DNA of 64,000 bases from Verrucomicrobiaceae bacterium. Its GTDB lineage: Bacteria > Verrucomicrobiota > Verrucomicrobiia > Verrucomicrobiales > Verrucomicrobiaceae. The stretch lies in assembly GCA_027486585.1 (NCBI GenBank), contig JAIXOU010000118.1:1-64000 (forward strand). The letters run 5' to 3'. Shown piece after piece: positions 1 through 64,000 of this stretch. The position numbers were made by a program, and so were the translations under genes. How positions within the stretch are numbered: the stretch's first letter is position 1; the number at the start of each line of letters is the position of its first letter. Below the pieces are notes generated by a model. The model did not search any database, was not told the DNA's origin, and saw only the letters and a list, made by a program, of their open reading frames with translations.

Positions 1-291
1 GAAATGTCGGGAGAAATGTCGGGAGAAATGTCGGGAGAAATGTCGGGAGAAATGTCGGGAGAAATGTCGGGAGAAATGTCGGGAGAAATGTCGGGAGAAA
101 TGTTGAGTATTTGGGAGAGAAAGGCGCTGCAATTAATCAAGACAAAACCAGACATTACGATCCCTGAAATGGCCAAGAGACTGAAGCGCACTGAGCGCAC
201 GGTGGAGCGGCTGCTCAATAAGCTGAAGGCTGATGAAATCATCGGGCGGGTAGGACCTCGAAAAGGCGGCTACTGGGAGGTTCTGAAGTAA
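1..291 (+). CDS. C-terminal end of a winged-helix regulator with MSGE tandem repeats (partial)
   Basis: The frame is open to the left edge and starts inside a repeat, so this is probably the tail of a longer gene; the first ATG at 4 is a repeat codon, not a convincing start. Eight exact MSGE copies are followed by a winged-helix domain of about 60 residues (ALQLIKTKPDITIPEMAKRL, then a recognition helix with RTERTVERLLNKL and a wing ending GGYWEVLK). This layout, a short in-frame repeat just before a C-terminal winged helix, is what I recall for COG2865/AlbA_2 (Schlafen-like) ATP-binding regulators. That family name is inference, because the AlbA_2 domain would lie outside the window. The domain probably binds DNA or RNA. 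The next gene starts 7 bases after the stop. Confidence 0.7.
   Translation, partial: EMSGEMSGEMSGEMSGEMSGEMSGEMSGEMSGEMLSIWERKALQLIKTKPDITIPEMAKRLKRTERTVERLLNKLKADEIIGRVGPRKGGYWEVLK
4..102 (+). repeat. 12-bp coding tandem repeat, eight perfect copies
   Basis: The unit ATGTCGGGAGAA is repeated exactly eight times from 4 to 99 and a further ATG begins at 100. Position 1-3 is GAA, the end of another unit, so the array continues to the left. Each unit encodes Met-Ser-Gly-Glu. Because 12 is a multiple of three, slippage would change linker length without breaking the frame. Confidence 0.97.
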
Positions 292-298
292 CCTGCCC

Positions 299-1402
299 AT
301 GGCTGTTTCTTCCTCTTCTCTTTGGCTTCAAACAGGGCTGGCGATGCTCGCGGTGGTCATCGGTGTGCTGCTGCATCTGAAATGGCATCCGCTTCGGCGG
401 CATCTTTCTGATGCCTGGGATTTGATGACAGGCATGCCTTGGCTGACGATTCTGAGCGCGGCTTTGATGTTGATGGCAGAATTGGCAGGGGAGCGCTGGG
501 TTAGGCCGGCTTGGTCATTCAATGAGTTGCTGGTTTGGCGGGATGTGGCTCAGCCACTGTTGCTGGAGGCTTTGTTAGAAGAAGCGCGGATGATGCATGG
601 GCTCTTACCTGTCTGGCCTGTGGCGCTACTTTTACCCTTGGCTTTGGTGCTGCTGAGTTGGCGGGTGATTCGTTTTCCCTATCGTTATGGACCGCGCCGA
701 CAGCAACCTTTCGAGCGCTGGCTGCTCATGGCATGCATGGTGCTGTCTTGGGGGTGGATCCTTTTGGAGATCGCGCATGTCACACGTCCGGTGCCGGAGT
801 GGTTAGAGACTTTACGGTTGGCATTAAGGGCCGTTTTTAGCGCTGTGACGATGGCTTTAAGCCAAGTGATGCTTATTCGCCTCGTCATTGCCTGGGAGGA
901 GCCGGAGCATCCAGATGATCAAAAGGACATCGGTCTAGCTGCCGAACATACCTTTGCACGTTGGCGCAGTTTGGTGGGACTTGCGGCGCTGGATCTTTTG
1001 TGGTTGATGCTACTTCAGGCTCAGGAGAGCCCTGGGGGGCTGTCTCGCGGGTTGCTGATCGAGGCGATGCTACTTTTCCTGGCCATGCCGCTGGCTGTGG
1101 CTCGTGTGCCGGGCTCAATGCTGGATCAGGGGGCCAAGGCCATGCGAATTTTAGGGCGTGCTTTTCTGCCTCTGCTCGGCATGACTGTGACCGTGGTTCT
1201 TCTGCTGATACTGACTCGTTATGCCAGTGCTTTGATACAGGGGATGACGGGTCCTGGCACTTGGCTGACGCTTGTCTTGCTGCCCTTGCATGCTTTGGTG
1301 CTTGCCACAGTGCGTAACTGGGTGTTTCTAGCGTGTGTGTTCACCCTTCTCCGCCATGGCTTTAAACCGTCCCCTCAGGACGTGACGATTGATTTAGCAT
1401 GA
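299..1402 (+). CDS. polytopic membrane protein of unknown function
   Basis: A 367-residue protein that I do not recognise. Roughly eight to nine hydrophobic segments are spread over the whole length (for example near residues 10-25, 45-65, 95-120, 140-160, 170-200, 230-245, 255-275, 290-320 and 330-355), so it is an inner-membrane protein. No transporter or enzyme signature is visible. Its last codons overlap the start of the squalene/phytoene synthase gene by an ATGA (1399-1402), which implies translational coupling. A link to isoprenoid lipids is only a guess from that overlap. The start ATG lies 7 bases after the preceding stop. Confidence 0.8.
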   Translation: MAVSSSSLWLQTGLAMLAVVIGVLLHLKWHPLRRHLSDAWDLMTGMPWLTILSAALMLMAELAGERWVRPAWSFNELLVWRDVAQPLLLEALLEEARMMHGLLPVWPVALLLPLALVLLSWRVIRFPYRYGPRRQQPFERWLLMACMVLSWGWILLEIAHVTRPVPEWLETLRLALRAVFSAVTMALSQVMLIRLVIAWEEPEHPDDQKDIGLAAEHTFARWRSLVGLAALDLLWLMLLQAQESPGGLSRGLLIEAMLLFLAMPLAVARVPGSMLDQGAKAMRILGRAFLPLLGMTVTVVLLLILTRYASALIQGMTGPGTWLTLVLLPLHALVLATVRNWVFLACVFTLLRHGFKPSPQDVTIDLA

Positions 1403-2295
1403 TTCCTGGAAGCGCTCAATCCTCTGCTGAAATCGCCCAAAAAGCGAAGTCGAATCTTGCCCTCGCTCTGGCCTGTCTCCCTGATGAGCGGCGGCGTGAC
1501 ATGATCTCCTTTTATGCCTTTTGTCGTGTCGCCGATGACATCGCAGATACGCCGACACTGAGTGAGGATGAAAAGGAAACGCAACTGTCTGAATGGAAAA
1601 AGTGCGTCCTGAACTGCGAGGCGCCTGGTCATCCTGTGCTGGACGAAGTCATCGAACTACCTGGTAAATATGGTTTTCCACGTGGTTGGCTGGCTGAGAT
1701 CATTGATGGTGTGGCCAGCGACATCTCGCATGTGCGCTACGAGACCTTTGATGAATTGTTGGCCTATTGCTACAAGGTGGCCTCTGTCGTCGGGCTCGTC
1801 AGTGTGCATATTTTTGGTCATAAAAACGCTATGGCACGTGAGTATGCTCTTCAGCTTGGTTATGCACTGCAGTTGACCAATATCATCCGTGATGTAGGAG
1901 AGGATGCGAGGGAAACCGGACGGATCTATTTGCCGCTAGAAGATCTCAAGAAGTTCAATGTTACAGAAGAGGAGATTCTGAATGGTCGTCACAATCAGCG
2001 CTTCATTCAACTCATGGACTTTCAGTATCAGAGAGCCCGAAGCTACTACAAAGCCGCGGCTCGTTTGCTGCCTAAAGAGGATTTGGATACCTTGCTTGCC
2101 TCAGAAATGATGGGGCAGGTGTACGCTGAAATTTTAGAGAAGCTGAAACGCACACGTTACCCCGTTTTTGCCGAGCGCTGCCGTTTATCGAAGCTACGCA
2201 AAGGCTGGATTCTAGTGACTTATCTAGTGCGCGGATGGTTTGCTAAAAGACGCTTGGCTGCTGCTGAAAGCGTGTCGCCATTAATTGGATGCTGA
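1399..2295 (+). CDS. squalene/phytoene synthase family protein (HpnD-like)
   Basis: A 298-residue all-helical trans-isoprenyl diphosphate synthase. It has the first Asp-rich motif in YAFCRVADDIAD (about residue 40-50) and the second in NIIRDVGEDARETGRIYLP (about 160-178), which bind the Mg2+-diphosphates of two prenyl diphosphates. The family condenses two farnesyl-PP to presqualene-PP/squalene or two geranylgeranyl-PP to phytoene; the sequence looks more like HpnD-type presqualene synthases, but I cannot fix the chain length by eye. The usual HpnC/HpnE partners, carotenoid desaturases and a squalene-hopene cyclase are not in the window. It is coupled to the membrane protein upstream by ATGA. 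Confidence 0.85.
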   Translation: MIPGSAQSSAEIAQKAKSNLALALACLPDERRRDMISFYAFCRVADDIADTPTLSEDEKETQLSEWKKCVLNCEAPGHPVLDEVIELPGKYGFPRGWLAEIIDGVASDISHVRYETFDELLAYCYKVASVVGLVSVHIFGHKNAMAREYALQLGYALQLTNIIRDVGEDARETGRIYLPLEDLKKFNVTEEEILNGRHNQRFIQLMDFQYQRARSYYKAAARLLPKEDLDTLLASEMMGQVYAEILEKLKRTRYPVFAERCRLSKLRKGWILVTYLVRGWFAKRRLAAAESVSPLIGC

Positions 2296-2311
2296 TGTCT
2301 GTTTTGATCTG

Positions 2312-2914
2312 ATGCTTGATCCGCTCCAACTCCTCAGCGCTTATTGCGAAGGTGCCTTTCCGATGGGGGAAGAGGATGGGTCGGTATCTTGGTTTCGACC
2401 ACCTTACCGTGGCATTTTGCCCGTTCAGGAGTTTCATGTGCCTGCACGTTTCCAGCGATATTTGAAATCACATCCCTTTGAGGTGCGCTGGAATACCGCT
2501 TTTGGCGACGTGATGCGCGGTTGCGCCGACCGAGAGGAGACTTGGATCACCGATGCGATTCTAGATACCTACCAGGAGCTGCATAGTCTTGGCTTTGCCC
2601 ACAGCGCTGAAGTCTGGCGTGGGGGAAAGTTAGTCGGCGGTGTTTACGGAGTGGCTATCGGTGGCGCGTTTTTTGGAGAAAGCATGTTTAGTCGTGAAAC
2701 TCAGGCTTCGAAAGTGGCTCTCACGCATCTGCAATGGCGGCTGAAAGAGCGTGGATTCATTCTGCATGACACGCAGTGGACCACGTCGCATTTGGCCAGC
2801 TTTGGCGGCCATGAGATCCCTTGTGCGCAATACTTGGAGATCTTGAATCAGGCCATCACGCTGCCAGCCCGCTTTGATGATCGGCCGCTCGGTGCATCGA
2901 TCTTGTTCCGATAA
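2312..2914 (+). CDS. aat: leucyl/phenylalanyl-tRNA--protein transferase
   Basis: A 200-residue enzyme that adds Leu or Phe from aminoacyl-tRNA to N-terminal Lys/Arg of proteins, marking them for the ClpS/ClpAP N-degron route. Family hallmarks are LLSAYCEGAFPMGE near the N terminus, WFRPPYRGILP, the GGVYGVAIGGAFFGESMFS core and the FILHDTQWTTSHLASFGG segment. I chose the ATG at 2312, which gives the usual N terminus; a TTG at 2285 would add nine residues and overlap the previous gene. It is convergent with hrpB, with 11 bases between the stops. Confidence 0.93.
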   Translation: MLDPLQLLSAYCEGAFPMGEEDGSVSWFRPPYRGILPVQEFHVPARFQRYLKSHPFEVRWNTAFGDVMRGCADREETWITDAILDTYQELHSLGFAHSAEVWRGGKLVGGVYGVAIGGAFFGESMFSRETQASKVALTHLQWRLKERGFILHDTQWTTSHLASFGGHEIPCAQYLEILNQAITLPARFDDRPLGASILFR

Positions 2915-2925
2915 AAGCAGCGTTT

Positions 2926-5484
2926 TTAACGCCACTCATGGCGTGGATAACGTCCGCGTAATTGAGTCCTAACAGCAGGGTAACTCTCGCGCCAAAAGCG
3001 TCCAAGATCACTGGTGGTCTGGATCGGGCGCTGAGCTGGGGAAAGCAGATGAACAGTGACGGTGATGCGGCCTCCAGCCACTTTCGGATTCTCATTCACA
3101 TCGTAGAGCTGCTGTAGCACCACGCTGACACTTGGTGGCTGTTTTTCATCATAGACGATGCGGGCCGTCTTACCGTTTTTCAGATTCAGTCGCTCTGGCG
3201 CGTAGCGATCTAGAAGATCCCGCTGGGCATGGCTAAGCCACTGATGCAGGGCAGGGAAGACATCTTTATCCTTCAGTTGGCGGTAAGCGGTGGCTCCATG
3301 GCAAACTTGCTCGATGATGATTCGGCGATCCTCTTCACCAATGGCGGGGATCTCGATCTCGGGCATCCATCTTGAGAGGCAATTGACGCGTGTGATCCAT
3401 TGCTCCACCCGCTCATTCCAGAGCGTGAGTTGCAGACGTCCGGCCACGACTTCATCGGCTAAAAGAGTGGCGGCAGTGCCTTCATCGGGTTCGCCTTTCT
3501 CTCGACTGCTGAGCACCAGGCTGCGGAAGCGTACTTCTTCTAGATTCATCACGCGGCGATTGATGGCATCATACTGCGCACGCTTTGCCACGGTGAAATC
3601 GGCAGGGAAAAGCTCACGCAACCATTCTTCTTCGACGCGTGTGACGAGATTCATGTGAACGGTTAGCGCTTTTCCCTGCACCTCCGTGATCTCTGACGCG
3701 ATCAGCAATCGCGGGGCTTTGATGTGTGCGTCCTTGCCCAGGTGTCCGGTGTAGCCACCCGCAACGCGGTAAATGCGGCTGCCACTGCTGGTCTCCACGC
3801 CAAGGTGATCACTGAAGGCGGCTAACAATGTTTTCGCCAAAGCCTCAGGTTCTGCGACTTCATCATTCACTGTTAAGCCAGCGCGCTGAGCTAGGCGGAG
3901 AAACTGATCATAGCTGCGGCCAGCTTCCCGTGAAGCCATGGCATGAACATTGAGAGGTACGCAGGCCTGTGGATCAAAGTTCAGCGCATGAGCGCGGATG
4001 AAGGCGCGCAGCAGAGCTTGAAATTCACTGATGTCATGAGCCTCCCAAAATTCTTCATTTTTGAAGGAAGAACTGTTGCGCCCCACCATGAGAATTTCCC
4101 GTCCCTGAGCTAGCGCAGCGCAGAGAGCGGCTTCACGCACACAGCCATTGTCAGAGGCGGCTAGCAGCATCCTGGCAAAGCGCGGATGCGTCGGGAAGGC
4201 TGACATTTTCATGCCTATAGCGGTGAGCTTTGCCTCATCACTGGAAATAGCGCCGAGATCACGCAGCAGGCTTTCTGCGCGCTTCAAGGCGGCTTCGGCA
4301 GGTCGCTCGAACCAATCAATTTTTAGTCGTGCTTTGTCAGAAGCTACATGCAGAGCTAAAACGGCTTCACTAAGCTCTAGACGCTGGATTTCTGGCAGTT
4401 CGCTTTCCGCGCGGTGCATCTGATCACGCTCAGCCCAGAGTCGTACGGCGATGCCGGGACCCAGACGTCCGGCGCGGCCAGCCCGCTGCTCGGCACTGGC
4501 TCGGCTGATCTTTTGTACCGTGAGGGTATTGATGCCGCGACGCGGATCATAGCTGGCGATTCTTGCCTGGCCTGCATCCACGACGGCGCGAACGCCTTCG
4601 ATCGTGAGGGAAGTCTCTGCCACATTGGTGCTGACAATGATCTTGGCCTGTTCTCCAGGCGTGACCGCGGCATCCTGATCCTGAGGTGTCATTTCACCAT
4701 GAAGGGACACAATACGCCGTCCTTTGCTACAGCTGCGGCTTTGCAGTGCCGTGATGGTTTTACGGATCTCAAAGGTTCCTGGCATGAAGACTAAAATATC
4801 ACCCGTGCTGCCCAGCTCGGAGGTGAGCGCTTCGCAGGCACGTGCAGTCTGATCCCAAATCGGTTCGATCTCATTCGTGCGGGCATTGCGGATAGGGGCC
4901 TGATAACGTATCTCGACCGGGTAAGTTCGCCCCTCGGATTCGAGAAGCTTCACTGGCTGCATGAAGTCGCCCAAAGGTCCTGGCACGAGGGTCGCTGACA
5001 TGACGATGATTTTTAAATCAGGCCGCCGTGTGCGCTGAAGCGCCAATGCCCAGGCTAAAACGAGATCACCATCCAGATGCCGCTCATGAAATTCATCGAT
5101 CACGATGCAGCCCACTTTGGCCAGTTCGGGGTCCTCCATGAGTTGCCGCAGCATCATGCCTTCCGTCACATAGATGAGCCGCGTTTCACGAGATGTGACA
5201 TTATCAAAACGGACCTGATAACCCACCTCCGCACCCAGGCGAGAATCCCGTTCTCTAGCTACGCGCTGCGCCAACATGCGCGCAGCGATGCGACGTGGCT
5301 GAAGGACGATGCAGCGCTGGCCTTCTTTGAGAATGCCAGAATCCAGCACGAACTGCGGCACCTGCGTGGACTTTCCCGAGCCTGTCGGGGCTTTGACCAG
5401 TAGATTCATCGTCGTTGCTGACGTCAGCATATCAATGACTGAGTCACGAATCTCAAAAATGGGCAATTTGGCAGGGGCTGGCAT
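2926..5484 (-). CDS. hrpB: ATP-dependent helicase HrpB
   Basis: An 852-residue DEAH/RHA-family RNA helicase. Visible motifs are Walker A in KAPTGSGKST (about 31-40), motif II DEFH at 130-133, SATLV, the QRAGRAGR motif VI, and the HrpB-specific C terminus with HLLSPAQRPIQTTSDLGRFW and LRGRYPRHEWR. The ATG at 5484 is preceded by a good AAAGGAA ribosome site. A longer frame would start at 5571, inside the divergent transporter gene, and lacks such support. The length fits E. coli HrpB (about 810-820 residues). The biological role of the family is still poorly defined. Confidence 0.95.
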   Translation of the reverse strand: MPAPAKLPIFEIRDSVIDMLTSATTMNLLVKAPTGSGKSTQVPQFVLDSGILKEGQRCIVLQPRRIAARMLAQRVARERDSRLGAEVGYQVRFDNVTSRETRLIYVTEGMMLRQLMEDPELAKVGCIVIDEFHERHLDGDLVLAWALALQRTRRPDLKIIVMSATLVPGPLGDFMQPVKLLESEGRTYPVEIRYQAPIRNARTNEIEPIWDQTARACEALTSELGSTGDILVFMPGTFEIRKTITALQSRSCSKGRRIVSLHGEMTPQDQDAAVTPGEQAKIIVSTNVAETSLTIEGVRAVVDAGQARIASYDPRRGINTLTVQKISRASAEQRAGRAGRLGPGIAVRLWAERDQMHRAESELPEIQRLELSEAVLALHVASDKARLKIDWFERPAEAALKRAESLLRDLGAISSDEAKLTAIGMKMSAFPTHPRFARMLLAASDNGCVREAALCAALAQGREILMVGRNSSSFKNEEFWEAHDISEFQALLRAFIRAHALNFDPQACVPLNVHAMASREAGRSYDQFLRLAQRAGLTVNDEVAEPEALAKTLLAAFSDHLGVETSSGSRIYRVAGGYTGHLGKDAHIKAPRLLIASEITEVQGKALTVHMNLVTRVEEEWLRELFPADFTVAKRAQYDAINRRVMNLEEVRFRSLVLSSREKGEPDEGTAATLLADEVVAGRLQLTLWNERVEQWITRVNCLSRWMPEIEIPAIGEEDRRIIIEQVCHGATAYRQLKDKDVFPALHQWLSHAQRDLLDRYAPERLNLKNGKTARIVYDEKQPPSVSVVLQQLYDVNENPKVAGGRITVTVHLLSPAQRPIQTTSDLGRFWRESYPAVRTQLRGRYPRHEWR

Positions 5485-5570
5485 GGGTTTGTTCCTTTCC
5501 GCGCATCGATGGGAGAGGTCAAGCTGTCGATCATGCATCCCTGAGCTTGTCGTTGGGAAAGGTCTGTGCA

Positions 5571-6824
5571 ATGTCTCTATCCCTCCCGATGCCCACCCAA
5601 TCAGCGACCCGCCGCACCTTTCACAATGAGCTGTGGAGATCGCTGCCCTCAGGGGTGCTGGATTCGCTGTCTTCTACGCTAGGGATGCTCATCGCCGTGC
5701 GGGTGTTTCATCTTGGGCATGTGGAGAAGTCGATCTTTCTCAGTGCGACCAGTGGCGGCTTGATCACCAGTTTGTTTGTCATACCACTGCTTTTAAAGAT
5801 CCGCAGCAGCATCGCTCAAACGGCAGCCTTGGTGCAGATGATTGGTGGTGCTTGCATGGCCATGGCAGCTATTTTTTATCATTCACCATGGATTTACATC
5901 ATCGGTCTCAGCCTGGGATTGTTTTGCTTCTCCATGCAGATCCCGCTGATGACTCAGATTTATCGGTTAAACTATCCCGAATCGGAACGTGGGCGGCTCT
6001 ATTCAATCACGGGTGTCACTCGTGCAGCCTCTGCGGTGGCTTTTGGATTTTTCGGTGGCTGGCTACTTGGCTTGGATCTGGAATTCTATCGCCTGCTGCT
6101 TTGGTGCTTCGCCGGTGCGGGTTTTCTCTCTGGCTGGTGGACCTACGGTCTGCCCACGGCTGAATGGGATGCCGGTGGCAGCGAAAGTTCCGGACTCTGG
6201 TCGTCTCTGCGTTGGGTGAAACTGGATCGCGATTTCCGCACCCTACTCATCTCCTGGATGATGATGGGCATTGGCAATCTCGTGGCCTCCTGCCTTTTTG
6301 TCGAATACTTGGCAAACCCAAAACATGGCATCAACCTGCCCACGAACACCGTCGCTTGGATTGTCGGTGTGGTTCCCGTTATCTTGAGAATGCTCACCTC
6401 TTATCCTTGGGGGCTGATTTATGATCGAGTGGGTCTGTTTAAAGTACGCTCGATTCTGAATGTCATCTTTGCCATCGCCATCGTCACCTTTTTCATGGGC
6501 ACCACCATCACCTCCTGGAGCATTGGCATGGGCTTATGGGGACTGGCCAATGCCGGCGGCAATGTCACTTGGGGCCTTTGGGTCACCAAGCTAGCGCCCA
6601 AGCAGGCAGTCGCTGAATACATGAGCGTGCATTCCTTCCTCACCGGTGTTCGCGGTCTGCTAGCACCACCCTTGGCCTTTGCTGCCATCGAATTCATGTC
6701 TTTTCAGACCCTCAGCCTTGTTTGCGGAGCCGCCATCCTCAGTGCCAGCGCCTTCATTACCGTCCGCGCCCGCAGCAGCGATGCCGAGAGTCATCGCCGA
6801 CTTGGACCTAGAGAACGACTGTGA
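5571..6824 (+). CDS. MFS transporter
   Basis: A 417-residue major facilitator with about 12 hydrophobic segments. The sequence WGLIYDRVGLFKVR in the second half matches the MFS loop motif A (G-x-x-x-D-R-x-G), and the N half contains a symmetric gate region. The substrate cannot be read from sequence. The ATG at 5571 is preceded by GGGAAAGG at suitable spacing, so I prefer it to the TTG at 5547. It diverges from hrpB with an 86-base gap that should hold both promoters. Confidence 0.85.
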   Translation: MSLSLPMPTQSATRRTFHNELWRSLPSGVLDSLSSTLGMLIAVRVFHLGHVEKSIFLSATSGGLITSLFVIPLLLKIRSSIAQTAALVQMIGGACMAMAAIFYHSPWIYIIGLSLGLFCFSMQIPLMTQIYRLNYPESERGRLYSITGVTRAASAVAFGFFGGWLLGLDLEFYRLLLWCFAGAGFLSGWWTYGLPTAEWDAGGSESSGLWSSLRWVKLDRDFRTLLISWMMMGIGNLVASCLFVEYLANPKHGINLPTNTVAWIVGVVPVILRMLTSYPWGLIYDRVGLFKVRSILNVIFAIAIVTFFMGTTITSWSIGMGLWGLANAGGNVTWGLWVTKLAPKQAVAEYMSVHSFLTGVRGLLAPPLAFAAIEFMSFQTLSLVCGAAILSASAFITVRARSSDAESHRRLGPRERL

Positions 6825-7010
6825 TGGTGAAAGATTCTTGACTAGCCGAAAGGTTTTTCATGTCACTTAGAATTGGGGCTGCCGATTCAGATATTTTTTC
6901 CGATTCGCCACATTCTGAAGGTGACAATTGGCCGCGTCTTTGCTTAAAACGCGATTGTGGCAGATCTTATGATTCTGTTCGTCATTCAAACCCCCATCAA
7001 AATCCCAGTC

Positions 7011-7364
7011 ATGAAGATCAGTGTTCTATTGTTCACCCTAGTTTCCGCCAGCCTTTATGCGGCAGATGTCACTCAGCGTGATATCAGCTCTGTCATGAAA
7101 GAAGCCTACAAGGGGGATGCTAGCCTGCATAAAAAGGTGGCTACAGGTAAAGGCACGCCAGCGGATGCGGCTAAATTGCTGGATTATGTGAAGTCTTTGC
7201 CAGCTGAGTCCCCACCAGAAGGTGATGCAGCTAGCTGGAAAGAAAAGACTAGCAAACTGATCGAAGCCGTCCAGGCCGTGGTCGATGGTAAACCTGGTGC
7301 TACCTCCACGCTGCAAACCGCTGGTAACTGCAAGGCCTGCCACAGCGTGCACAAAGGTAAATAA
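7011..7364 (+). CDS. small secreted monohaem cytochrome c
   Basis: A 117-residue protein with a short signal peptide (MKISVLLFTLVSASLYA, then AD). The only haem site, CKACH, lies nine residues from the C terminus. That C-terminal location recalls cytochrome c-prime/c556-type four-helix proteins, although the chain is shorter than usual. It probably acts in the periplasm as an electron carrier. The ATG at 7011 places the signal peptide at the N terminus; a longer frame from 6957 would bury it. A strong terminator follows. Confidence 0.85.
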   Translation: MKISVLLFTLVSASLYAADVTQRDISSVMKEAYKGDASLHKKVATGKGTPADAAKLLDYVKSLPAESPPEGDAASWKEKTSKLIEAVQAVVDGKPGATSTLQTAGNCKACHSVHKGK

Positions 7365-7390
7365 GGGTAAAATTCACTCATCCTACAGAG

Positions 7391-7423
7391 CTGGGCCTGC
7401 GAATGTGGGGGCCCAGTTTTTTT
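7391..7423 (+). terminator. intrinsic terminator after the cytochrome gene
   Basis: CTGGGCC at 7391-7397 pairs with GGCCCAG at 7410-7416 around a 12-base loop, followed directly by seven T (7417-7423). It isolates the cytochrome gene from the PurF-like gene. Confidence 0.85.
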
Positions 7424-7532
7424 ATTTCAACCGCTTTAATCCACGTCTCTTTTTCGAGAACTGGTCGAGAAGAGACATCGACTCCTTGCACTCCGGTGAA
7501 ACACTGCCAAGGATGAATGCTCCCAAACCCGA

Positions 7533-9506
7533 ATGAGCGATCCTATCAGACACGAATGCGGCCTGGCCGTTGTGCGCCTCAAAAAGCCGATGGCCTATTA
7601 TCAGGACACCTATGGCACTGCCCTTTACGGGTTCAATATGCTGTCGGCCCTGATGTCTAAGCAGCGGAATCGTGGTCAGGACGGCATTGGCATTGGCTGT
7701 TGTAAGCTGAATATGCCTGCTGGTGCGCCTTATCTCTTCCGCGAGCGCTTTGCGACGTCGGTCGAGCAGATGGGAGAAGTCTTTGAGGGCATCAAAAAGG
7801 ATTACAAACGCATCGCCCGCCGGATTGATGGTCAGCGGAAGGAAGAACGGCATGAAACCGGCAAGGAGTTGCCGTTGTTTGAAGAAGATCCTGAGGCGAT
7901 TAAGCGCGAATTTGAGCTGGCCGGCGAGATCAATATTGGCCATCTCCGCTATGGTACTTCGGGCGGGCTTGGAAAGGCTTGTCTGCATCCCTACCTGCGC
8001 CGCAGCACTTGGCCCACACGCAGTCTGATGGTGATGGGGAATTTTAACCTGACCAATTCAGGTGAGTTGAACCGCGTGATGATGCAGCGCGGTCAGCATC
8101 CGGTTTTCGGCACAGACACGCAGAGTGTTTTGGAAGAGATCGGTTTCCAGCTCGATGAGGCGCACACACAGCTTTATCATGAGCTACGTGACAGCGGTAC
8201 TGCAGGCACGGAGATCCCGAAGCACATCAGTGATAAGCTGGACGTGGTGGATGTGATCCGTAAATCGGCCCAGATATGGGATGGCGGTTACGCGATTGTC
8301 GGTGTCATCGGCAGTGGCGATCTGTTTGTCATGCGCGATCCGAATGGTATCCGCCCTTGCTGGTATTACGAGAATGATGAAGTGCTGGCCTTTGCCTCGG
8401 AACGTGTGGCTTTGATGTCGGTCTTTGAGATTGCTGAAGATCAGACCACGGAGTTACCTCCTGGCAATGTGGCGGTGATGAAGTCCTGTGGAGCTTTCAG
8501 CGTGCAGCCTTTCACGCCAGAGCGGAAGCCCACGCCGTGCTCCTTTGAGTCGATCTATTTCTCTCGTGGCAATGATTCACTTATTTATCATCAGCGGAAG
8601 ATGCTGGGTGAGCAATTGGTGCCTCAGCTGATTGAGGCCATTGAGAATGATTTTGAGCACACGGTGCTAAGCTTCATCCCAAATACAGCCGAAACGGCGT
8701 ATTTTGGCTTCCTGGATGGTCTGCGAAAAAGCCGACGCACGGAAGTAAAAGAAGCGCTGGTGGACATGATCCGCTGTGGCGTGCTGGATGAACAAAAGCT
8801 GGACGATCTGGTGTTGCGCAATTGGCCGCGTGCTGAGAAAATCGCGCTTAAGGACATCAAAATGCGCACGTTCATTGCCCAGGAGACGGGGCGTGATCAG
8901 CTGGTCTCCAGCGTTTATGACATCACCTATGGCGTGGTTTCAGAAAAGGATAACCTGGTCGTGATCGACGACTCCATCGTTCGTGGCACCACGCTGCGCA
9001 CGTCTCTGTTGCGTATTTTAGCTCGGACCAATCCTCGCCGTATTGTGGTGCTTTCCACGGCTCCGCAGATCCGTTTCCCAGACTGTTATGGCATCGATAT
9101 GTCAGAGCTCGGCAAGTTCATTGCCTTCCAGGCAGCGGTGCAGCTACTGAAAGAGCGTGGTATGAGATCGGTGCTGCGCGAGACCTATGAGGCCTGCAAA
9201 GCAGAGTTAAAGAAACCTCGTGAGCAGATGAAAAATGCCGTTAAAGCCATCTACGCCCCTTTTACCGATGTCGAGATCTCGGCCAAGATCGCCCAAATGA
9301 TTTACCCTCAGCATACGAACTGGAAGGGTGAGGTGAAGGTGATCTACCAGACCATTCCAGGACTGCATGACGCACTCGGCCAGCAGTATGGCGACTGGTA
9401 TTTCAGCGGTGATTACCCGACGCCTGGTGGCTTTGCAGTCGTCAATACGGCCTTCATGAACTACTTCGATAAGAAAGAAGGTCGTTCTTATGATACGCTG
9501 CTCTAA
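7533..9506 (+). CDS. long amidophosphoribosyltransferase-like class II glutamine amidotransferase
   Basis: A 657-residue PurF relative. The N-terminal Ntn-type glutaminase domain begins HECGLAVVR, so the catalytic Cys would be residue 9 after trimming or in an unusual context, and NRGQDGIGIG follows. The C-terminal half has the PRPP-binding loop VVIDDSIVRGTTLRTSLLR. It is about 150 residues longer than ordinary PurF, with an insert after NMPAGAPYLFRERF rich in charged residues. This long form is what I recall as the second PurF-like protein of Bacteroidota and relatives. It may make phosphoribosylamine or act on another PRPP-linked amidotransfer; I cannot decide. It precedes rsgA by 31 bases. 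Confidence 0.85.
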   Translation: MSDPIRHECGLAVVRLKKPMAYYQDTYGTALYGFNMLSALMSKQRNRGQDGIGIGCCKLNMPAGAPYLFRERFATSVEQMGEVFEGIKKDYKRIARRIDGQRKEERHETGKELPLFEEDPEAIKREFELAGEINIGHLRYGTSGGLGKACLHPYLRRSTWPTRSLMVMGNFNLTNSGELNRVMMQRGQHPVFGTDTQSVLEEIGFQLDEAHTQLYHELRDSGTAGTEIPKHISDKLDVVDVIRKSAQIWDGGYAIVGVIGSGDLFVMRDPNGIRPCWYYENDEVLAFASERVALMSVFEIAEDQTTELPPGNVAVMKSCGAFSVQPFTPERKPTPCSFESIYFSRGNDSLIYHQRKMLGEQLVPQLIEAIENDFEHTVLSFIPNTAETAYFGFLDGLRKSRRTEVKEALVDMIRCGVLDEQKLDDLVLRNWPRAEKIALKDIKMRTFIAQETGRDQLVSSVYDITYGVVSEKDNLVVIDDSIVRGTTLRTSLLRILARTNPRRIVVLSTAPQIRFPDCYGIDMSELGKFIAFQAAVQLLKERGMRSVLRETYEACKAELKKPREQMKNAVKAIYAPFTDVEISAKIAQMIYPQHTNWKGEVKVIYQTIPGLHDALGQQYGDWYFSGDYPTPGGFAVVNTAFMNYFDKKEGRSYDTLL

Positions 9507-9537
9507 TTCAAGGGCCGATTAACGGACTCACCGCTTT

Positions 9538-10692
9538 ATGGCCCAAAAAATCACCCTCGCCGACTTAGGCTGGAATGAAACCTTCGCGCGCGACTTCGCG
9601 CCGTATGAGGAGCAGGGCTGGAAGCCTGCACGCCTGCTGCGCGATAACAAGATCGCCTATGGCGCGCTCTTGATCGATGGCGACGACTTCGATGAGCTGG
9701 ATGTGATTCTTGGGGGCAAAGTCTATCATGATGCCCAGACCGACGCTGAATTGCCTGCCGTGGGTGATTGGGTGGCCGTGGAGCTCACCGATGACGAGGC
9801 TGTGATCCGCGCCCGTTTGCCCCGTCAAAGCTGCTTCTCCCGGCGTTCTGCAGGTCATAGTGCTGAGGAGCAGGTGATCGCCGCCAATGTAGACACTGTG
9901 ATCGTCGTTACGGAGGCTGGTCCCGACTTCAGTCTGCGTCGAATGGAGCGTTATTTCATGCTCATCAGCCGCAGCGGTGCCAAAGCCGTGGTGGTCTTGA
10001 ACAAATCAGATCTTTTTACCGATAAAGAGAATAAGCAGGCGGCGGAAGAGATTCGCGCGCTGAATCCTGAGGCCGAGATCCACATCACCAGTGTGCTGAA
10101 AAATAAGGGCATGCGCACCCTGCGGAATTACCTGAAGCGCGGCGTGACAGTGGCGTTTATTGGTAGCAGCGGTGTCGGCAAATCAGCCATGATCAATGCC
10201 ATGCTGGGTGACGAATGGCAGGACGTAGATGAAGTGAACGAAGTCACTGGCAAAGGCCGCCACACCACCACCGCACGTGAATTGATCATCTTGCCCAAAG
10301 GCGGCATTCTCGTCGATAATCCGGGCATCAAAGAAGTGCAGATGTGGACCGACGAAACGATCTTGCGGGAGAGTTTTGCCGACATTGACGAGCTCGCTTC
10401 CCAGTGTCGCTTCCACAACTGTCAGCATGTGAAGGACGTCGGCTGTGCCATCCGTGCCGCCGTTGAGGCCCAGACACTGGAGCCCGCCCGTTATGAGGGG
10501 TATCTCCAGCTAGAGGACGAGATCGCCAAACTGAAGCGTCTGCAAAAAAAGCGCCAAATGACCGTCGAACGCCGCAACAAGCGCGACCATAAAATCAAAG
10601 CGCGCAACCGTGAGGACCGCGTGGACATCCAGCGCAATCTTAAGCCCCGCGCCTGCGAAGGCTCGGATGGTCCCGAGGGTGACGAAACTTAA
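9538..10692 (+). CDS. rsgA: ribosome small-subunit-dependent GTPase A
   Basis: A 384-residue circularly permuted GTPase that checks late 30S maturation. The N-terminal OB-fold region is followed by NKSDL (G4, about 154-158), the P-loop GSSGVGKS (209-216) and DNPGIKEV (G3, about 260). The C-terminal zinc knuckle is CRFHNCQHVKDVGC. The order G4-G1-G3 proves the permutation. A basic tail (KKRQMTVERRNKRDHKIKARNR) may bind rRNA. Its last four bases overlap the argJ end on the other strand. Confidence 0.96.
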   Translation: MAQKITLADLGWNETFARDFAPYEEQGWKPARLLRDNKIAYGALLIDGDDFDELDVILGGKVYHDAQTDAELPAVGDWVAVELTDDEAVIRARLPRQSCFSRRSAGHSAEEQVIAANVDTVIVVTEAGPDFSLRRMERYFMLISRSGAKAVVVLNKSDLFTDKENKQAAEEIRALNPEAEIHITSVLKNKGMRTLRNYLKRGVTVAFIGSSGVGKSAMINAMLGDEWQDVDEVNEVTGKGRHTTTARELIILPKGGILVDNPGIKEVQMWTDETILRESFADIDELASQCRFHNCQHVKDVGCAIRAAVEAQTLEPARYEGYLQLEDEIAKLKRLQKKRQMTVERRNKRDHKIKARNREDRVDIQRNLKPRACEGSDGPEGDET

Positions 10693-11981
10693 ACGAGGCC
10701 TTTTTGGCGTTTGGCGTGGATGGCGGCGGAGTACTCGCTGCTGTTGAAGTCCACGTAGGCAGATGAGAGATCGGTCGTATAGACGATGTGGTTGGCGTTG
10801 CCTGAATTGAGATCGATGGTGACGGAGAAACGCGGCTCTTTGACGACTTTTTCAAGCTCGGTCACGGGTGTCTTAGAGGTGAGGCCGCCTTTGCAGGCCT
10901 GGATGCCGCCGAAGTAGATGTCGATGAGTTCTTCCCGGATGCGTGCGCCAGAGTAACCGACGGCATGAATGATGCGGCCCCAGTTTGGGTCGCTGCCATT
11001 GAAGGAGCATTTCACGAGCAGTGATTTGCCGACGGCTTCAGCGGCTTTTTTGGCATCGCTCAGAGTGCGGGCATTGCGGACGCGGATCTCGACAAACTTG
11101 GTCACACGTTCGCCGTCGCTGACGATCATTTTGGCCAGCTCCATCATGACTTTTTGGAGTGCGCAGCGGAAGATCTCGGCTTCGGGCGAGCTTTTTTTAA
11201 TTGCGGGTGCGGTGGCTTGGCCATTGCTCATGACAATGACCGTGTCGTTGGTGCTGGTATCACCGTCGATGGTGATACGGTTAAAGGATTGATCGACGGC
11301 GAAACGCATGGCGCGTTTCAGTTCATCTTTGGAAAGCTTGGCATCCGTGGTGATGAAGGAAAGCATGGTGGCCATGTTCGGGCAGATCATGCCGGCGCCT
11401 TTGGCGATGCCGCCGATGCGGAAGCTCTGACCTTTGCCAAGCGGCACTTCAATGGCGTAGGACTTGGGCTTGGTGTCACTGGTCATGATGGCGCGTGCGG
11501 CGTCGTCATTGCCAGAAGGGGTGAGCTTTTCAGCCAGCTCAGCAATGCGCGGGGTGATGCGCTGGATGGGCATGTTCATGCCAATGATGCCGGTGGAGCA
11601 GACGAGGACCTGCTTCATGCGCACGCCAAGAGACTCCGCGGTGGACTTGCACATGGCTTTGGCATCCTGAATGCCCTGGAGGCCGGTGCAGGCGTTGGCA
11701 TTGCCGCTGTTGGCGATGATGGCGCGGATGTCACTTTCCTTGATGTTGAGCTGGCAAACACGCACGCAGGCAGCGCGGACTTTATTGGTCGTAAAGACGG
11801 CGTCGGTCACGGTTGGCCCATCGGAGGTGATCAGCGCTAAGTCTAAACGTGTGGCCTCAGGGTTCTTGATGCCGCAGGAAATGGCGGCGGCTTGGTAACC
11901 ACGAGCTGCGGTGACACCGCCTTCGATGACTTTGAAAGCGACGCGAATTTTTTCGCAGGGATCGAGTGGGTCGTTATTCAT
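10689..11981 (-). CDS. argJ: bifunctional glutamate N-acetyltransferase / ornithine acetyltransferase
   Basis: A 430-residue ArgJ of the arginine pathway. It moves acetyl from N-acetylornithine to glutamate and may also use acetyl-CoA. The self-cleavage site is in KGAGMICPNMATML, with Thr205 as the new N-terminal nucleophile; SNGNAN-like IANSGNANACTG and GSDPNWGRIIHAVGYSG are also typical. The start ATG shares one base with the argC stop (TGATG), so argC-argJ is a coupled operon. argB, argD and argF are not in the window. An acetyl-recycling pathway is implied. Confidence 0.96.
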   Translation of the reverse strand: MNNDPLDPCEKIRVAFKVIEGGVTAARGYQAAAISCGIKNPEATRLDLALITSDGPTVTDAVFTTNKVRAACVRVCQLNIKESDIRAIIANSGNANACTGLQGIQDAKAMCKSTAESLGVRMKQVLVCSTGIIGMNMPIQRITPRIAELAEKLTPSGNDDAARAIMTSDTKPKSYAIEVPLGKGQSFRIGGIAKGAGMICPNMATMLSFITTDAKLSKDELKRAMRFAVDQSFNRITIDGDTSTNDTVIVMSNGQATAPAIKKSSPEAEIFRCALQKVMMELAKMIVSDGERVTKFVEIRVRNARTLSDAKKAAEAVGKSLLVKCSFNGSDPNWGRIIHAVGYSGARIREELIDIYFGGIQACKGGLTSKTPVTELEKVVKEPRFSVTIDLNSGNANHIVYTTDLSSAYVDFNSSEYSAAIHAKRQKGLV

Positions 11982-13030
11982 CAGATATTTAAGAGACCTG
12001 CGGTGGGCTCAAAGCCGCAGATGAGGTTCATGTTTTGAACGGCCTGACCAGAAGCACCTTTCCCGATATTGTCTTCGGTGCTCATTAAAATGAGTCGGCC
12101 GGCCCGGTGATCGAGAGCCCAGCCAATGTCCACGAAGTTGGTGCCCACGACGTTTTTGGTATCAGGGGATTGATTGGCTCCGAGCAGGCGAATGAAGGGC
12201 TGGTCAGCATAAGCAGCCTGCAAAGCCGCGCTGATTTGATCCAATGTCACCCCCGCTGCGGGTGTGGCAAAGATGGTCGAACAAATGCCCGAGTGCGTGG
12301 GCACGAGATGCGGCACAAAGGAGAGCGGTACTTCACGACCTGCGGCGATGGCCAGCTCTTGGCCGATCTCACTGAGGTGGCGGTGGCTAGGCACGCTGTA
12401 ACTGCGCACACTGTTCTGAACTTCACAGAAGAGCAGGGGGACGCTGGCATTTCTGCCGGCACCGCTGGCACCGCTCATGCTGGACACAGCGATCGGGTCG
12501 GCGGTGATGAGTCCTGCTTTGAGCAGGGGGATCAGCGGCAGAAGGATGCTGGTCGGGTAGCAACCGGGGCAGGCGATCAGGCGTGCTTGCCGGATGGCCT
12601 CTGGGCGCACTTCAGGCAGAGCATACACCGCTTCATCCAGCAACTCCGGGGCAGCGTGGTCATGAGCGTAGAATTCCTTATAAACAGCGGCGCTACGCAG
12701 ACGGAAGTCCGCACTGAGGTCGATGACCTTCATGCCCGCTTCCAAAAGGGGCTTGGCAAACTCCACGGAAACGCCATGAGGCAAAGCGAGGAAAGCGATC
12801 TCTGCCCCAGTGTCTTTCAGGGCACTGACTTCAGGGTTGGTGAAGGTGAGTTTATCTGCCACGCCGACGCCACGAAACCTTGGGAACTCAGCCGACAACG
12901 CTTTGCCAGCAAGAGTGCGTGAGGTCACAGCCACGAGTTCCGCATTGGGGTGGCGGAGAAGGAGTCTGAGGAGCTCAATGCCAGAGTAACCACTGGCACC
13001 TAAAACAGCAATTTTGACGGGAGAAGACAT
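11981..13030 (-). CDS. argC: N-acetyl-gamma-glutamyl-phosphate reductase
   Basis: A 349-residue NADPH-dependent reductase, the third step of arginine synthesis. The Rossmann entry is GASGYSGIELLRLLL at residues 10-24, and the active-site Cys157 lies in ACPGCYPTSILLPL. HLVPTHSGI is the usual downstream His-containing segment. It is the first gene of the argCJ pair. No Shine-Dalgarno-like sequence is visible before the ATG, which is not rare in this window. Confidence 0.96.
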   Translation of the reverse strand: MSSPVKIAVLGASGYSGIELLRLLLRHPNAELVAVTSRTLAGKALSAEFPRFRGVGVADKLTFTNPEVSALKDTGAEIAFLALPHGVSVEFAKPLLEAGMKVIDLSADFRLRSAAVYKEFYAHDHAAPELLDEAVYALPEVRPEAIRQARLIACPGCYPTSILLPLIPLLKAGLITADPIAVSSMSGASGAGRNASVPLLFCEVQNSVRSYSVPSHRHLSEIGQELAIAAGREVPLSFVPHLVPTHSGICSTIFATPAAGVTLDQISAALQAAYADQPFIRLLGANQSPDTKNVVGTNFVDIGWALDHRAGRLILMSTEDNIGKGASGQAVQNMNLICGFEPTAGLLNI

Positions 13031-13091
13031 TTCGGGAGGGTGGCGAGTATGATGTCCTCAAGACGGCGTGCAACTGCGATTTAAATGAACT

Positions 13092-13847
13092 TTACCAAAA
13101 GCCCCACTGCTGAGTTTTAAGAGCATAGACGCCTAACAGGAAATTACCAACGGCGTGCATGACGACACAGGCCCCTAAACTACGGCTGCGCACGGCCAAG
13201 AGGTAGGTGAGAGCAGCCCAAATGAAGGCGGCTAGATAATCCTCAGGATTGTGAACCAGTGTGACCATGATGGAAACGATCCAGAAGCCTTTCCAAGTGT
13301 GTGTGCCAAAGGGAACGCTGCGCCAGTCAGCTTCACCCGCATTGACATAGCGCATGAGAAAGCCGCGCCACATGAGTTCTTCCACGAGCGGGACGACAAT
13401 CACCATGCGCATGAATCGCATGAAAATGGCGGCGTTTTCCCAAGCTGGCCAAACAGAGAGGATCGTGGGATCAAAGCCTTCCTTGCGCTCTACCAGTCCT
13501 AGCCATGACCACCATTCTGGCGCGCTGTCACCTGAGGCTAACTTTATGTAGAGCCAGGCAGGTGTGATCCAGACGGCTATGCCTATGACTGCCAGCACGG
13601 TGGCTAATATAAGATCCCGCCACGGCAATAGCTGGTAATGACACCGAAAAACCCAGAGCAGACCACCGCAGACAATTGTCTGTAGAGGATAGACCCAATG
13701 CTCTGGTGCGTGCTGATACCAGGGCAGTTCTGGATTCTTTATCTGGAATAAACCGGGCACGACCAAGAAAGCGGTGAAAACGACCAGAGGCAGCACGTGA
13801 GCTGCCGTGGCGGATTCACGGAGTTTCTGGAGCCGACTGACTATCAC
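13092..13847 (-). CDS. CPBP-family intramembrane protease (CAAX protease-related, exosortase-associated type)
   Basis: A 251-residue membrane protein with about seven hydrophobic segments. It has the glutamate motif EELMWRG (Glu156-Glu157, Arg161) and later His-bearing helices (HNPEDYLAAF, HAVGNFLLGVYAL), which are the metal and catalytic residues of the CPBP/ABI family. The WVYPLQTIVCGGLLWVFR region resembles the CAAX prenyl protease-related proteins that co-occur with PEP-CTERM/exosortase systems (TIGR03008, from memory). The start is a GTG overlapping the stop of the NHL gene (GTGA). A PEP-CTERM protein lies in the same window, but any functional link is inference. Confidence 0.8.
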   Translation of the reverse strand: MIVSRLQKLRESATAAHVLPLVVFTAFLVVPGLFQIKNPELPWYQHAPEHWVYPLQTIVCGGLLWVFRCHYQLLPWRDLILATVLAVIGIAVWITPAWLYIKLASGDSAPEWWSWLGLVERKEGFDPTILSVWPAWENAAIFMRFMRMVIVVPLVEELMWRGFLMRYVNAGEADWRSVPFGTHTWKGFWIVSIMVTLVHNPEDYLAAFIWAALTYLLAVRSRSLGACVVMHAVGNFLLGVYALKTQQWGFW

Positions 13848-14896
13848 TGTCTCTGGATGTGGAGGATGCGGTTGTTGTAACTGTCTGTGATGTAAAGATC
13901 ACCAGTCGCCGGATGCACGGTCACTCCATGGGGGCGAGAAAGTTGGCATTTCAAAGGATCGCCGCCAATGCCCGAGCTGCCTTGCTGTCCAGTGCCTGCC
14001 ACGCGCTCGATCTTTCCGGTGCTCGGGATGTAACGGCGGATGAGGTGACTTTCAGCGTCAGCAATGAGGACACTGCCGTCTTTGTCGGTGCAGAGATGTT
14101 TGGGACCATTCATGGTCGCTTCCAGGGCGGGTCCGCCATCGCCACTGCCACCTTTTTTTCCGCTGGCATTGACGACGGTTTTGATGCGGCCGTCTTTGTC
14201 CACGACGCGCAGGGCATTGCCACCACGCTCCAGAATGTAGAGATTGCCAAACAGGTCGGGTGCCACGGCTCGCGGATCGACCAGGGGTGTTTCTGTGGCC
14301 ATCGCACCGTCAACTGGAAGGCCCCTTTGGCCATTGCCGGCGACGACTCGCGATTTTTTGTTCGCAAGATCGAGCTCAAACACTTGGCGCAGATTGGCGA
14401 TGTAGAGTTTCGTCCCTGTAGCGTTCAGTGTGATGCAGTAAGGCCCGGTGCTCTTAGCTTTTTCCAGTGGAACCTGCCAGCCTTCCAGCGTTTTGACTGT
14501 GCGTGCGTGGACATCAATCTCACGGATACAGCCATTCCACGTGTCGCCGATGAGGATGTTCCCAGAGGGTAGGATGGCAAAGTTGTGTGGGCCATTAAAC
14601 TGAGCACGAATCGCAGGCCCACCATCACCGCTGTAGCCTGGCTTCAAATCACCAGCAAAGTGCGTGATCACTCCACCTCCATCGACCTGAAGAAGACGAT
14701 TCCCTGAGGCCATCTCGACGATCCACATGTGGCCACCTGCATCAAACTCAGTCCCAAAGGGCTCCTTCAAGCGTGCCTCTGTGGCCTTGATTTCCATGGC
14801 ATCCTGAGTGCCGCCAGCGACAAGCAGAATCTGATCTGCCTGAAGGGTGGAAAAAGTCGCAAGGCTGAGGAATGTGAAAAGAAGAGGCCGCATCAT
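13844..14896 (-). CDS. exported NHL-repeat protein
   Basis: A 350-residue protein with a signal peptide (about residues 1-20, ending LQA) and a beta-propeller built of NHL repeats. Recurrent units are GDGGPAIRAQFNGPHNFAI, GDGGPALEATMNGPKHL and GIGGDPLKCQLSRPHGVTV, each followed by a G-N-I/L-x-I-x-D strand. Such proteins are periplasmic or surface binding propellers and no catalytic site is visible. It is translationally coupled to the downstream protease gene by GTGA, which suggests a shared job. Confidence 0.88.
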   Translation of the reverse strand: MMRPLLFTFLSLATFSTLQADQILLVAGGTQDAMEIKATEARLKEPFGTEFDAGGHMWIVEMASGNRLLQVDGGGVITHFAGDLKPGYSGDGGPAIRAQFNGPHNFAILPSGNILIGDTWNGCIREIDVHARTVKTLEGWQVPLEKAKSTGPYCITLNATGTKLYIANLRQVFELDLANKKSRVVAGNGQRGLPVDGAMATETPLVDPRAVAPDLFGNLYILERGGNALRVVDKDGRIKTVVNASGKKGGSGDGGPALEATMNGPKHLCTDKDGSVLIADAESHLIRRYIPSTGKIERVAGTGQQGSSGIGGDPLKCQLSRPHGVTVHPATGDLYITDSYNNRILHIQRQ

Positions 14897-14939
14897 GAGG
14901 CCGTGATCTTCAGCAGTTCGCGCTCATGCGCCAGAGAAT

Positions 14940-15413
14940 TCAGAACAGAAACATCTGCTTTATCTCTGGCGGAAGCTCACTGGGTAGAACCTTCACGATG
15001 CCGGTCGCGTTGGCGACGGAAATACCAGTGTCTTCTATTTTGAGGATACGGACCTGCCCCAGGGCGCGGCCTGTGACGAGGGTGAGATTGATGGTTTTCC
15101 CCACCTGAGCCTGGCGTAAGACACCACGCTGCTGTTGTTGCTCCTTAATGACGGCGCTTGTTTGATTCCCCAGGCTTTGGAGTTTATCATGGAGGCTTTT
15201 CAGCTCAGCCTGCTTGCTGGCAACCTGCTTTTGTAGCGTGGCTACGGTGCTGTAGCGTTGAAACTCAGTTCGGCGTTCTGCGATGGATTTATCCATGTCA
15301 CTGAGTTGTTGTCTGGCCTGTTGCAGACTATCCGCCGTTTCATTCTTCTCGTTGTAGAGGTACCAGCCTGCAAATCCGCCAGCGAAGATGAGTAGTGCGA
15401 TGAAGTTTTTCAT
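14940..15413 (-). CDS. membrane-anchored coiled-coil protein of unknown function
   Basis: A 157-residue protein that I do not recognise. It has an N-terminal anchor (about residues 4-20, ending WYLYNEK), a coiled-coil of about 75 residues rich in Gln, Lys, Glu and Leu, and a small beta-rich C-terminal domain (VGKTINLTLVTGRALGQVRI and on). It probably projects into the periplasm. Just upstream on the same strand is a coiled-coil lipoprotein of similar size (gap 29 bases), so the two may form a hetero-coil between membranes. Confidence 0.7.
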   Translation of the reverse strand: MKNFIALLIFAGGFAGWYLYNEKNETADSLQQARQQLSDMDKSIAERRTEFQRYSTVATLQKQVASKQAELKSLHDKLQSLGNQTSAVIKEQQQQRGVLRQAQVGKTINLTLVTGRALGQVRILKIEDTGISVANATGIVKVLPSELPPEIKQMFLF

Positions 15414-15442
15414 AATGCTTTGGGATTCTGTGTAAAAGCTGG

Positions 15443-15796
15443 CTATTTGGACAGGCCGCGAAGCGTTTCGAGGTCTTTTTGAGCCCTAGCTAACAGAGTC
15501 TCAGCTTCCACGAGGGATGTTTTGACACGGGCGACCTCATTTTCGATTCCGACAACTTCCAGAGCCAATTTAGCGGAGAATTGTTTGATGAGAGGCTCTG
15601 TGGCCACCGTGGGTGGTAGAAATTTACGCAACTCGATCATTTGAGCATCCATGCTTGCGGACTCATCTTGCAACAGTTTGATCTGAGCCGTGGTTGCTTC
15701 GACATCTTTTTTCATAAACTCCGTTTCCTTGCAGGAGGTAAGGGCAAAACAAGAGATGAGAAAGAGTTTTGCCAAGGTAGAGGGTGTCGCTTGCAT
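15443..15796 (-). CDS. small coiled-coil lipoprotein
   Basis: A 117-residue lipoprotein. The signal sequence ends in the lipobox LTSC (Cys22), after which almost the whole chain is predicted helix with heptad-like Leu/Val/Ala spacing (for example AQIKLLQDESASMDAQMIEL and VARVKTSLVEAETLLARAQK). There is no recognised domain. It is the first gene of a two-gene unit with the anchored coiled-coil protein, and diverges from an alpha/beta hydrolase gene. Confidence 0.72.
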   Translation of the reverse strand: MQATPSTLAKLFLISCFALTSCKETEFMKKDVEATTAQIKLLQDESASMDAQMIELRKFLPPTVATEPLIKQFSAKLALEVVGIENEVARVKTSLVEAETLLARAQKDLETLRGLSK

Positions 15797-15925
15797 AGTT
15801 ATTTGGATTCTTTTCAGGTTAACCGAAATGACGATAATTTGTCAATGAGTTGGAACATTTGGGAAAAAAGGTTGCTGTCTTCTGTCAGATTCGTAACAGT
15901 CTACTCTCCCCCCTTTATCCAAACC

Positions 15926-16795
15926 ATGGAATTTCCTAGCGAAGGCCAACCCCGTACACTCCCGCTTGATCGCAATCGCGAACTGCTGAAATCAGCACGT
16001 GAGGAAGTGTATAAGGTTGTCGGAGATGTGAGCCTTCCAGTTTACATCTGGGAGCCGCCCGCAGATAAAAATCCATCGTATCCACGTTCGGTGGCTGCTT
16101 TTTTCTTCAGCAGTGGTTGGGACAATGGCCAGGTGGCGCAGTTCGCCCCGCATTGTGTATACCTTGCTTCTCGTGGTATGGTGGCGATGGCATTTGACTA
16201 TCGTGTGGCCAATCGTCAGGGTGGCGGCCCACTGGAAGCCATTGCTGATGCAAAGTCAGCCATCCGTTGGATCCGTCTGAACGCCAATGAACTGGGGATT
16301 AATCCAGGGAAAGTTGTTGGGATCGGTGGTAGCGGTGGTGCGCATGCCATGGCCTCCGCAGCCATACTCAAAGGTTTTGACAATCCGCTGGAGTCTCAGG
16401 AGTTAAGCCCAATCCCCAATGGATTGGTCCTCTATAATCCTGTTATGGATACCTCTAAACACGGCTTTGGATTAGAGCGCTTTCCAGATCCTGGAGTCGC
16501 GAAAGAGGCTAATTTGATCCGTGCCATCACCAAAGGCCTGCCGCCGATGCTTATCATGCATGGAACGGCCGATCGTGTCGTTCCCTTTGCTGGGAGTTAT
16601 GAGTTTGCGCGGAAGAATTCCAAAAAGAAAAACTTCTGCCGGTTCATCGAATTTGAAGGACAAGGCCACGGTTTCTTCAACTTCAATCTCTCATTTGAGA
16701 TGTATCAAGCCACCCTTATGGCTATGGATGAGTTTCTCGTCGAGCAGGGTTTTATCGAGCCAGATCCCGATGCGGGTTTGGAGAGATATGACTGA
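15926..16795 (+). CDS. alpha/beta hydrolase (esterase/lipase-like)
   Basis: A 289-residue alpha/beta hydrolase of the BD-FAE/HSL-like type. A HGG-like oxyanion region is replaced by FFSSGWDNGQ, the nucleophile elbow is GIGGSGGAH (Ser in G-x-S-x-G), the acid is in HGTADRVVP and the catalytic His in GQGHGFFN. No signal peptide is seen with this start. I chose the ATG at 15926; an in-frame ATG at 15845 would add 27 residues. The substrate is unknown. It is followed by a second, exported hydrolase, which suggests ester-bearing polymers. Confidence 0.82.
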   Translation: MEFPSEGQPRTLPLDRNRELLKSAREEVYKVVGDVSLPVYIWEPPADKNPSYPRSVAAFFFSSGWDNGQVAQFAPHCVYLASRGMVAMAFDYRVANRQGGGPLEAIADAKSAIRWIRLNANELGINPGKVVGIGGSGGAHAMASAAILKGFDNPLESQELSPIPNGLVLYNPVMDTSKHGFGLERFPDPGVAKEANLIRAITKGLPPMLIMHGTADRVVPFAGSYEFARKNSKKKNFCRFIEFEGQGHGFFNFNLSFEMYQATLMAMDEFLVEQGFIEPDPDAGLERYD

Positions 16796-16922
16796 CGGTA
16801 GATCGGCTTCAATGCTTTATACAGAAGGCTTTTTGATTTTTCAGAGGCCAGGTTAGAGTCAAATCGGTTGATGAACTTGCTTCCTACTGAGCGTTTTGGT
16901 TCATAGACTCTTCTCGACCCCT

Positions 16923-19013
16923 ATGAAATTCCTGTCTCTTTTACTTGTCGGCGCTTTACTTACACCAGTCTTCTCTGCGGATTGCAGGCATCAACCCCTC
17001 AAGGACTTGAAAGGCTATTTTCCTTTCAGTCCCCCAGCTTCTCTGAGTGAGTGGGATGTCAGAAAAGACTATGTGCGCAGACAGATTTTGGTTTCTCAAG
17101 GCCTCTGGCCCATGCCAACAAAAACGCCACTCAATCCTGTGATTCATGGTCGCGTGGACTGCGGTGAATACACGGTGGAAAAAGTCTATTTCGAAAGTGC
17201 TCCAGGCTTCTTCGTGACTGGCAGTCTTTATCGACCCAAAAAAATTCAGGGTAAAGTGCCTGGCGTAATGTTTGCCCATGGCCACTGGCAGGATGCGCGG
17301 TTGAGCCTCGATACAGAGGAAAAGGTGCGGCAGGAGATTGCTATCGGTGCAGAGAGATTTGAAAAGGGCGGACGCAGTATATTTCAATCTCTCTGTGTTC
17401 AATTGGCGCGCATGGGCTGTGTGGTTTGGCAGTGGGACATGCTTAGTGACTCCGACTCGATCCAACTTTCTCGAGAACTGGTCCACACCTTTGCCACTCA
17501 GCGTCCCGAAGCCAATCAGAGTCGTGATTGGGGGCTTTACAGTCCGCAGGCAGAAGCCCATGCACAAAGCATCATGGGGCTTCAGACTTGGAATGCAGTG
17601 CGTGGATTGGATTTTCTGCTCAGTCTACCCGAGGTTGATCCTGAGCGCACCGCCATCACGGGTGCTAGCGGCGGTGGCACTCAGACGATGCTTCTGGCAG
17701 CCATTGATGATCGCATCAAACTTTCCTTTCCCTGCGTGATGGTTAGCACTGCCATGCAAGGTGGCTGCACCTGTGAGAATGCCAGCCTTCTGCGCATTAA
17801 TACCGGCAATGTGGAGTTTGCGGGCCTATTTGCGCCGAAGCCGCAGGGCATGAATACAGCGGATGACTGGACCAAGGAGCTGGCCACCAAAGGCTTCCCA
17901 GATTTGCAGAAGCTCTATGCAGCTCATGGTGCCAAGGATAACGTCTTCCTGCTACGAGGAGAGCATTTCAAGCATAACTACAATGCCGTTACTCGCTCTG
18001 CCTTTTACACCTTCCTTAATAAGCATTTCAAGCTTGGACACGCAGCGCCAGTGATTGAACGTGACTACGAACCGCTAACGCGTGAGCAATTGACTGTTTG
18101 GGATGCCGAACATCCAGCACCGAAAGTGGATCCAGCTTTTGAACGTCAACTTTTGAAATGGTTTTCAGATGACTCAGACAAGCAACTGCAAGCCTTGGCC
18201 GCAACGCCTGAAGGGTTACAAAAGGTCGTGCTTCCTGCCATCGAGGTGCTCATTGGTCGAAGCTATCAGAACGCGGGTGATGTGGAGTGGATACTCAAAG
18301 ACAAGCAAGACGCAGGAGACTATCTCGTCATGACAGGCACTCTTTTGAATAAGACTTATGCCGAAGAATTGGCCGTGTCCTGGCTCTATCCAAAAGCCTG
18401 GAGTGGACGCGTGGTAGTTTGGCTAGGTGACGCTGGAAAGGCTGCTATCGAGGACGATGCCGTCAAAGCCCTGCTCGAAGCTGGCGATGCCGTTCTGGGC
18501 GTGGATTTGCTGTTTCAAGGAGCTGAGCCCGTCAAGCAAACCCGTGTCGTGAATAATCCACGTGAGTTTGCTGGATACACACATGGTTACAATCATGCTC
18601 TGTTTGCACAGCGCACGCATGATGTTCTGAGTGTGGTGTCTTTCCTACGTCACGCTCAAATTGGATCTCATGAGCGACCGAAGTCTGTCATGGTTGCAGG
18701 TTGGGGAAAGATCGGACCGATCGTCCTTGCTGCACGTGCCCTGGCAGGTGAGGCAATCGATCGTGTGGCTGTCGATACCCAAGGCTTTCGTTTTGGTCAG
18801 GTGTTGGATTATCGAGATCCCATGTTTCTGCCAGCTGGGGCCAAATACCTGGATCTTCCGGGCCTGATGGCTCTCAATGCGCCACACGCTTTATGGGTCA
18901 ATGGAGAAGGTGCAGAGCCCAATGTCCTGAAGCAGAAATTTGATGAATTTAAAGCATTCACGGGAGAAGCCAAAGCGATGAACGCTGCGGCTGCTGAGTG
19001 GCTGGCCAAATAA
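16923..19013 (+). CDS. exported two-domain alpha/beta hydrolase (acetylxylan-esterase-like)
   Basis: A 696-residue protein with a signal peptide (MKFLSLLLVGALLTPVFSA). The N-terminal half has a hydrolase core: GVMFAHGHW as oxyanion region, and the nucleophile elbow TGASGGGTQTMLLAA (Ser in the G-x-S-x-G), followed by a Cys-containing MQGGCTCENA loop and GEHFKHNYN near the expected His. The C-terminal half (from about residue 460) looks like a second, degenerate hydrolase fold with VAGWGKIG in place of a Ser elbow. This arrangement is common in Planctomycetota/Verrucomicrobiota esterases annotated as acetylxylan esterase-like. The ATG at 16923 was chosen because it starts the signal peptide. 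Confidence 0.83.
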   Translation: MKFLSLLLVGALLTPVFSADCRHQPLKDLKGYFPFSPPASLSEWDVRKDYVRRQILVSQGLWPMPTKTPLNPVIHGRVDCGEYTVEKVYFESAPGFFVTGSLYRPKKIQGKVPGVMFAHGHWQDARLSLDTEEKVRQEIAIGAERFEKGGRSIFQSLCVQLARMGCVVWQWDMLSDSDSIQLSRELVHTFATQRPEANQSRDWGLYSPQAEAHAQSIMGLQTWNAVRGLDFLLSLPEVDPERTAITGASGGGTQTMLLAAIDDRIKLSFPCVMVSTAMQGGCTCENASLLRINTGNVEFAGLFAPKPQGMNTADDWTKELATKGFPDLQKLYAAHGAKDNVFLLRGEHFKHNYNAVTRSAFYTFLNKHFKLGHAAPVIERDYEPLTREQLTVWDAEHPAPKVDPAFERQLLKWFSDDSDKQLQALAATPEGLQKVVLPAIEVLIGRSYQNAGDVEWILKDKQDAGDYLVMTGTLLNKTYAEELAVSWLYPKAWSGRVVVWLGDAGKAAIEDDAVKALLEAGDAVLGVDLLFQGAEPVKQTRVVNNPREFAGYTHGYNHALFAQRTHDVLSVVSFLRHAQIGSHERPKSVMVAGWGKIGPIVLAARALAGEAIDRVAVDTQGFRFGQVLDYRDPMFLPAGAKYLDLPGLMALNAPHALWVNGEGAEPNVLKQKFDEFKAFTGEAKAMNAAAAEWLAK

Positions 19014-19090
19014 GCATGTCTTTCATGCAGGCTGAGGCATCGTTTCTTGCATTGGCAATGTTGGTCATCTGATCCCATGGTAGGGATGTT

Positions 19091-19792
19091 ATGAAAATCA
19101 AACTTCGTCGATCTCAAGAACGCGGCCACGCGGACCATGGCTGGTTGGACAGTTACCACACCTTCTCCTTTGCCGATTACTATGACCCTGCACACATGGG
19201 CTTTCGCAGCCTGCGTGTGATCAATCAGGACCGCATCGCCCCTGGAGGTGGCTTTCCTACGCATCCGCATCGGGACATGGAAATCTTCAGCTACCTCGTC
19301 GGCGGAGCTCTGCAGCATAAGGATAGTTTGGGCAATGGTCGCGTCCTGTTGCCAGGCCAGATTCAAATGATGAGCACAGGCAAAGGCGTGCAGCATAGTG
19401 AGTTCAATCCTTCTAAGTCGGAGTTGAGCCATCTATTGCAAATTTGGATTCAACCCGAAGCACGAGGTCTTACTCCAAGCTACACGGAATGGCATCCCGA
19501 TCCCGCCAAGGAAAAGGATCCCAAGGTGCTCGTCATCTCCAGGGATGGTCGTGAGGGCTCTGCCACGATTCACCAGGATGCAGATGTTTATCGGGTGCGA
19601 TTACCTTCTGAATCGGAACTGACTCACGACGTTCATGCAGGTCGTGGCGTTTGGTTTCAGCTCATTCGCGGAAGTGTCAGCTGTGGCGATCAGACTCTGA
19701 ATGCTGGGGACGCCCTCAGCACCGAAGACAGTGGCAAGCTGACTCTTAAAGCCAGTGCCGATGCCGAAGCGCTACTCTTTGATCTAGGTTGA
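19091..19792 (+). CDS. pirin family protein
   Basis: A 233-residue bicupin of the pirin/YhaK-YhhW type. The N-terminal metal ligands are in THPHRDMEI (His, His) and the GKGVQHSEFN segment (His, Glu), and DHGWLDSYHTFSF is a family signature. Bacterial relatives act as quercetin 2,3-dioxygenases or stress-linked regulators; the real role here is unknown. It probably shares a transcript with the DoxX-like gene, which begins at or just after its stop. Confidence 0.92.
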   Translation: MKIKLRRSQERGHADHGWLDSYHTFSFADYYDPAHMGFRSLRVINQDRIAPGGGFPTHPHRDMEIFSYLVGGALQHKDSLGNGRVLLPGQIQMMSTGKGVQHSEFNPSKSELSHLLQIWIQPEARGLTPSYTEWHPDPAKEKDPKVLVISRDGREGSATIHQDADVYRVRLPSESELTHDVHAGRGVWFQLIRGSVSCGDQTLNAGDALSTEDSGKLTLKASADAEALLFDLG

Positions 19793-19797
19793 GGCAT

Positions 19798-20187
19798 GTG
19801 AAACAAGCACCTACAATCGCCGCCGCCCTTTTGGGCCTTCTGTTCATCGTCTTCGGAATGAACTTTTTCCTGCATTTCATTCCAATGCCGAATGATCCGT
19901 CTCCAGCAGATGCTCCGCAAAAACTTTTTATGGCAGCTCTCTTTCCTACTGGCTATTTGGCCTTTGTGAAGGTCTTGGAAATCCTTGGTGGGCTGCTCGT
20001 CGCCGTGCCGAAAACTCGTAACATTGGATTGCTCGCCCTCGGGCCAATCATCGTGAACATCTTAGCTTTCCATGTGTTTTTGACCAAAGGAGCCGGCTTG
20101 ATGGATCCTCCCATTTTAATCATTGTAGCGCTATCGAGCTTTGTTCTGTGGTTTGAGCGTAAGGCTTGGTTCTCTCTCATCAAATAA
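19798..20187 (+). CDS. DoxX-like small membrane protein
   Basis: A 129-residue protein with four hydrophobic segments, matching the DoxX/DoxD-like four-helix layout (AALLGLLFIVFGMNFFLHF; LFPTGYLAFVKVLEILGGLLV; LLALGPIIVNILAFHVFL; ILIIVALSSFVLWF). I prefer the GTG at 19798, five bases after the pirin stop; a TTG at 19789 is also open. Family members are linked with thiol or quinone redox homeostasis. Its position between a pirin and an Old Yellow Enzyme supports a small oxidative or electrophile-response unit, by inference. Confidence 0.75.
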   Translation: MKQAPTIAAALLGLLFIVFGMNFFLHFIPMPNDPSPADAPQKLFMAALFPTGYLAFVKVLEILGGLLVAVPKTRNIGLLALGPIIVNILAFHVFLTKGAGLMDPPILIIVALSSFVLWFERKAWFSLIK

Positions 20188-20206
20188 CAGTCACTTCACT
20201 TCTATC

Positions 20207-21271
20207 ATGTCCCTCTTCTCCCCCCTTCAAGTTGGTGCACTTACGCTGCCAAATCGCATCCTCATGGCACCGCTCACGCGTTGTCGTGCTGAGGCTGATC
20301 ATGTGCCCGGTCCGCTCATGGCGGAATACTATGCGCAGCGTGCTAGTGCCGGTCTCATCATTGCTGAGGCTACGATGGCCATGGAGGGAAATTCCTCCTT
20401 CTGGATGGAGCCGGGGATCTATAATGAAGCCCAAATCGCGGGCTGGAAGCTTGTCACTGATGCGGTGCATGCTCAAGGTGGATTGATCGTTCTGCAAATT
20501 TGGCATGGCGGACGTGCCTGTCATCCGTTGCTGAATGGCGGTGCCCAACCAGTCGCCCCAAGTGCCATTCCGATTATTGGAGACGAAGTACATACGCCAG
20601 AAGGTAAGAAGCCCTATGTGACTCCTCGTGAATTAAGGGATGATGAATTGCCGGGCATCGTGGCAGGCTTCAAAAAAGCCGCCGAAAATGCCAAGGCTGC
20701 CGGATTCGATGGCGTGGAGGTGCATGGGGCTAATGGTTACCTTCTTGATGAATTTCTGCGTGATGGCAGCAATAAGCGGACCGGCCCGTATGGTGGTCCG
20801 ATTGAAAACCGTGCCCGTCTCATGCTTGAGGTTATTGAAGCTGCCGTCTCCGTCTGGGGCGCTGATCGAGTCGGACTCCGTATCTCCCCCCTGAATAGCT
20901 ACAACAGCATGATCGATAGTGACCCTGTGGGCTTGACCACTTGGCTCGCCACCAAATTGAATAACTATTCGCTGGCCTATCTTCACATGATGCGTGCCGA
21001 CTTTTTCCAAGTACAGACAGGAGACGTTATGTCTGCTGCCCGGCAGGCTTTTAAAGGCGTGATTATCGGTAACATGGGTTACACAGCCGATGAAGCTGAA
21101 GCTGCCATTACCGATGGAAAGCTGGATGCCGTGGCTTTTGGCACCAGTTTCCTGGCCAATCCAGATCTGCCGGCGCGCATCGCTGCCAAAGCAGAATTGA
21201 ATGTGCCAAATGCTGCCAAATTTTATTCTTCTGGACCTGAAGGTTACACGGATTATCCAACGATGGCTTAA
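20207..21271 (+). CDS. Old Yellow Enzyme family ene-reductase
   Basis: A 354-residue FMN-dependent NADH:flavin oxidoreductase similar to N-ethylmaleimide reductases. The barrel begins LFSPLQVGALTLPNRILMAP, with ATMAMEGNS, LQIWHGGRACHP, the substrate-binding GVEVHGANGYLLDEFLRD (the His/Asn pair) and the FMN-phosphate region GNMGYTADEAE. It reduces activated C=C bonds of electrophiles. The ATG at 20207 gives the family N terminus. It follows the DoxX-like gene by 19 bases. Confidence 0.92.
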   Translation: MSLFSPLQVGALTLPNRILMAPLTRCRAEADHVPGPLMAEYYAQRASAGLIIAEATMAMEGNSSFWMEPGIYNEAQIAGWKLVTDAVHAQGGLIVLQIWHGGRACHPLLNGGAQPVAPSAIPIIGDEVHTPEGKKPYVTPRELRDDELPGIVAGFKKAAENAKAAGFDGVEVHGANGYLLDEFLRDGSNKRTGPYGGPIENRARLMLEVIEAAVSVWGADRVGLRISPLNSYNSMIDSDPVGLTTWLATKLNNYSLAYLHMMRADFFQVQTGDVMSAARQAFKGVIIGNMGYTADEAEAAITDGKLDAVAFGTSFLANPDLPARIAAKAELNVPNAAKFYSSGPEGYTDYPTMA

Positions 21272-21337
21272 GGGTTGGTTGTGAACAGTAAGATTGAGCT
21301 CCAGTGGCCGTATCCACTGGACTCACTTTCTTCTCAC

Positions 21338-24300
21338 ATGCGGCTCTTACTTTCGGTGCTCCTTATTTTGATTAGTTTCACGGCCCACGCGGCGGTGAAG
21401 TTAGACTTTAATCGCGATATTCGCCCGATCCTCAGCGACAACTGTTTTGCCTGCCATGGTCTGGACGCGAAAAAGCGAAAGGGCGATCTGCGTCTTGATA
21501 CTCAGGAAGGCGCTTTTGCCAGCAAAGATGGAGTGCAGGCCATTAAGCCTGGCTCGGTCAAAGAGAGTAGCCTCATTCAGCGCATCCTTAGTTCTGACGA
21601 AGATGAGGTCATGCCGCCGCCAGAGTCGCATAAAAAGATCTCCGCACAGCAGCTGGAGACACTGAAGCTGTGGATCAATCAAGGGGCAGCTTACAAGAAG
21701 CATTGGGCTTTTGAGAAGCCTGTTAAAGCTTCATTGCCGGTGGTCCCTACACGCTTAGTCCGTAATCCGATTGACCATTTTATTCAGGAACGACTTGCGG
21801 CTGAGGGCCTGGAGCCCAGTACCGAAGCCTCTAAAGAAACGTTGATTCGCCGTGTGACCTTGGATCTCACAGGGCTGCCGCCTTCGCCGCATGAAGTCGA
21901 TGCCTTTCTCGCTGATTCCACCCCTGATGCCTATGACAAGCTGGTAAACCGCCTCCTACAAACAAAGCGGTATGGTGAGCACATGGCCCGCTATTGGCTG
22001 GATGTGGCCAGGTATGCCGACACCCATGGACTGCATTTGGACAATGAACGTAGTATGTGGCCTTACCGTGATTGGGTGGTGGGCGCTTTAAATGATAATC
22101 TATCCTATGATCAGTTCACACGCTGGCAGCTTGCTGGGGACTTGCTGCCAAATGCCACGCTCGATCAACAGATCGCATCTGGGTTTAATCGCTGTAATGT
22201 CACCACCAGTGAAGGTGGATCGATCAACGAAGAGTTTGTCTTCCGTTACGCAGTGGACCGCACCGATACAACGGTGGCTGTCTGGATGGGGCTGACTGCA
22301 GGCTGTGCTGTCTGCCATGATCATAAATATGATCCTATCAGCCAAAAAGAGTTTTATTCTTTGTATGCCTTCTTCAACAGCACGGCTGATCCAGCCATGG
22401 ATGGCAATATTCTGCTGACACCTCCGATTCTGCGGCTCTCGACGGCCGAACAAAAAGCACAACTCGCCAGTTATGATCAGCAGATTGTCGCCACACAAGC
22501 TCGAATCCGTGAGACCATCGCAAAAATTCAATACACGGATCCGGCTACACTTACCCCACCGCCGCCCGTTCAATCAAGTGAAGTGCTGTGGTTTGAAGAT
22601 GGCTTCCCCCAGGGAGCAAATGCCCAATTTACCGGCGAACCGAAAAAGCTCATCACCAAGGTTGATGGGCCTGTATCGAGCGGCAATCATGCTTTGCAAC
22701 GTAAGGCTAAGGGCGTGGCGCAGGATTTCTTCACTGAAGGAGCTCGTTTTGAAATACCTGCCAACGGCAAGTTGAGCGTACAATGTTTTATTGATCCGAA
22801 AGACGAACCCAAAGCCGTCATGCTGCAATTTCATGTCGGAGGCTGGAATCATCGTGCTGTTTGGGGGGAAGAAGGGGCGATTCCCTTTGGTAAAGTGCGC
22901 ACACCAGAGCGAGTGATGATGGGTGCCTTGCCAAAGGCAGGCGAGTGGGTGAAACTGGAGTTTCCAGCTGAGAAACTGGGTCTGAAGCCGGGTATGAAAG
23001 TCACTGGTTATGCTTTCACTCAGTTCGGTGGCACGGTGACTTGGGATCGGCTGGCTATGAATTCACGCGTTGATCCCGCGAAGGACACCCAATGGTCCTG
23101 GAAGCTCTGGATGGAAAAGAAGGCAGGAACACGAGTGGAAGGCCTGCCTGCTGATCTGCAAACACTTGTCCGTGGCAAGAAGGCTATCGAATGGACGCCT
23201 GACGAGCTTAAACGAATCAAAGACTGGTGGTTTGAAAATGACTATCAAGGAGCCCGCGAGATTGTTGATGGTGCCCGAGCTGAAAAGTTAGCTCTAGAAG
23301 CCAAGAAAAAGTCATTGGAAGAGGTAATTCCAGCCTCACTGATCATGGCGGATCTCCCGCAACCAAGAGAGAGCTTCATCATGAAACGCGGCCAATACGA
23401 TCAGCCCGGAGAAAAGGTGACTCGCGGTACACCTGCCATTTTTCCACCTTTGGGGCAAACGGCACAAGCAACCCGTTTAGATCTGGCCAACTGGCTTGTC
23501 TCTGCTGAGCATCCGCTCACTGCACGTGTGCAGGTGAACCGCCTTTGGCAGCAGTTTTTTGGGGTTGGGTTGGTAAAAACGAGCAACGATTTTGGTTCCC
23601 AGGGAGAGCCTCCATCACACCCTGAACTCTTGGATTGGTTGGCGGTGACTTTTCGTGAGAATGGCTGGGATATGAAGGCTTTTGTGAGAATGATCGTCAC
23701 TTCACATGCCTACCGTCAAAGTTCACAGTTCACGGAGTTAAGTCAGCAAAAAGACCCTGAAAATCGACTGCTCTCTCATGGCCCACGCTTCCGCATGGAT
23801 GCCGAAGTTGTACGTGATTCAGCACTCTTTGTGAGCGGCTTATTGAATCCTAAGCTGGGAGGGAAGGGGGTGAAGCCTTATCAGCCGGAGAACATCTGGG
23901 AGCCGATTGGCTTTGGTGGCAGTAACACCAGGAACTACTTGCAGGATAAGGGGGAGTCTCTCTACCGCCGCAGTCTATACACCTTTTGGAAGCGCACGGC
24001 ACCGCCACCGAATATGACCAATTTTGACGCTCCAAATCGCGAGTCCTACTGTCTCCGCCGTGAACGTAGTAACACCCCGCTACAGGCTTTGAATTTGATG
24101 AACGATGTCCAATTTGTCGAGGCTGCACGCAACTTTGCCCAAGGTCTTTTGGCCTCGCCTGCGAGCACCGATCGTCGGATTACCAACGCTTTCCGTACTG
24201 TAACCAGCCGTTATCCCAGCGCTCAGGAAGCTGAAATCATTCGTGCTGCCTTAGATCGGCATCTTGCTGCTTATCGCGCTAGACCCCAAGAAGCAAAGCA

Positions 24301-24418
24301 GGCGCTGTCATTCGGTGAATCTAAAGTCGATGAAAAACTCGATCCTGTCGAACTGGCCGCTTGGACCATGATTGCCAATCTACTCCTGAATCTAGATGAA
24401 ATGGTGACCAAGGGATAG
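21338..24418 (+). CDS. PSCyt1-DUF1549-DUF1553 protein
   Basis: A 1026-residue exported protein. After a signal peptide (about 1-18) comes a planctomycete-type cytochrome domain with NCFACHGLDAKKR (haem Cys36, Cys39, His40), then DUF1549 (from about residue 125: NPIDHFIQERL, RRVTLDLTGLPPS, ARYWLDVARYADTHG), a beta-rich insert (about 430-600) and DUF1553 (LTARVQVNRLWQQFFGVGLV, ERSNTPLQALNLMNDVQFVEAARNFAQ). The family is expanded in Planctomycetota/Verrucomicrobiota and is usually found next to a DUF1501 (sulfatase-like) gene; that partner is absent here. The ATG at 21338 starts the signal peptide. Confidence 0.93.
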   Translation: MRLLLSVLLILISFTAHAAVKLDFNRDIRPILSDNCFACHGLDAKKRKGDLRLDTQEGAFASKDGVQAIKPGSVKESSLIQRILSSDEDEVMPPPESHKKISAQQLETLKLWINQGAAYKKHWAFEKPVKASLPVVPTRLVRNPIDHFIQERLAAEGLEPSTEASKETLIRRVTLDLTGLPPSPHEVDAFLADSTPDAYDKLVNRLLQTKRYGEHMARYWLDVARYADTHGLHLDNERSMWPYRDWVVGALNDNLSYDQFTRWQLAGDLLPNATLDQQIASGFNRCNVTTSEGGSINEEFVFRYAVDRTDTTVAVWMGLTAGCAVCHDHKYDPISQKEFYSLYAFFNSTADPAMDGNILLTPPILRLSTAEQKAQLASYDQQIVATQARIRETIAKIQYTDPATLTPPPPVQSSEVLWFEDGFPQGANAQFTGEPKKLITKVDGPVSSGNHALQRKAKGVAQDFFTEGARFEIPANGKLSVQCFIDPKDEPKAVMLQFHVGGWNHRAVWGEEGAIPFGKVRTPERVMMGALPKAGEWVKLEFPAEKLGLKPGMKVTGYAFTQFGGTVTWDRLAMNSRVDPAKDTQWSWKLWMEKKAGTRVEGLPADLQTLVRGKKAIEWTPDELKRIKDWWFENDYQGAREIVDGARAEKLALEAKKKSLEEVIPASLIMADLPQPRESFIMKRGQYDQPGEKVTRGTPAIFPPLGQTAQATRLDLANWLVSAEHPLTARVQVNRLWQQFFGVGLVKTSNDFGSQGEPPSHPELLDWLAVTFRENGWDMKAFVRMIVTSHAYRQSSQFTELSQQKDPENRLLSHGPRFRMDAEVVRDSALFVSGLLNPKLGGKGVKPYQPENIWEPIGFGGSNTRNYLQDKGESLYRRSLYTFWKRTAPPPNMTNFDAPNRESYCLRRERSNTPLQALNLMNDVQFVEAARNFAQGLLASPASTDRRITNAFRTVTSRYPSAQEAEIIRAALDRHLAAYRARPQEAKQALSFGESKVDEKLDPVELAAWTMIANLLLNLDEMVTKG

Positions 24419-24448
24419 GTCCAGCGGACCCATTGACCTTTAGGGCAG

Positions 24449-24769
24449 TTAAGCTGAGGCAGCGTCTCCTTGCTGTTGTTCCTGTTCGGCGGATTCCTCG
24501 GACTCTAGGTCATCTTGTCCGGCACCAACCTTGAGGCTGACTTTTAGCCCGTGCTTTTCAGCGGCGGTGTTCATCAGCGAACGGATAGAGCTGATGGTGA
24601 GGCCATTTTTGCCAATGACGTGGCGGACATCATCAGGGGCAAGCTGCACCCTATAAATGACAGCGCCAGCAGCACTGTGGCTGATGGCGATGCTGGCCTG
24701 CTGCGGGTGGTCGATCAAATTAGCGACCACGTAGGCGAGGAATTCTCGAAGGGCTTCTGGAGCATCCAT
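24449..24769 (-). CDS. khpA: KH-domain RNA-binding protein (KhpA-like)
   Basis: A 106-residue protein with a single KH domain. The GxxG loop is in RHVIGKNGLTISSIR (about 53-56). The Glu/Gln-rich C-terminal tail (about 85-106) is an extension over the usual 75-80 residues. KhpA binds RNA, often with KhpB/EloR, and influences translation and cell elongation. The rpsP-khpA neighbourhood is conserved in many bacteria, with rimM and trmD, but those are absent here. Confidence 0.9.
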   Translation of the reverse strand: MDAPEALREFLAYVVANLIDHPQQASIAISHSAAGAVIYRVQLAPDDVRHVIGKNGLTISSIRSLMNTAAEKHGLKVSLKVGAGQDDLESEESAEQEQQQGDAASA

Positions 24770-24836
24770 AATGAGAGAAAACGTTCACTAACCCCGCGCC
24801 GCTGTTTGACGGCGGCTTTCTGAGAGAAGCTAAGAC

Positions 24837-25094
24837 TTACTTAGCTGCGGTTGCGGCTGCTTGAACCTTCTTGATCAGGCTCTTCACGGTGTCCGTTGGC
24901 TTAGCGCCTTTGGAGATCCATTCGGCAACTTTTTCAAGATTCACTGTGGCATTGCCTTTTTCCTTAGCAGGATCGTAGGTGCCTAAGATGTCAAGGAAAC
25001 GGCCATCACGCTTGAAGCGCTGATCAGCAGCAACAATACGATAGACGGGGCGCCCTTTGGCACCTTCTTGACGGAGACGGATAACAACAGCCAT
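24837..25094 (-). CDS. rpsP: 30S ribosomal protein S16
   Basis: An 85-residue bS16. MAVVIRLRQEGAKGRPVYRI and GRFLDILGTYDP are the family core, and the Lys-rich C terminus is typical. The ATG at 25094 was chosen because it starts the conserved N terminus; an open frame further upstream is not supported. Co-directional with khpA (67-base gap). Confidence 0.96.
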   Translation of the reverse strand: MAVVIRLRQEGAKGRPVYRIVAADQRFKRDGRFLDILGTYDPAKEKGNATVNLEKVAEWISKGAKPTDTVKSLIKKVQAAATAAK

Positions 25095-25275
25095 GATTTT
25101 TGTAGTTCGGACTAAATTTGGGGAGGCGGACATTGGGGGCTAAGGGTCGGAAAGCAAGGCTTTTTTTGGCCTTTCTCCTGAGTATTTGGGCAAAACGACC
25201 CCTAATTCAGGTGAAAATGTTTTCCGACGAGGTGATTCACAGAGAGTCTGAGAACCGCCCGTTGTCCTGGAATGT

Positions 25276-25524
25276 TTACTCAGCAGCTGCTTCAGCGGTG
25301 ACTTCGGCGACTGGAGCGACGACGGCAGCAACTTCTTCAATTGCGGCAGCCACAGGCTTTGCTTTCTTTACGGCTGGCTTCTTAGCGGCAGCCTTTTTAG
25401 CTGCTTTTGGCTCGCTTTTGGACGCGACTTTGCGGGCTGCGCCTGATTTGACGAGTGCCTTCTTGCGGTCTTTGTAGGCTTTAAGACGGCGACGTTTGAT
25501 GACTTTGTTGAGTTGCTTTCCCAT
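25276..25524 (-). CDS. Lys/Ala-rich small basic protein
   Basis: An 82-residue protein with a strongly basic N-terminal half (MGKQLNKVIKRRRLKAYKDRK), an AKKAAAKKPAVKKAKP histone-H1-like stretch and an Ala/Glu/Val tail that is acidic. I do not know the family. The composition suggests binding to RNA or DNA, and the location upstream of rpsP-khpA suggests a ribosome-related role; both are inference. The start ATG at 25524 is preceded by a purine-rich AACTCCTCATG-complement region consistent with a ribosome site. Confidence 0.75.
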   Translation of the reverse strand: MGKQLNKVIKRRRLKAYKDRKKALVKSGAARKVASKSEPKAAKKAAAKKPAVKKAKPVAAAIEEVAAVVAPVAEVTAEAAAE

Positions 25525-25688
25525 GAGGAGTTTTATTTGTGGTTGCTAGAAAGTGGGTGGTGAGAGTGGCACCTTCCTTCATGGAATCAAGAAGCTATTC
25601 ACAATTCACCCAGTTCTGAGGAAAATAACTGCATTTTGTCTATTTTCCAATTTGGCGTTGAGACGTGACCGCGCTTGAATGGCTTTTC

Positions 25689-26978
25689 ATGCGCTACCAA
25701 CCCCTTCCTTCAGAGCTTTATGTGACCAATCGTCAGCGTCTTTACGCTCTATTGCCCCCAAGATCTGTGGTGATCCTGCACTCGAATGATGTGTTGCCCA
25801 CGAATGCGGACGGCTCTTTAGGCTTTGTTCAAAATAGTGATTTGTTTTATCTTAGCGCTATCGATCAGGAAGAGACGATCTTAGTGCTTTTTCCTGATGC
25901 GGGTGATCCTAAACAAAGAGAGATGCTTTTTGTCCGAGAGACGAATGAAACCATTGCTGTTTGGGAAGGGGAGAAGTTATCAAAGGAAACGGCGTCTGCT
26001 CATTCAGGCATTAGCCGCGTTCATTGGCTTCAAGATTTTGAAACACAATTCCGTGCGGTCATGTGCCAGGCGGATCAGGTGTTTTTAAACTCTAATGAGC
26101 ATCAGCGTGCGACGATCCCGACAGAGACCCGAGAGCATCGTTTTACCCTGCGCTGTCAAAGTGAGTATCCGCTGCATGATTATCGCCGTCTGGCACCATT
26201 GATGCACGATCTGCGCTGCATCAAGCAGCCTGCGGAGTTGGCTTCTTTAAATGAGGCTATCCGCATCACTTCAGATGGCTTTAAACGCCTCTTGAAGTTT
26301 GTGAAGCCTGGAGTTCATGAGTTTGAGATCGAGGCTGAGCTGGCGCATGAGTTCACTCGGCAGAGGGCGCGTGGTTTTGCCTACACGCCGATTATTGGTT
26401 CTGGAGCCAATGCCTGTGTGCTCCACTACATCACCAATCACTGCGAGTGTAAGGATGGGGAGATGCTGCTCCTGGACATCGCGGCCAATTACGGGAACTA
26501 CAATGCAGATCTGACCCGCACGATTCCCGTGAATGGTAAGTTCACACCTCGGCAACGTCAGGTCTATGAGGCAGTCCTGCGTGTCTTTAAAAAGTGCTGC
26601 GAAATGCTAAGGCCTGGAGTGATCATCCGCGAATATCAGGAACAAGTCGGTCTGCTCATGACTGAAGAATTGATCGGGTTAGGTCTGTTGAACCGTGAGG
26701 ACGTGGAAAAACAAGATCCTGAGAAGCCTTTGTATAAAAAGTACTTTCCCCATGGCACCAGCCATCATCTGGGGATCGACGTCCATGACGTGGGCCACAC
26801 TTGGAAGCCAATCCAGCCAGGCATGGTCTTTACCGTGGAGCCGGGCATCTACATTCGTGAAGAAGGCATGGGGATTCGTCTAGAAAATGACATCCTCATT
26901 GGTGAGCATGGAAATACAGATCTCATGGCCCATATCCCCATCGAAGTGGACGAGATCGAAGCCCTGATGCATCGTTAA
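25689..26978 (+). CDS. pepP: Xaa-Pro aminopeptidase
   Basis: A 429-residue M24B metallopeptidase that removes N-terminal residues before proline. The pita-bread metal ligands are all present: Asp263 and Asp274 (DIAANYGNYNAD), His359 (HGTSHHLGIDVHD), Glu384 (EPGIYI) and Glu399 (RLEND). An N-terminal AMP_N-type domain precedes it. I chose the ATG at 25689 (MRYQPLPSELY), the usual N terminus; a GTG at 25665 would add eight residues. Confidence 0.94.
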   Translation: MRYQPLPSELYVTNRQRLYALLPPRSVVILHSNDVLPTNADGSLGFVQNSDLFYLSAIDQEETILVLFPDAGDPKQREMLFVRETNETIAVWEGEKLSKETASAHSGISRVHWLQDFETQFRAVMCQADQVFLNSNEHQRATIPTETREHRFTLRCQSEYPLHDYRRLAPLMHDLRCIKQPAELASLNEAIRITSDGFKRLLKFVKPGVHEFEIEAELAHEFTRQRARGFAYTPIIGSGANACVLHYITNHCECKDGEMLLLDIAANYGNYNADLTRTIPVNGKFTPRQRQVYEAVLRVFKKCCEMLRPGVIIREYQEQVGLLMTEELIGLGLLNREDVEKQDPEKPLYKKYFPHGTSHHLGIDVHDVGHTWKPIQPGMVFTVEPGIYIREEGMGIRLENDILIGEHGNTDLMAHIPIEVDEIEALMHR

Positions 26979-27091
26979 GTTTCATTCAATTCCGGCAGGT
27001 GTTGGGTTTTTCTTTTGAGAAACCTGTCGCCAAACCCAGCCTAGCCTTGCACCCTGACTATCCCCGCCTTGAATAGGGTAACTCTTTTCTG

Positions 27092-28012
27092 ATGCACATT
27101 TCCGACATCCTCAGTCAGCAGCGTCCGACGCTGTCTTTTGAATTCTTTCCGCCAAAGTCAGCCGAGGCCTTTGAAGCTTTGTATGAAACCATCGGTGAGC
27201 TGGAAAGTTACAAGCCTTCCTTTGTCAGCGTGACCTATGGTGCTGGGGGCTCGACTCGTGAGCTGACCCACGATCTGGTGGTGCGGATCAAAAAGACCAC
27301 GACATTGGATCCGGTGCCACATCTGACCTGTGTCTGCCATAGTGAGGCCGATATCTCCAGCATTTTGCAGCGCTATGCGGAGGCAGGTGTGAGCAATATC
27401 TTAGCGCTTGGAGGAGATCCACCACGCAATCTTGAAGGTTATGACCGCACGAAGGATGCCTTTCAGCATGCGGCCGACTTGGTGCGTTTCATCAAAAAAT
27501 TCAATGACAGTGGTGCCCATCCAGATAAGCGCGGTTTTGGCATTGCGGTGGCTGGTTTCCCTGAAGGGCATCCGAGCACGCCGAATCGTGTTTTAGAGAT
27601 GGATTATCTGAAGGCTAAATGCGATGCCGGCGCGGACTACATTTGCACGCAGTTATTCTTCGATAACCATGACTTCCTCGATTTTCGAGATCGCTGCCGA
27701 CTCTCTGGGATCACTATCCCGATCATCGCTGGTATCATGCCGATCACGAGTGCCAGTGGCATGAAGCGGATGGCCGAGTTAGCCGCTGGTGCGCGTTATC
27801 CAGCCAAGCTTCTTCGAGCCATCCAGCGCTGTGGTAATGATGAAGAGGCTGTTCAGCGTGTTGGCGTGCACTATGCCACTGAGCAATGCCGTGATCTTCT
27901 GGAGAACGGCGTGGATGGCATCCACTTTTACACACTGAATAAATCCCACGCCACGCGTGAAATTTACGCCAGTCTTGGAATCCGTGATTCAGCCGCAGTA
28001 CGCCACGCATGA
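27092..28012 (+). CDS. metF: methylenetetrahydrofolate reductase
   Basis: A 306-residue FAD-dependent reductase that makes 5-methyl-THF for methionine synthesis. Signatures are LSFEFFPPKS near the N terminus (catalytic Glu), VTYGAGGSTR, ILALGGDPP and CTQLFFDN. The stop overlaps the ROK kinase start by ATGA (28009-28012). No SAM-type riboswitch is apparent in the 113-base upstream gap. Confidence 0.95.
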   Translation: MHISDILSQQRPTLSFEFFPPKSAEAFEALYETIGELESYKPSFVSVTYGAGGSTRELTHDLVVRIKKTTTLDPVPHLTCVCHSEADISSILQRYAEAGVSNILALGGDPPRNLEGYDRTKDAFQHAADLVRFIKKFNDSGAHPDKRGFGIAVAGFPEGHPSTPNRVLEMDYLKAKCDAGADYICTQLFFDNHDFLDFRDRCRLSGITIPIIAGIMPITSASGMKRMAELAAGARYPAKLLRAIQRCGNDEEAVQRVGVHYATEQCRDLLENGVDGIHFYTLNKSHATREIYASLGIRDSAAVRHA

Positions 28013-28938
28013 GTGATCAACCTCTCATTGCAGCCATTGAAATGGGCGGGACAAAGATTGTCTGCGGTATCGGCACAGGCCCGCATGACCTGCGCTCCGT
28101 ACATCGGATTGAGACGACCACACCTGAAGAAACTCTAGAGGCTGCGAGTCGCTGGCTTTCTAAGATGAAGATCGAGTATGGGCATTTCGCCTCACTCGGC
28201 ATCGGCACATTTGGCCCCGTGGATCTGAATCCCAATAGTGAGGCCTATGGATTCATCACGACGACTCCCAAGCCTGGATGGCAACAGACCGACATTGTGA
28301 CCTTCTTTAAAAATCGCTTCCGGGTGCCGGTCGGTTTTGATACTGACGTCAATGCGGCCGTTTTAGCCGAGTATCTTTGGGGTGCTGGGCAGGGGATGGA
28401 CCCCGTGGTTTATATCACCGTTGGTACAGGTGTTGGCGGCGGAGTTTTGGTGAATGGGCAGCTGCTGCATGGTGCCATGCACCCTGAGATTGGACACCTT
28501 TCCGTGCCTCCGCCAAAGAACAGTTACGCAGTTCAGCGCGAGTGTCAGTGCCCGTTTCATCGCAGCTGCGTCGAAGGTTACGTGAGCGGCACTTCTATCG
28601 CTAAACGCTGGGGCGTTCGGGCTGATATGTTGCCTTTTGAGCATCCGGCCTGGGAGGAACTCGCTGATGTGATGGGGCACGCTTTGATGAACCTCTGCCT
28701 CACACTTTCTCCGAAGCGCATCATCCTCGGCGGCGGCGTCATGGAGCAGCCTCAGGTCATCCCTTTGATTCGCGCCAAGCTCATGCATCATCTCAATGGT
28801 TACCTGCTCATTCCGCAGGTCGGACGTGAGATTGATCAGTTCATTGTTTCTCCTGGGCTTGGAGCGCGTTCCGGTCTCTTGGGCTCCCTGGCCTTGGGTC
28901 GTATCGCATTAGATCAGAAGCTGAACCTGCAATCATGA
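28009..28938 (+). CDS. ROK-family sugar kinase (fructokinase-like)
   Basis: A 309-residue ROK kinase. The ATP-binding N terminus is AIEMGGTKIVCGIG, the catalytic Asp is in DTDVNAA (Asp113), the phosphate loop is TVGTGVGGG, and the zinc site is formed by His163, Cys179, Cys181 and Cys187 (PEIGHLS and CQCPFHRSCVEG). The zinc-loop pattern matches bacterial fructokinases of the ScrK/GmuE group, so fructose is the likely substrate. It is coupled to metF upstream and to the ABC ATPase downstream by ATGA overlaps at both ends. Confidence 0.9.
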   Translation: MSDQPLIAAIEMGGTKIVCGIGTGPHDLRSVHRIETTTPEETLEAASRWLSKMKIEYGHFASLGIGTFGPVDLNPNSEAYGFITTTPKPGWQQTDIVTFFKNRFRVPVGFDTDVNAAVLAEYLWGAGQGMDPVVYITVGTGVGGGVLVNGQLLHGAMHPEIGHLSVPPPKNSYAVQRECQCPFHRSCVEGYVSGTSIAKRWGVRADMLPFEHPAWEELADVMGHALMNLCLTLSPKRIILGGGVMEQPQVIPLIRAKLMHHLNGYLLIPQVGREIDQFIVSPGLGARSGLLGSLALGRIALDQKLNLQS

Positions 28939-29612
28939 GTACATCTGCTGCGACACTCACTGCTAAAGATGTCCACCGTATCTACAAGATCGGCGGTCAC
29001 GAGCTGCCCGTTTTACGCGGACTCAATGTTGAGGTAGCTCCTGGGGAAAAAGTCTTCCTTTGTGGCCAGTCAGGCGCTGGAAAAACCACGCTTCTTTACG
29101 TCCTCGGTGGATTGGAAAAGCCCACCAGTGGAGATGTCCTCGTGCATGGGAAGTCACTGTATCATGGCAGTGCCAAAGAGCGTGCGCTGGCCCGGAACCG
29201 CACCATGGGCTTTGTTTTTCAGCACTACTTCCTTTTGCCGGAGCTGACGGCTTTAGAAAACGTCATGCTTCCAGCCATGATCGGTGGTCGGCAGGCCGAG
29301 TCACGGGCGCGTGAGCTCCTGGATCGTGTCGGTCTCACTCCGCGCCTAGATCACTTGCCGACTGAGCTTAGCGGTGGTGAACAGCAGCGGGTGGCCATCG
29401 CCCGGGCTCTGATTAACGATCCCGGCATTCTCTATGCCGATGAGCCCACGGGTAATCTTGATGCCACCACGGGTTCTGGCGTAATGGACATGCTGATGAG
29501 CGTCGTCGCTGAATCCAAAAAAACGCTCGTTGTTGTAACTCATGATCAAACTCTCGCCAAACTGGGAGATCGCCGTTTGATTCTGAAAGAAGGAAAACTC
29601 GAAGAGGGCTGA
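28935..29612 (+). CDS. lolD: ABC transporter ATP-binding protein, LolD-like
   Basis: A 225-residue ABC ATPase. Walker A is GQSGAGKT, the signature LSGGEQQRVAIARAL, Walker B ILYADEPTGNLD and the switch His in VVVTHD. This subgroup (ADEPTGNLD) powers LolCE lipoprotein export or MacB-type permeases. No permease gene is adjacent. The start overlaps the ROK stop by ATGA. The symbol is a family-level choice; the true partner is unknown. Confidence 0.85.
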   Translation: MSTSAATLTAKDVHRIYKIGGHELPVLRGLNVEVAPGEKVFLCGQSGAGKTTLLYVLGGLEKPTSGDVLVHGKSLYHGSAKERALARNRTMGFVFQHYFLLPELTALENVMLPAMIGGRQAESRARELLDRVGLTPRLDHLPTELSGGEQQRVAIARALINDPGILYADEPTGNLDATTGSGVMDMLMSVVAESKKTLVVVTHDQTLAKLGDRRLILKEGKLEEG

Positions 29613-29676
29613 TCCCTGTTAGTTTATTCCGCAGGTGAAGTGCGGCGTGTCCTTGTGAGGAGCATCTAGTTCAAGC

Positions 29677-32109
29677 TTATTGCACCTTCATCCATCGCGA
29701 CCTGAAGGATCGATTTTCCTCCATCAACTGAGCCGCGACAGTGGCTGAGAGGCTGGGGAGTCCAGCAACTCGGGCAAAGGCGGCTATGCGCTCTTGGCGC
29801 TCGTAATACTCAGTGCTGTCCGTGGTTTTACCGGCATAGAACTGGGCCGCGTCTAACAGCGTTTGAGGAATGAGTTCATTCACAGGTAGAGTGATGTTTC
29901 CACGATCTAGACTGATGGTGACTGTTTCTGTATTCGCTGCAATGATGCGCCCATCCATGCTGCTGCCCGATTGGCGGATAATCTTACCCTGATAGCCACT
30001 ATCTTTGAAGTCGGCAAAGAGGCCGGTAAGAAATGCCTGAGCTTTGCTGTGAAGATAGATCTGTCCTTCGAGCGCGGACTGAATTTCAGGCGAGTCAAAA
30101 CGCATGCCTTGCAGCATGTCGAGCACTCGCGAGTAATCATAGCCGTCGATAAGGTTTGGCAGGGTGGCCATGATTTCAGTCCATTGTCCCAGCTCACGCT
30201 CACGCAGAGCATGCTCAGAGCTCATTTCCGATTGTCGCTGTTTCTGGAAAAGCTGTGACATCTCCTGCTTCAGCACGCCTTCCCATTTCTTTAGCATGGC
30301 GGTGAGGCCTGGCGAGGATTCTAGCAGGGTCTTGGCCTGCCGGATTTCGTCCATGCTCTTTTTGCCTTCTTCAAGATTGCTTGGGGTTTTCGGCTGGCGG
30401 AGGTTTAGGGCGGCAGTGATCGGTTTATCGAGGGCATCGACCAGTGGCTGGTAGCTGTATATCCAGTCAAGAGAGGTGGCAATCGAGGTGCTTTTCACAT
30501 CTCGTAGATGTTGCTTAAAGAAGCTAAGTTCGTGAGCACCCAAAAGAGCATCTCCATGATACCACTCGGCTAGTCCGTGAATCAGGTAACCAAGGATAGA
30601 TTCATTCTGAGTGGCATAGCCAAGCTTATCCTCCGCTATGCCCAGGCTCAGGCCGTTGCCCATGCGTTTACCAAGAGTTCCGAAAAAGCCTGCCAACTCC
30701 GGTGTGACGAGGTTGCTGCCGCTGCCTGTCTCGTTGCCCATGGCTTGAAGATGCTTGCTTGCCGCGTCTTTTTTACCCAGAATGACAGCACACACAGCCG
30801 CGTTATAGCGCGCCCAGTTTAGCGTGGGTTGACGTACTTCTTCAGAGCGGATGAGCTTTTCAAACTGCGCTTCCGCTTCGTTGAGTTCACGCTGCTTGAG
30901 CATTTTATCGCGGGCAGAGATGAAGAGTTCGGCTACGGTCTTTTTGCCGCTGGCTTGCACAGTCACACCTTCTCCCGTTAGGTCACTGCGGCTGGTTTCG
31001 ACCAGCTCTGTGATTGCTGTAGCTTTCTTCCCACCTGCAAACTGGATCAGCCAACCAATGGAAAAAGCGATCAACAGAGCCGCTGCCACGCTGAGGCCCC
31101 AGCGCACACGACGATTGGCTATTCTAGACTTGAATCCCTGGCTGAGTAACCCCTCGGCCAGACGCAATTCATCCACAGTTTCGTCATAGTTGGCGCAGCG
31201 CTCCTGCGGGCGGAAGGCTACCATGCGATTGACGGCATGAATGGTGCGTGGTGCAAACCTCATGCCGCTGTCTTCTAGCGCGACACGTCGGCATTTGATC
31301 ATGCGCAGTTGCTCGATGCTATTGGTATCTGCCTTATGCGGCGGCTGCCCTGTTAAAGCATGATAAAGAGAGGCTCCGAGGCTGAAAATATCACTGCGAT
31401 AATCTTCACGATTATCCAGCACCTTTTCAGGGGCCACGTAGTAGGGGGTGGCCCAGATTTCTCCGGATGAATCGGCGCCGCGCTCCACAAAGAGAGCCAG
31501 GCCAAAGTCCACCACTTTGGCTGTGCCTGTTTCGGTGAAAAGAATGTTAGCCGGCTTCACGTCTCGGTGAATCAGCCCTAGTTGCTGAGCAGCGCGCAGA
31601 CCTTCGGCGACTTCACGTCCGATACTGAGCACTTCTGCTTCTTTGATTTTTCCGTCACGGCGGATTCTTTGTTCCAGGTTGCCACCGGTGACGAGCTCCA
31701 TGGCGATGTAGAAATAGCCCTGATCATAGCCAACAGAGTAGAGCTTGATCACATTCGGATGATTGACGTTGGCAGTGATGAGGGCTTCCTGGCGAAACTG
31801 CTCCACGCGGGTCGCATCACGGCTGTATTGGCGGTTGAGAATTTTCAGGGCCACTCTACGGCCTAGGGTCTCATCCTCAGCCTCAAAGACGCGGCTCATG
31901 CCGCCTTCGCCGATCTGGCGGACGAGAACAAAATGGTCGAACTTTCGACGCACTCGCACCATTTGGCCGCAATAAGGGCATTTTAACTTAGTGAACGGCT
32001 CCAAAGACGTGACATCAATCTGGTTTTGGCAGATTGGGCAGGTACTTAGATAGGACTGTTCGGGAGTTCGGATCACTGGAAAACGCAAAAATGGACGTCG
32101 ATGAGACAA
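29677..32109 (-). CDS. transmembrane Ser/Thr protein kinase with N-terminal zinc ribbon
   Basis: An 810-residue Hanks-type kinase. A zinc ribbon (Cys24, Cys27, Cys44, Cys47) precedes the kinase domain: glycine loop GEGGMSRV (67-74), Lys89 in VALKIL, HRDVKPAN (catalytic Asp183), DFG 201-203 and an APEK segment. A single membrane helix lies at about 339-357, and the outer part of about 450 residues has no recognised domain but contains long helical stretches. The start is a TTG at 32109 with a GGTGAG ribosome-like site; a GTG 11 codons in is possible. It diverges from rluD. Confidence 0.92.
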   Translation of the reverse strand: MSHRRPFLRFPVIRTPEQSYLSTCPICQNQIDVTSLEPFTKLKCPYCGQMVRVRRKFDHFVLVRQIGEGGMSRVFEAEDETLGRRVALKILNRQYSRDATRVEQFRQEALITANVNHPNVIKLYSVGYDQGYFYIAMELVTGGNLEQRIRRDGKIKEAEVLSIGREVAEGLRAAQQLGLIHRDVKPANILFTETGTAKVVDFGLALFVERGADSSGEIWATPYYVAPEKVLDNREDYRSDIFSLGASLYHALTGQPPHKADTNSIEQLRMIKCRRVALEDSGMRFAPRTIHAVNRMVAFRPQERCANYDETVDELRLAEGLLSQGFKSRIANRRVRWGLSVAAALLIAFSIGWLIQFAGGKKATAITELVETSRSDLTGEGVTVQASGKKTVAELFISARDKMLKQRELNEAEAQFEKLIRSEEVRQPTLNWARYNAAVCAVILGKKDAASKHLQAMGNETGSGSNLVTPELAGFFGTLGKRMGNGLSLGIAEDKLGYATQNESILGYLIHGLAEWYHGDALLGAHELSFFKQHLRDVKSTSIATSLDWIYSYQPLVDALDKPITAALNLRQPKTPSNLEEGKKSMDEIRQAKTLLESSPGLTAMLKKWEGVLKQEMSQLFQKQRQSEMSSEHALRERELGQWTEIMATLPNLIDGYDYSRVLDMLQGMRFDSPEIQSALEGQIYLHSKAQAFLTGLFADFKDSGYQGKIIRQSGSSMDGRIIAANTETVTISLDRGNITLPVNELIPQTLLDAAQFYAGKTTDSTEYYERQERIAAFARVAGLPSLSATVAAQLMEENRSFRSRWMKVQ

Positions 32110-32244
32110 CGCTAGCTCACCATACGTTCATTGCACACGGAATGCCAGAAATTACAGATTGCTTAATTAATTTGAATAACGATTATCCTTCGACGCATTG
32201 ATTGCTTCTAAATTCACTTTTTCTCCCTCTGCTGCCTTTTTCCT

Positions 32245-33162
32245 GTGACCTGGACCCTTTCAGCCGATGACCTTGGCCAACGCCTCGATAAACTGGTAGC
32301 CACTCGCCTGCCGGAGCTTTCGCGGTCGCGGGTTCAGGATTTGTTGCGGGATGGGCATATCACGCTGAATGGAAAGGCGGTAAAGGCCAGTGTGACATTC
32401 AAGGCAGGGGACAGCGTCGCCGTGGTCATTCCTGAGGTGAAAGCGCTGGAAGTGGTGGCGCAGGATATTCCGTTTGAGGTGCTTTTTGAGGACAAAGACA
32501 TTTTGGTGCTCAATAAGCCGCCTGGGCTGGTGGTTCATCCGGCCGCAGGTAATCCAGACGGGACTCTAGTGAATGCCTTGCTGCATCATTGTGAAGACCT
32601 TAGCGGTATCGGTGGGGAAATGCGTCCTGGTATTGTCCATCGTTTGGATAAGGATACCTCAGGATGCATGGTCGTGGCCAAGAATGACATCGCTCATCGC
32701 CGACTCACGGAGGCGTTTGCCGAGCGTCGATTGAGTAAAATCTATCTGGCTGCCATCAATGGCCTGCCAAAAGAGAGTAGCGGACGCATTCAGAACTTCA
32801 TTGGCAGGCATCCTGTGGATCGGAAACGCATGGCCATCCTTTACGACGGTGCAGGGAAGGAAGCCGTCACGGAGTGGGAACAGATCAGCAAATGCCAAGG
32901 TAGTGCCCTGATTCGCTGCAAACTGCTCACTGGCCGCACGCACCAGATCCGAGTTCACATGCGTGAATCTTTAGGGCACCCGATTCTGGGAGATCCCATC
33001 TATGGCAATCCCAAACGTCAGATCGTCTTCACACCACGCCTGATGCTTCATGCCTGGAAGCTCAGCTTTCTGCATCCTATCCATGATCAGCCAATGAATT
33101 TTCAGGCTACGATTCCTGACGAATACTCTCCTTGGATCGAGGCCGCTGGCGGAGCTATCTAA
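32245..33162 (+). CDS. rluD: RluD-family large-subunit rRNA pseudouridine synthase
   Basis: A 305-residue enzyme with an N-terminal S4 domain (QRLDKLVATRLPELSRSRVQ) and the catalytic HRLDKDTSG motif, where the Asp is the nucleophile. KPPGLVVHPA and RTHQIRVHM are family motifs. RluD makes pseudouridines in helix 69 of 23S rRNA; the site specificity here is inferred. It starts with GTG. Its end meets menC on the other strand, with a four-base overlap. Confidence 0.92.
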   Translation: MTWTLSADDLGQRLDKLVATRLPELSRSRVQDLLRDGHITLNGKAVKASVTFKAGDSVAVVIPEVKALEVVAQDIPFEVLFEDKDILVLNKPPGLVVHPAAGNPDGTLVNALLHHCEDLSGIGGEMRPGIVHRLDKDTSGCMVVAKNDIAHRRLTEAFAERRLSKIYLAAINGLPKESSGRIQNFIGRHPVDRKRMAILYDGAGKEAVTEWEQISKCQGSALIRCKLLTGRTHQIRVHMRESLGHPILGDPIYGNPKRQIVFTPRLMLHAWKLSFLHPIHDQPMNFQATIPDEYSPWIEAAGGAI

Positions 33163-34136
33163 AGAGAGCTGAGTTTCCGCCAGGGGAGCTTTTCCAGCAC
33201 ATCACCAAAGCCTAGCCCACCGCCATTGGTATCGTGACTGAGCCAGCCGCCTTTCGCCGAAATGCGCTCAAAAAAGCCATCCGGTTCGAACAGATGCTGG
33301 GTGCTGAGTCCACAGAGATCCACTCGATCACCGATTTCAGATTTGGCGACAGCCGCCTCATATGCCGCGAACATTTGGCCCAAGCCATGATCCATGGCAG
33401 AGGTCAGCACGAGTGGTTTTTCAGGATGTCGCGCAGCCACCGCGCGCCAGTCACGGCGTGCTGGCTTCACGACTACGGCTGAAAAGCCAGCTTCACCATC
33501 ACGCCAGCCTTTGTCCAGGGCCAGGCGCACCTTCCAGCGCTGCTGAGCCTGCTGCCAAAGCTCGGAATGATAGGGGAATGGATCCTCGATCAGATCCAGA
33601 TGCTGGTAAGTCCGCAGCGGCATGAACTCAATGAATTGCGAAAAGCCGCGTGCATCCAGACAGCCATTAAAGTCCACCCGCAGCTTCAGGCCTATGGCTT
33701 CTCCTACCTTGGCGCATTGTTCAAGGAACCCGCGCGTTTCTCCATAATTGGCGAAGCCCTTGGCCTTGAGCGCAGGCCAGCCCTCGCTCACGATCCGCTC
33801 GATCTGCGGCCCAGTCGGCTGCGCAAAACTCCATGAGTAATGACTGCGCGGGATCTCTAGGTCTGCAAATAGGCTGATTCCAGCTTCGCGGGCTGCACCG
33901 TCGATCTCGGCACAGCGCAGGGCCATCTCAGTCACAGGCGTGGTAATTCCCTCAGCCAATCGACGTAGTTGTTCTTCAATGGGGGCATCCCCAAATTCCG
34001 TCCAAGGGTGGATGCAACCGTAGCCAGAATCGACTCGGATAAGTGCCCCAGGGAAAAGTCGCCGGTGGGATGCCGCATTCAGGGCCACACCACTGCGGAG
34101 CAGGTATTCATAGACATAGATCGGGCTGGCTGACAT
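33159..34136 (-). CDS. menC: o-succinylbenzoate synthase
   Basis: A 325-residue enolase-superfamily protein. It has Lys in LKAKGF as the acid-base residue, Asp in RVDFNG, Glu in LIEDPF, Asp/Lys in ALDKGW and Lys in VVVKPARRD, the ligand and catalytic residues of the MenC group. It dehydrates SHCHC to o-succinylbenzoate in the classical menaquinone pathway. Being directly upstream of nothing but downstream of menA (gap 27 bases), it is second in a menA-menC pair. The sequence is divergent, so the assignment leans partly on that neighbour. Confidence 0.88.
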   Translation of the reverse strand: MSASPIYVYEYLLRSGVALNAASHRRLFPGALIRVDSGYGCIHPWTEFGDAPIEEQLRRLAEGITTPVTEMALRCAEIDGAAREAGISLFADLEIPRSHYSWSFAQPTGPQIERIVSEGWPALKAKGFANYGETRGFLEQCAKVGEAIGLKLRVDFNGCLDARGFSQFIEFMPLRTYQHLDLIEDPFPYHSELWQQAQQRWKVRLALDKGWRDGEAGFSAVVVKPARRDWRAVAARHPEKPLVLTSAMDHGLGQMFAAYEAAVAKSEIGDRVDLCGLSTQHLFEPDGFFERISAKGGWLSHDTNGGGLGFGDVLEKLPWRKLSSL

Positions 34137-34163
34137 GTGGGTTCAATACGTCTCCCATTTGCC

Positions 34164-35045
34164 TCATGGCATAGCCGCCATACAGAAAAGTCCGGCAAAC
34201 AGCAGTAAATGCACGCCACTCAGTGCTAATAGGCGATTGTAGCTTGGCCCAGGTGCGGTCGTCCAAAGGCGAATCAGCACGAAAAGCCCCAGAGGCAGCA
34301 CCGCCAGAGGTATGGTGAAAAGAAGAGTATCATCGGTATCGATCCAGTAGAGCCCGATCCCATAAGCTACGGCTAACAGGACTGTGATCTCGATCCTAGC
34401 AAAGGTCACACCGAATCGCGCTGCCAAGGTACGCTTGCCCGTGCTGCGATCTTCCTCAAGGTCTCGCAGATTATTCACCGCGATCAGGATGGTCGAGAGG
34501 CAGCCTATTTGCATCCCTGCCACGACCGCGCCAACCAACCACTCACCGCACTGGACAAAAGCTGAGCCCATCACCGCCACAAAGCCAAAGAACAAGATCA
34601 CAAACAGCTCACCCAATCCCCGATAGGCCAGTGGAGCCGGCCCGCCCGTGTAACCATAGCAAAAATAGAGAGACGGTATGCCGATGATCACAATCGGCAG
34701 TCCGCGCGCGGCGATTAGCGGAATAGACAGAGCCGTAGCTAGTCCAAGCATGACATAGCCCGCCATCATCACCGACTCAGCCCGCACAGCGCCCGCCGCC
34801 GTGATCCGCCTCGGTCCGATCCTCGCCGCCGTATCCATGCCTTGGCGGAAGTCCAGAGCATCGTTGAACCAATTCGTTGCGATTTGAAGCGCGATTGTGC
34901 TAGCCAAGGTAAAGACCAGCAGCCACCACTCGATCTCATGTCCGCTCAGCCTAGCTCCCAGGATGAAACCCACAAACACAGGCGCGATAGCCGCACCGAG
35001 GGTTTTCGGGCGTGCAGCTTGGATCCAATCAATCAAACGAGGCAT
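34164..35045 (-). CDS. menA: 1,4-dihydroxy-2-naphthoate polyprenyltransferase
   Basis: A 293-residue UbiA-superfamily membrane enzyme with about eight or nine helices. The first Asp-rich motif is NWFNDALDFRQGMD and the second NNLRDLEEDRSTGKRTLAARFG. RPKTLGAAIAPVFVG at the N terminus is typical of MenA. It prenylates DHNA on the way to menaquinone. The ATG at 35045 fits the family; an open frame upstream (to 35174) is not supported. Confidence 0.94.
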   Translation of the reverse strand: MPRLIDWIQAARPKTLGAAIAPVFVGFILGARLSGHEIEWWLLVFTLASTIALQIATNWFNDALDFRQGMDTAARIGPRRITAAGAVRAESVMMAGYVMLGLATALSIPLIAARGLPIVIIGIPSLYFCYGYTGGPAPLAYRGLGELFVILFFGFVAVMGSAFVQCGEWLVGAVVAGMQIGCLSTILIAVNNLRDLEEDRSTGKRTLAARFGVTFARIEITVLLAVAYGIGLYWIDTDDTLLFTIPLAVLPLGLFVLIRLWTTAPGPSYNRLLALSGVHLLLFAGLFCMAAMP

Positions 35046-35289
35046 AGTGGTAAAAAAAGTTAAAGGCCACCGATCAGAGCACAGAGCCGATGTTTTGTCT
35101 TCCTCGGATGTGTGAGCTGGGTTCGTGCTAGCGGTGCTGATAAAAAGGCTTTTAGCCACATTTGAGTCAAACAATCCACGCCCATCAAAGCGAAAGAGAG
35201 GACATGTTATTTTGAAAGCTTCGGAAATATAATTTCTGGAAAAGTACCTACGTACGGCATGATTTGTTCAAAGTGAGCAGATTAAGGTC

Positions 35290-35318
35290 TTGCCAAATTA
35301 TTGAAAATTGAATTTAAT
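35290..35318 (+). promoter_or_regulatory. sigma-70-like promoter of the giant gene
   Basis: TTGCCA (35290-35295) is five of six to the -35 consensus, followed by exactly 17 bases and TTTAAT (35313-35318), five of six to the -10 consensus. Transcription would start near 35325, about 60 bases before the ATG. A 6-bp dyad overlaps the -10. Confidence 0.7.
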
Positions 35319-35335
35319 TCAAAACTAAATTAATT

Positions 35336-35361
35336 CGCTGGCCAACCACCAGCGATTTTTT
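35336..35361 (+). promoter_or_regulatory. hairpin with T run in the leader of the giant gene
   Basis: CGCTGG (35336-35341) pairs with CCAGCG (35349-35354) around a 7-base loop, followed by A and six T. It begins about 12 bases after the predicted transcription start and ends 23 bases before the ATG. It looks like a terminator/attenuator, or a 5'-stabilising hairpin. Confidence 0.65.
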
Positions 35362-35384
35362 CCAGTCATACCTTTGTTACAACC

Positions 35385-38300
35385 ATGTCACATCAAGCAT
35401 CTCCGACCCTTCGTCTCATGCGCCAAAAACGCCTCTGGATCAGCAGTTCCCTCGCTGGTCTGATGGCTCTTTGGCAGATTGGCCAGCCTTTGCAGGCAGC
35501 GACTTTTTACTGGAATACTGACGGCAGTGACACGGGTAACTTGATTGATGGCACTAATTTGGGCGGCATTGGTGCTTGGGACACCGCGACTTCAAATTGG
35601 TGGCCAGTGCCTGCTGGGGCGCTAACGACTTGGGGGAATACCAGTTCTGACATCGCCATTTTCAGTGGTCCATCGGTTAGCATCCCGACTCTGAATACGG
35701 TGACGCTTAGCAGCGGCATTACTGCTAACCAGCTCCGATTTAATCGTAGTGGCTACGCACTCACAGGGGGTGATTTGACTCTAGCTGGCACGGCGCCAAC
35801 CCTACAGGTGAACTTTGCTGAAACCGCAACTATCAACAGTCAGCTTTTAGGAACAGCGGGGTTGACCATGGCTGGCGGCGGCACCGTTCGGTTGACCAAT
35901 GCTTCGAATAGCTATACCGGCACCACTACGATCAATAGTGGTATTCTCTCGATTTCTAATGCGGCAGCGCTTGGGACAGACGCTTCCGCGATTGTTCTCA
36001 ATGGTTCAGCGACTCGTGGCTTTGGCGGTGGGGCGCTGATGCTGGAGGGTGATGTGACGCTTTCACGGGGAGTGACTATGCAGGGCGTTGGGCCTGTGCC
36101 TGCGACGGGTTCAGCGCTGATGAGCGTGGGCAACAACACGATCACCGGACCAGTGACGAATGGGAGCGCAACTGTGAACACTGCGCTCACTTCGGCTGGC
36201 GGCCGCCTGACTCTGGCGGATGTGACGCTAGGGGGCACGGCGGGCACCATCTTCATGACTTTTGGGACAACTAATTCGGTTGGCGCTGGCAGTTATGCGA
36301 TCACGGGGACGCTCGCGAGCGTGGTGAGTGCGCAGGGTACTATTCAGAAAGTCGGTGCGGGAACCTTGTTCCTTAGGCCGTCGAACGCCGCTGGTTATAG
36401 CGGCATCTTCCAGGTGAGTACTGGTTCGATCCGTGTGACGGATACTGCGGCACTGGGCACGAGTGCGGCGGCCAATGCGATTGATTTAAATGGTGGTATG
36501 TTGGAACTTCGCACGGACACGCCGACCTTTGCGAGTGCCAAGCGCGTCAACTTGAACAACGGTAGCGGTGCGACGGATTTGCTGCTGGATCGTTCACCTG
36601 GCGGAACCGGATTGAACCAGACGGTGACTTTTGCCAATTTCGATTATGACTCTGGGGAAACAATCGCGATCAATACACGCAACGGTTACGGGTCAACATT
36701 CACAGCGGCGACGGCCATTGGAGATGGTGCAGGGGACACGACGCTGACGAACAACGGTAATGGTCTTATCACCTATGGTGGCACGGTTTGGGGAAATACT
36801 AACGCGACGGCGCGCACATTGACTGTCAATGGTACAGGGAATACATTGATGTCGGGAAGCATCACAGCTTCTGGTGCCAATCATTTGCTGGTGAAAAGCG
36901 GTACGGGCGCGGTCACGATTCAGGGAACCGCCAGCACTTATCTTGGTGCGACCACGATCAGCGGCGGTGCATTGACGGTGACGGACTTCCGCACGCTCAA
37001 TGGGCATAGCACGGGAACGAATACTGCAGCGATTAACATCGGCAGTACGGCGACTGCGGGTATTCTCACGATCGGTTCACAGACAGCAGCGACAGCGGCT
37101 GGCCTAACGTTGCTGACTGGCAAGTCAATCAATCTCGCTGGCACGAGTGGGGGGGCGACGATCAATGCTAACCAGGCTTTCGCGGCACCAGTAATCATTG
37201 GCAGTGTGACGGCCACAGGTGCCGGTGCCAAGAGCTTGACATTGGGCGGCACGAGCACTCAGGAGAATATTATTTCTGGAGTGATTCCAGACAGCACATC
37301 TGCAACGTCATTGGTGAAGGCCGACGCGGGACTTTGGGCCTTGTCTGGAACGAATACCTTTACGGGTTCCACGACGATTAGCGGGGGCACCTTGAGGCTC
37401 AAAGCCAACGCGGGGACGACTTCGACGGTTCTCGGTGAGGCGGCAGGCAATACAGTGGTTTTCAACGCCAATACCACAACAGGCACCGCAGGGGGGACGC
37501 TTGAGTTGGTCGGTTTTTCAGGCTCCGCGACGACCGAGACTCTAGGGGCGCTGACGCCGACAGCGGGAGCGGTGACGGTCAAATTGACCGGTAACAGCGT
37601 GTCTCCATCCGCTACCAATCTTGCTTTCACATCCTTGGGGGCGACGACGGGGGCATCCAGCGTGAACTTCAGTACCACCGGCGGAAGTAGTGGCGTGGTG
37701 ACATTGACCGGTCAGGCAACCACGACGGCGACAACGCTGCCTGGGACGGCGAACTTCCTCGGTCATTTGTACATCAATGGAGCTGACTTCGCGGCGATCA
37801 ACGGCTCGGCCCAAGTGATCCAGCCGGTCTATGGAACGACGACCGGGTTTGTGAACGCGCCCAGCTCATTGACAGCTGCCAATCACAATTTGCTGACGGG
37901 TAACTTTACGATGGCTACGACAACCGCTGTGTCTTCATTGAAAGCCACTACGCAGACACTGACGCTGGGTGCAGGTCTTACGGTCAATCTTGGTGCCATC
38001 CTGCAGTCAGGGGGCACCGCTACGATTCAGAGCGACAGCTCCACGGCGCGGGCAATTGTGGGCAGTGTTGCTGGGGTGAACGTTGCTATTCGCGTTGACG
38101 GTGCCGGTGACGTGCTCAATCTGGGAGCACTTAATGCTCCAGTGATTATTTCTTCGACCACGACTGCTGGCTTGACGAAGAACGGAGCGGGAACGCTCGT
38201 CATCAATGGCATCAATGCGCAAACTGGCGCGACGACCATTAACGAAGGAACGATTAAGTTGGGTGTCAACTCGGCCCGTCTGAGCGGTGCCAATGCTGCG

Positions 38301-41300
38301 CTGGTGATTCGCCAGGGGGCGACGCTGGACCTCAACGGCCAGTCCTCGGGGACTGCCATCGGAGCCTTTGATGGCGCTGGCACCGTGACCAACAGCAGCG
38401 CGACACCTGCCACGCTCGTCCTAGGTAATGCGACAACGGGTGCAGGAACCTTCGCTGGCATTATTCAAGATGGCGCGGGCGTGATGAACGTGACCAAAAC
38501 CGGTACGACCGGCGCACCGACCTGGAGCGGCCTGAACACCTATACGGGGGTCACCACCATTGGTACGTCGATCTCGACCGGGTTCGTCGTGTCGGTTCCC
38601 TCATTGGCCAACATTGGAACCGCCAGCGGCATTGGCCGCGGCACGAGCACCAGTGACGTCACCAACGCGGCCAGCCTAGTGTTCGGTGGCAGTGCCACCA
38701 CGGGCATCAACTACACCGGCACGACCTCGGTGAGCATCGACCGTCTCTTCACCTTGAACAGCGGCACGGCAGGTGGTGGGGCTCAGATCGCCAACTCTTC
38801 GGCCAACAACTCCACGCTGATCTTTAACAAGACCAACGCACTTAGCTTCGGCACGGGTGCCACAGTGGCCCAGACTCTGACTCTGGGTGGCAGCTCCACG
38901 GGGGACAATCAGATCAACCTGCAGCTTGTGGATAATAGTGCTCTTGCGACCGGTGTGACCAAGATCGGTGCGGGCTTGTGGATTCTTGGCAACTCTTCCA
39001 ATAACTACACTGGCACGACCCAAATTGGCTCAACCACATCGGCCGGCGGCGTGCTGCAAGCGGCAGGCAATGCGCTTTCTCCAAACAGCCCGCTCTTGCT
39101 CGGTGGCACGACTGGTGGTGGCGTGTTCCAAAGCAGTGGCAATTTCACGCGTAATATTACGGCAACGCCAACGTCGGGTGCGGGCACTGTCACGTTCAAC
39201 TCCACGCTAACATCTGGCGCAGTCGGTTTCGCAGCTTCCGACAGCAAGCTTGTCGTGGCTATCGGTGGTATAGGATCTCCAACGGCACTGACCTGGGGCA
39301 GTGGTGGGTTCATGGGCGTGACTGGCACATCAACGGGTGCCTTGGTTTTGAGTTCTACCACGGCACTTTCTGAAATCGAGTTCCGCAATGCGATTGATCT
39401 CAACGGAGCCAACCGCACGATCCAGGTTGATGACAATGGCAATACGTTTGCGGACTACGCCACCATTACTGGTGTCATCAGTGGCACAGGCGGCACGACG
39501 GGTCTTACCAAAACCAGTGGTGGGACTCTGCAACTCTTTGGAGCCAACACTTACTCGGGTGTCACGGCAGTCACCTCGGCCAGCACGCTCGTGGTCAACT
39601 CCTTGGGCAACAGTGCCAATCCGGGCGTTGGCACCAGCCTTGGCACCAGCACTAACGCTAATCTTTCGACCAACGCGCTGACCTTGGGCAACGGCGGCAC
39701 CACGGCTGGCATCCTGCAATACGTCGGCCCGGGTGAAACCAGCGACCGCATGATCCGCATCAATACCACGACGGGCAGCACGCAGATCCACGCCGATGGC
39801 GCCGGACCACTGGTCTTGACCAACGTGCTCAACGACATGGCAGCCGGCAATAAGACACTCTTCCTGCGCGGATCGAACTCTCAGGGCAACATAATCACCA
39901 GCGTACTGGCTGACAATACTGGAACGTTAGGCATCACCGTGGACAGTGCCGCTACTTGGATACTCTCCGGAGCCAACACTTACACGGGGAACACGGACCT
40001 CACTGGCGGCGCTCTTGGCGCAGGGAACGACGCTGCCTTTGGAACCGGCAGCTTGCGCGTGCGCAATGGTTCACTGTTTGCCTATGGTGCAGATCGCACC
40101 ATCACCAATCCCCTGGCGGACACCTCCACCACGACTGCGATCGGCTCAGCCTTCATCGGAGACTACAGCCTGAATCTGTCAGGAACATGGACGCACAGCA
40201 ACACCACTGCAAACCAGACCATCACCAATGGTATCGTATCAGGCAAGACGCTTACCTTGGGAGGGGACTCGCAGTGGAATTCCATCGCCTCAACACGCAC
40301 GCTGACATTCAACGGTTCTGGAGACACGATCTTCAATGGTAACATCACCACTAGCACGGCATTCGGCGTCAGTTTGACTTATTCTGGCACGGGCAGCCTT
40401 ACCTTGGGTGGCACGATCAATCCAGGTGGTGGAGTTTTGACTGTCTCGAGTGGCACTCTAAAACTTGGTGCAAGTGATCGCGTTCCTGACGGTGCGGGTG
40501 CGGCGGATGTGACGATCAGTCCGGCTGCCACCATCAGCGCAACTTTGGACCTCAACGGCAAGAACGAGACCATCAATGGCCTCTCAGCGAACCCCGCTGG
40601 TAATGTCACGATCAATAACAGTTCCGCGACTGCCTCGACGTTCACCGTGGGGGGGAACAATGGAATCGTCACTTTTGGCGGTGGTGCAGGTGCCAATTCA
40701 ATCACCCAGACCGGTGGTGGAGTCATCAATTTGACGAAGATCGGCACCGGTTCTGCCAGCTTTACAGGCACTCTCGGCAATACGGGAACCACTACGGTGA
40801 ACGGTGGCGTTCTGAATTACAACAGCCCAACGGGCACCACGAGCCTCAATGTGGGAACTGGTGGCACACTCAATCTCAAGGGTGGTCTTACCACCCCAGC
40901 AAACCTAACTTCTGTTACTGTGGCGGGCGGGGGGGCCCTGAGCTTTGCGGATGGCGCTGGCACGCCATTCAATAATCTCACCACGCTCAGTCTAGGTCTC
41001 GGAACTGGCACTGCCACTCTCGAACTCGAAGCGGGCGACCTTGGTACAGATACTCTGACCTTGCTTAATCCGAATGTGGCGACAACCGCCAACACCATCA
41101 ACCTACTGGTGAAGGACTTTGACATCACCAGTGGCAATACCTACAACCTGCTGGTTGCTCCTGGCGGTGGTCTTCTTACCGGCGGTGGATCTACCGGGAA
41201 TTACACCTTTAGCCTCGCCGGATACTCGGGTTCCACCCTCTTTCAGTCCGACAATCTTGTCTCGATCACCGCCGGGACCCTGATCACCAGTGACGTTTAC

Positions 41301-44300
41301 TGGAACGGCTTCACCTCCCCGGCTACTACTTCTTGGAACACCATTGATGGCGGTGGTAACACTAATTTCTCCACCGATCTGGCCGGCACGATCCAAGCCA
41401 CCACGCTTCCTGGCAAAGGCCAGAAAGTCATTTTCCAGGCGGACAACCTCACTGGCGGCGCAGCTCTGAGCACTACGCTGGAACAGCCGTTTAAGGTCAA
41501 TGCTCTTGAGTTCAAGCCCAGCACTGCTCCGGCTAATACACCTCTTTCGGTGACCATCGCTCCCGGCAGCACGAGCACCAACTCGCTTACCCTCGTGCCA
41601 TCCTCTTCCGCCGATGGCATCAATTTGAAGACTGGTGGTGCTCCGTTAGTAAGCATCTCTGCTCCTGTTGTTGCTGCTCTCGCGCAGACTTGGACAACGG
41701 CGAATGCTGTCGCCCTGACTGGCGGCACCAGTACCACGACTACATCCATTACTGTCGCCGACACCACGGGGCTTCGCGCTGGGATGACGATCACCGGCAA
41801 TGGCATCGCCGCTGGGACCACCATTGTTTCCGTTGACAGCTTGACTGGCCTTACGCTCTCTGCGGCAACGACCGCAGCGACGGGGCAAAGTTACTATGCA
41901 GCCCAGCAGCTTAATATCTCGGGTGGTCTTTCCGGAACGGGGAACGTGACCAAAGCAGGCTTTGGTAAAGTCGTTCTTAGTGCAGCAAGCACCGGCTACA
42001 CTGGTACCTTCGGCGTCAGTGGCGGCATTGCAGAAGTCACACTTGCAACTGCCCTCAGCGGAGTCGGTGCGACTGCCAACAGCGGAGCCACCATTGCCAT
42101 CAATTCTGGAGGAACGTTCTACTACAATAATCTCACGGCAGACACCGGCGCTGGTGCTTTGAACTTCCCGAATCCGATGACGTTGAATGGCGGCACATTG
42201 GGTGCTGGCGGTGGAACTCGCTTCTACAGCGGTAATGTCAATGTCAGCGCTAACTCTTCCATTAACCTCCGCGATCTGGCAAATGCTACAACTAGCACAA
42301 CCTCGCGCAACATCACGCTCAGCGGCAACATCAGCGGCACGGGTGGTATTGCCTTGGACAGCATTGACACCCCCACTGCTGGCAACGCTGAGACAGGCAC
42401 GCTGACAATCAACAATGGCAGCAGCACCTGGAACGGACCGCTTTCGTTTACCCGAGGCACGGTGGTGTTCACCAACGCGGCTGGAAGCGGGACGGCAACA
42501 CCGTACGTTGGCTTTAACGGGGACATCAAATTCAACCAGTTCGGACGTGTGATCTATCGCAACGTGGACGGTGCTAGCCTGAATCGCACCGCCGCCATCA
42601 GCTTTGCTGCGGGGGCTCTGGGCGAGTTCAGCGTTGACAATCTCGCAGCAACGCTTGCCTCCAATTACACCGTGACGCAGAGCGGCCTGATCACCCTCGG
42701 CTTGGGAGGCACTGGAGCCACGGCCCGGTTCAACCTAGCAGATGCGGCCAGTAATTTGATCATTAACGGAGGGGTTGTCCTCAACGGCAACAGCAGCATC
42801 AGCGTGGAAGGTGGAGACGCGGACTCGCTGGTGTCCATCAACACTACTGGCATCTCCGGCACCGGCAATCTCGCCATCAACGACGAGGCTGGTGCTTGGG
42901 CCGCCACCAGCACCCGCCTAGCCATCAACGCTGCCAGCACGTTCACCGGCAACACCACCCTCAATGAAGGCACCCTCATTCTCGGACACAAGGACGCCCT
43001 TAGCATCGGCAGTTTAACCATAACGGGCGCGAGCAGCCTGCAGGCAGGTGTCGATCTTTCTGCGGGTGGAAGCGGACCAGCACCGAATGCTTTGACTCTG
43101 AGCAATAATCTGACAGTTGCTGGAAGTAACAATCTCACCTTCTCCGGAACCTTCACCGGTACTGGCGGAAATGCGGATCGCACGCTCACCAACAGTCTCA
43201 CTGCTGGCACCCTCGTTCTGAGTGGCACCACCATCAACATCGGTGCCACCGGCAATACCGCCGGCCGCACGCTCACGATCAACGGGGCTGGCAACACGGA
43301 GATCACCGGCCAGATCGTGAATAACACGGCCTTTGCCAATGCGCTCACCAAGAGCGGGACGGGCACACTCACTCTCTCGGGCACAGGCAGTAGCTATACT
43401 GGAGCGACAAATGTCAATGCAGGTATTCTAAAGGTCGGGGCGAATGGCGGCTTGTCCAGCACCAGCGCAGTCACGGTGAATCCAAATGCCACAGGAGCAA
43501 CGGCAACGCTCGACCTTAATGGCTTTAATGCCACGGTCTCGGCCCTCACGATCGGTGGAACAGGACAGACATCCACGAGTGTCGCACTTGTTCAGACCGG
43601 CGTAGGCACACTCACGCTCGGCGGCAATGTCGCTACGAGCGCCACAGGAAATCCAACCAACACGCCGCTTATCACTGGAAATCTTTCCCTTGGAGCGTCT
43701 ACTCGGACGTTCACCATTGCCAATAGCACAGGTTCGGCGGTTGATCTCGATGTCCAGGCAGTTATCTCCGGCGCGGGTGGAATCACCAAGGCAGGTGCTG
43801 GTGTTCTTCAGCTCTCCAATGTAAATACTTACACCGGAGCAACGACGATTAGTCCAGCAGCAGCAGCAAGTTTGGGCGTCATTCTCGCCACGGCATACAA
43901 TGCACTCGGCACGGGAGCAGTGACAACCGTGTTCACTTCGGGTGCCACCACGGGACAGATTCAACTCTCGGGGGGAATCACTCTCGGTAATAGCAGCTTC
44001 ACTACCTCGGGTGTCGGCTCAGACGGCACGACCAATGGTGTCATCCGTAGCGTCAGCGGCTCGAACATTATTTCCGGCCCCCTCAACATGACGGGTGGCG
44101 GCGGTGCCAGCACCTACCGTGCGGATACGGGAGCTTCACTCACGTTCAATGGCAATGTCGGTGGTGTTGGCACAAATGTTAACCGAATCGTCAATCTCGT
44201 GGGTGGCGGTAACTTCGTTTTTAATGGAAATATTACCAACACCAACGATGCAACGGTGTCCACGGTAGGACTTGATTCTGGCAACACAGGGACAACCACT

Positions 44301-46700
44301 TTGGCTGGTAATAATACGTACACTCTTGCTACGACAGTGCAAAGCGGTAGCACCTTGATCGCTGGTTCAACAACTGGATTTAGCTCTGCCTCAGCAACCA
44401 CTGTCGCCGGCACACTTCGTTTAAACGGTTTTAGCAACTCGGTTGCCTCCCTTGCGGGTGTAGGCACTGTCGAAAATGCCAATGCAACAGGAGCCATTTT
44501 GTCCTCTGCTGATTTTTCCAGTTTCAGTGGTCTGATTCAAGACGGCACTGGTGGGGGTTCTCTTGGCATCACTAAGACTGGCGCAGGCACTTCTACTCTT
44601 GCAGGTTCGAATACTTTCTCTGGAAAAACGACCGTTGCTAATGGCACACTCTCCATTGCTTCGATTGATGCCGTAGCTTCCAACGCCCAGCCTCTCGGTA
44701 CCAACGCCGATCTAGATTTGGGTGTGGCTGCTACCTCTTCGGGGCGCCTGCGTTACACTGGTGCAGCCACGACTCTTAGCAAAAACATCAACGCGCTCGG
44801 TAATGGCAACGACACAATCGAGAACGCCGGCTCCGGTCTTCTCACCTTGACAGGTACCATCACCAAGGCTGGCACGACGCTTACCCTCAATGGCGGCTCC
44901 TCCGGTCTCTATGTCGGTGGTTTGATCGTTGGCGCGCCAGCGGCCTCTGACCTCATTATTGCTGGAGGCACAGTTACCCTTGACAACGCCAACACTTACA
45001 ATGGCCCGACCTACCTGAATGCCGGAACGCTCAACATCAACAATGCCAGTGCCATCAGCACCGGAGCCTTCAACATCAATGGAGGCACGATTGATAACAC
45101 CAGCGGTTCAGCCATTACTCTGACGAACAATAATCCCCTGAATATCACTTCAAACTTCACCTTCACAGGTACGAATAGTCTGAATCTGGGCACAGGTACA
45201 GTCACCTTGGATGCGAATCGCACCGTCACCGTCACAGCGAATACGCTCACCATCGGTGGTGCTATCAGTGGTGCCTTTAGCCTGACAGGCACAGGAGCTG
45301 GCACGCTGCTCCTTACAGGTGCTAGCACTTACACGGGCACCACGACCGCTGTAACGGGTTCGACGATCAGCGTCGGTGGCAATGGGTCCTTGGGTGATAC
45401 ATCCTCGGGAACGGTCATTGATCCTGGTGCCAGCTTGGCGCTGAATAACGTTCTCTATACCGATGCAGAACCCTTGACCATCAATGGGACAGGCGTTGGC
45501 AGTGGCGGAGCCTTCCGCACTACTGGAACAAGCAGTTTTGCTGGAACAATCACTGCAGCTACCAATGCGACCATTAATGCAGCTGGTACGCTTAGCCTCA
45601 CAGGTGGTTTAGTGAAAAACGGCACGACTCTGACTCTGGGTGGAACTGGTACCTATAACATATCCAGCGCAGGCATCAGCGGTTCTAGCGCTAATTCTGA
45701 CCTTGTCGTGGATGCTGCCACCGTTAATCTCGGCGTCGCTAGCACCTACAACGGCCCAACGTTCATCCGCAACGGCGGCACTATCAATGCTAATGTCGCT
45801 AACGCACTTCCAACATCCATCGCCCGCACGGCCGTCACCATGGACGATACTGGCTCTGGTAGCTCTACTCTCGGTCTTGGGTCCAATCAAAGCGTCGCTT
45901 CTTTGACGGGTGCAGCGACTTCTCAAATCCTCGTAGGTGCCAACCAGCTCACCGTTGGTGCATCCGGTTCGGGTTCCAGTAATTTTGCTGGCTCCATCAT
46001 TGGCACGGGTGGCAGCATCGTGAAGGACGGGACCAATACGCAGACCTTCAGCGGAGCTAACACTTACACGGGGGGCACGACCGTTAGTGATGGTACCCTG
46101 AATGTCACCAACACCACTGGATCTGCTACTGGATCAGGAACAGTGACGGTGGGCACTTCCGGCACGCTTGCAGGAACTGGTAAAGTGGAGGCAGCTGCAA
46201 ACAACTACATCTACATCAATGGTACGCTGCAAGTCGGTGACAGCACACTGGGTGTCGCTACCGCCTCCACTCTCGATGTCAAAACCAGCGGCTCTGGCAG
46301 CCTAGTTCTGGGTTCAGCCAGTGTCCTGAAATTTGACCTCTTTTCGGGTGCTGGTTTGGGCGACAGCTCGGCCATTGCAAGCGCAGCGGACCAAATCAGA
46401 CTCTTTGGTTCACTCGATGCCGCTACGACACCAGGCTCCACCTTGCTTCTGGCTTATCAGGGTGCTGGCGTCTTCGCAGCTGGGGATATGTGGAAACTCT
46501 TTGATCTCACCGGACCTGGCACGATCACTGGTGCTTTTAACGTTGACTATTCTGGTCTTGGTCTTGGACCTATGCTTGGTGCTGAATTTGACAATATTAC
46601 TGGTGTCCTAAGCATCGTTACCGTCCCAGAACCAAGCCGTGCTCTCCTTTATCTGATCGGCATCATGGGAATCCTCTTGCGCCGCCGTCGCCGAGAATAG
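35385..46700 (+). CDS. giant PATR-repeat surface protein with PEP-CTERM signal
   Basis: A 3771-residue exported protein. A long signal peptide (about residues 1-38, ending PLQA) is followed by beta-helix passenger sequence made of autotransporter-associated beta-strand repeats: I count about 20 by eye, of the form ANTYTGxTTVxxGTLxV (for example near nt 35905, 37353, 38998, 39974, 42940, 43388, 44989, 45322 and 46060). There is no outer-membrane beta-barrel; instead the C terminus is VPEPSRALLYLIGIMGILL then RRRRRE, a PEP-CTERM signal for exosortase. A second entry-like module begins near residue 1968. Extremely Gly/Thr/Ala/Ser-rich. It is probably an adhesin or cell-surface fibre; the ligand is unknown. 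Confidence 0.93.
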   Translation: MSHQASPTLRLMRQKRLWISSSLAGLMALWQIGQPLQAATFYWNTDGSDTGNLIDGTNLGGIGAWDTATSNWWPVPAGALTTWGNTSSDIAIFSGPSVSIPTLNTVTLSSGITANQLRFNRSGYALTGGDLTLAGTAPTLQVNFAETATINSQLLGTAGLTMAGGGTVRLTNASNSYTGTTTINSGILSISNAAALGTDASAIVLNGSATRGFGGGALMLEGDVTLSRGVTMQGVGPVPATGSALMSVGNNTITGPVTNGSATVNTALTSAGGRLTLADVTLGGTAGTIFMTFGTTNSVGAGSYAITGTLASVVSAQGTIQKVGAGTLFLRPSNAAGYSGIFQVSTGSIRVTDTAALGTSAAANAIDLNGGMLELRTDTPTFASAKRVNLNNGSGATDLLLDRSPGGTGLNQTVTFANFDYDSGETIAINTRNGYGSTFTAATAIGDGAGDTTLTNNGNGLITYGGTVWGNTNATARTLTVNGTGNTLMSGSITASGANHLLVKSGTGAVTIQGTASTYLGATTISGGALTVTDFRTLNGHSTGTNTAAINIGSTATAGILTIGSQTAATAAGLTLLTGKSINLAGTSGGATINANQAFAAPVIIGSVTATGAGAKSLTLGGTSTQENIISGVIPDSTSATSLVKADAGLWALSGTNTFTGSTTISGGTLRLKANAGTTSTVLGEAAGNTVVFNANTTTGTAGGTLELVGFSGSATTETLGALTPTAGAVTVKLTGNSVSPSATNLAFTSLGATTGASSVNFSTTGGSSGVVTLTGQATTTATTLPGTANFLGHLYINGADFAAINGSAQVIQPVYGTTTGFVNAPSSLTAANHNLLTGNFTMATTTAVSSLKATTQTLTLGAGLTVNLGAILQSGGTATIQSDSSTARAIVGSVAGVNVAIRVDGAGDVLNLGALNAPVIISSTTTAGLTKNGAGTLVINGINAQTGATTINEGTIKLGVNSARLSGANAALVIRQGATLDLNGQSSGTAIGAFDGAGTVTNSSATPATLVLGNATTGAGTFAGIIQDGAGVMNVTKTGTTGAPTWSGLNTYTGVTTIGTSISTGFVVSVPSLANIGTASGIGRGTSTSDVTNAASLVFGGSATTGINYTGTTSVSIDRLFTLNSGTAGGGAQIANSSANNSTLIFNKTNALSFGTGATVAQTLTLGGSSTGDNQINLQLVDNSALATGVTKIGAGLWILGNSSNNYTGTTQIGSTTSAGGVLQAAGNALSPNSPLLLGGTTGGGVFQSSGNFTRNITATPTSGAGTVTFNSTLTSGAVGFAASDSKLVVAIGGIGSPTALTWGSGGFMGVTGTSTGALVLSSTTALSEIEFRNAIDLNGANRTIQVDDNGNTFADYATITGVISGTGGTTGLTKTSGGTLQLFGANTYSGVTAVTSASTLVVNSLGNSANPGVGTSLGTSTNANLSTNALTLGNGGTTAGILQYVGPGETSDRMIRINTTTGSTQIHADGAGPLVLTNVLNDMAAGNKTLFLRGSNSQGNIITSVLADNTGTLGITVDSAATWILSGANTYTGNTDLTGGALGAGNDAAFGTGSLRVRNGSLFAYGADRTITNPLADTSTTTAIGSAFIGDYSLNLSGTWTHSNTTANQTITNGIVSGKTLTLGGDSQWNSIASTRTLTFNGSGDTIFNGNITTSTAFGVSLTYSGTGSLTLGGTINPGGGVLTVSSGTLKLGASDRVPDGAGAADVTISPAATISATLDLNGKNETINGLSANPAGNVTINNSSATASTFTVGGNNGIVTFGGGAGANSITQTGGGVINLTKIGTGSASFTGTLGNTGTTTVNGGVLNYNSPTGTTSLNVGTGGTLNLKGGLTTPANLTSVTVAGGGALSFADGAGTPFNNLTTLSLGLGTGTATLELEAGDLGTDTLTLLNPNVATTANTINLLVKDFDITSGNTYNLLVAPGGGLLTGGGSTGNYTFSLAGYSGSTLFQSDNLVSITAGTLITSDVYWNGFTSPATTSWNTIDGGGNTNFSTDLAGTIQATTLPGKGQKVIFQADNLTGGAALSTTLEQPFKVNALEFKPSTAPANTPLSVTIAPGSTSTNSLTLVPSSSADGINLKTGGAPLVSISAPVVAALAQTWTTANAVALTGGTSTTTTSITVADTTGLRAGMTITGNGIAAGTTIVSVDSLTGLTLSAATTAATGQSYYAAQQLNISGGLSGTGNVTKAGFGKVVLSAASTGYTGTFGVSGGIAEVTLATALSGVGATANSGATIAINSGGTFYYNNLTADTGAGALNFPNPMTLNGGTLGAGGGTRFYSGNVNVSANSSINLRDLANATTSTTSRNITLSGNISGTGGIALDSIDTPTAGNAETGTLTINNGSSTWNGPLSFTRGTVVFTNAAGSGTATPYVGFNGDIKFNQFGRVIYRNVDGASLNRTAAISFAAGALGEFSVDNLAATLASNYTVTQSGLITLGLGGTGATARFNLADAASNLIINGGVVLNGNSSISVEGGDADSLVSINTTGISGTGNLAINDEAGAWAATSTRLAINAASTFTGNTTLNEGTLILGHKDALSIGSLTITGASSLQAGVDLSAGGSGPAPNALTLSNNLTVAGSNNLTFSGTFTGTGGNADRTLTNSLTAGTLVLSGTTINIGATGNTAGRTLTINGAGNTEITGQIVNNTAFANALTKSGTGTLTLSGTGSSYTGATNVNAGILKVGANGGLSSTSAVTVNPNATGATATLDLNGFNATVSALTIGGTGQTSTSVALVQTGVGTLTLGGNVATSATGNPTNTPLITGNLSLGASTRTFTIANSTGSAVDLDVQAVISGAGGITKAGAGVLQLSNVNTYTGATTISPAAAASLGVILATAYNALGTGAVTTVFTSGATTGQIQLSGGITLGNSSFTTSGVGSDGTTNGVIRSVSGSNIISGPLNMTGGGGASTYRADTGASLTFNGNVGGVGTNVNRIVNLVGGGNFVFNGNITNTNDATVSTVGLDSGNTGTTTLAGNNTYTLATTVQSGSTLIAGSTTGFSSASATTVAGTLRLNGFSNSVASLAGVGTVENANATGAILSSADFSSFSGLIQDGTGGGSLGITKTGAGTSTLAGSNTFSGKTTVANGTLSIASIDAVASNAQPLGTNADLDLGVAATSSGRLRYTGAATTLSKNINALGNGNDTIENAGSGLLTLTGTITKAGTTLTLNGGSSGLYVGGLIVGAPAASDLIIAGGTVTLDNANTYNGPTYLNAGTLNINNASAISTGAFNINGGTIDNTSGSAITLTNNNPLNITSNFTFTGTNSLNLGTGTVTLDANRTVTVTANTLTIGGAISGAFSLTGTGAGTLLLTGASTYTGTTTAVTGSTISVGGNGSLGDTSSGTVIDPGASLALNNVLYTDAEPLTINGTGVGSGGAFRTTGTSSFAGTITAATNATINAAGTLSLTGGLVKNGTTLTLGGTGTYNISSAGISGSSANSDLVVDAATVNLGVASTYNGPTFIRNGGTINANVANALPTSIARTAVTMDDTGSGSSTLGLGSNQSVASLTGAATSQILVGANQLTVGASGSGSSNFAGSIIGTGGSIVKDGTNTQTFSGANTYTGGTTVSDGTLNVTNTTGSATGSGTVTVGTSGTLAGTGKVEAAANNYIYINGTLQVGDSTLGVATASTLDVKTSGSGSLVLGSASVLKFDLFSGAGLGDSSAIASAADQIRLFGSLDAATTPGSTLLLAYQGAGVFAAGDMWKLFDLTGPGTITGAFNVDYSGLGLGPMLGAEFDNITGVLSIVTVPEPSRALLYLIGIMGILLRRRRRE

Positions 46701-46720
46701 AGCATTTTTAAAAATCTTGA

Positions 46721-46757
46721 AATGGCCCAGCATTTAATTGCTGGGCCATTTTCTTTT
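46721..46757 (+). terminator. strong intrinsic terminator after the giant gene
   Basis: A perfect 12-bp stem (46721-46732 with 46739-46750) around the loop TTTAAT, followed by TTCTTTTT. It closes the giant transcript and separates it from the coiled-coil gene. Confidence 0.92.
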
Positions 46758-46855
46758 TCATCTTGTCCTAGAACTTCCTGAGCATTCAGTTCAGATATGC
46801 TTTACAGGAGGCCATCTTTGTCCAAATCATCACGCCCTTTTCTGACAACACTGCA

Positions 46856-48232
46856 ATGACTACTAAGCTCGATCCAAAATTCACCGCTCTCCTGACCGAT
46901 ACTGCTCAGAAACTGCAATCCCTAGATGTGCTGCCACGGATTTTGGCGGATGCTGCATCCGACTTATCAGCGGCCAGTCTTGATCTCTGTGAGCGCTTGA
47001 TGTCTTTCAGTGCTCAGTTGAATGCAGCCATGGAAGCGAAGGTCACCTTTGATCTAGCTGAAAAAGCTGCACTCCTTGCTGCCAAAGAACAAGCCGCAGC
47101 AGACAAGGCCGCGGCTATTGCACAGGCTGCCGCTGAGAAGGAAGCCGCGCGAATCGCAGCTGCAGAATTGAAGGCGAAACAGCTCGCTGAAAAAGAAGCG
47201 GCTCGAATTGCCAAAGAGCAGGCCGACGCCGAGAAAGCCGCTGCTAAAGCACAGGCACTGGCTGAGAAGGAGGCTGCGCGAATTGCAGCTGCAGAGGCAA
47301 AAGCCCAAGCGCTTGCAGAAAAGGAAGCTGCTCGAATTGCCAAGGAGCAGGCCGATGCAGAGAAGGCTGCTGCAAAAGCCCAGGCACTTGCTGAGAAGGA
47401 AGCAGCAAAGGTTGCCGCAGAACAGGCCAAGGCCCAAGCTTTAGCTGCGAAGGAAGCCGCCAAAGCACAAGCATTGGCAGAAAAGGAAGCTTTCTTAGCC
47501 GCCGCTGCTGAATTGAAAGCCAAGCAACTGGCCGAAAAAGCTGCCATCATGGCGGCCAAGGAGCAAGCGGCCGCTGAAAAGGCTGCTGCAATTGCTCAGG
47601 CTATCGCCGAAAAAGAAGCTGCTAAGCAGGCTGCGGCTGAGGCTAAGGCCAAAGCCCTTGCTGAGAAAGAAGCTGCCCGCCTCGCCAAAGAACAAGCTGA
47701 CGCCGAAAAAGCCGCAGCTAAGGCCCAAGCTCTAGCTGAAAAAGAAGCTGCCAAGAAAGCCGCTGAGGAAGCCAAAGCATTAGCTCTTGCCGAGAAAGAA
47801 GCTGCCCGAATCGCCAAAGAACAAGCCGATGCCGAAAAAGCTGCGGCAAAAGCCCAAGCTCTCGCCGAACAGCTCGCCGCCAAAGAAGCTTCGGCGGCTG
47901 CTAAAGCTCAAGCTTTGGCGGAGAAAGAAGCCATCAAAGCAGCTGCAGCTGAACTGAAGGCCAAGCAGTTGGCGGAAAAAGAAGCGATCCGGCTCGAAAA
48001 AGAAAGGCAGGCTGCTGAACTTGCGGCAGAAAAAGCGGCCCAAGCGGCCGAGCGTCAAAAGGAGGCTAAAGCCGCCGAAGAAGCCAAGGCTAAACGTGCC
48101 GAAGCCTACGCAAAAGTCGTGGCTGAACACGAAGCCAAAATGCGCGCCCGCCAAGCGGCTGCATCCGCACAACTTGCCGCCGAAAAGGCAGCCCTACTAG
48201 CCGAAGAGAAGAAGCGGGCTGCGAAGAAGTGA
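46856..48232 (+). CDS. Ala/Lys/Glu-rich repetitive coiled-coil protein
   Basis: A 458-residue protein with no signal peptide. A non-repetitive N-terminal domain of about 65 residues (TALLTDTAQKLQSLDVLPRI) precedes about 370 residues of continuous helix built on AEKEAARIAKEQADAEKAAA-like repeats. The core EQADAEKAAAKAQALAE occurs four times, in two pairs each spaced 43 residues, which fits mixed heptads and hendecads (3x7 + 2x11). The C terminus is basic (EEKKRAAKK). The N domain resembles granule-associated phasin-like helices in feel, but I claim no family. TolA-like composition is not evidence for a TolA role. Confidence 0.85.
   Translation: MTTKLDPKFTALLTDTAQKLQSLDVLPRILADAASDLSAASLDLCERLMSFSAQLNAAMEAKVTFDLAEKAALLAAKEQAAADKAAAIAQAAAEKEAARIAAAELKAKQLAEKEAARIAKEQADAEKAAAKAQALAEKEAARIAAAEAKAQALAEKEAARIAKEQADAEKAAAKAQALAEKEAAKVAAEQAKAQALAAKEAAKAQALAEKEAFLAAAAELKAKQLAEKAAIMAAKEQAAAEKAAAIAQAIAEKEAAKQAAAEAKAKALAEKEAARLAKEQADAEKAAAKAQALAEKEAAKKAAEEAKALALAEKEAARIAKEQADAEKAAAKAQALAEQLAAKEASAAAKAQALAEKEAIKAAAAELKAKQLAEKEAIRLEKERQAAELAAEKAAQAAERQKEAKAAEEAKAKRAEAYAKVVAEHEAKMRARQAAASAQLAAEKAALLAEEKKRAAKK
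46898..48232 (+). repeat. 43-residue coiled-coil repeat pairs in the Ala-rich protein
   Basis: The protein-level repeat is regular, yet the DNA copies differ at many third positions (for example Ala as GCC, GCT, GCA in the same slot). The repeats are therefore old and held by selection on the protein. Confidence 0.7.
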
Positions 48233-48268
48233 TTTGAATAAACTCAGGCATTCGTTGAAAACTGCGCC

Positions 48269-48514
48269 ATGATGGCTGCTATGAGCATCGGAACAAAAAA
48301 TCGGCTAAATCAGACCGGCACTACCTGCAAAACCCATCTGCGTGAGAAGTATGTGCAGCATTTGGCACTCGTTGAGGAATTCATAGTGGAGCTTGAAGGT
48401 TCTGGGAAAAGTCATGATCCCACACGCTGGACGAAGTTTACCGATGCGAAGCATAGCACCTCCGAAATGCTACAACGTGTGGATGCTGCTTTTGACGCTT
48501 GGATGAACCCCTGA
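48269..48514 (+). CDS. small hypothetical protein
   Basis: An 81-residue soluble protein with no recognised domain. The middle is helix-like (LREKYVQHLALVEEFIVELE) and the end carries Trp/Phe (VDAAFDAWMNP). It starts at 48269, or at the ATG at 48281. It lies 36 bases after the coiled-coil gene and 15 before an amidase gene on the same strand, which favours a real gene. Codon use looks like its neighbours. Confidence 0.6.
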   Translation: MMAAMSIGTKNRLNQTGTTCKTHLREKYVQHLALVEEFIVELEGSGKSHDPTRWTKFTDAKHSTSEMLQRVDAAFDAWMNP

Positions 48515-48529
48515 TTAGTCCGCTCTGTT

Positions 48530-50083
48530 ATGAAGCGGCGTCACTTCATTTTGAGTAGCTCGGTAGCAGCTGTAGTGGGCTGTGATCGGCCTTCTGCGAT
48601 GCCTGATTTGCAGAAGTTTTCGATGTCAGATGCGCTGGATGAATTGCAGAAGGGAAAGCTGAGTTCAGCCCAGTTGATGCAACATTATCTTCAGCGACTA
48701 GAGGCGCTGGATCGTACAGGACCAGAACTGAGGTCTGTCATCGAGCTGCATCCTGAAGCCTTAAAGATGGCTGCGCGCGCTGATGTTAAAAAGACAAACG
48801 GTTCACTGCATGGGCTGCCAATTCTGGTCAAGGATAACATCGAAACCGCAGACGAGCTGTTGACTACGGCGGGATCTTTGGCTTTAGTGGAAGCTGCACG
48901 ACCCCAGCACGACGCTGAAATCATCAAGCGTCTGCGAGCAGCTGGTGCGCTGATTTTTGGCAAAACGAATCTCAGTGAATGGGCGAATATCCGCAGTCGA
49001 GATTCATCCAGTGGCTGGAGTGCGCGTGGTGGCTTAACGAGAAACCCGCATCGGCTTAGCCATAGTGCCAGTGGTTCTAGCAGCGGCTCAGCCGTGGCTG
49101 TTGCTGCGGGTTTTTGTGCAGCGGCCATTGGCACGGAGACGAATGGATCGATCATTAGCCCGGCTAGTGCTTGTGGTATTGTCGGACTCAAGCCGACGTT
49201 GGGAAAAGTCAGTCGCAGTGGCATCATCCCGATTTCCCATTGGCAGGATACAGCTGGGCCGATGACACGAACCGTGAGAGACGCAGCATTGCTGATGAAC
49301 GTGCTTTCGGGGTATGATGCGCGTGATCCACAATCGGCAGAGGTCTCTCTTTCAGAGTACGTTGATCACACGGCTTTCATGGGGACAGAGGCGTTGCGTG
49401 GCGTCCGTCTTGGGGTCGTGCGCGATCTATCTGGGGACCATTTTGGCGTGCAGGCTTTGTTTGATCAGGCTCTGAGTCAGCTGCGTGCAGCGGGCGCGGT
49501 GATCGTTGATCCGATCACTCTGCGGAATCATCGCAAAGCCAGTGGCTTGGCATGGAGGTGTTTGCTGACAGAGTTTCGCTCAGACATCAACGCTTATTTA
49601 ATCATGCGTGGTGGTGCGCTGAATTCACTGGCTGATGTCATTGCTTTCAATGAGGAGAATCGAGAGGCAGAGATGCCCTTCTTCGGTCAGGATTTATTTG
49701 AGGAAGCCGAGAGTCGATGCACCGATGAGATCTTGGCTGAGGCTGTTGAATTAAGAGCACTCGCTCGCAGATTGGCAGGTCCAGAAGGCATTGATCAAGC
49801 TCTCCGTGAGCATCGTTTAAACGCCTTGATTTGTCCGACCAATGATCCGATTCAGCGCATCACTTTGGATCGTGGGGATGATCATGTGCGCGTTGCCAGT
49901 AGCCCTGCTGCCGTGGCAGGTTATCCGCATTTGACCGTCCCTATGGGGCAGGTGGATGGATTGCCGATTGGGCTGAGTTTCTTCGGTGCTGCTTGGTCTG
50001 AACCTCAGCTTTTAGCCTATGGAGATGCTTTTGAACGACAGATGCCCTCTTGGACGAAACGCCTGCCGCTTATGAAGCCATGA
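48530..50083 (+). CDS. exported amidase-signature hydrolase (lipoprotein)
   Basis: A 517-residue amidase-signature enzyme. The catalytic Ser-cisSer-Lys triad is Lys101 (LVKDNIE), Ser183 (in SGSSSGSA) and Ser207 (TETNGSIISPA). The N terminus begins MKRRHFILSSSVAAVVGC: twin Arg plus a lipobox-like VVGC (Cys18), so it is probably a Tat- or Sec-exported lipoprotein. The substrate is an amide, possibly a cell-wall or peptide fragment, but this is open. It overlaps the end of the SNF2 gene by 14 bases. Confidence 0.9.
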   Translation: MKRRHFILSSSVAAVVGCDRPSAMPDLQKFSMSDALDELQKGKLSSAQLMQHYLQRLEALDRTGPELRSVIELHPEALKMAARADVKKTNGSLHGLPILVKDNIETADELLTTAGSLALVEAARPQHDAEIIKRLRAAGALIFGKTNLSEWANIRSRDSSSGWSARGGLTRNPHRLSHSASGSSSGSAVAVAAGFCAAAIGTETNGSIISPASACGIVGLKPTLGKVSRSGIIPISHWQDTAGPMTRTVRDAALLMNVLSGYDARDPQSAEVSLSEYVDHTAFMGTEALRGVRLGVVRDLSGDHFGVQALFDQALSQLRAAGAVIVDPITLRNHRKASGLAWRCLLTEFRSDINAYLIMRGGALNSLADVIAFNEENREAEMPFFGQDLFEEAESRCTDEILAEAVELRALARRLAGPEGIDQALREHRLNALICPTNDPIQRITLDRGDDHVRVASSPAAVAGYPHLTVPMGQVDGLPIGLSFFGAAWSEPQLLAYGDAFERQMPSWTKRLPLMKP

Positions 50084-52796
50084 GCAAGCGCTGAATATCT
50101 TCCTGGGTGAGTTGCAGCTTATCACTGCGACCCGATAGAAGACCTTCGATCAGGGCTGCCTTGGTTTTTTGCATGTCTAGAATGCGCTCCTCAATGGTGG
50201 ATTGGCAGATAAGCTTGTGAATGAAAACGGGCTTGGTCTGGCCGATTCGGTGAGCGCGATCGCTGGCCTGAGCTTCTGCGGCGGGGTTCCACCATGGATC
50301 ATAATGGATCACGGTGTCAGCAGCGGTAAGGGTTAGGCCTGAACCACCGGCTTTCAGGCTGATAAGAAACACCGGCACTTCACCATTTTGAAACTGTCTC
50401 ATGGGTGTCTCACGATCCTGGGTCTGACCGGTGAGTTTGACGTAGCGTATGTTAGCTTTGTTAAGCTCCTCTTCGATGATGCCCAACATCTCCGTAAACT
50501 GGCTAAAGATCAGCACACGGTGGCCTTCGTCGATCAACTCAGGCAGCAGATCCTCCATGAGGAAGGCGGTCTTGGCTGAGGTCTCGATCTTCTTAGCTGC
50601 GTCGATTTTTAGCAACTGTGGGTGACAGCAGACTTGGCGGAGTTTGAGCAAAGCATCGAGCACAATGATCTGGCTGCGCTCCAGACCCTGATTGCTGATG
50701 GCCTCACGCACCCTTTGATCCATGGCGGCTCGGATGGTCTCATAGAGGTCGGTTTGCTCCTTATCCAGCTCAATCCGGTGGATGATCTCCGTCTTAGGCG
50801 GTAGGTCTTTGGCGACAGCGCTTTTGGTTCGGCGTAAAAGGAGTGGCTGAAGGCGGGCGCTGAGCTGAGTTTGGCGCTCGGTGTCGGCATCCCGCTCGAT
50901 GGGGGTGCGGTAGTAATCGCGGAAGCTTTCAGCATCTCCGAGCAGTCCAGGCATGAGAAAGTGGTAAAGGCTCCAGAGCTCGCCCAAATGATTTTCCATG
51001 GGGGTGCCAGTGATGCAGAGGCGCTGGCGTGCCTTGAGACTGCTGCAGACTTGGGCGGCCTTACTCTTGGGGTTCTTAATGTTCTGGGCCTCATCCAGAG
51101 CCACGACATGCCAGTCGATCTCGCGCAAGATCTCTGCATCCCGAACAATCAGCGGGTAAGAGGTGACGACGAGGTCATGCTTGGTAATGCGTCTAAAATC
51201 TGACTGGCGATCATCTCCATGCAGAAGCAGGACATTGAGCTCTGGGGTGAATTTAGCGGCCTCCCGAGCCCAATTGCGGATGACCGAAGTTGGGGCCAAA
51301 ATCAGACTTGGGAGTTCGGTCCGACCTGCATTTTTTTCCATCAGCAAATGTGCCAGCGTTTGCATGGTTTTACCCAGGCCCATGTCATCTGCCAGGATGC
51401 CGTGCAGGCCAAACTCTCGCAGGAATTGCAGCCAAGAGAGCCCTTCACGCTGATAGGGCCGGAGATCTGCCTTTAATCCGGCGGGTGGGTCGACGAGTAG
51501 CATCTCTTTGAATCCCGCTAGTCGCTTTTGCAGTACAGCTAACTCCGCTGGCGCGCGGATGGGTAAGCCCTCTAGACTGCTGCTGAGTTGGGCCGCGCGC
51601 AGTTTATCCACCTGCAATTTACCATCTTTTCGCGTGGGTCGGGTGGTTAATAGCTCGTCCAGAAAACGCAGTAGCACCAGCAGCCGGCGCGCTGGCACCG
51701 AGAGCACCGGATTACCCGCACCAGGGAGAGACAGCAGAAATTGCTGATCCAGATTTTGCTCTAGCACCGCTGGTGTTAGCCCCTGATCAATGCAATCGAC
51801 CAGCAATGGCACGAGAGAGATCCGTTGACCCTCCAATTCAATGCCGAGATCCAAAGAGAAATGGTCGCGGCCAGCTGCATCACTTTCCAGATCGGTGAAC
51901 CAGGCATCTTCCGTGGCTTCATGGATGATGAAGCCAAAGTCCTCACTGACTTCTACCTGCCAGCCATCTTCACGCAGCAAGGGCACACGATCCCGCAAAA
52001 AGGCAGACCAAAAGACGGCTTGTTTTGTCTCGGGCACGGACATCAGCACATGCAAGGACTCAGCGGCCTGCGCGTCTGGGATGGCCTGAGTTAGCGGCAT
52101 CATGCCAGCCTGGGACAGGTCAGCGATGAGTAGTCGCTCCATGCGCAAATTTCGAGTTAAAGTCATGACTTGCCCGTTTTCATCCTTCCAGCGTGCGCCT
52201 GTGCCACGGCCCTGCATTTGAAAGGTCTCGGCACAGCCTTCATAGCTCACGCAGGGCTCAGCGATGCCGATGCTCATCTTACTATTGAGTAGCGAACTTC
52301 GCCCTGCTTTCAAATGGGGGCGCTCGATGCTAAGCCTGCGCAAACGTAAGATCGGATGCAGTTTGTCATTGCTCACCGAGATTGCCTTTTCCTCGCCTGA
52401 GGCCGTGCCGCTGACACCATCTTCTCCCACGCTGCCCTGGCCTGGGCGCGCTATCTTTTCGATTAAAGTGCGCTCACTTTCCTGCTCAAAGACCATCATG
52501 AGTGCTGCCGCATGATCGCACAGATGGCGTGAGTGACAGGTACACTCGGTGGTGAGATGGAGGTCACCATTTTCAGCTAACTTTAGTCGCAGTCTTGTTT
52601 CCTGATAAGTCTGGTTGCTGCGTCCAACTTCGCCTAAAATTTCCATCTCATTTTTATTGATGATGATGGCCCGGGCCACTTGGGTGTGTGCTTTGAGGTG
52701 CTTCACCGCCTGCTCAATGAGTGGCCTGCGAAAAAGCCACATCCAAGACTTACGACGCACTTGGGACCAGAGCTGGGGGAAAGGAAAGAGTTCAGA
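50070..52796 (-). CDS. SWIM zinc finger plus SNF2 ATPase
   Basis: About 908 residues. A SWIM finger (CTCHSRHLCDH) lies near the N terminus. The SNF2 motor follows: motif I DDMGLGKTMQT, Ia LAPTSVIRNW, motif II DEAQNIKNPKSKA, SAT-like ITGTPMENHLGEL, and the C-terminal lobe with LISLKAGGSGLTLTAADTVI and DRAHRIGQTKPV. Such bacterial Swi2/Snf2 proteins (HelZ-like) probably remodel nucleic-acid/protein complexes. The start is uncertain: GTG at 52796 is my choice, TTG at 52838 and an ATG at 52742 are open. Confidence 0.92.
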   Translation of the reverse strand, partial: SELFPFPQLWSQVRRKSWMWLFRRPLIEQAVKHLKAHTQVARAIIINKNEMEILGEVGRSNQTYQETRLRLKLAENGDLHLTTECTCHSRHLCDHAAALMMVFEQESERTLIEKIARPGQGSVGEDGVSGTASGEEKAISVSNDKLHPILRLRRLSIERPHLKAGRSSLLNSKMSIGIAEPCVSYEGCAETFQMQGRGTGARWKDENGQVMTLTRNLRMERLLIADLSQAGMMPLTQAIPDAQAAESLHVLMSVPETKQAVFWSAFLRDRVPLLREDGWQVEVSEDFGFIIHEATEDAWFTDLESDAAGRDHFSLDLGIELEGQRISLVPLLVDCIDQGLTPAVLEQNLDQQFLLSLPGAGNPVLSVPARRLLVLLRFLDELLTTRPTRKDGKLQVDKLRAAQLSSSLEGLPIRAPAELAVLQKRLAGFKEMLLVDPPAGLKADLRPYQREGLSWLQFLREFGLHGILADDMGLGKTMQTLAHLLMEKNAGRTELPSLILAPTSVIRNWAREAAKFTPELNVLLLHGDDRQSDFRRITKHDLVVTSYPLIVRDAEILREIDWHVVALDEAQNIKNPKSKAAQVCSSLKARQRLCITGTPMENHLGELWSLYHFLMPGLLGDAESFRDYYRTPIERDADTERQTQLSARLQPLLLRRTKSAVAKDLPPKTEIIHRIELDKEQTDLYETIRAAMDQRVREAISNQGLERSQIIVLDALLKLRQVCCHPQLLKIDAAKKIETSAKTAFLMEDLLPELIDEGHRVLIFSQFTEMLGIIEEELNKANIRYVKLTGQTQDRETPMRQFQNGEVPVFLISLKAGGSGLTLTAADTVIHYDPWWNPAAEAQASDRAHRIGQTKPVFIHKLICQSTIEERILDMQKTKAALIEGLLSGRSDKLQLTQEDIQRLLMAS

Positions 52797-52840
52797 CACG
52801 CGGGCATTCTGGCATAGCGCTTGAGGCTGGTGAAGCAAGG

Positions 52841-52936
52841 GACAAGTCTGTCAAACATAAGACAACCCTGTCGGAAACTGGCGCTCAAGAAGAAAATCCC
52901 AAAAACCTGAGGCCAATCTTTGATCCGACAGGGTTG
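52841..52936. promoter_or_regulatory. operator-like cluster of GACA-N4-TGTC sites and a 13-bp inverted repeat
   Basis: GACAAGTCTGTC (52841-52852) and GACAACCCTGTC (52861-52872) are two dyads spaced exactly 20 bases. In addition CAACCCTGTCGGA (52863-52875) is matched perfectly by its reverse complement at 52924-52936, 48 bases apart. The cluster lies between the SNF2 gene (-) and the L,D-transpeptidase gene (+), where their promoters should be. Confidence 0.55.
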
Positions 52937-53020
52937 ATTTGATGCTTATATTCGCCAGCAGTAGGCACGAGCAATGCTGAAATCAGATGCTCAAGGCAAA
53001 AAACTTTTTCTTGTTCGCTC

Positions 53021-53794
53021 ATGGTGATGACACTCTCTCGTAACTCTTTTTTTCAGGCCTCATGGAGCGTTCTGTTGGTCTTGTTCATGACGGCTTTGAT
53101 GGGCGATCATGCAAAGGCCCAGGTCCCGAGTTCGGCGCGCCAGCTCATCGTTAGCAAAGCCGCGACTTGGAACTCCAATACAGCGATCTTGCAGTGCTAT
53201 CAGCGCGCCTCAGCCGGTGCTCCATGGCAGCCTGTCTTTGCCAAATCGGTGCCAGTTTTACTGGGCCGCTCTGGCTTGGCTTGGGGACGTGGTGTGTTCA
53301 ATCCACCACAGAACGGTATTCCTGCCAAAGTGGAAAAAGATTGGCGTGCCCCCGCTGGCGTCTTTCAGCTAGGAATGCTTTTTGGCAATGCGGCTAAAGC
53401 TCCCAGCGGAACGCGCTGGCCTTATTTACAGGTCGGCCCTTGGGATGCTTATGTGGATGATTCTACCAATCCCTATTACAACCAGCATGTACGTGTTAAT
53501 CCCCGCAATGTTCCGCCATGGTTTGAAAAACAAAAGATGCGATTGGGAGATGACGCCTACAAATGGATGCTGGAGATCCGCCACAATCAAAAACCTGCCG
53601 CGCCAGGCTATGGCAGTGCCATTTTTTTCCATGTCCGCCGTGGCCCTACAAAGCCCAGTGCAGGCTGCACAACCATGGCCGTAGAGAACTTGGAGCGCAT
53701 GCTTCGTTGGTTAGATCCAAAGGCCTATCCACATTATGTTCTTTTACCTCAGCCTGATTATGAGTATTTAAAGGCAGCGTGGCTTTTGCCATAG
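53021..53794 (+). CDS. exported YkuD-family L,D-transpeptidase
   Basis: A 257-residue protein with a signal peptide ending about AKA-Q (residue 33). The catalytic segment is FFHVRRGPTKPSAGC, with His204 and Cys216; the common SHGC is SAGC here, a variation known in this superfamily. It would form 3-3 peptide cross-links in peptidoglycan or attach proteins to it. The start may be the ATG at 53021 or at 53027. Followed within 12 bases by an exported amidohydrolase-like gene. Confidence 0.87.
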   Translation: MVMTLSRNSFFQASWSVLLVLFMTALMGDHAKAQVPSSARQLIVSKAATWNSNTAILQCYQRASAGAPWQPVFAKSVPVLLGRSGLAWGRGVFNPPQNGIPAKVEKDWRAPAGVFQLGMLFGNAAKAPSGTRWPYLQVGPWDAYVDDSTNPYYNQHVRVNPRNVPPWFEKQKMRLGDDAYKWMLEIRHNQKPAAPGYGSAIFFHVRRGPTKPSAGCTTMAVENLERMLRWLDPKAYPHYVLLPQPDYEYLKAAWLLP

Positions 53795-53806
53795 CCTAAC
53801 CAACTC

Positions 53807-54688
53807 ATGATCCGCCCTTGCCTCTTCGTCTCCTTGTCTTTCATCGCGGCTGCATTTGCTGTCGATGAGCCCGCTTTAAAGCCAGTCTTTGGCACGCAGC
53901 GTTACGTTGAATACATTCCAGGTGAACTGCCGTTGGTGCTATCCGCACCGCATGGTGGCCTGCTGAAGCCAAAGTCGGTCGCCGATCGTACCTATGGTGT
54001 GGTGGATTCAGATGCCAATACGCAAGATCTGGCCAGGCGAATCGCCGCAGAAGTGAAAAAGCAGACAGGTAAGTCTCTGGATCTGGTCATCAGTCATCTG
54101 CACCGCAGTAAACTAGACCCAAACCGTGAGATTAAAGAGGCTGCGCAGGGTGATAAAACCGCTGAGAAGATCTGGCAAGAATACCATAGCTACATTGAAC
54201 AGGCGGTGAAGACATCTGGGGCTCGCCATGGGCGCGTCTTCTTCATTGATCTGCATGGACAGAATCACAAAGACATCCGCGTCGAGCTTGGCTACATGCA
54301 TCGAGCCACCGATCTGGCCAAACCGATAGCTGAGATCAACAGCGCCGAGTTTATCAAGACTGGTTCCATTGAACTCCTCTCCCAGCTCAATCCAACTGTC
54401 CCCTATGCTGATCTGCTTTTTGGACCTGAAAGTCTGGGCGCTATGCTTGAGCAGCGTGGCTTTCAGGCTACACCAAGTCCGCGCATGGTTGTGCCCACTG
54501 AACCCTATTTCCGTGGCGGTTACACTGTGGATCGTCACGTCAATGCGTCGGCAAATTTCGCTGGTCTTCAGATCGAAGCCAATCGCATCCGCCTCCGTGA
54601 TTCCCCCGAGAATCGCCAAAAGTTTGCCGAAGCACTCGTTCAGACCTTGCGCATTTACATTCCCAAATGGCTGAAGGTTGAGCTGTAG
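53807..54688 (+). CDS. exported N-formylglutamate amidohydrolase-like protein
   Basis: A 293-residue member of the N-formylglutamate amidohydrolase family: LVLSAPHGG, DSDANTQDLARRI, LHRSKLDPNREI, FFIDLHGQ and YTVDRHV give the metal-ligand and active-site pattern. It has a signal peptide (about 1-18, ending AFA), unlike the cytosolic histidine-catabolic enzyme. No hut genes are near. The pairing with an L,D-transpeptidase suggests an amide substrate in the envelope, by inference. Confidence 0.82.
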   Translation: MIRPCLFVSLSFIAAAFAVDEPALKPVFGTQRYVEYIPGELPLVLSAPHGGLLKPKSVADRTYGVVDSDANTQDLARRIAAEVKKQTGKSLDLVISHLHRSKLDPNREIKEAAQGDKTAEKIWQEYHSYIEQAVKTSGARHGRVFFIDLHGQNHKDIRVELGYMHRATDLAKPIAEINSAEFIKTGSIELLSQLNPTVPYADLLFGPESLGAMLEQRGFQATPSPRMVVPTEPYFRGGYTVDRHVNASANFAGLQIEANRIRLRDSPENRQKFAEALVQTLRIYIPKWLKVEL

Positions 54689-54798
54689 GTCTTCGTGCGA
54701 AGGCTTTTGGTGAATTCTCAGGTTTCTGAGTGGAGAATGTTCATCTGGGAATCTGGAATCGTGATGTCATTTTTGGGAAGCTGTTGTTTGGTGGCAAC

Positions 54799-56169
54799 AT
54801 GATCGAGACTTTCTCCGAATCTTCTGAGCAACACGATGGCCAAGAGGCGCCGTTGTTTGTGCGCTATGCTAAGCTGGGGTTGGCTCTAGCTTGCGTTGCG
54901 ATTGTTGGCTGCGTGGGGTTTGTGCTATGGTCACAGGCTGAGCCAGAGGATCTTCAAGAGCAGACCGTCAGGCCGAATCGGGTCTTTGAGATGGCTGCAC
55001 GCTATGCCGTGGGGTTGAAGGCTTTCATGGAGCTGGCAGGGCCCTGGAATGCAGCACTGACAGAGCCGATCCTCCAGGATTTGGCCAAGGTATCACCCAA
55101 GAAACAAGATGTGCTGCGCCAGCTCATTTTAAAAGGATGGTTGACGAACGAATGGCCTTCCGAATCTGCTTTGGCTGCTGTCGCGGAGTCAGAGACGGTA
55201 TTGAAAGAAGATGTGGTGACTTTAGGTCAGATGAAATCAGTAAAACTGCCAATCACGGATGAGCGTTGGCTGAAACTGAAGAAACGTCATGGTTGGATGG
55301 CTGAACTGTCAAGGGCACAGACACTGCCTGCGGATGATGTGGCTCGGCAGGTGGTCATGCAGCAGGCGATGCGGACGATGATGGTCATGCTGGCTTTTGG
55401 TCTATTCGGTTTTTTGGCCGCGATGGGTGGTTTGGTGCTTTTTGTGTTGGCCTTGCTGCGTTGGCGTGATGGAAGGCTGAAATTCACGCTGTCTGCGATC
55501 ACTCGCCCTGAAGGTGGGCTTCTATTGGAGGGCTTTGCGGTTTACATGGTCTTGTTTTTAATCTTGCCTAATGTGTCGCGATTTGTGTTCGCAGACATGC
55601 CCAGAACCTTTCATTACTTGATTGCATTCCTGGCTTTGATTGCGGGGTTTCTTTGGCCGCTTTGGCGCGGGATGAAGCGTGAGTCGTGGTGCGTAGCTTT
55701 GGGGCTGCATGCAGGGAAGGGGATAATGCGTGAAATGACTGCGGGCATTCTCGGATGGCTGGCTTGCCTGCCATTGCTTGTCTTGGGCATGATTGCGGCC
55801 TCATGGATTGTGAAGCTGACAGGCGTGTCGCCAGAGCATCCAATCACGGATGCCTTCTCCGGCAGTGTAGGAGTCAAAATTAGCGCGGTTCTTCTGGCTG
55901 TCGTCTGGGCACCCATCTCTGAAGAGATGATGTTTCGTGGCCTTTTGTTCCCAGGGTTGTCGGCTTGGCTGCGCTGGGTTTTGGGGGCACTAGGCGGTGC
56001 GTTTATTTTTGCCGTGATTCATCCGCAGGGCTGGGCTGGTGTGCCCGCCATCATGGCGCTGGCGATGGCTTTTTCACTCCTGCGAATGTGGCGTCAGAGT
56101 CTTATTGCGCCTATGACGGCGCATGCTTTGAACAATGGCATTCTATGCGTTCTTTTGCTGAGTATATGA
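54799..56169 (+). CDS. second CPBP-family intramembrane metalloprotease
   Basis: About 456 residues. The N-terminal third is a membrane helix plus a soluble region of about 130 residues (AVGLKAFMELAGPWNAALTE and on), followed by about eight hydrophobic helices with EEMMFRGLLFPGL (Glu375-Glu376, Arg380), FAVIHPQGWAG and HALNNGILC, the CPBP Glu/His motifs. The extra N-terminal soluble domain is not typical. I chose the ATG at 54799; a GTG at 54730 is open. It converges with the ABC ATPase gene (4-base gap). Confidence 0.85.
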   Translation: MIETFSESSEQHDGQEAPLFVRYAKLGLALACVAIVGCVGFVLWSQAEPEDLQEQTVRPNRVFEMAARYAVGLKAFMELAGPWNAALTEPILQDLAKVSPKKQDVLRQLILKGWLTNEWPSESALAAVAESETVLKEDVVTLGQMKSVKLPITDERWLKLKKRHGWMAELSRAQTLPADDVARQVVMQQAMRTMMVMLAFGLFGFLAAMGGLVLFVLALLRWRDGRLKFTLSAITRPEGGLLLEGFAVYMVLFLILPNVSRFVFADMPRTFHYLIAFLALIAGFLWPLWRGMKRESWCVALGLHAGKGIMREMTAGILGWLACLPLLVLGMIAASWIVKLTGVSPEHPITDAFSGSVGVKISAVLLAVVWAPISEEMMFRGLLFPGLSAWLRWVLGALGGAFIFAVIHPQGWAGVPAIMALAMAFSLLRMWRQSLIAPMTAHALNNGILCVLLLSI

Positions 56170-56173
56170 GTTA

Positions 56174-56809
56174 CTAAGCCGACACGATTTGCCCGTGATC
56201 GAGCCGCAGTCGGAGCTGGCCAAGCGCGTTTGCCTCGCTGCTGGAATGGGTGACGTGTAAGACGGTCAGAGCGTGTTTGCTTTGCAGGGTGCGCAGCAGA
56301 GTCATGGCATCCTCACGCGTTGACTCGTCTAGGGCAGACAGAGGCTCGTCCAAGAGCAACACTCTTGGCTGGGCGGCAAGGGCCCGTGCCAGGGCAACAC
56401 GTTGTTTTTCACCGCCTGATAGTTGCTCTGGCAGCCGCTCTAAGATGTGCGTGATGCGGAGATCTTCGGCAAGTTGCTGGATGAGAGTCTCATCACTGAG
56501 TCCACGCATTTGTAGGGCAAAACTGAGCTGAGCTTTGACTCGGCGTCCTGGAAAAAGGGCAAGATCTTGGGGCACATAACCGATGCGGCGCTCTCGCGGT
56601 TCCAAAAGAGTTACGTCTCGGTCATCCAGGAAGATTTGCCCTTGGCTTGGTTGGCGCAGGCCACAGAGAATCTCTAGCAGTGAGGTCTTGCCACACCCAG
56701 TGCTGCCCATGAGCACCGCGTAGGTATTGTCTGGGATCGTCAAGGATACGTCATGCAGGCTGAAGCCCGCGCCGGGGGCCTTCCATGAGATATTTTTGAG
56801 TGAGATCAC
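56174..56809 (-). CDS. ModC-like ABC ATPase
   Basis: About 211 residues: Walker A GSTGCGKT, signature LSGGEKQRVALARAL, Walker B VLLLDEPLSALD and switch His in HVTHSSSEA. The MOP C-terminal domain of true ModC is absent. The GTG at 56809 follows the permease stop by 13 bases; upstream GTG (56845) and TTG (56872) starts would overlap the permease. The pair looks like a molybdate/tungstate/sulfate-type importer without its binding protein. Confidence 0.83.
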   Translation of the reverse strand: MISLKNISWKAPGAGFSLHDVSLTIPDNTYAVLMGSTGCGKTSLLEILCGLRQPSQGQIFLDDRDVTLLEPRERRIGYVPQDLALFPGRRVKAQLSFALQMRGLSDETLIQQLAEDLRITHILERLPEQLSGGEKQRVALARALAAQPRVLLLDEPLSALDESTREDAMTLLRTLQSKHALTVLHVTHSSSEANALGQLRLRLDHGQIVSA

Positions 56810-56822
56810 TGGGACTGTGAGA

Positions 56823-57590
56823 TTAAACTTTTTCTCCTGTGGCACGCACGGCGACGAGGACAATGACCGCAATAAGGATCATGGCCAGACTGACCGTGAC
56901 GGCTGAGTCAAGATTGCCGACACTGAGCTCAAGCCAGACAGTGGTGGGTAGCACTTCGGTTCTCATACGAGTCGCTCCTGCAAAGACGAGGATAGGCCCG
57001 AACTCGCCCAAACTGCGAGCCCAGGCGATGCAAAAGGCTGCCAGCATGCCGCGCCGTGCAGTGGGCAAAGCGACGTGCCAAAAGGATTGAAAACGTGTGG
57101 CACCGAGAGTGAGGGCGACTTCCTCGGGTCGGGCAGATAGGTGATCAAAGGTGCCGCGCATGGTGCGTATGGCGAAGGCGGCAGCGACGACGAATTGGGC
57201 TAAAACAACTCCGGCAATCGTGTAGGTGAATGAGATAACCTGTTCAATGCTTCGGCCAATCGATGTCTGAAAAAAGATCAGCAGACAAATGCCAACCACC
57301 ATGGGAGGCAGCACGATGGGGATGTCCAGCGCAGCGTCCAGCAGCGTTTTGCCTCGGAACTGACACCGCGCCATGAAATAACCGATGGGCACCGCAAAGA
57401 GTAAGGCGATGGCTGCCGCTGCGGTGCAGGTCAGAAGACTGAGTGCCGTGGCATAACGGATTTCTGGTTTCATCACCGTTTGCAGCCAGACTTCTGGTGG
57501 GCTGTAGGCAGCTGTAGCCCCTAGCAAAAGCAGCCAAAACAACAGATAGGCTGTTGTGATGACTGCTAAGCAAAGCCAGAACGTGCGCAT
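56823..57590 (-). CDS. ModB/TupB-like ABC permease
   Basis: A 255-residue membrane protein with about six helices and the EAA-type loop FSWH-like RFQSFWHVALPTARRGML plus ARSLGEFGPILVFAGATRMR, which is the ModB/TupB/WtpB pattern. The gene starts 29 bases after the obg stop, so it could be expressed with it. No periplasmic binding protein gene (modA/tupA) is found within 7 kb on either side. Confidence 0.85.
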   Translation of the reverse strand: MRTFWLCLAVITTAYLLFWLLLLGATAAYSPPEVWLQTVMKPEIRYATALSLLTCTAAAAIALLFAVPIGYFMARCQFRGKTLLDAALDIPIVLPPMVVGICLLIFFQTSIGRSIEQVISFTYTIAGVVLAQFVVAAAFAIRTMRGTFDHLSARPEEVALTLGATRFQSFWHVALPTARRGMLAAFCIAWARSLGEFGPILVFAGATRMRTEVLPTTVWLELSVGNLDSAVTVSLAMILIAVIVLVAVRATGEKV

Positions 57591-57619
57591 GTTTCTGGTT
57601 GAAGGCGGGGTGTCTCAAA

Positions 57620-58675
57620 TCATTCCACGGGAGCAAAGGCATGCTCCATGTCCTGACCGATCTGCTTGTCTAAGTGAGCGCGCAGTTTGTCCATGCCTAG
57701 ACCGCTTTGGGCTGAGATGGGCAGGATTTTCACACGCTTGAACCGGCTCTTCAAATTGGCTAGGTGCTCAGCAGCGCCTTCGACATCCATTTTGTTCGCG
57801 ATGATGCACCAGGGGCGTTTGGCTAACTCTGCGGAGTAGAGAGAGACTTCTTTTCTGACTGTCTCAAGATCTGCCACGGGGTCGCGACCTTCAGTGCCGC
57901 CGGTGTCAACGACAAAGAGTAGCTCCCGGCAGCGCATGATGTGACGCAGGAAGTCGTGACCAAGACCGATATTGGCATGAGCGCCTTCAATGAGCCCAGG
58001 AATGTCTGCAAGTGTGCCACGACGGTTTGGGCCGAAGTGCACGATGCCGATCATGGGTTGCAGCGTCGTGAAGGGATAGTTGGCGATCTTTGGACGGGCA
58101 GCGCTCAGGCTGGCTAGCAGCGTTGATTTGCCAGCATTCGGAAAGCCGACAAAGCCAGCGTCCGCGATGCTGCGCAGCTCAAAATGGAAGCGACCTTCCT
58201 CACCATCGGTGCCGGGAGTGAACTCACGCGGCGTTTGATGCGTGCTGGTTTTGAAATGTACGTTGCCTTTGCCACCTCTGCCACCTTTGCAGAGCACAAA
58301 GGTCTGATGCAGGGTTGTGAGGTCGGCGACATGCTCGAAGCGCTCGGTGATTTCGCCAGTCTCCGGGTCCTCTTCTTCGGTGATTCTCGAGATGACTGTG
58401 CCGCAGGGGACTTTATAGACGACATCTGGAGAACTGCTGCCGCTGCATTGATTGCCACGGCCTTTTTCGCCGTCATTAGCGAGCAGCTTGGGATTGTAAA
58501 AGAAGGTGCGCAGGCTGTTCGTACTGTTATCTACGAGTAGGACGACGCTGCCGCCGTTGCCGCCATCGCCTCCATCAGGACCGCCTTTGGGACGGAACTT
58601 GCCTCGGTGGAAATGGACGGAGCCGTCGCCACCTTTACCGGCGCGGGCATTAACTTTGATCTGATCGACAAACAT
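57620..58675 (-). CDS. obgE: GTPase Obg
   Basis: A 351-residue Obg GTPase. The glycine-rich Obg fold (MFVDQIKVNARAGKGGDGSV, PDGGDGGNGGSV) is followed by the G domain: GFPNAGKST at 177-185, the G2 Thr in NYPFTTL, DIPGLIEGAH and NKMD. It acts in 50S maturation and stress control. The ATG at 58675 gives the conserved N terminus; an open frame to 58771 would run into the divergent aminotransferase gene. Confidence 0.96.
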   Translation of the reverse strand: MFVDQIKVNARAGKGGDGSVHFHRGKFRPKGGPDGGDGGNGGSVVLLVDNSTNSLRTFFYNPKLLANDGEKGRGNQCSGSSSPDVVYKVPCGTVISRITEEEDPETGEITERFEHVADLTTLHQTFVLCKGGRGGKGNVHFKTSTHQTPREFTPGTDGEEGRFHFELRSIADAGFVGFPNAGKSTLLASLSAARPKIANYPFTTLQPMIGIVHFGPNRRGTLADIPGLIEGAHANIGLGHDFLRHIMRCRELLFVVDTGGTEGRDPVADLETVRKEVSLYSAELAKRPWCIIANKMDVEGAAEHLANLKSRFKRVKILPISAQSGLGMDKLRAHLDKQIGQDMEHAFAPVE

Positions 58676-58761
58676 GGACCTGTCTTGTAGCGGAGGATGA
58701 CGCTCGGCACAAGTACCAGCTGAATGCTTGCAAGATCCCTTGATTTGCGGTTGCTTGCTAA

Positions 58762-59598
58762 ATGTCTGCATTCATTTGGCTGAATGGGACCATCTGCCCT
58801 CTGGCAGAGGCCCGAATTTCACCCCTCGACCACGGTCTGCTCGTGGGAGATGGGGTTTTCGAGACCTTGGTTGCACGCCAAGGTCAGCCTTTTGCTGCGC
58901 GTGAACATTGGCAGCGTTTGGTAAATTCTTGTCAGATCATGGGCATGGCCCCCATGCCTTTGGAGCAGTATCTAGCTGCGTTAGAGGCTGTTTTAAAAGC
59001 CAATCAACTCAAGGATGCACGACTGCGTGTCACCCTCACGACTGGAGACGGTCCTCTGGGATCAGATCGCGGAGATGGTGTCGCGACCGCTCTGGTCACT
59101 GCCGTCCCTCTGAAGCCCTGGCCTGCAACGGAGAAGGTCTGCCTAGTTCCTTGGACCCTGAACGAAAATGGTCCTCTGGCTGGTGCCAAAAGTGTGTCCT
59201 ACGGTGGTAATGTGCGTGCCTTGGCCTTGGCAAAGTCCAAAGGCTGCGGAGAAGCGCTGATGGCTAACACTCGCGGTGAGGTTTGTGAGGGCACTGGGTC
59301 CAATGTGTTTCTGGTGCTTCACGGTCGCCTCGTGACACCGCCCTTGGCTTCCGGCTGCCTAGCTGGAATCACCCGCGACCTTGTCATCAAAGCCTGCCAA
59401 TCCTCGGGCATCGATTGCTTTGAGGAATCTCTGCCAGTGTCCGCTTTGGATCATTGCGAGGAGGCCTTTTTGACATCGTCGACTCGAGACGTGCACCCTA
59501 TTGCCGAGCTGAATGGTCGTCTCCTTGTGGCTCCTGGACCGATTACTCAAAGTGTAGCGGCTGCCTTTCACCACCTTACTGCGAATTTTGAAAGGTGA
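58762..59598 (+). CDS. class IV PLP aminotransferase / aminodeoxychorismate lyase-like
   Basis: A 278-residue fold-type IV PLP enzyme. SPLDHGLLVGDGVFETL near the N terminus, the PLP Lys143 in AGAKSVSYGGNV and the EGTGSNVFLV segment are family hallmarks. Branched-chain aminotransferase, D-amino-acid transaminase and PabC share them; the short length and RxLxHx-free N terminus favour a PabC- or D-AAT-like role, not certain. It diverges from obgE. Confidence 0.85.
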   Translation: MSAFIWLNGTICPLAEARISPLDHGLLVGDGVFETLVARQGQPFAAREHWQRLVNSCQIMGMAPMPLEQYLAALEAVLKANQLKDARLRVTLTTGDGPLGSDRGDGVATALVTAVPLKPWPATEKVCLVPWTLNENGPLAGAKSVSYGGNVRALALAKSKGCGEALMANTRGEVCEGTGSNVFLVLHGRLVTPPLASGCLAGITRDLVIKACQSSGIDCFEESLPVSALDHCEEAFLTSSTRDVHPIAELNGRLLVAPGPITQSVAAAFHHLTANFER

Positions 59599-59620
59599 TG
59601 TTTTGATTGTGTCTGTGAAA

Positions 59621-59650
59621 GCGTTGCTCGCGGGCGATGCGACGCAATCT
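59621..59650. terminator. possible bidirectional terminator
   Basis: GCGTTGC (59621-59627) pairs with GCGACGC (59639-59645) through one G-U pair, followed by AATCTTTT. It lies between convergent genes. The T run is weak. Confidence 0.35.
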
Positions 59651-59651
59651 T

Positions 59652-61892
59652 TTACTTCATGGTGACCCAGGCAGCGTTTGGGGTGAAGTATTCGATATAA
59701 CCAATCATCATTTCGTCAGATGTTTGTGGGCCCCAGCGGACTGATTTTGTAGGGTCTGGGTTGGCTGGATTATTGGTGCTATTGTCATAAATGGCAGTAA
59801 TTTTCATTTGGCTGCCTTGGGGAATGAGGCGGGTTTTGGCATAGTCATAGCGCAGCTGCCAATTGAAGTCATAGTGGGGTAAGTCGAGTAGGACCTCGGA
59901 TTTGCCTCCAGGTGGTGTGACTTCAAATTTGAAGGCTTTGCCTCGAACATGCATATGGGCCATATAGGCCATGACCTGCATGTCGATGGGCACGTTTTGA
60001 GTTTTCACTTCAAGGTGGTTGGCTTCTCCAGCAGGAATCTTGAGGCGTGGATTGGAAACGGCTGCGGTGTGGACGATGTAGCGGGGCGTTTCTTTGGCAA
60101 AGATGAGGCCCATTTTCAGCTGATCCTGAGTGGCTTTGCCATTGGGTGTGTAGTGGATCTGAAAGCTGACCGTAGCTCCTGCGGGTAGCTTTTTTGCAAA
60201 GCTTTCTGGCCACCGGTGATGAGCATTTCCTGGCACATAGGCAGCCCAGTAACCTTGGCTGCCTTCATCTCGATCTCTGGTTTTGCTGCCTTTGGCATGA
60301 ACTTGCACGATGACGTGATGGACAACACTTTTATCGGTGGGCTGAATCTCGTAACCCTGCACCCAGCGGTCTTCGGTAAAGCTGGTTTGGGCCGTGATGA
60401 ATTGATAGGGCATGGTTCCTTCTGCCTTGATGCCAACAGGATTGGGTAGTTGGATGATGGCGTCGGGCGTGCCGAGTGCCCAATCGTCAGGATAGGAGAT
60501 AGGTTTGGGGGCCAAGCTGGCATCGCCTCTAGGGCGGTCGCTATTGAGCCAGGTGAGGAGAGTGCTTTTATCTTCTGGAGTGAGCGATATATCATTGATC
60601 CATGGACTATGATTCTCGTTAGGTTGATTGGCTGCAAACCACGGAGGCATAGCTCCACGTTCCACTTGCTTGCGGATCATGGAGGCGTTTTCGATGACAT
60701 CTTCGTAGCTTGTGAGGCTGAATGGGCCGACGCCTTTGTCGTGATGACATTCTACGCAGTGCGTTTGTAGGATGCGTGAAATGTGCTGGTGGTAAGTGAT
60801 GTCGGTTTTGACCGCTACGGTTTGTTTTGGAATGTCCAATGCACAACCTGGTGCCGTGGTTGCGGCAATGTCTGGTAGGCGACTGTTTTTCAGTGCGGTC
60901 AGGGCATCGCGAAGATACGTTTTGGTGGCTTTTTCTTTGCTGTAGCCAAGGCCGTATTGATCATTGATGGCACCGCGATAAAGCAGTGTGCGGGCTGTAT
61001 CGATGAGGAAAACTTCTGTCGTGGTCGTGGCGGCTAGTGCGGCGGTGATATGGCCATCCTGATCATGAACAACGGGTGATTTCAGCGAATGCGTGGAGAT
61101 GAATTTCTGGATGTCTTCTTTGGACTCGGTTTTGATCGGGCTGATCAAGATAAAGCGGATGTTACTATCGGCGGCTTCTTTTTCTAAACGTGCCAATTCA
61201 GGGCCCAGTTTTCCACTTATTGGACAGGTGGCTCCGAAGTAGGCGAGAACCACACCTTGGCTGCCTTTGAGTCTAGAGCTGAGTGTTTCAGAAGCTCCAG
61301 CGAGGTCGCACAAGGGGAGATCTGCGACCAGTTTACTGACACCGACCGTGGTACCTTTGAGGATCATTGGTGCCTCTGTCGTTTCTGCGACTTCAACAGG
61401 TGTAGCCGGCATCGCTGGGGAGGAACTGGCTGGAAGCCGAGGCAGGTTTTCACCGCGCTCACGCATTTCAGCAACGACTGCACTGGCTTCTTCAAAGGTG
61501 ACCTGGCCATCGCTATCTCGGTCTAGCCTAGAGAACCATTGTTTTTTTGGCACTTCACCGCTGTCTAGTTTGCCGTCCTTATTTTTGTCCAGCTGATTAA
61601 ACAGGCTGCGTTCAGAGCCGGATTCAGCTGATGTTGATGTAGCCGGAGTCTTTTTGGAGGAAAACTTGCTTTTGAGGGCTTTAGCCGCCTCGATCATGGT
61701 TAGGCTGCCATTGCCATCGAGATCTAATTTTTTCAGTATCGGTGCAGCGGACAATTCATCGCCAGAGATTTGGCCGTCTTTGTTGCTGTCAAAGTTGTCA
61801 AAGCGCTCCCGCAGATCGGCCACTTGACCGTAGGCAATGTAGGCCGTGGTCGCTACGGCAACAAAGGTAAATAGAAGAACCGTTTTTTTCAT
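59652..61892 (-). CDS. EF-hand, redoxin, cytochrome c and copper-monooxygenase-like fusion protein
   Basis: A 746-residue exported protein (signal peptide about 1-22). Four EF-hand loops lie at 35-46, 58-69, 102-113 and 124-135. A redoxin/AhpC-TSA domain covers about 187-340, with a single peroxidatic-type Cys223 (FGATCPISG). A cytochrome c-like site is CVECH at 379-383. The C-terminal part has the copper-ligand patterns of ascorbate-dependent type II monooxygenases: HH at 525-526, His580 and HMH at 646-648. It may couple calcium-dependent folding to redox chemistry outside the cell; the substrate is unknown. The ATG at 61892 was chosen for the MKK signal peptide; 61913 is open. Confidence 0.88.
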   Translation of the reverse strand: MKKTVLLFTFVAVATTAYIAYGQVADLRERFDNFDSNKDGQISGDELSAAPILKKLDLDGNGSLTMIEAAKALKSKFSSKKTPATSTSAESGSERSLFNQLDKNKDGKLDSGEVPKKQWFSRLDRDSDGQVTFEEASAVVAEMRERGENLPRLPASSSPAMPATPVEVAETTEAPMILKGTTVGVSKLVADLPLCDLAGASETLSSRLKGSQGVVLAYFGATCPISGKLGPELARLEKEAADSNIRFILISPIKTESKEDIQKFISTHSLKSPVVHDQDGHITAALAATTTTEVFLIDTARTLLYRGAINDQYGLGYSKEKATKTYLRDALTALKNSRLPDIAATTAPGCALDIPKQTVAVKTDITYHQHISRILQTHCVECHHDKGVGPFSLTSYEDVIENASMIRKQVERGAMPPWFAANQPNENHSPWINDISLTPEDKSTLLTWLNSDRPRGDASLAPKPISYPDDWALGTPDAIIQLPNPVGIKAEGTMPYQFITAQTSFTEDRWVQGYEIQPTDKSVVHHVIVQVHAKGSKTRDRDEGSQGYWAAYVPGNAHHRWPESFAKKLPAGATVSFQIHYTPNGKATQDQLKMGLIFAKETPRYIVHTAAVSNPRLKIPAGEANHLEVKTQNVPIDMQVMAYMAHMHVRGKAFKFEVTPPGGKSEVLLDLPHYDFNWQLRYDYAKTRLIPQGSQMKITAIYDNSTNNPANPDPTKSVRWGPQTSDEMMIGYIEYFTPNAAWVTMK

Positions 61893-61928
61893 AAGATCGA
61901 CCATCGGTGACATGTCGATGCTGGTTGT

Positions 61929-62240
61929 ATGACAATAAGAAACTTTTTCCTCAAGTTTTCTTGTTTAGCGATGAATCATGGTTCGGCTATGGTTACCACT
62001 CTGCCAAAGTACAGCTATCGAAATGGAGGTTCGACGCTTTTGGTGTTGCCTTTGTCGCTGCTCTGGTGGCATAGCGCTGGCAGCTATTTTTTGGTGAACT
62101 TGCTGGCGGTGAATGGCCTTTTTGAGATGCATGAAGAGATCAGTGAACCCACAGAAATGACGCAGGTCAATGAGTCGAAATACAGTAGCGAAACTGATTC
62201 TAGAGAGAAAGTAACAGAGGACTATGATGGCTCTGGCTAG
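61929..62240 (+). CDS. small hypothetical protein (doubtful)
   Basis: A 103-residue frame. The middle (STLLVLPLSLLWWHSAGSYFLVNLLAV) is a hydrophobic hairpin, and the end is acidic (EEISEPTEMTQVNESKYSS). I do not recognise it. It overlaps the next frame by 17 bases. An inner ATG (61974) is equally possible. Support is only its length and a membrane-like segment. Confidence 0.4.
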   Translation: MTIRNFFLKFSCLAMNHGSAMVTTLPKYSYRNGGSTLLVLPLSLLWWHSAGSYFLVNLLAVNGLFEMHEEISEPTEMTQVNESKYSSETDSREKVTEDYDGSG

Positions 62241-62523
62241 GTTGAAACCAAGAATGCTGACAAATTATGCGGAATATGGGCGTCTAGCAGCATTGCAAGC
62301 CACGAAGGCTGCCTTTGAAGTTGCAAGGATAGCCATGCATCAGCCTGCTCCTGGATATGAGTCGGCTGAGAACTCAGAAGATAAACCCACGCCTAACAGC
62401 ACTGTTACTGTCGTTCAGATCGAGGGTTTCCTGTGGATCATGTTCGACCTGAAATCTCTCGTGGCCTATTTCCTCATGACCACTGCTGCCTACCGCGCCG
62501 CTTTCCGCAGCCTATCAAGTTAG
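62224..62523 (+). CDS. small hypothetical protein (doubtful)
   Basis: A 99-residue frame with two ATG codons at the start (62224, 62227) inside the end of the previous frame. An amphipathic N half (MLTNYAEYGRLAALQATKAA) and a hydrophobic C part (LWIMFDLKSLVAYFLMTTAA) suggest a small membrane-associated protein. No family is recognised. Confidence 0.42.
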   Translation: MMALARLKPRMLTNYAEYGRLAALQATKAAFEVARIAMHQPAPGYESAENSEDKPTPNSTVTVVQIEGFLWIMFDLKSLVAYFLMTTAAYRAAFRSLSS

Positions 62524-62621
62524 GATGCGTCAGCTTTGCACGGTGCACGGGTTTGAAGGCTTTTAGCGCTCCACTGACTGATTCATTTACAAAGTTAGGT
62601 CTGGCGGCTAACGCTGACACT

Positions 62622-64000
62622 ATGGCAATTCAGGATGAATCACTCAGTGGCCGGTTGCGGCAGGAAACTTTACTGGCGCGGGGGCGGGTCTATCGATTCG
62701 GTAAGCCAACACCATTGGAGCTTTTGCCGATAGCAGGGCCTGGGCCGGAGATTTGGGTGAAAAGGGAGGATGTGTCTCCGATCAAGGCCTACAAATGGCG
62801 TGGGGCCTGCAATCGCATGGCGGTGCTGACGCCGGCTGAGTCTGCTCGCGGAGTCGTGACGGCCTCTGCCGGAAATCATGCGCAGGGCGTGGCGGTGGCA
62901 GCAAAGACGCTGGGCATCCGCGCAAGAATCTACATGCCACGCTCCACGCCGAGAGTGAAGCAAACGGCGGTAATGACCCACGGTGGTGAGTTTGTGGAAA
63001 TCAGGCTGGCTGGAGATAGCTACGATGAGGCTGTCGCTGCGGCTAAACTAGATCAGGCGGCGAGCGGTGCGGTGTATGTGCATGCTTATGATGATCTTAA
63101 GGTGATGGCAGGGCAGGGAACTTTGGCTGATGAGGTCGTGCTCTCAGGGCAGGGGCCTTTTGATGCGGTGTATCTGCAAATAGGCGGTGGTGGCATGGCT
63201 GCGGGTGTTTCCCATTGGCTGAAGACGTATTGGCCAGAGATCGTGTGCATTGGCGTCGAGGGCGTGGGTCAGGCCTCCATGAAGGCGGCACTCTCTGCGG
63301 GTCAGCCTGTGACCTTGGAAAATGTGGATCTCTTTTGCGATGGCACGGCGGTGAAGCGGGCCGGTGATCTGCCGTTTGCAGTCTGTCAGGAGACACTGGA
63401 TCGCATCGAGACGGTGACCAATGCGGAGGTCAGTCACGCTATCCGCACCCTCTGGGAAGGGCTCCGCTGCATTTCCGAGCCTTCAGGAGCCATGGGGCTG
63501 GCGGCAGTGCTGAAGCATCGTGCACAGTTGATTGGTAAGCGTGTCCTCGTGGTGTTGTGCGGAGCTAACATCGACTTCCTTCAGCTAGGTCTCATCGCCC
63601 AATCAGAGGGCGCTAGCAGTCTGAAGAGTCGCACGATTCGCGTGCAAATTTCCGAGCGAGAGGGCAGTATGCTAGGCCTATTGGATGCCTGCTTCGCGGG
63701 TCTAAATATTGCCGATTTTCAGTATGGGAAAACGCATGGTGATCAGGCTTGGCCAGTTTTCACGATCAGTGCCGATGAACCAAGTCTTCTAGAAGCGTTG
63801 CCCACTAAACTTGATGCCCATGGCTACCGCTGGGAAGATCTCACGGGTGCAATTGATGTCGCTTTCCGCGCCATTCCGCAGCGTGGAGATTTGTTGTCGC
63901 AACCGCTGTTTTTACGACTGGATTTTTACGAGCGCCCAGGGGCTCTTCATGTCTTTCTAGATCAGCGACTGCGCGGCTGTGCCAGCATGTGTTATTTTAA
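62622..64000 (+). CDS. ilvA: threonine dehydratase (partial, runs off the right edge)
   Basis: The frame is open from ATG 62622 to the right edge (459 codons). PLP Lys58 lies in IKAYKWRGA, then TASAGNHAQGVA, the phosphate loop GGGGMAAGV and SEPSGAMGLAA: this is threonine deaminase, first step of isoleucine synthesis. The C-terminal regulatory part starts about residue 335 with an ACT-like domain (RTIRVQISEREGSMLGLLD) and a second one begins near 425 (LFLRLDFYERPGALHVFL), so it is the long biosynthetic IlvA type. The stop is outside the window. Confidence 0.93.
   Translation, partial: MAIQDESLSGRLRQETLLARGRVYRFGKPTPLELLPIAGPGPEIWVKREDVSPIKAYKWRGACNRMAVLTPAESARGVVTASAGNHAQGVAVAAKTLGIRARIYMPRSTPRVKQTAVMTHGGEFVEIRLAGDSYDEAVAAAKLDQAASGAVYVHAYDDLKVMAGQGTLADEVVLSGQGPFDAVYLQIGGGGMAAGVSHWLKTYWPEIVCIGVEGVGQASMKAALSAGQPVTLENVDLFCDGTAVKRAGDLPFAVCQETLDRIETVTNAEVSHAIRTLWEGLRCISEPSGAMGLAAVLKHRAQLIGKRVLVVLCGANIDFLQLGLIAQSEGASSLKSRTIRVQISEREGSMLGLLDACFAGLNIADFQYGKTHGDQAWPVFTISADEPSLLEALPTKLDAHGYRWEDLTGAIDVAFRAIPQRGDLLSQPLFLRLDFYERPGALHVFLDQRLRGCASMCYF

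Follow-up and report, generated by a model that had tools for sequence, protein, structure and literature searches.

A preprint (PMC13174449) on the Swarozyc system reports that proteins with DUF4062 break down NAD+ by hydrolysis and act in defence through abortive infection; the AUX domain of KpSwz is described there as binding the phage portal, and the words "restriction", "linker" and "HATPase" are absent from the main text. Proteins of the COG2865/Schlafen kind, such as DIP2311 (3lmm), combine AlbA_2, HATPase_c_4 and a winged helix-turn-helix (wHTH); the available part of PMC7641849 labels COG2865 by similarity to RecG and holds nothing on repeats. In the type I specificity subunits (HsdS) of EcoR124I and EcoR124II, a 12-bp repeat encoding the tetrapeptide TAEL lies between two domains. 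The available text of PMC3874165 describes these repeats as helical, with a number that is changed by recombination and alters function, and reports domain shuffling. The anticodon nuclease PrrC is a lethal effector linked to a type I restriction system, EcoprrI, and is described as being released when a phage peptide neutralises that system (PMC2610378). Similar tails also occur on Fic proteins with a Fic-like_C domain (PF21247; 4rgl).

The gene described here and its family share with Swarozyc a DUF4062 domain with an aligned catalytic-site position, a winged-helix-type C-terminal part and horizontal spread, but they add a COG2865 ATPase and a tetrapeptide array, and the AUX domain of KpSwz is unmatched by sequence (PMC13174449, as available). 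The middle ATPase region and the C-terminal wHTH are shared with COG2865 proteins, many of which, among those bearing AlbA_2, also have class I-like tails and period-4 linkers; these proteins begin with AlbA_2, whereas the family here begins with DUF4062. With HsdS the family has in common a 12-bp tetrapeptide repeat between two domains, but it is without target recognition domains (Methylase_S gave no match in P0001 or P0002 at E up to 1), and its units are not expected to be helical and vary in sequence from gene to gene (HsdS features from the available text of PMC3874165). Fic proteins share class I-like tails and short period-4 linkers and are found in an hsdS-hsdR setting on four plasmids, whereas their effector is Fic and an ATPase domain is not expected. 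Each of the parts is of a known kind. In the literature searched, no description was found of a self-homogenising four-residue joint that is shared and lies at a repeatedly exchanged sensor; the open-licence PMC literature, as far as searched, yielded no description of these arrays, and searches with repeat strings likewise found no paper.

The window, a stretch of 64,000 nucleotides from a Verrucomicrobiaceae genome, begins at base 1 of contig C103, within an open reading frame (ORF) that is open at the left edge and has its stop at 291. A tandem array with a period of 12 bp and 8.6 copies at 100% match spans window positions 1 to 103 on the plus strand (TRF) and encodes an (MSGE)n linker. 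Eight complete ATGTCGGGAGAA units lie at 4 to 99, in frame with the ORF; TRF, the pattern count and the ORF thus confirm the eight perfect in-frame units of the earlier note. The further units that this note had supposed beyond the edge are present on contig C61, which ends within the same array with seven whole units on the minus strand. Both contig ends align collinearly with locus L043, which comes from a Verrucomicrobiaceae MAG; for C61 the identity is 96.2% across 5,110 bases, and for C103 it is 96.8% across 4,066 bases. The two ends are therefore halves of one gene. Its 5' part, of 441 codons, lies on the minus strand of C61 (locus L009, 1325 to 3), and its 3' part, of 96 codons plus the stop, lies at window 1 to 291 on the plus strand. 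No gene start falls inside the window; the start is a GTG on C61. In the same genome, the 24-base double unit occurs only at this array (seven sites on C103 and six on C61, and 0 for a reversed control pattern). This is also the sole period-12 array with at least four copies that TRF found in 434,229 bases of that genome (total 6.5 million), the rows on C61 and C103 being two halves of one array.

Both contigs break inside the array, so its copy number is not readable from the assembly, which gives at least 8.6 units on one contig end. The coincident breaks would also be expected if the array or its count had been made by the assembler. However, relatives carry the same unit on unbroken contigs, with five units in L043 and eight in L044; an artefact is hardly credible, and as an account of the array's existence it is already largely refuted. 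Two other repeats were seen on these contigs. A second coding repeat of about 15 units of 18 bp (AVVEAP; 92% match) lies at 5024 to 5295 of L009 on C61, within an ORF at 4192 to 5304, and several overlapping 129-bp tandem arrays (77 to 80% match) lie in a Lys/Ala/Glu-rich stretch at window 47080 to 47931.

The gene product is predicted from its sequence to consist of a DUF4062 domain with a TIR-like NADase fold, a COG2865-type ATPase, the (MSGE)n linker and a wHTH, without AlbA_2. In the C61 part, Pfam matches DUF4062 (PF13271) at residues 5 to 91 (E 2.4e-19, 69.8 bits against a cut-off of 24.7) and HATPase_c_4 (PF13749) at residues 314 to 395 (E 7.1e-20, 71.3 bits against a cut-off of 26). 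In the window part, HTH_11 (E 3.5e-6; ORF residues 41 to 86, window 121 to 258, plus strand) and HTH_24 both exceed their cut-offs, which bears out the winged helix that the earlier note had placed after the array; the tail is assigned to class II from its L043 counterpart. The same note had proposed a COG2865/AlbA_2 identity. Its COG2865 half stands for the middle of the protein, by HATPase_c_4 and by a fold match to 3lmm, whereas AlbA_2 is ruled out, with no Pfam match at E up to 1 and DUF4062 in its place at the N-terminus. With NCBIfam, the 5' part fell into no family and the wHTH had only matches below cut-off. PADLOC gave no strong model for the protein, and its Specificity_I matches fall within the repeat alone.

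A profile of 62 relatives matches three solved sequences, which are the DUF4062 protein KpSwz (10wc), 3lmm in the ATPase part and the Fic protein 4rgl in the tail part. The KpSwz match covers profile positions 2 to 171 (E 3.6e-7) and the DUF4062 part only, with the AUX domain outside it. Glu87 is invariant in 62 of 62 family members and aligns with an alanine of the deposited KpSwz chain, which we take, with an inferred residue offset, to be the site of the E97A construct described in the available text of PMC13174449. The model of the L043 protein, built from a 62-row alignment, has confident domains (mean pLDDT 81.6, pTM 0.55), a linker at residues 405 to 433 with pLDDT below 50, and a wHTH with helices at 437 to 448, 454 to 461 and 465 to 477 plus two strands. 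In fold comparisons, residues 1 to 154 resemble DNPH1, TIR and related folds (Z 12 to 14), and residues 137 to 404 resemble DIP2311 (3lmm; Z 22.4, rmsd 3.6 over 234 residues). COG2865 is annotated as a predicted transcriptional regulator. A putative DNA-binding regulator with a length-tuned linker, the reading of the earlier note, would suit this annotation and the presence of a wHTH domain. It is nevertheless improbable, as the N-terminus is TIR-like with an invariant Glu, unlike the sensor of a usual regulator, and many relatives adjoin restriction genes. Because the N-terminus is DUF4062, of the TIR-like NADase family, a phage-defence effector is the likelier assignment.

The array was followed in the best 80 of 261 relatives, which come from many phyla; one of the six search peptides (KTKMSGEM) takes in the array start. 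Loci were dropped if a contig end truncated them, if their frame was broken or if the anchor motif missed them, leaving 75 for linker periodicity, 72 for the core tree and 77 for restriction linkage. Within this best-80 set, lag-4 residue identity in the 75 linkers is 0.269, compared with 0.082 after shuffling, and identity is raised at lags 4, 8 and 12 only. Perfect lag-4 runs of at least eight are present in 47 of the 75 relatives and in 0 of 126 neighbour proteins, where runs of this length occur once at lag 2 and once at lag 8. The 72 family cores (first 395 aa) contain one lag-4 run of at least eight, in what is taken to be a 5'-truncated row. The longest run reaches eight in 49 of these relatives, at lag 4 in 47, at its double in 2 and at lags 2, 3, 5 or 6 in none. 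Up to rotation, the 47 arrays represent 20 different units, including MSGE, MSGK, TSGK, SSGK, TEGK, TGEV, TGQV, TPEV, TPQV, TPPV, QPES, RLES, KTPV and REET. The period is kept across the family; the unit sequence is not.

At the DNA level, 27 of the 47 arrays are perfect, in a set that was chosen on protein identity, and the period-12 array is below threshold in 10 of the 75 relatives. In 65 arrays chosen frame-blind, neighbouring units differ at 51 of 1032, 73 of 1033 and 81 of 1017 sites in codon positions 1, 2 and 3, the third differing slightly more than the first and second (81/1017 vs 124/2065, p 0.045). These almost even differences suggest that the unit residues are weakly constrained, in near-unconstrained sequence, and the array may therefore have no function beyond that of a linker. 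As neighbouring units differ little, and evenly over the codon positions, array turnover is fast. Strong protein-level selection on the unit sequence is unsupported, the codon positions being nearly equal. The other two frames are stop-free in 54 and 53 of the 65 arrays, counts made without a codon-composition control and from which no claim is drawn; that arrays of different classes are one DNA repeat in shifted frames was considered, by eye.

These features raise the possibility of a neutral by-product: replication slippage would have lengthened a disordered linker that accepts any in-frame insertion, and selection would act on neither its length nor exchange. The four-residue period of the array would then be inherited from one ancestral array, since point mutation cannot change a period. 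The near-identical DNA units, the even spread over codon positions, the disorder predicted for the L043 linker and the free variation of unit residues within a wHTH class are all consistent with such an origin. Slippage alone, however, leaves unexplained why 47 of 49 long runs are at lag 4 and two at its double, with none at lags 2, 3, 5 or 6, and we regard neutrality as possible but doubtful.

Unit number varies among close relatives. The window's gene has at least 8.6 units, compared with 5 in the collinear L043 (96 to 97% DNA identity), and Legionella species with genes 95 to 99% identical have 5 (L061), 4 (L063), 4 (L065) and 3 (L124); the sole same-species pair compared, two L. anisa strains, has 4 and 4. 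The Chlorobiaceae locus L079 has 8 KTPV units, and the orphan tail that matches it in L066 has 5. The count thus differs within the window's gene and L043, within the Legionella set and within L079, the L066 orphan and L080; it is equal within L069/L123, L071/L087 and L091/L101, and L045 and L047 are equal in length. Because the number changes by whole 12-bp steps, the reading frame is kept, and the in-frame length variation that the earlier note anticipated is seen among related genomes. Searches of E. coli with the L058, L178 and L175 genes gave no match, and 29 phage records gave partial matches only, all below 60% identity. The plasmid copy in Legionella hackeliae (L124, 3998 to 5501), with 3 repeat units left, is annotated as two coding sequences.

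Variation in unit number between near-identical genes would also be expected of a measured spacer like the HsdS TAEL repeats, in which unit number sets the distance or rotation of domains and thereby a specificity or threshold, and the 12-bp, tetrapeptide step is that of EcoR124I and EcoR124II (PMC3874165, as available). The TAEL repeats are, however, described there as helical, whereas Gly or Pro occurs in many units here and disorder is predicted for the linker, which argues against a rigid ruler; nor is the unit sequence conserved. A spacer of this kind seems unlikely.

The C-terminal domains form two large classes with subclasses, and the naming was done by eye. In a tree built from the core alone (72 rows of the best 80 of 261, with array and wHTH excluded), class changes 26 times where the minimum is 5, and well-supported branches force at least 11 (Ia), at least 7 (Ib) and at least 4 (II) changes. 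The distribution of class Ib looks random, with 11 changes over 12 rows (254 of 500 shuffles as low). By these sequence comparisons, the wHTH behind the array has been exchanged repeatedly in the family. Tails are also inherited, since class labels are more clustered than shuffled ones (shuffled mean 40.2 changes; 0 of 200 as low as 26). In the scorable arrays the unit type follows the wHTH class (II 13/13, Ia 21/21, Ib 9/9 and Id 7/7), by motif patterns written after seeing the arrays and with one row unclassed and 21 of 72 rows without a scorable array. This tracking of class through many exchanges is not what a neutral by-product would lead one to expect, although common descent of array and wHTH could explain it. 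Remnants of another unit type lie upstream in some linkers (L096, L116, L143 and the Chlorobiaceae loci). In L117 and L120 the first winged helix seems to be followed by another, and the linker is longer and degenerate.

The two Chlorobiaceae loci L066 and L079 have cores that are 97% identical and tails that are unrelated, and their DNA identity ends just within the first array unit. The KTPV tail in use in L079 is a downstream orphan in L066, and the TGEV tail in use in L066 is a downstream orphan in L079; each orphan begins with about 195 bp of the core 3' end, 90 to 98% identical. If the 1,947 bp that separate the first two copies in L066 were deleted, the layout of L079 would result, a relation that implies no direction of change. 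With 85% identity as the lower limit, two loci of the best 80 of 261 showed orphan tails, both from Chlorobiaceae, and the window's genome has none by searches with its own core, its own tail and one class Ib tail. Short repeats that include tail ends lie outside the full gene in L143 (G252; 872 to 957 and 1487 to 1572) and L166 (G206; 1 to 165 and 2080 to 2244) and are possible footprints of exchange; as short C-terminal remnants only, they were left out of the cassette count. In L071 a second DUF4062 gene (about 2804 to 3840), with a class Ic-like tail and no ATPase by eye, lies just upstream, and the same upstream coding stretch, which looks like the end of hsdM, precedes both DUF4062 genes as if tandemly duplicated.

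Similar tails with period-4 linkers are found on AlbA_2 and Fic proteins. Thirty ORFs of at least 250 aa with class I-like tails contain Fic-like_C (30), HATPase_c_4 (22), AlbA_2 (17), Fic (7) and DUF4062 (3); these are 30 of 37 picked by tail similarity and length, and the 30/30 for Fic-like_C is for that reason partly a matter of choice. Directly upstream of the tail, a lag-4 run of at least four is present in 25 of the 37 ORFs and a run at lag 8, its double, in 19, with none at the other lags from 1 to 8. The recurrence of one period before such tails on other effectors again speaks against a neutral by-product, although here too array and wHTH may have descended together. Plasmid genes with such tails lie between hsdS and hsdR in four cases, three of them with further genes between, or else between brxC and pglX.

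Type I restriction genes are frequent neighbours of the family. An HsdM, HsdS or HsdR homologue is present in the flank of 31 of 77 loci from the best 80 of 261, on the same strand in all those listed. Both sides carry hsd genes in 15 loci, with hsdS upstream and hsdR downstream in 11 and hsdM upstream and hsdS downstream in 4, and hsdS ends 0 to 12 bp before the match in 12 loci, distances being counted from the protein match and not from the start codon. Among picked neighbours, PADLOC identified a type I specificity subunit in 11 of the 66 that lie upstream and a restriction subunit in 12 of the 60 that lie downstream; for the upstream neighbours Pfam is in agreement. Because many flanks are short, the restriction-linkage counts are lower bounds. 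This linkage resembles that of PrrC as described in the available text of PMC2610378, whereas the effector chemistry is different, the window's own gene is unlinked, and silencing by the restriction enzyme is a feature of PrrC.

We consider it probable, at roughly 60%, that the gene encodes a modular phage-defence protein in which the array is a flexible, length-variable joint for exchangeable sensors. From the domain content and the comparisons with relatives, we infer the NADase activity, the abortive infection, the sensor role of the wHTH and the benefit of length variation. The N-terminal DUF4062 (TIR-like) domain would hydrolyse NAD+, and the GHKL-type ATPase, which is of the COG2865 kind, would gate this domain or make it oligomerise. 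Infection would be sensed by the C-terminal wHTH, or the wHTH would dock to a partner complex, which in many relatives is perhaps a type I restriction enzyme. Upon infection the wHTH, or the docked restriction complex, would change state, the ATPase would couple this change to DUF4062, NAD+ would be consumed and the cell would stop. The tetrapeptide array would serve as a predicted-disordered joint between ATPase and sensor that lets the sensor move freely, and as the site of sensor-module recombination, with an incoming wHTH bringing its own array; a new sensor could be fitted in this way because the array tolerates junctions of differing length. The earlier note was right on in-frame length variation and the winged helix, wrong on AlbA_2, and too narrow.

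A broader proposal, which we offer tentatively, is that the period-four array might be a dedicated, self-homogenising shuffling joint of an immune receptor. It would swap the wHTH between DUF4062, AlbA_2 and Fic cores, with downstream orphan tails as a reservoir in some genomes and unit number adjusting each junction, and restriction-linked killers would be retargeted like HsdS subunits. If this is right, suicide proteins that are often restriction-linked would share one plan, in which a hypervariable four-residue joint connects a conserved lethal core with an exchangeable sensor. That would account for the ability of one effector to keep up with changing phages. The DUF4062-plus-ATPase architecture is added here to the newly described TIR-like NADases, and the many tail swaps among relatives suggest a way in which a defence of this sort could acquire new targets.

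Against the phage-defence reading, the window's own gene has no restriction genes next to it. Towards C61 it adjoins a VWA-domain protein, identified by Pfam on the collinear L043 neighbour, and downstream it is followed by a membrane-like ORF; PADLOC found nothing at E 1e-10 in the two collinear L043 neighbours. At the same chromosomal site, the congener G003 (L032, about 1628 to 1648) retains only about the first 43 to 49 codons and the last 25 of the gene.

What the first reader, a model, noticed from the sequence alone, without database searches (positions are those of the whole stretch)
35385..46700. 3771-residue PATR protein anchored by PEP-CTERM instead of a beta-barrel
PATR repeats were named from autotransporters, yet this protein has no barrel and ends in a PEP-CTERM tail. 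It therefore needs another way through the outer membrane and an exosortase-type anchor. It may form a very long beta-helical fibre.
Basis: partly seen in the sequence, partly recalled or inferred. Interest (0 to 1): 0.6.

Follow-up and report, generated by a model that had tools for sequence, protein, structure and literature searches.

The report
Swappable giant beta-helix surface fibre gene
This gene makes a very long repetitive protein, probably a surface or matrix fibre, that ends in a known bacterial sorting tag. The design is routine in its bacterial family, but the long middle of the gene appears to be exchanged between related genomes while both ends stay the same.

Summary
In detail: window 35385-46700 encodes 3771 aa with a signal peptide, about 14-16 PATR repeats, no autotransporter barrel, and a C-terminal PEP-CTERM tag.

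The pairing is not an anomaly. The organism is a Prosthecobacter-like member of the Verrucomicrobiaceae. Of 16 PATR proteins found in its genome, 10 end in PEP-CTERM and only one has a barrel. A profile of the C-terminal cap plus PEP-CTERM tail hits 50 of 50 Verrucomicrobiaceae genomes, in reading frames of up to 14,657 aa. So this is a member of a known kind: an exosortase-sorted beta-solenoid.

"Anchored by PEP-CTERM" overstates it. In published models the tail is a temporary inner-membrane tether that exosortase removes; the outer-membrane route and final anchor are unknown.

What is unexpected is the evolution. In a close relative the locus keeps its flanks and first ~22 codons (94% nt identity) and its 3' end (88%), but the region between shows no nt similarity. 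Another orthologue pair shows the same; a third pair is 96% identical throughout, a control. In a third genome the gene is missing. Passenger exchange is my best reading; misassembly of draft genomes remains possible.

The parts
35385..46700 (+). CDS of the PATR / PEP-CTERM protein, 3771 aa plus stop
35385..35498 (+). predicted Sec signal peptide, residues 1-38; C37 in the same genome carries a near-identical one, and the first ~22 codons are shared with the relative G312
   Evidence: predicted helix at residues 19-33
35499..46127 (+). PATR-bearing passenger, residues 39-3581, about 14-16 scattered PATR motifs, predicted beta-solenoid at both modelled ends
35452..42868 (+). variable block, about residues 23-2495: no nucleotide similarity at the same locus in G312 although the flanks are 94% and 88% identical
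44694..46072 (+). segment 81% nucleotide-identical to the genome's own 8110-aa paralogue on contig C57, consistent with exchange between paralogues
   Evidence: 78-93% protein identity
46128..46622 (+). conserved C-terminal cap of the passenger, residues 3582-3746, shared by all ten PEP-CTERM PATR proteins and not detected in the barrel protein
46623..46694 (+). PEP-CTERM sorting tag, residues 3747-3770: VPEP, hydrophobic stretch, arginine cluster
   Evidence: (TIGR02595)
46720..46758 (+). intrinsic-terminator-like hairpin (arms 46720-46732 and 46739-46751) followed by a T-rich run, just after the gene
   Evidence: read directly; not scored with the terminator tool
35101..46744 (+). segment (gene with its own promoter region and terminator) replaced by about 55 bp at the same place in genome G295

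Best explanation
It is one of about ten paralogous exosortase substrates in this Verrucomicrobiaceae genome. Most likely mechanism: the signal peptide exports the chain by Sec (inferred). The C-terminal hydrophobic stretch and arginine cluster hold it in the inner membrane (inferred from the family). One of the two exosortases cuts at the PEP motif and may pass the protein to a carrier (inferred). The PATR passenger folds into a long beta-solenoid (predicted for both modelled ends) that ends up as an adhesive or matrix fibre associated with exopolysaccharide (inferred). How it crosses the outer membrane is open; the genome holds GspD-like secretins and Wza-type polysaccharide exporters as candidates. 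In evolution, export and sorting ends are kept while the passenger between them is exchanged by recombination with related genes, so that one locus can show different fibres (the pattern is shown by comparison of draft genomes; the mechanism is inferred).
For: Signal peptide, PATR and PEP-CTERM in one frame. Two exosortases over the family cut-off, with Cys231, Arg276 and His307 identical in both; one sits among glycosyltransferases, acyltransferases and a MurJ-like flippase. Ten of 16 PATR proteins share the cap and tail. The cap+tail profile hits 50/50 family genomes while the barrel family is in 31/50. In 288 phylum genomes 113 of 114 profile-positive ones have an exosortase, against 105 of 174 others. 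Solenoid match: Z 16.2 to EtpA, 13.2 to TibA, 11.3 to antigen 43b. Passenger exchange.
Against: No experiment shows export, cutting or surface location of this protein. The gene has no exosortase or secretion gene beside it. TIGR02595 alone is near its cut-off. The fold models have modest confidence (pLDDT 66 and 69, alignments of 6 and 3 sequences), Foldseek itself gives no match at E below 0.001, and residues 761-3039 were not modelled. Many of the phylum hits outside the family cover mainly the tail, so that exosortase association partly restates the known PEP-CTERM/EpsH link. All exchange evidence is from draft assemblies.
Confidence: 0.7

Rival explanations
1. The protein is exported by Sec and cut by exosortase but stays in the periplasm or on the inner membrane as an envelope scaffold; it never crosses the outer membrane.
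For: No dedicated outer-membrane partner lies beside the gene. In Akkermansia more PEP-CTERM protein was found in intracellular than in outer-membrane fractions (PMC4960237); two cyanobacterial PEP-CTERM proteins are abundant in the periplasm (PMC12188702).
Against: Several of the closest solved folds are surface or secreted adhesins, a rapidly exchanged passenger fits an exposed part better, and a frame of up to 14,657 aa would be very large for the periplasm. All indirect.
Confidence: 0.17
2. It is a true type V autotransporter or two-partner substrate whose barrel was lost or lies elsewhere.
For: PATR is found in many autotransporter passengers (PMC9977779); the genome has one PF03797 protein and one ShlB-type transporter.
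Against: No barrel in the chain; the tail is conserved in ten paralogues and across species in place of a barrel; there is one ShlB-type protein in the genome and it is not beside this gene; the cap is not found in the barrel protein.
Confidence: 0.03
3. The passenger differences between genomes are assembly chimaeras: repeat families from draft metagenome assemblies were joined wrongly.
For: The genomes compared are fragmented drafts, and paralogues share stretches of 80-93% identity, the setting in which misassembly arises.
Against: Two loci show the same pattern with both ends on one contig (this gene and C50/G312 C87), and the C80/G312 C96 pair of the same family in the same two assemblies is colinear at 95.8% over 14.3 kb. 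The empty site in G295 is a third, separate assembly.
Confidence: 0.2
4. The passenger divergence is fast vertical change of repeats (slippage, expansion, relaxed constraint), without exchange between genes.
For: Orthologue lengths differ (3771 against about 4615 aa), and repeats can expand and shrink.
Against: Changes are block-like: identity drops from 94% to none within the signal peptide; the passenger's best matches (up to 88%) lie in another genome at loci not shown to be syntenic, and part of G312's passenger resembles the C37 paralogue better than its own positional partner.
Confidence: 0.15

Closest known systems
PEP-CTERM / exosortase (EpsH) sorting system, Haft et al. 2006 (PMC1569441)
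   Same: N-terminal signal peptide, C-terminal PEP motif, hydrophobic stretch and basic cluster, many substrates per genome, exosortase in an exopolysaccharide-type locus; the domain was first seen in Verrucomicrobium spinosum, with 65 copies.
   Different: Substrates there are mostly described as diverse with few recognisable homology domains; here a large share is one family of PATR solenoids, some of them giant.
PATR / autotransporter-associated beta strand repeat (PF12951, TIGR02601)
   Same: Same repeat, same predicted beta-helix.
   Different: The repeats sit in a chain with a sorting tag and no C-terminal barrel.
Type Va autotransporter adhesins (antigen 43, TibA, AIDA-I type)
   Same: Predicted beta-solenoid passenger with matching folds.
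   Different: No PF03797 barrel, so no self-contained outer-membrane passage; much longer chain.
Two-partner secreted exoprotein EtpA (PDB 8vbb)
   Same: Best structural match of the C-terminal block, Z 16.2, rmsd 6.2 over 459 residues.
   Different: No TPS signal was identified and no ShlB-type partner gene lies beside this one.

Membership tests
PEP-CTERM exosortase substrates | C-terminal PEP motif, transmembrane stretch and basic cluster (TIGR02595) | tested here: met
   residues 3747-3770, 17.6 bits, cut-off 16; own-family tail model E about 1e-14 (this protein is in that model)
PEP-CTERM exosortase substrates | N-terminal signal peptide | tested here: met
   read from sequence and predicted helix 19-33; no signal-peptide program was available
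PEP-CTERM exosortase substrates | exosortase encoded in the same genome | tested here: met
   two matches over the TIGR02602 cut-off; Cys, Arg and His aligned in both
PEP-CTERM exosortase substrates | cutting at the PEP motif and transfer | not testable with these tools
   needs mass spectrometry of the mature C-terminus
PATR repeat proteins | matches PF12951 / TIGR02601 | tested here: met
   E 2.2e-38 and 1.6e-41
PATR repeat proteins | beta-helix fold of the repeat region | tested here: inconclusive
   AlphaFold2 gives a beta-solenoid at modest confidence (pLDDT 66 and 69) for residues 1-760 and 3040-3771 only
Type Va autotransporter | C-terminal 12-strand barrel (PF03797) | tested here: not met
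   no PF03797 match in the protein; C-terminus predicted helical
Two-partner secretion substrate (TpsA) | N-terminal TPS domain and a TpsB partner gene | tested here: inconclusive
   no haemagglutination-type domain in the Pfam scan; one ShlB-type protein elsewhere in the genome, its neighbours not analysed

The most novel reading that the evidence does not exclude
In Verrucomicrobiaceae the PATR/PEP-CTERM genes form a repertoire of exchangeable surface fibres. Each locus keeps its start (promoter and signal peptide) and its end (cap and sorting tag), while recombination between loci and strains replaces the multi-kilobase passenger, and loci can be empty. This would be a fibre-diversifying system built on exosortase sorting.
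Probability: 0.5. Interest if true: 0.6.

Novelty: new member of a known kind. Interest (0 to 1): 0.42.

Why it matters
Published work leaves open how PEP-CTERM proteins leave the cell and what they do. This genome offers an internal comparison: the same kind of repeat passenger with a PEP-CTERM tail (ten genes), with a barrel (one gene) and with other ends (five genes). If passenger exchange is real, these proteins are among the fast-changing surface parts of common freshwater bacteria, a likely contact point for phages, grazers or neighbours. Frames of 10,000-14,657 aa with signal peptide and tail would put some of them among the very large bacterial proteins.

Tried and rejected
The papers library has no paper holding both 'PEP-CTERM' and 'autotransporter-associated beta strand repeat', nor 'giant proteins' with 'PEP-CTERM'; this is no proof of novelty, since most subscription papers are absent. 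Direct Foldseek gave no match at E below 0.001 for either block, so the fold claim rests on VIA-align Z for one block and on the predicted strands. A role for neighbouring genes was rejected: they are menaquinone (menC-like, UbiA), pseudouridine synthase, kinase and amidase genes, plus one unknown ORF. A typed exosortase assignment was rejected: both score 137-138 bits to XrtD against a cut-off of 400. G337 could not tell the locus state, since similarity stops before the gene and the contig ends within 1 kb. In the genus-wide search I examined only G312, G295 and G337 at the locus in detail; the other genomes are too diverged there to judge.

Full report
1. The observation. The frame at 35385-46700 is real and exact: 3771 aa, no stop inside, no cysteine, 17% Thr and 16% Gly. 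TIGR02601 and PF12951 match with E 1.6e-41 and 2.2e-38, far beyond chance. The PATR motifs are scattered, 14 by a model built here with a median spacing of 183 residues. The PEP-CTERM model covers residues 3747-3770 at 17.6 bits, just above its cut-off of 16; what makes it secure is that the same tail ends nine paralogues and the relatives' proteins. No barrel is found and the model of the last 732 residues ends in a helix.

2. Where it lives. Named relatives fetched with the protein are all Verrucomicrobia, most labelled Verrucomicrobiaceae and two of them Prosthecobacter. The window lies in a 6.5-Mb, 147-contig draft genome. The gene stands alone between a UbiA-type gene on the other strand and an unknown ORF; nothing next to it suggests secretion. 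A terminator-like hairpin follows it directly.

3. Two exosortases are present, both over the family cut-off. Their alignment has PCSG at Cys231, Arg276 and His307 identical in both, which fits the proposed Cys/Arg/His set (from my knowledge of the family; Haft et al., PMC1569441, describe invariant residues consistent with transpeptidation). One lies in a polysaccharide-type locus with glycosyltransferases, two acyltransferases, a MurJ-like flippase and a SIS protein, as in the published PEP-CTERM/EpsH system. Both carry a C-terminal part weakly similar to EpsI and fit no typed subfamily.

4. It is not a one-off. Within this genome I found 16 PATR frames (a lower bound, since only 150 of 302 candidates were scored). 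Ten end in PEP-CTERM. One, on contig C51, is a classical autotransporter with an ice-binding-like domain, PATR and PF03797. Five end otherwise: C88 and C137 carry Ig or kelch domains, C142 is cut by the contig end after Ig domains, and C84 and C130b share another C-terminus. All ten PEP-CTERM members share a 165-residue cap before the tail; the cap is also found inside C88 and weakly in C142 but not in the barrel protein.

5. Distribution. A cap-plus-tail profile hits 50 of 50 Verrucomicrobiaceae genomes with 4-63 matches each, while PF03797 is found in 31 of the same 50. In 288 genomes of the phylum 114 match; 113 of these have an exosortase against 105 of 174 others (Fisher p 3e-17, not corrected for kinship). 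Outside the family many matches cover mainly the tail, so this partly repeats the known link. Frames reach 14,657 aa in G317 and 10,135 aa in G302; I read both through and found signal-peptide-like starts, 41 and 24 PATR motifs and PEP-CTERM tails.

6. Fold. Residues 3040-3771 and 1-760 were modelled with thin alignments (pLDDT 66 and 69). Both are strings of short strands, as in a beta-solenoid. The C-terminal block aligns to EtpA (Z 16.2), TibA (13.2) and antigen 43b (11.3), along with other solenoids such as lyases and tailspikes. This supports a solenoid and says nothing on function. Residues 761-3039 were not modelled.

7. Mechanism. Published work on a cyanobacterium proposes Sec export, holding by the PEP-CTERM tail in the inner membrane, removal by exosortase, and passage over the outer membrane by an undefined route, possibly with polysaccharide (PMC12188702). 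In Aquincola a PEP-CTERM protein affects binding of exopolysaccharide in flocs (PMC9850573). Applied here, the tail is a sorting signal and not the final anchor. Candidate outer-membrane routes in the genome are three GspD-like secretins just under the NCBI cut-off and a weaker fourth, two Amuc_1098-type pilus secretins, Wza-type exporters and one ShlB-type transporter. None is linked to this gene by the data.

8. The unexpected part. At the same locus in the relative G312, window 33000-35451 is 94% and 45036-49000 is 88% identical, but 35452-42868 has no detectable nucleotide similarity. The left break lies in the signal-peptide coding region. The passenger's best matches, up to 88% protein identity, are in another genome (L064, L065); the window's flanks give no nucleotide match in those loci, though L065 is cut by a contig end. 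Part of G312's passenger resembles the C37 paralogue better, and window 44694-46072 is 81% identical to the C57 paralogue. A second pair, C50 and G312 C87, shows the same pattern: 90% at the start, 85% at the end, nothing at that threshold between. C37/C63 and C57/C89 share their 3' ends, but the G312 contigs lack the 5' ends. C80/C96 is 95.8% identical over 14.3 kb including the whole 4207-aa gene. That last pair shows that species distance alone does not explain the others. In G295 the flanks abut with about 55 bp between them: the gene is absent, while genes with a similar start lie on other contigs of G295 and G337. I read this as exchange of passengers between constant ends, with gain or loss of loci. 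Misassembly of repeat families in draft genomes is the main alternative.

9. Novelty. Both the repeat and the tag are curated families, so the protein is a new member of a known kind. The exchange pattern was not searched for exhaustively in the literature and would need long reads before it is called a system.

Noticed in passing
G317:C102:2274-46247 (L118-L120) and G302:C2:1255114-1285521 (L121, L122): Open frames of 14,657 and 10,135 aa with signal-peptide-like start, PATR repeats and PEP-CTERM tail; one search lists further matches in frames of 10,000-14,400 aa in G300, G303, G309 and G313.
   Followed up: partly
L089:1875-4697 (G000:C51): The only PF03797 protein of the genome is an ice-binding-like domain plus PATR plus barrel.
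   Followed up: partly
G000:C88, C137, C142 (L083-L086, L109, L079, L080): PATR giants of 7428, 8889 and at least 6890 aa without PEP-CTERM, carrying Ig and, in C137, kelch and cadherin-like domains; their export signal at the C-terminus is unclear.
   Followed up: partly
L090:9134-10861 and L091:9958-11652: Two exosortases of 576 and 564 aa with an EpsI-like C-terminal part that fit no typed subfamily (137-138 bits to XrtD, cut-off 400).
   Followed up: partly
window 46856-48232: 458-aa ORF after the PATR gene with no Pfam match and internal repeats; the G295 counterpart is Ala/Lys/Glu-rich. Kept at the same place in G312 and G295.
   Followed up: no
G113 (same order): A complete genome with nine weak cap+tail matches but no TIGR02602 exosortase match; tags without a recognised sorting enzyme, or false matches.
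   Followed up: no
L111 (G000:C131), L100: A single ShlB-type two-partner transporter; its substrate was not looked for.
   Followed up: no
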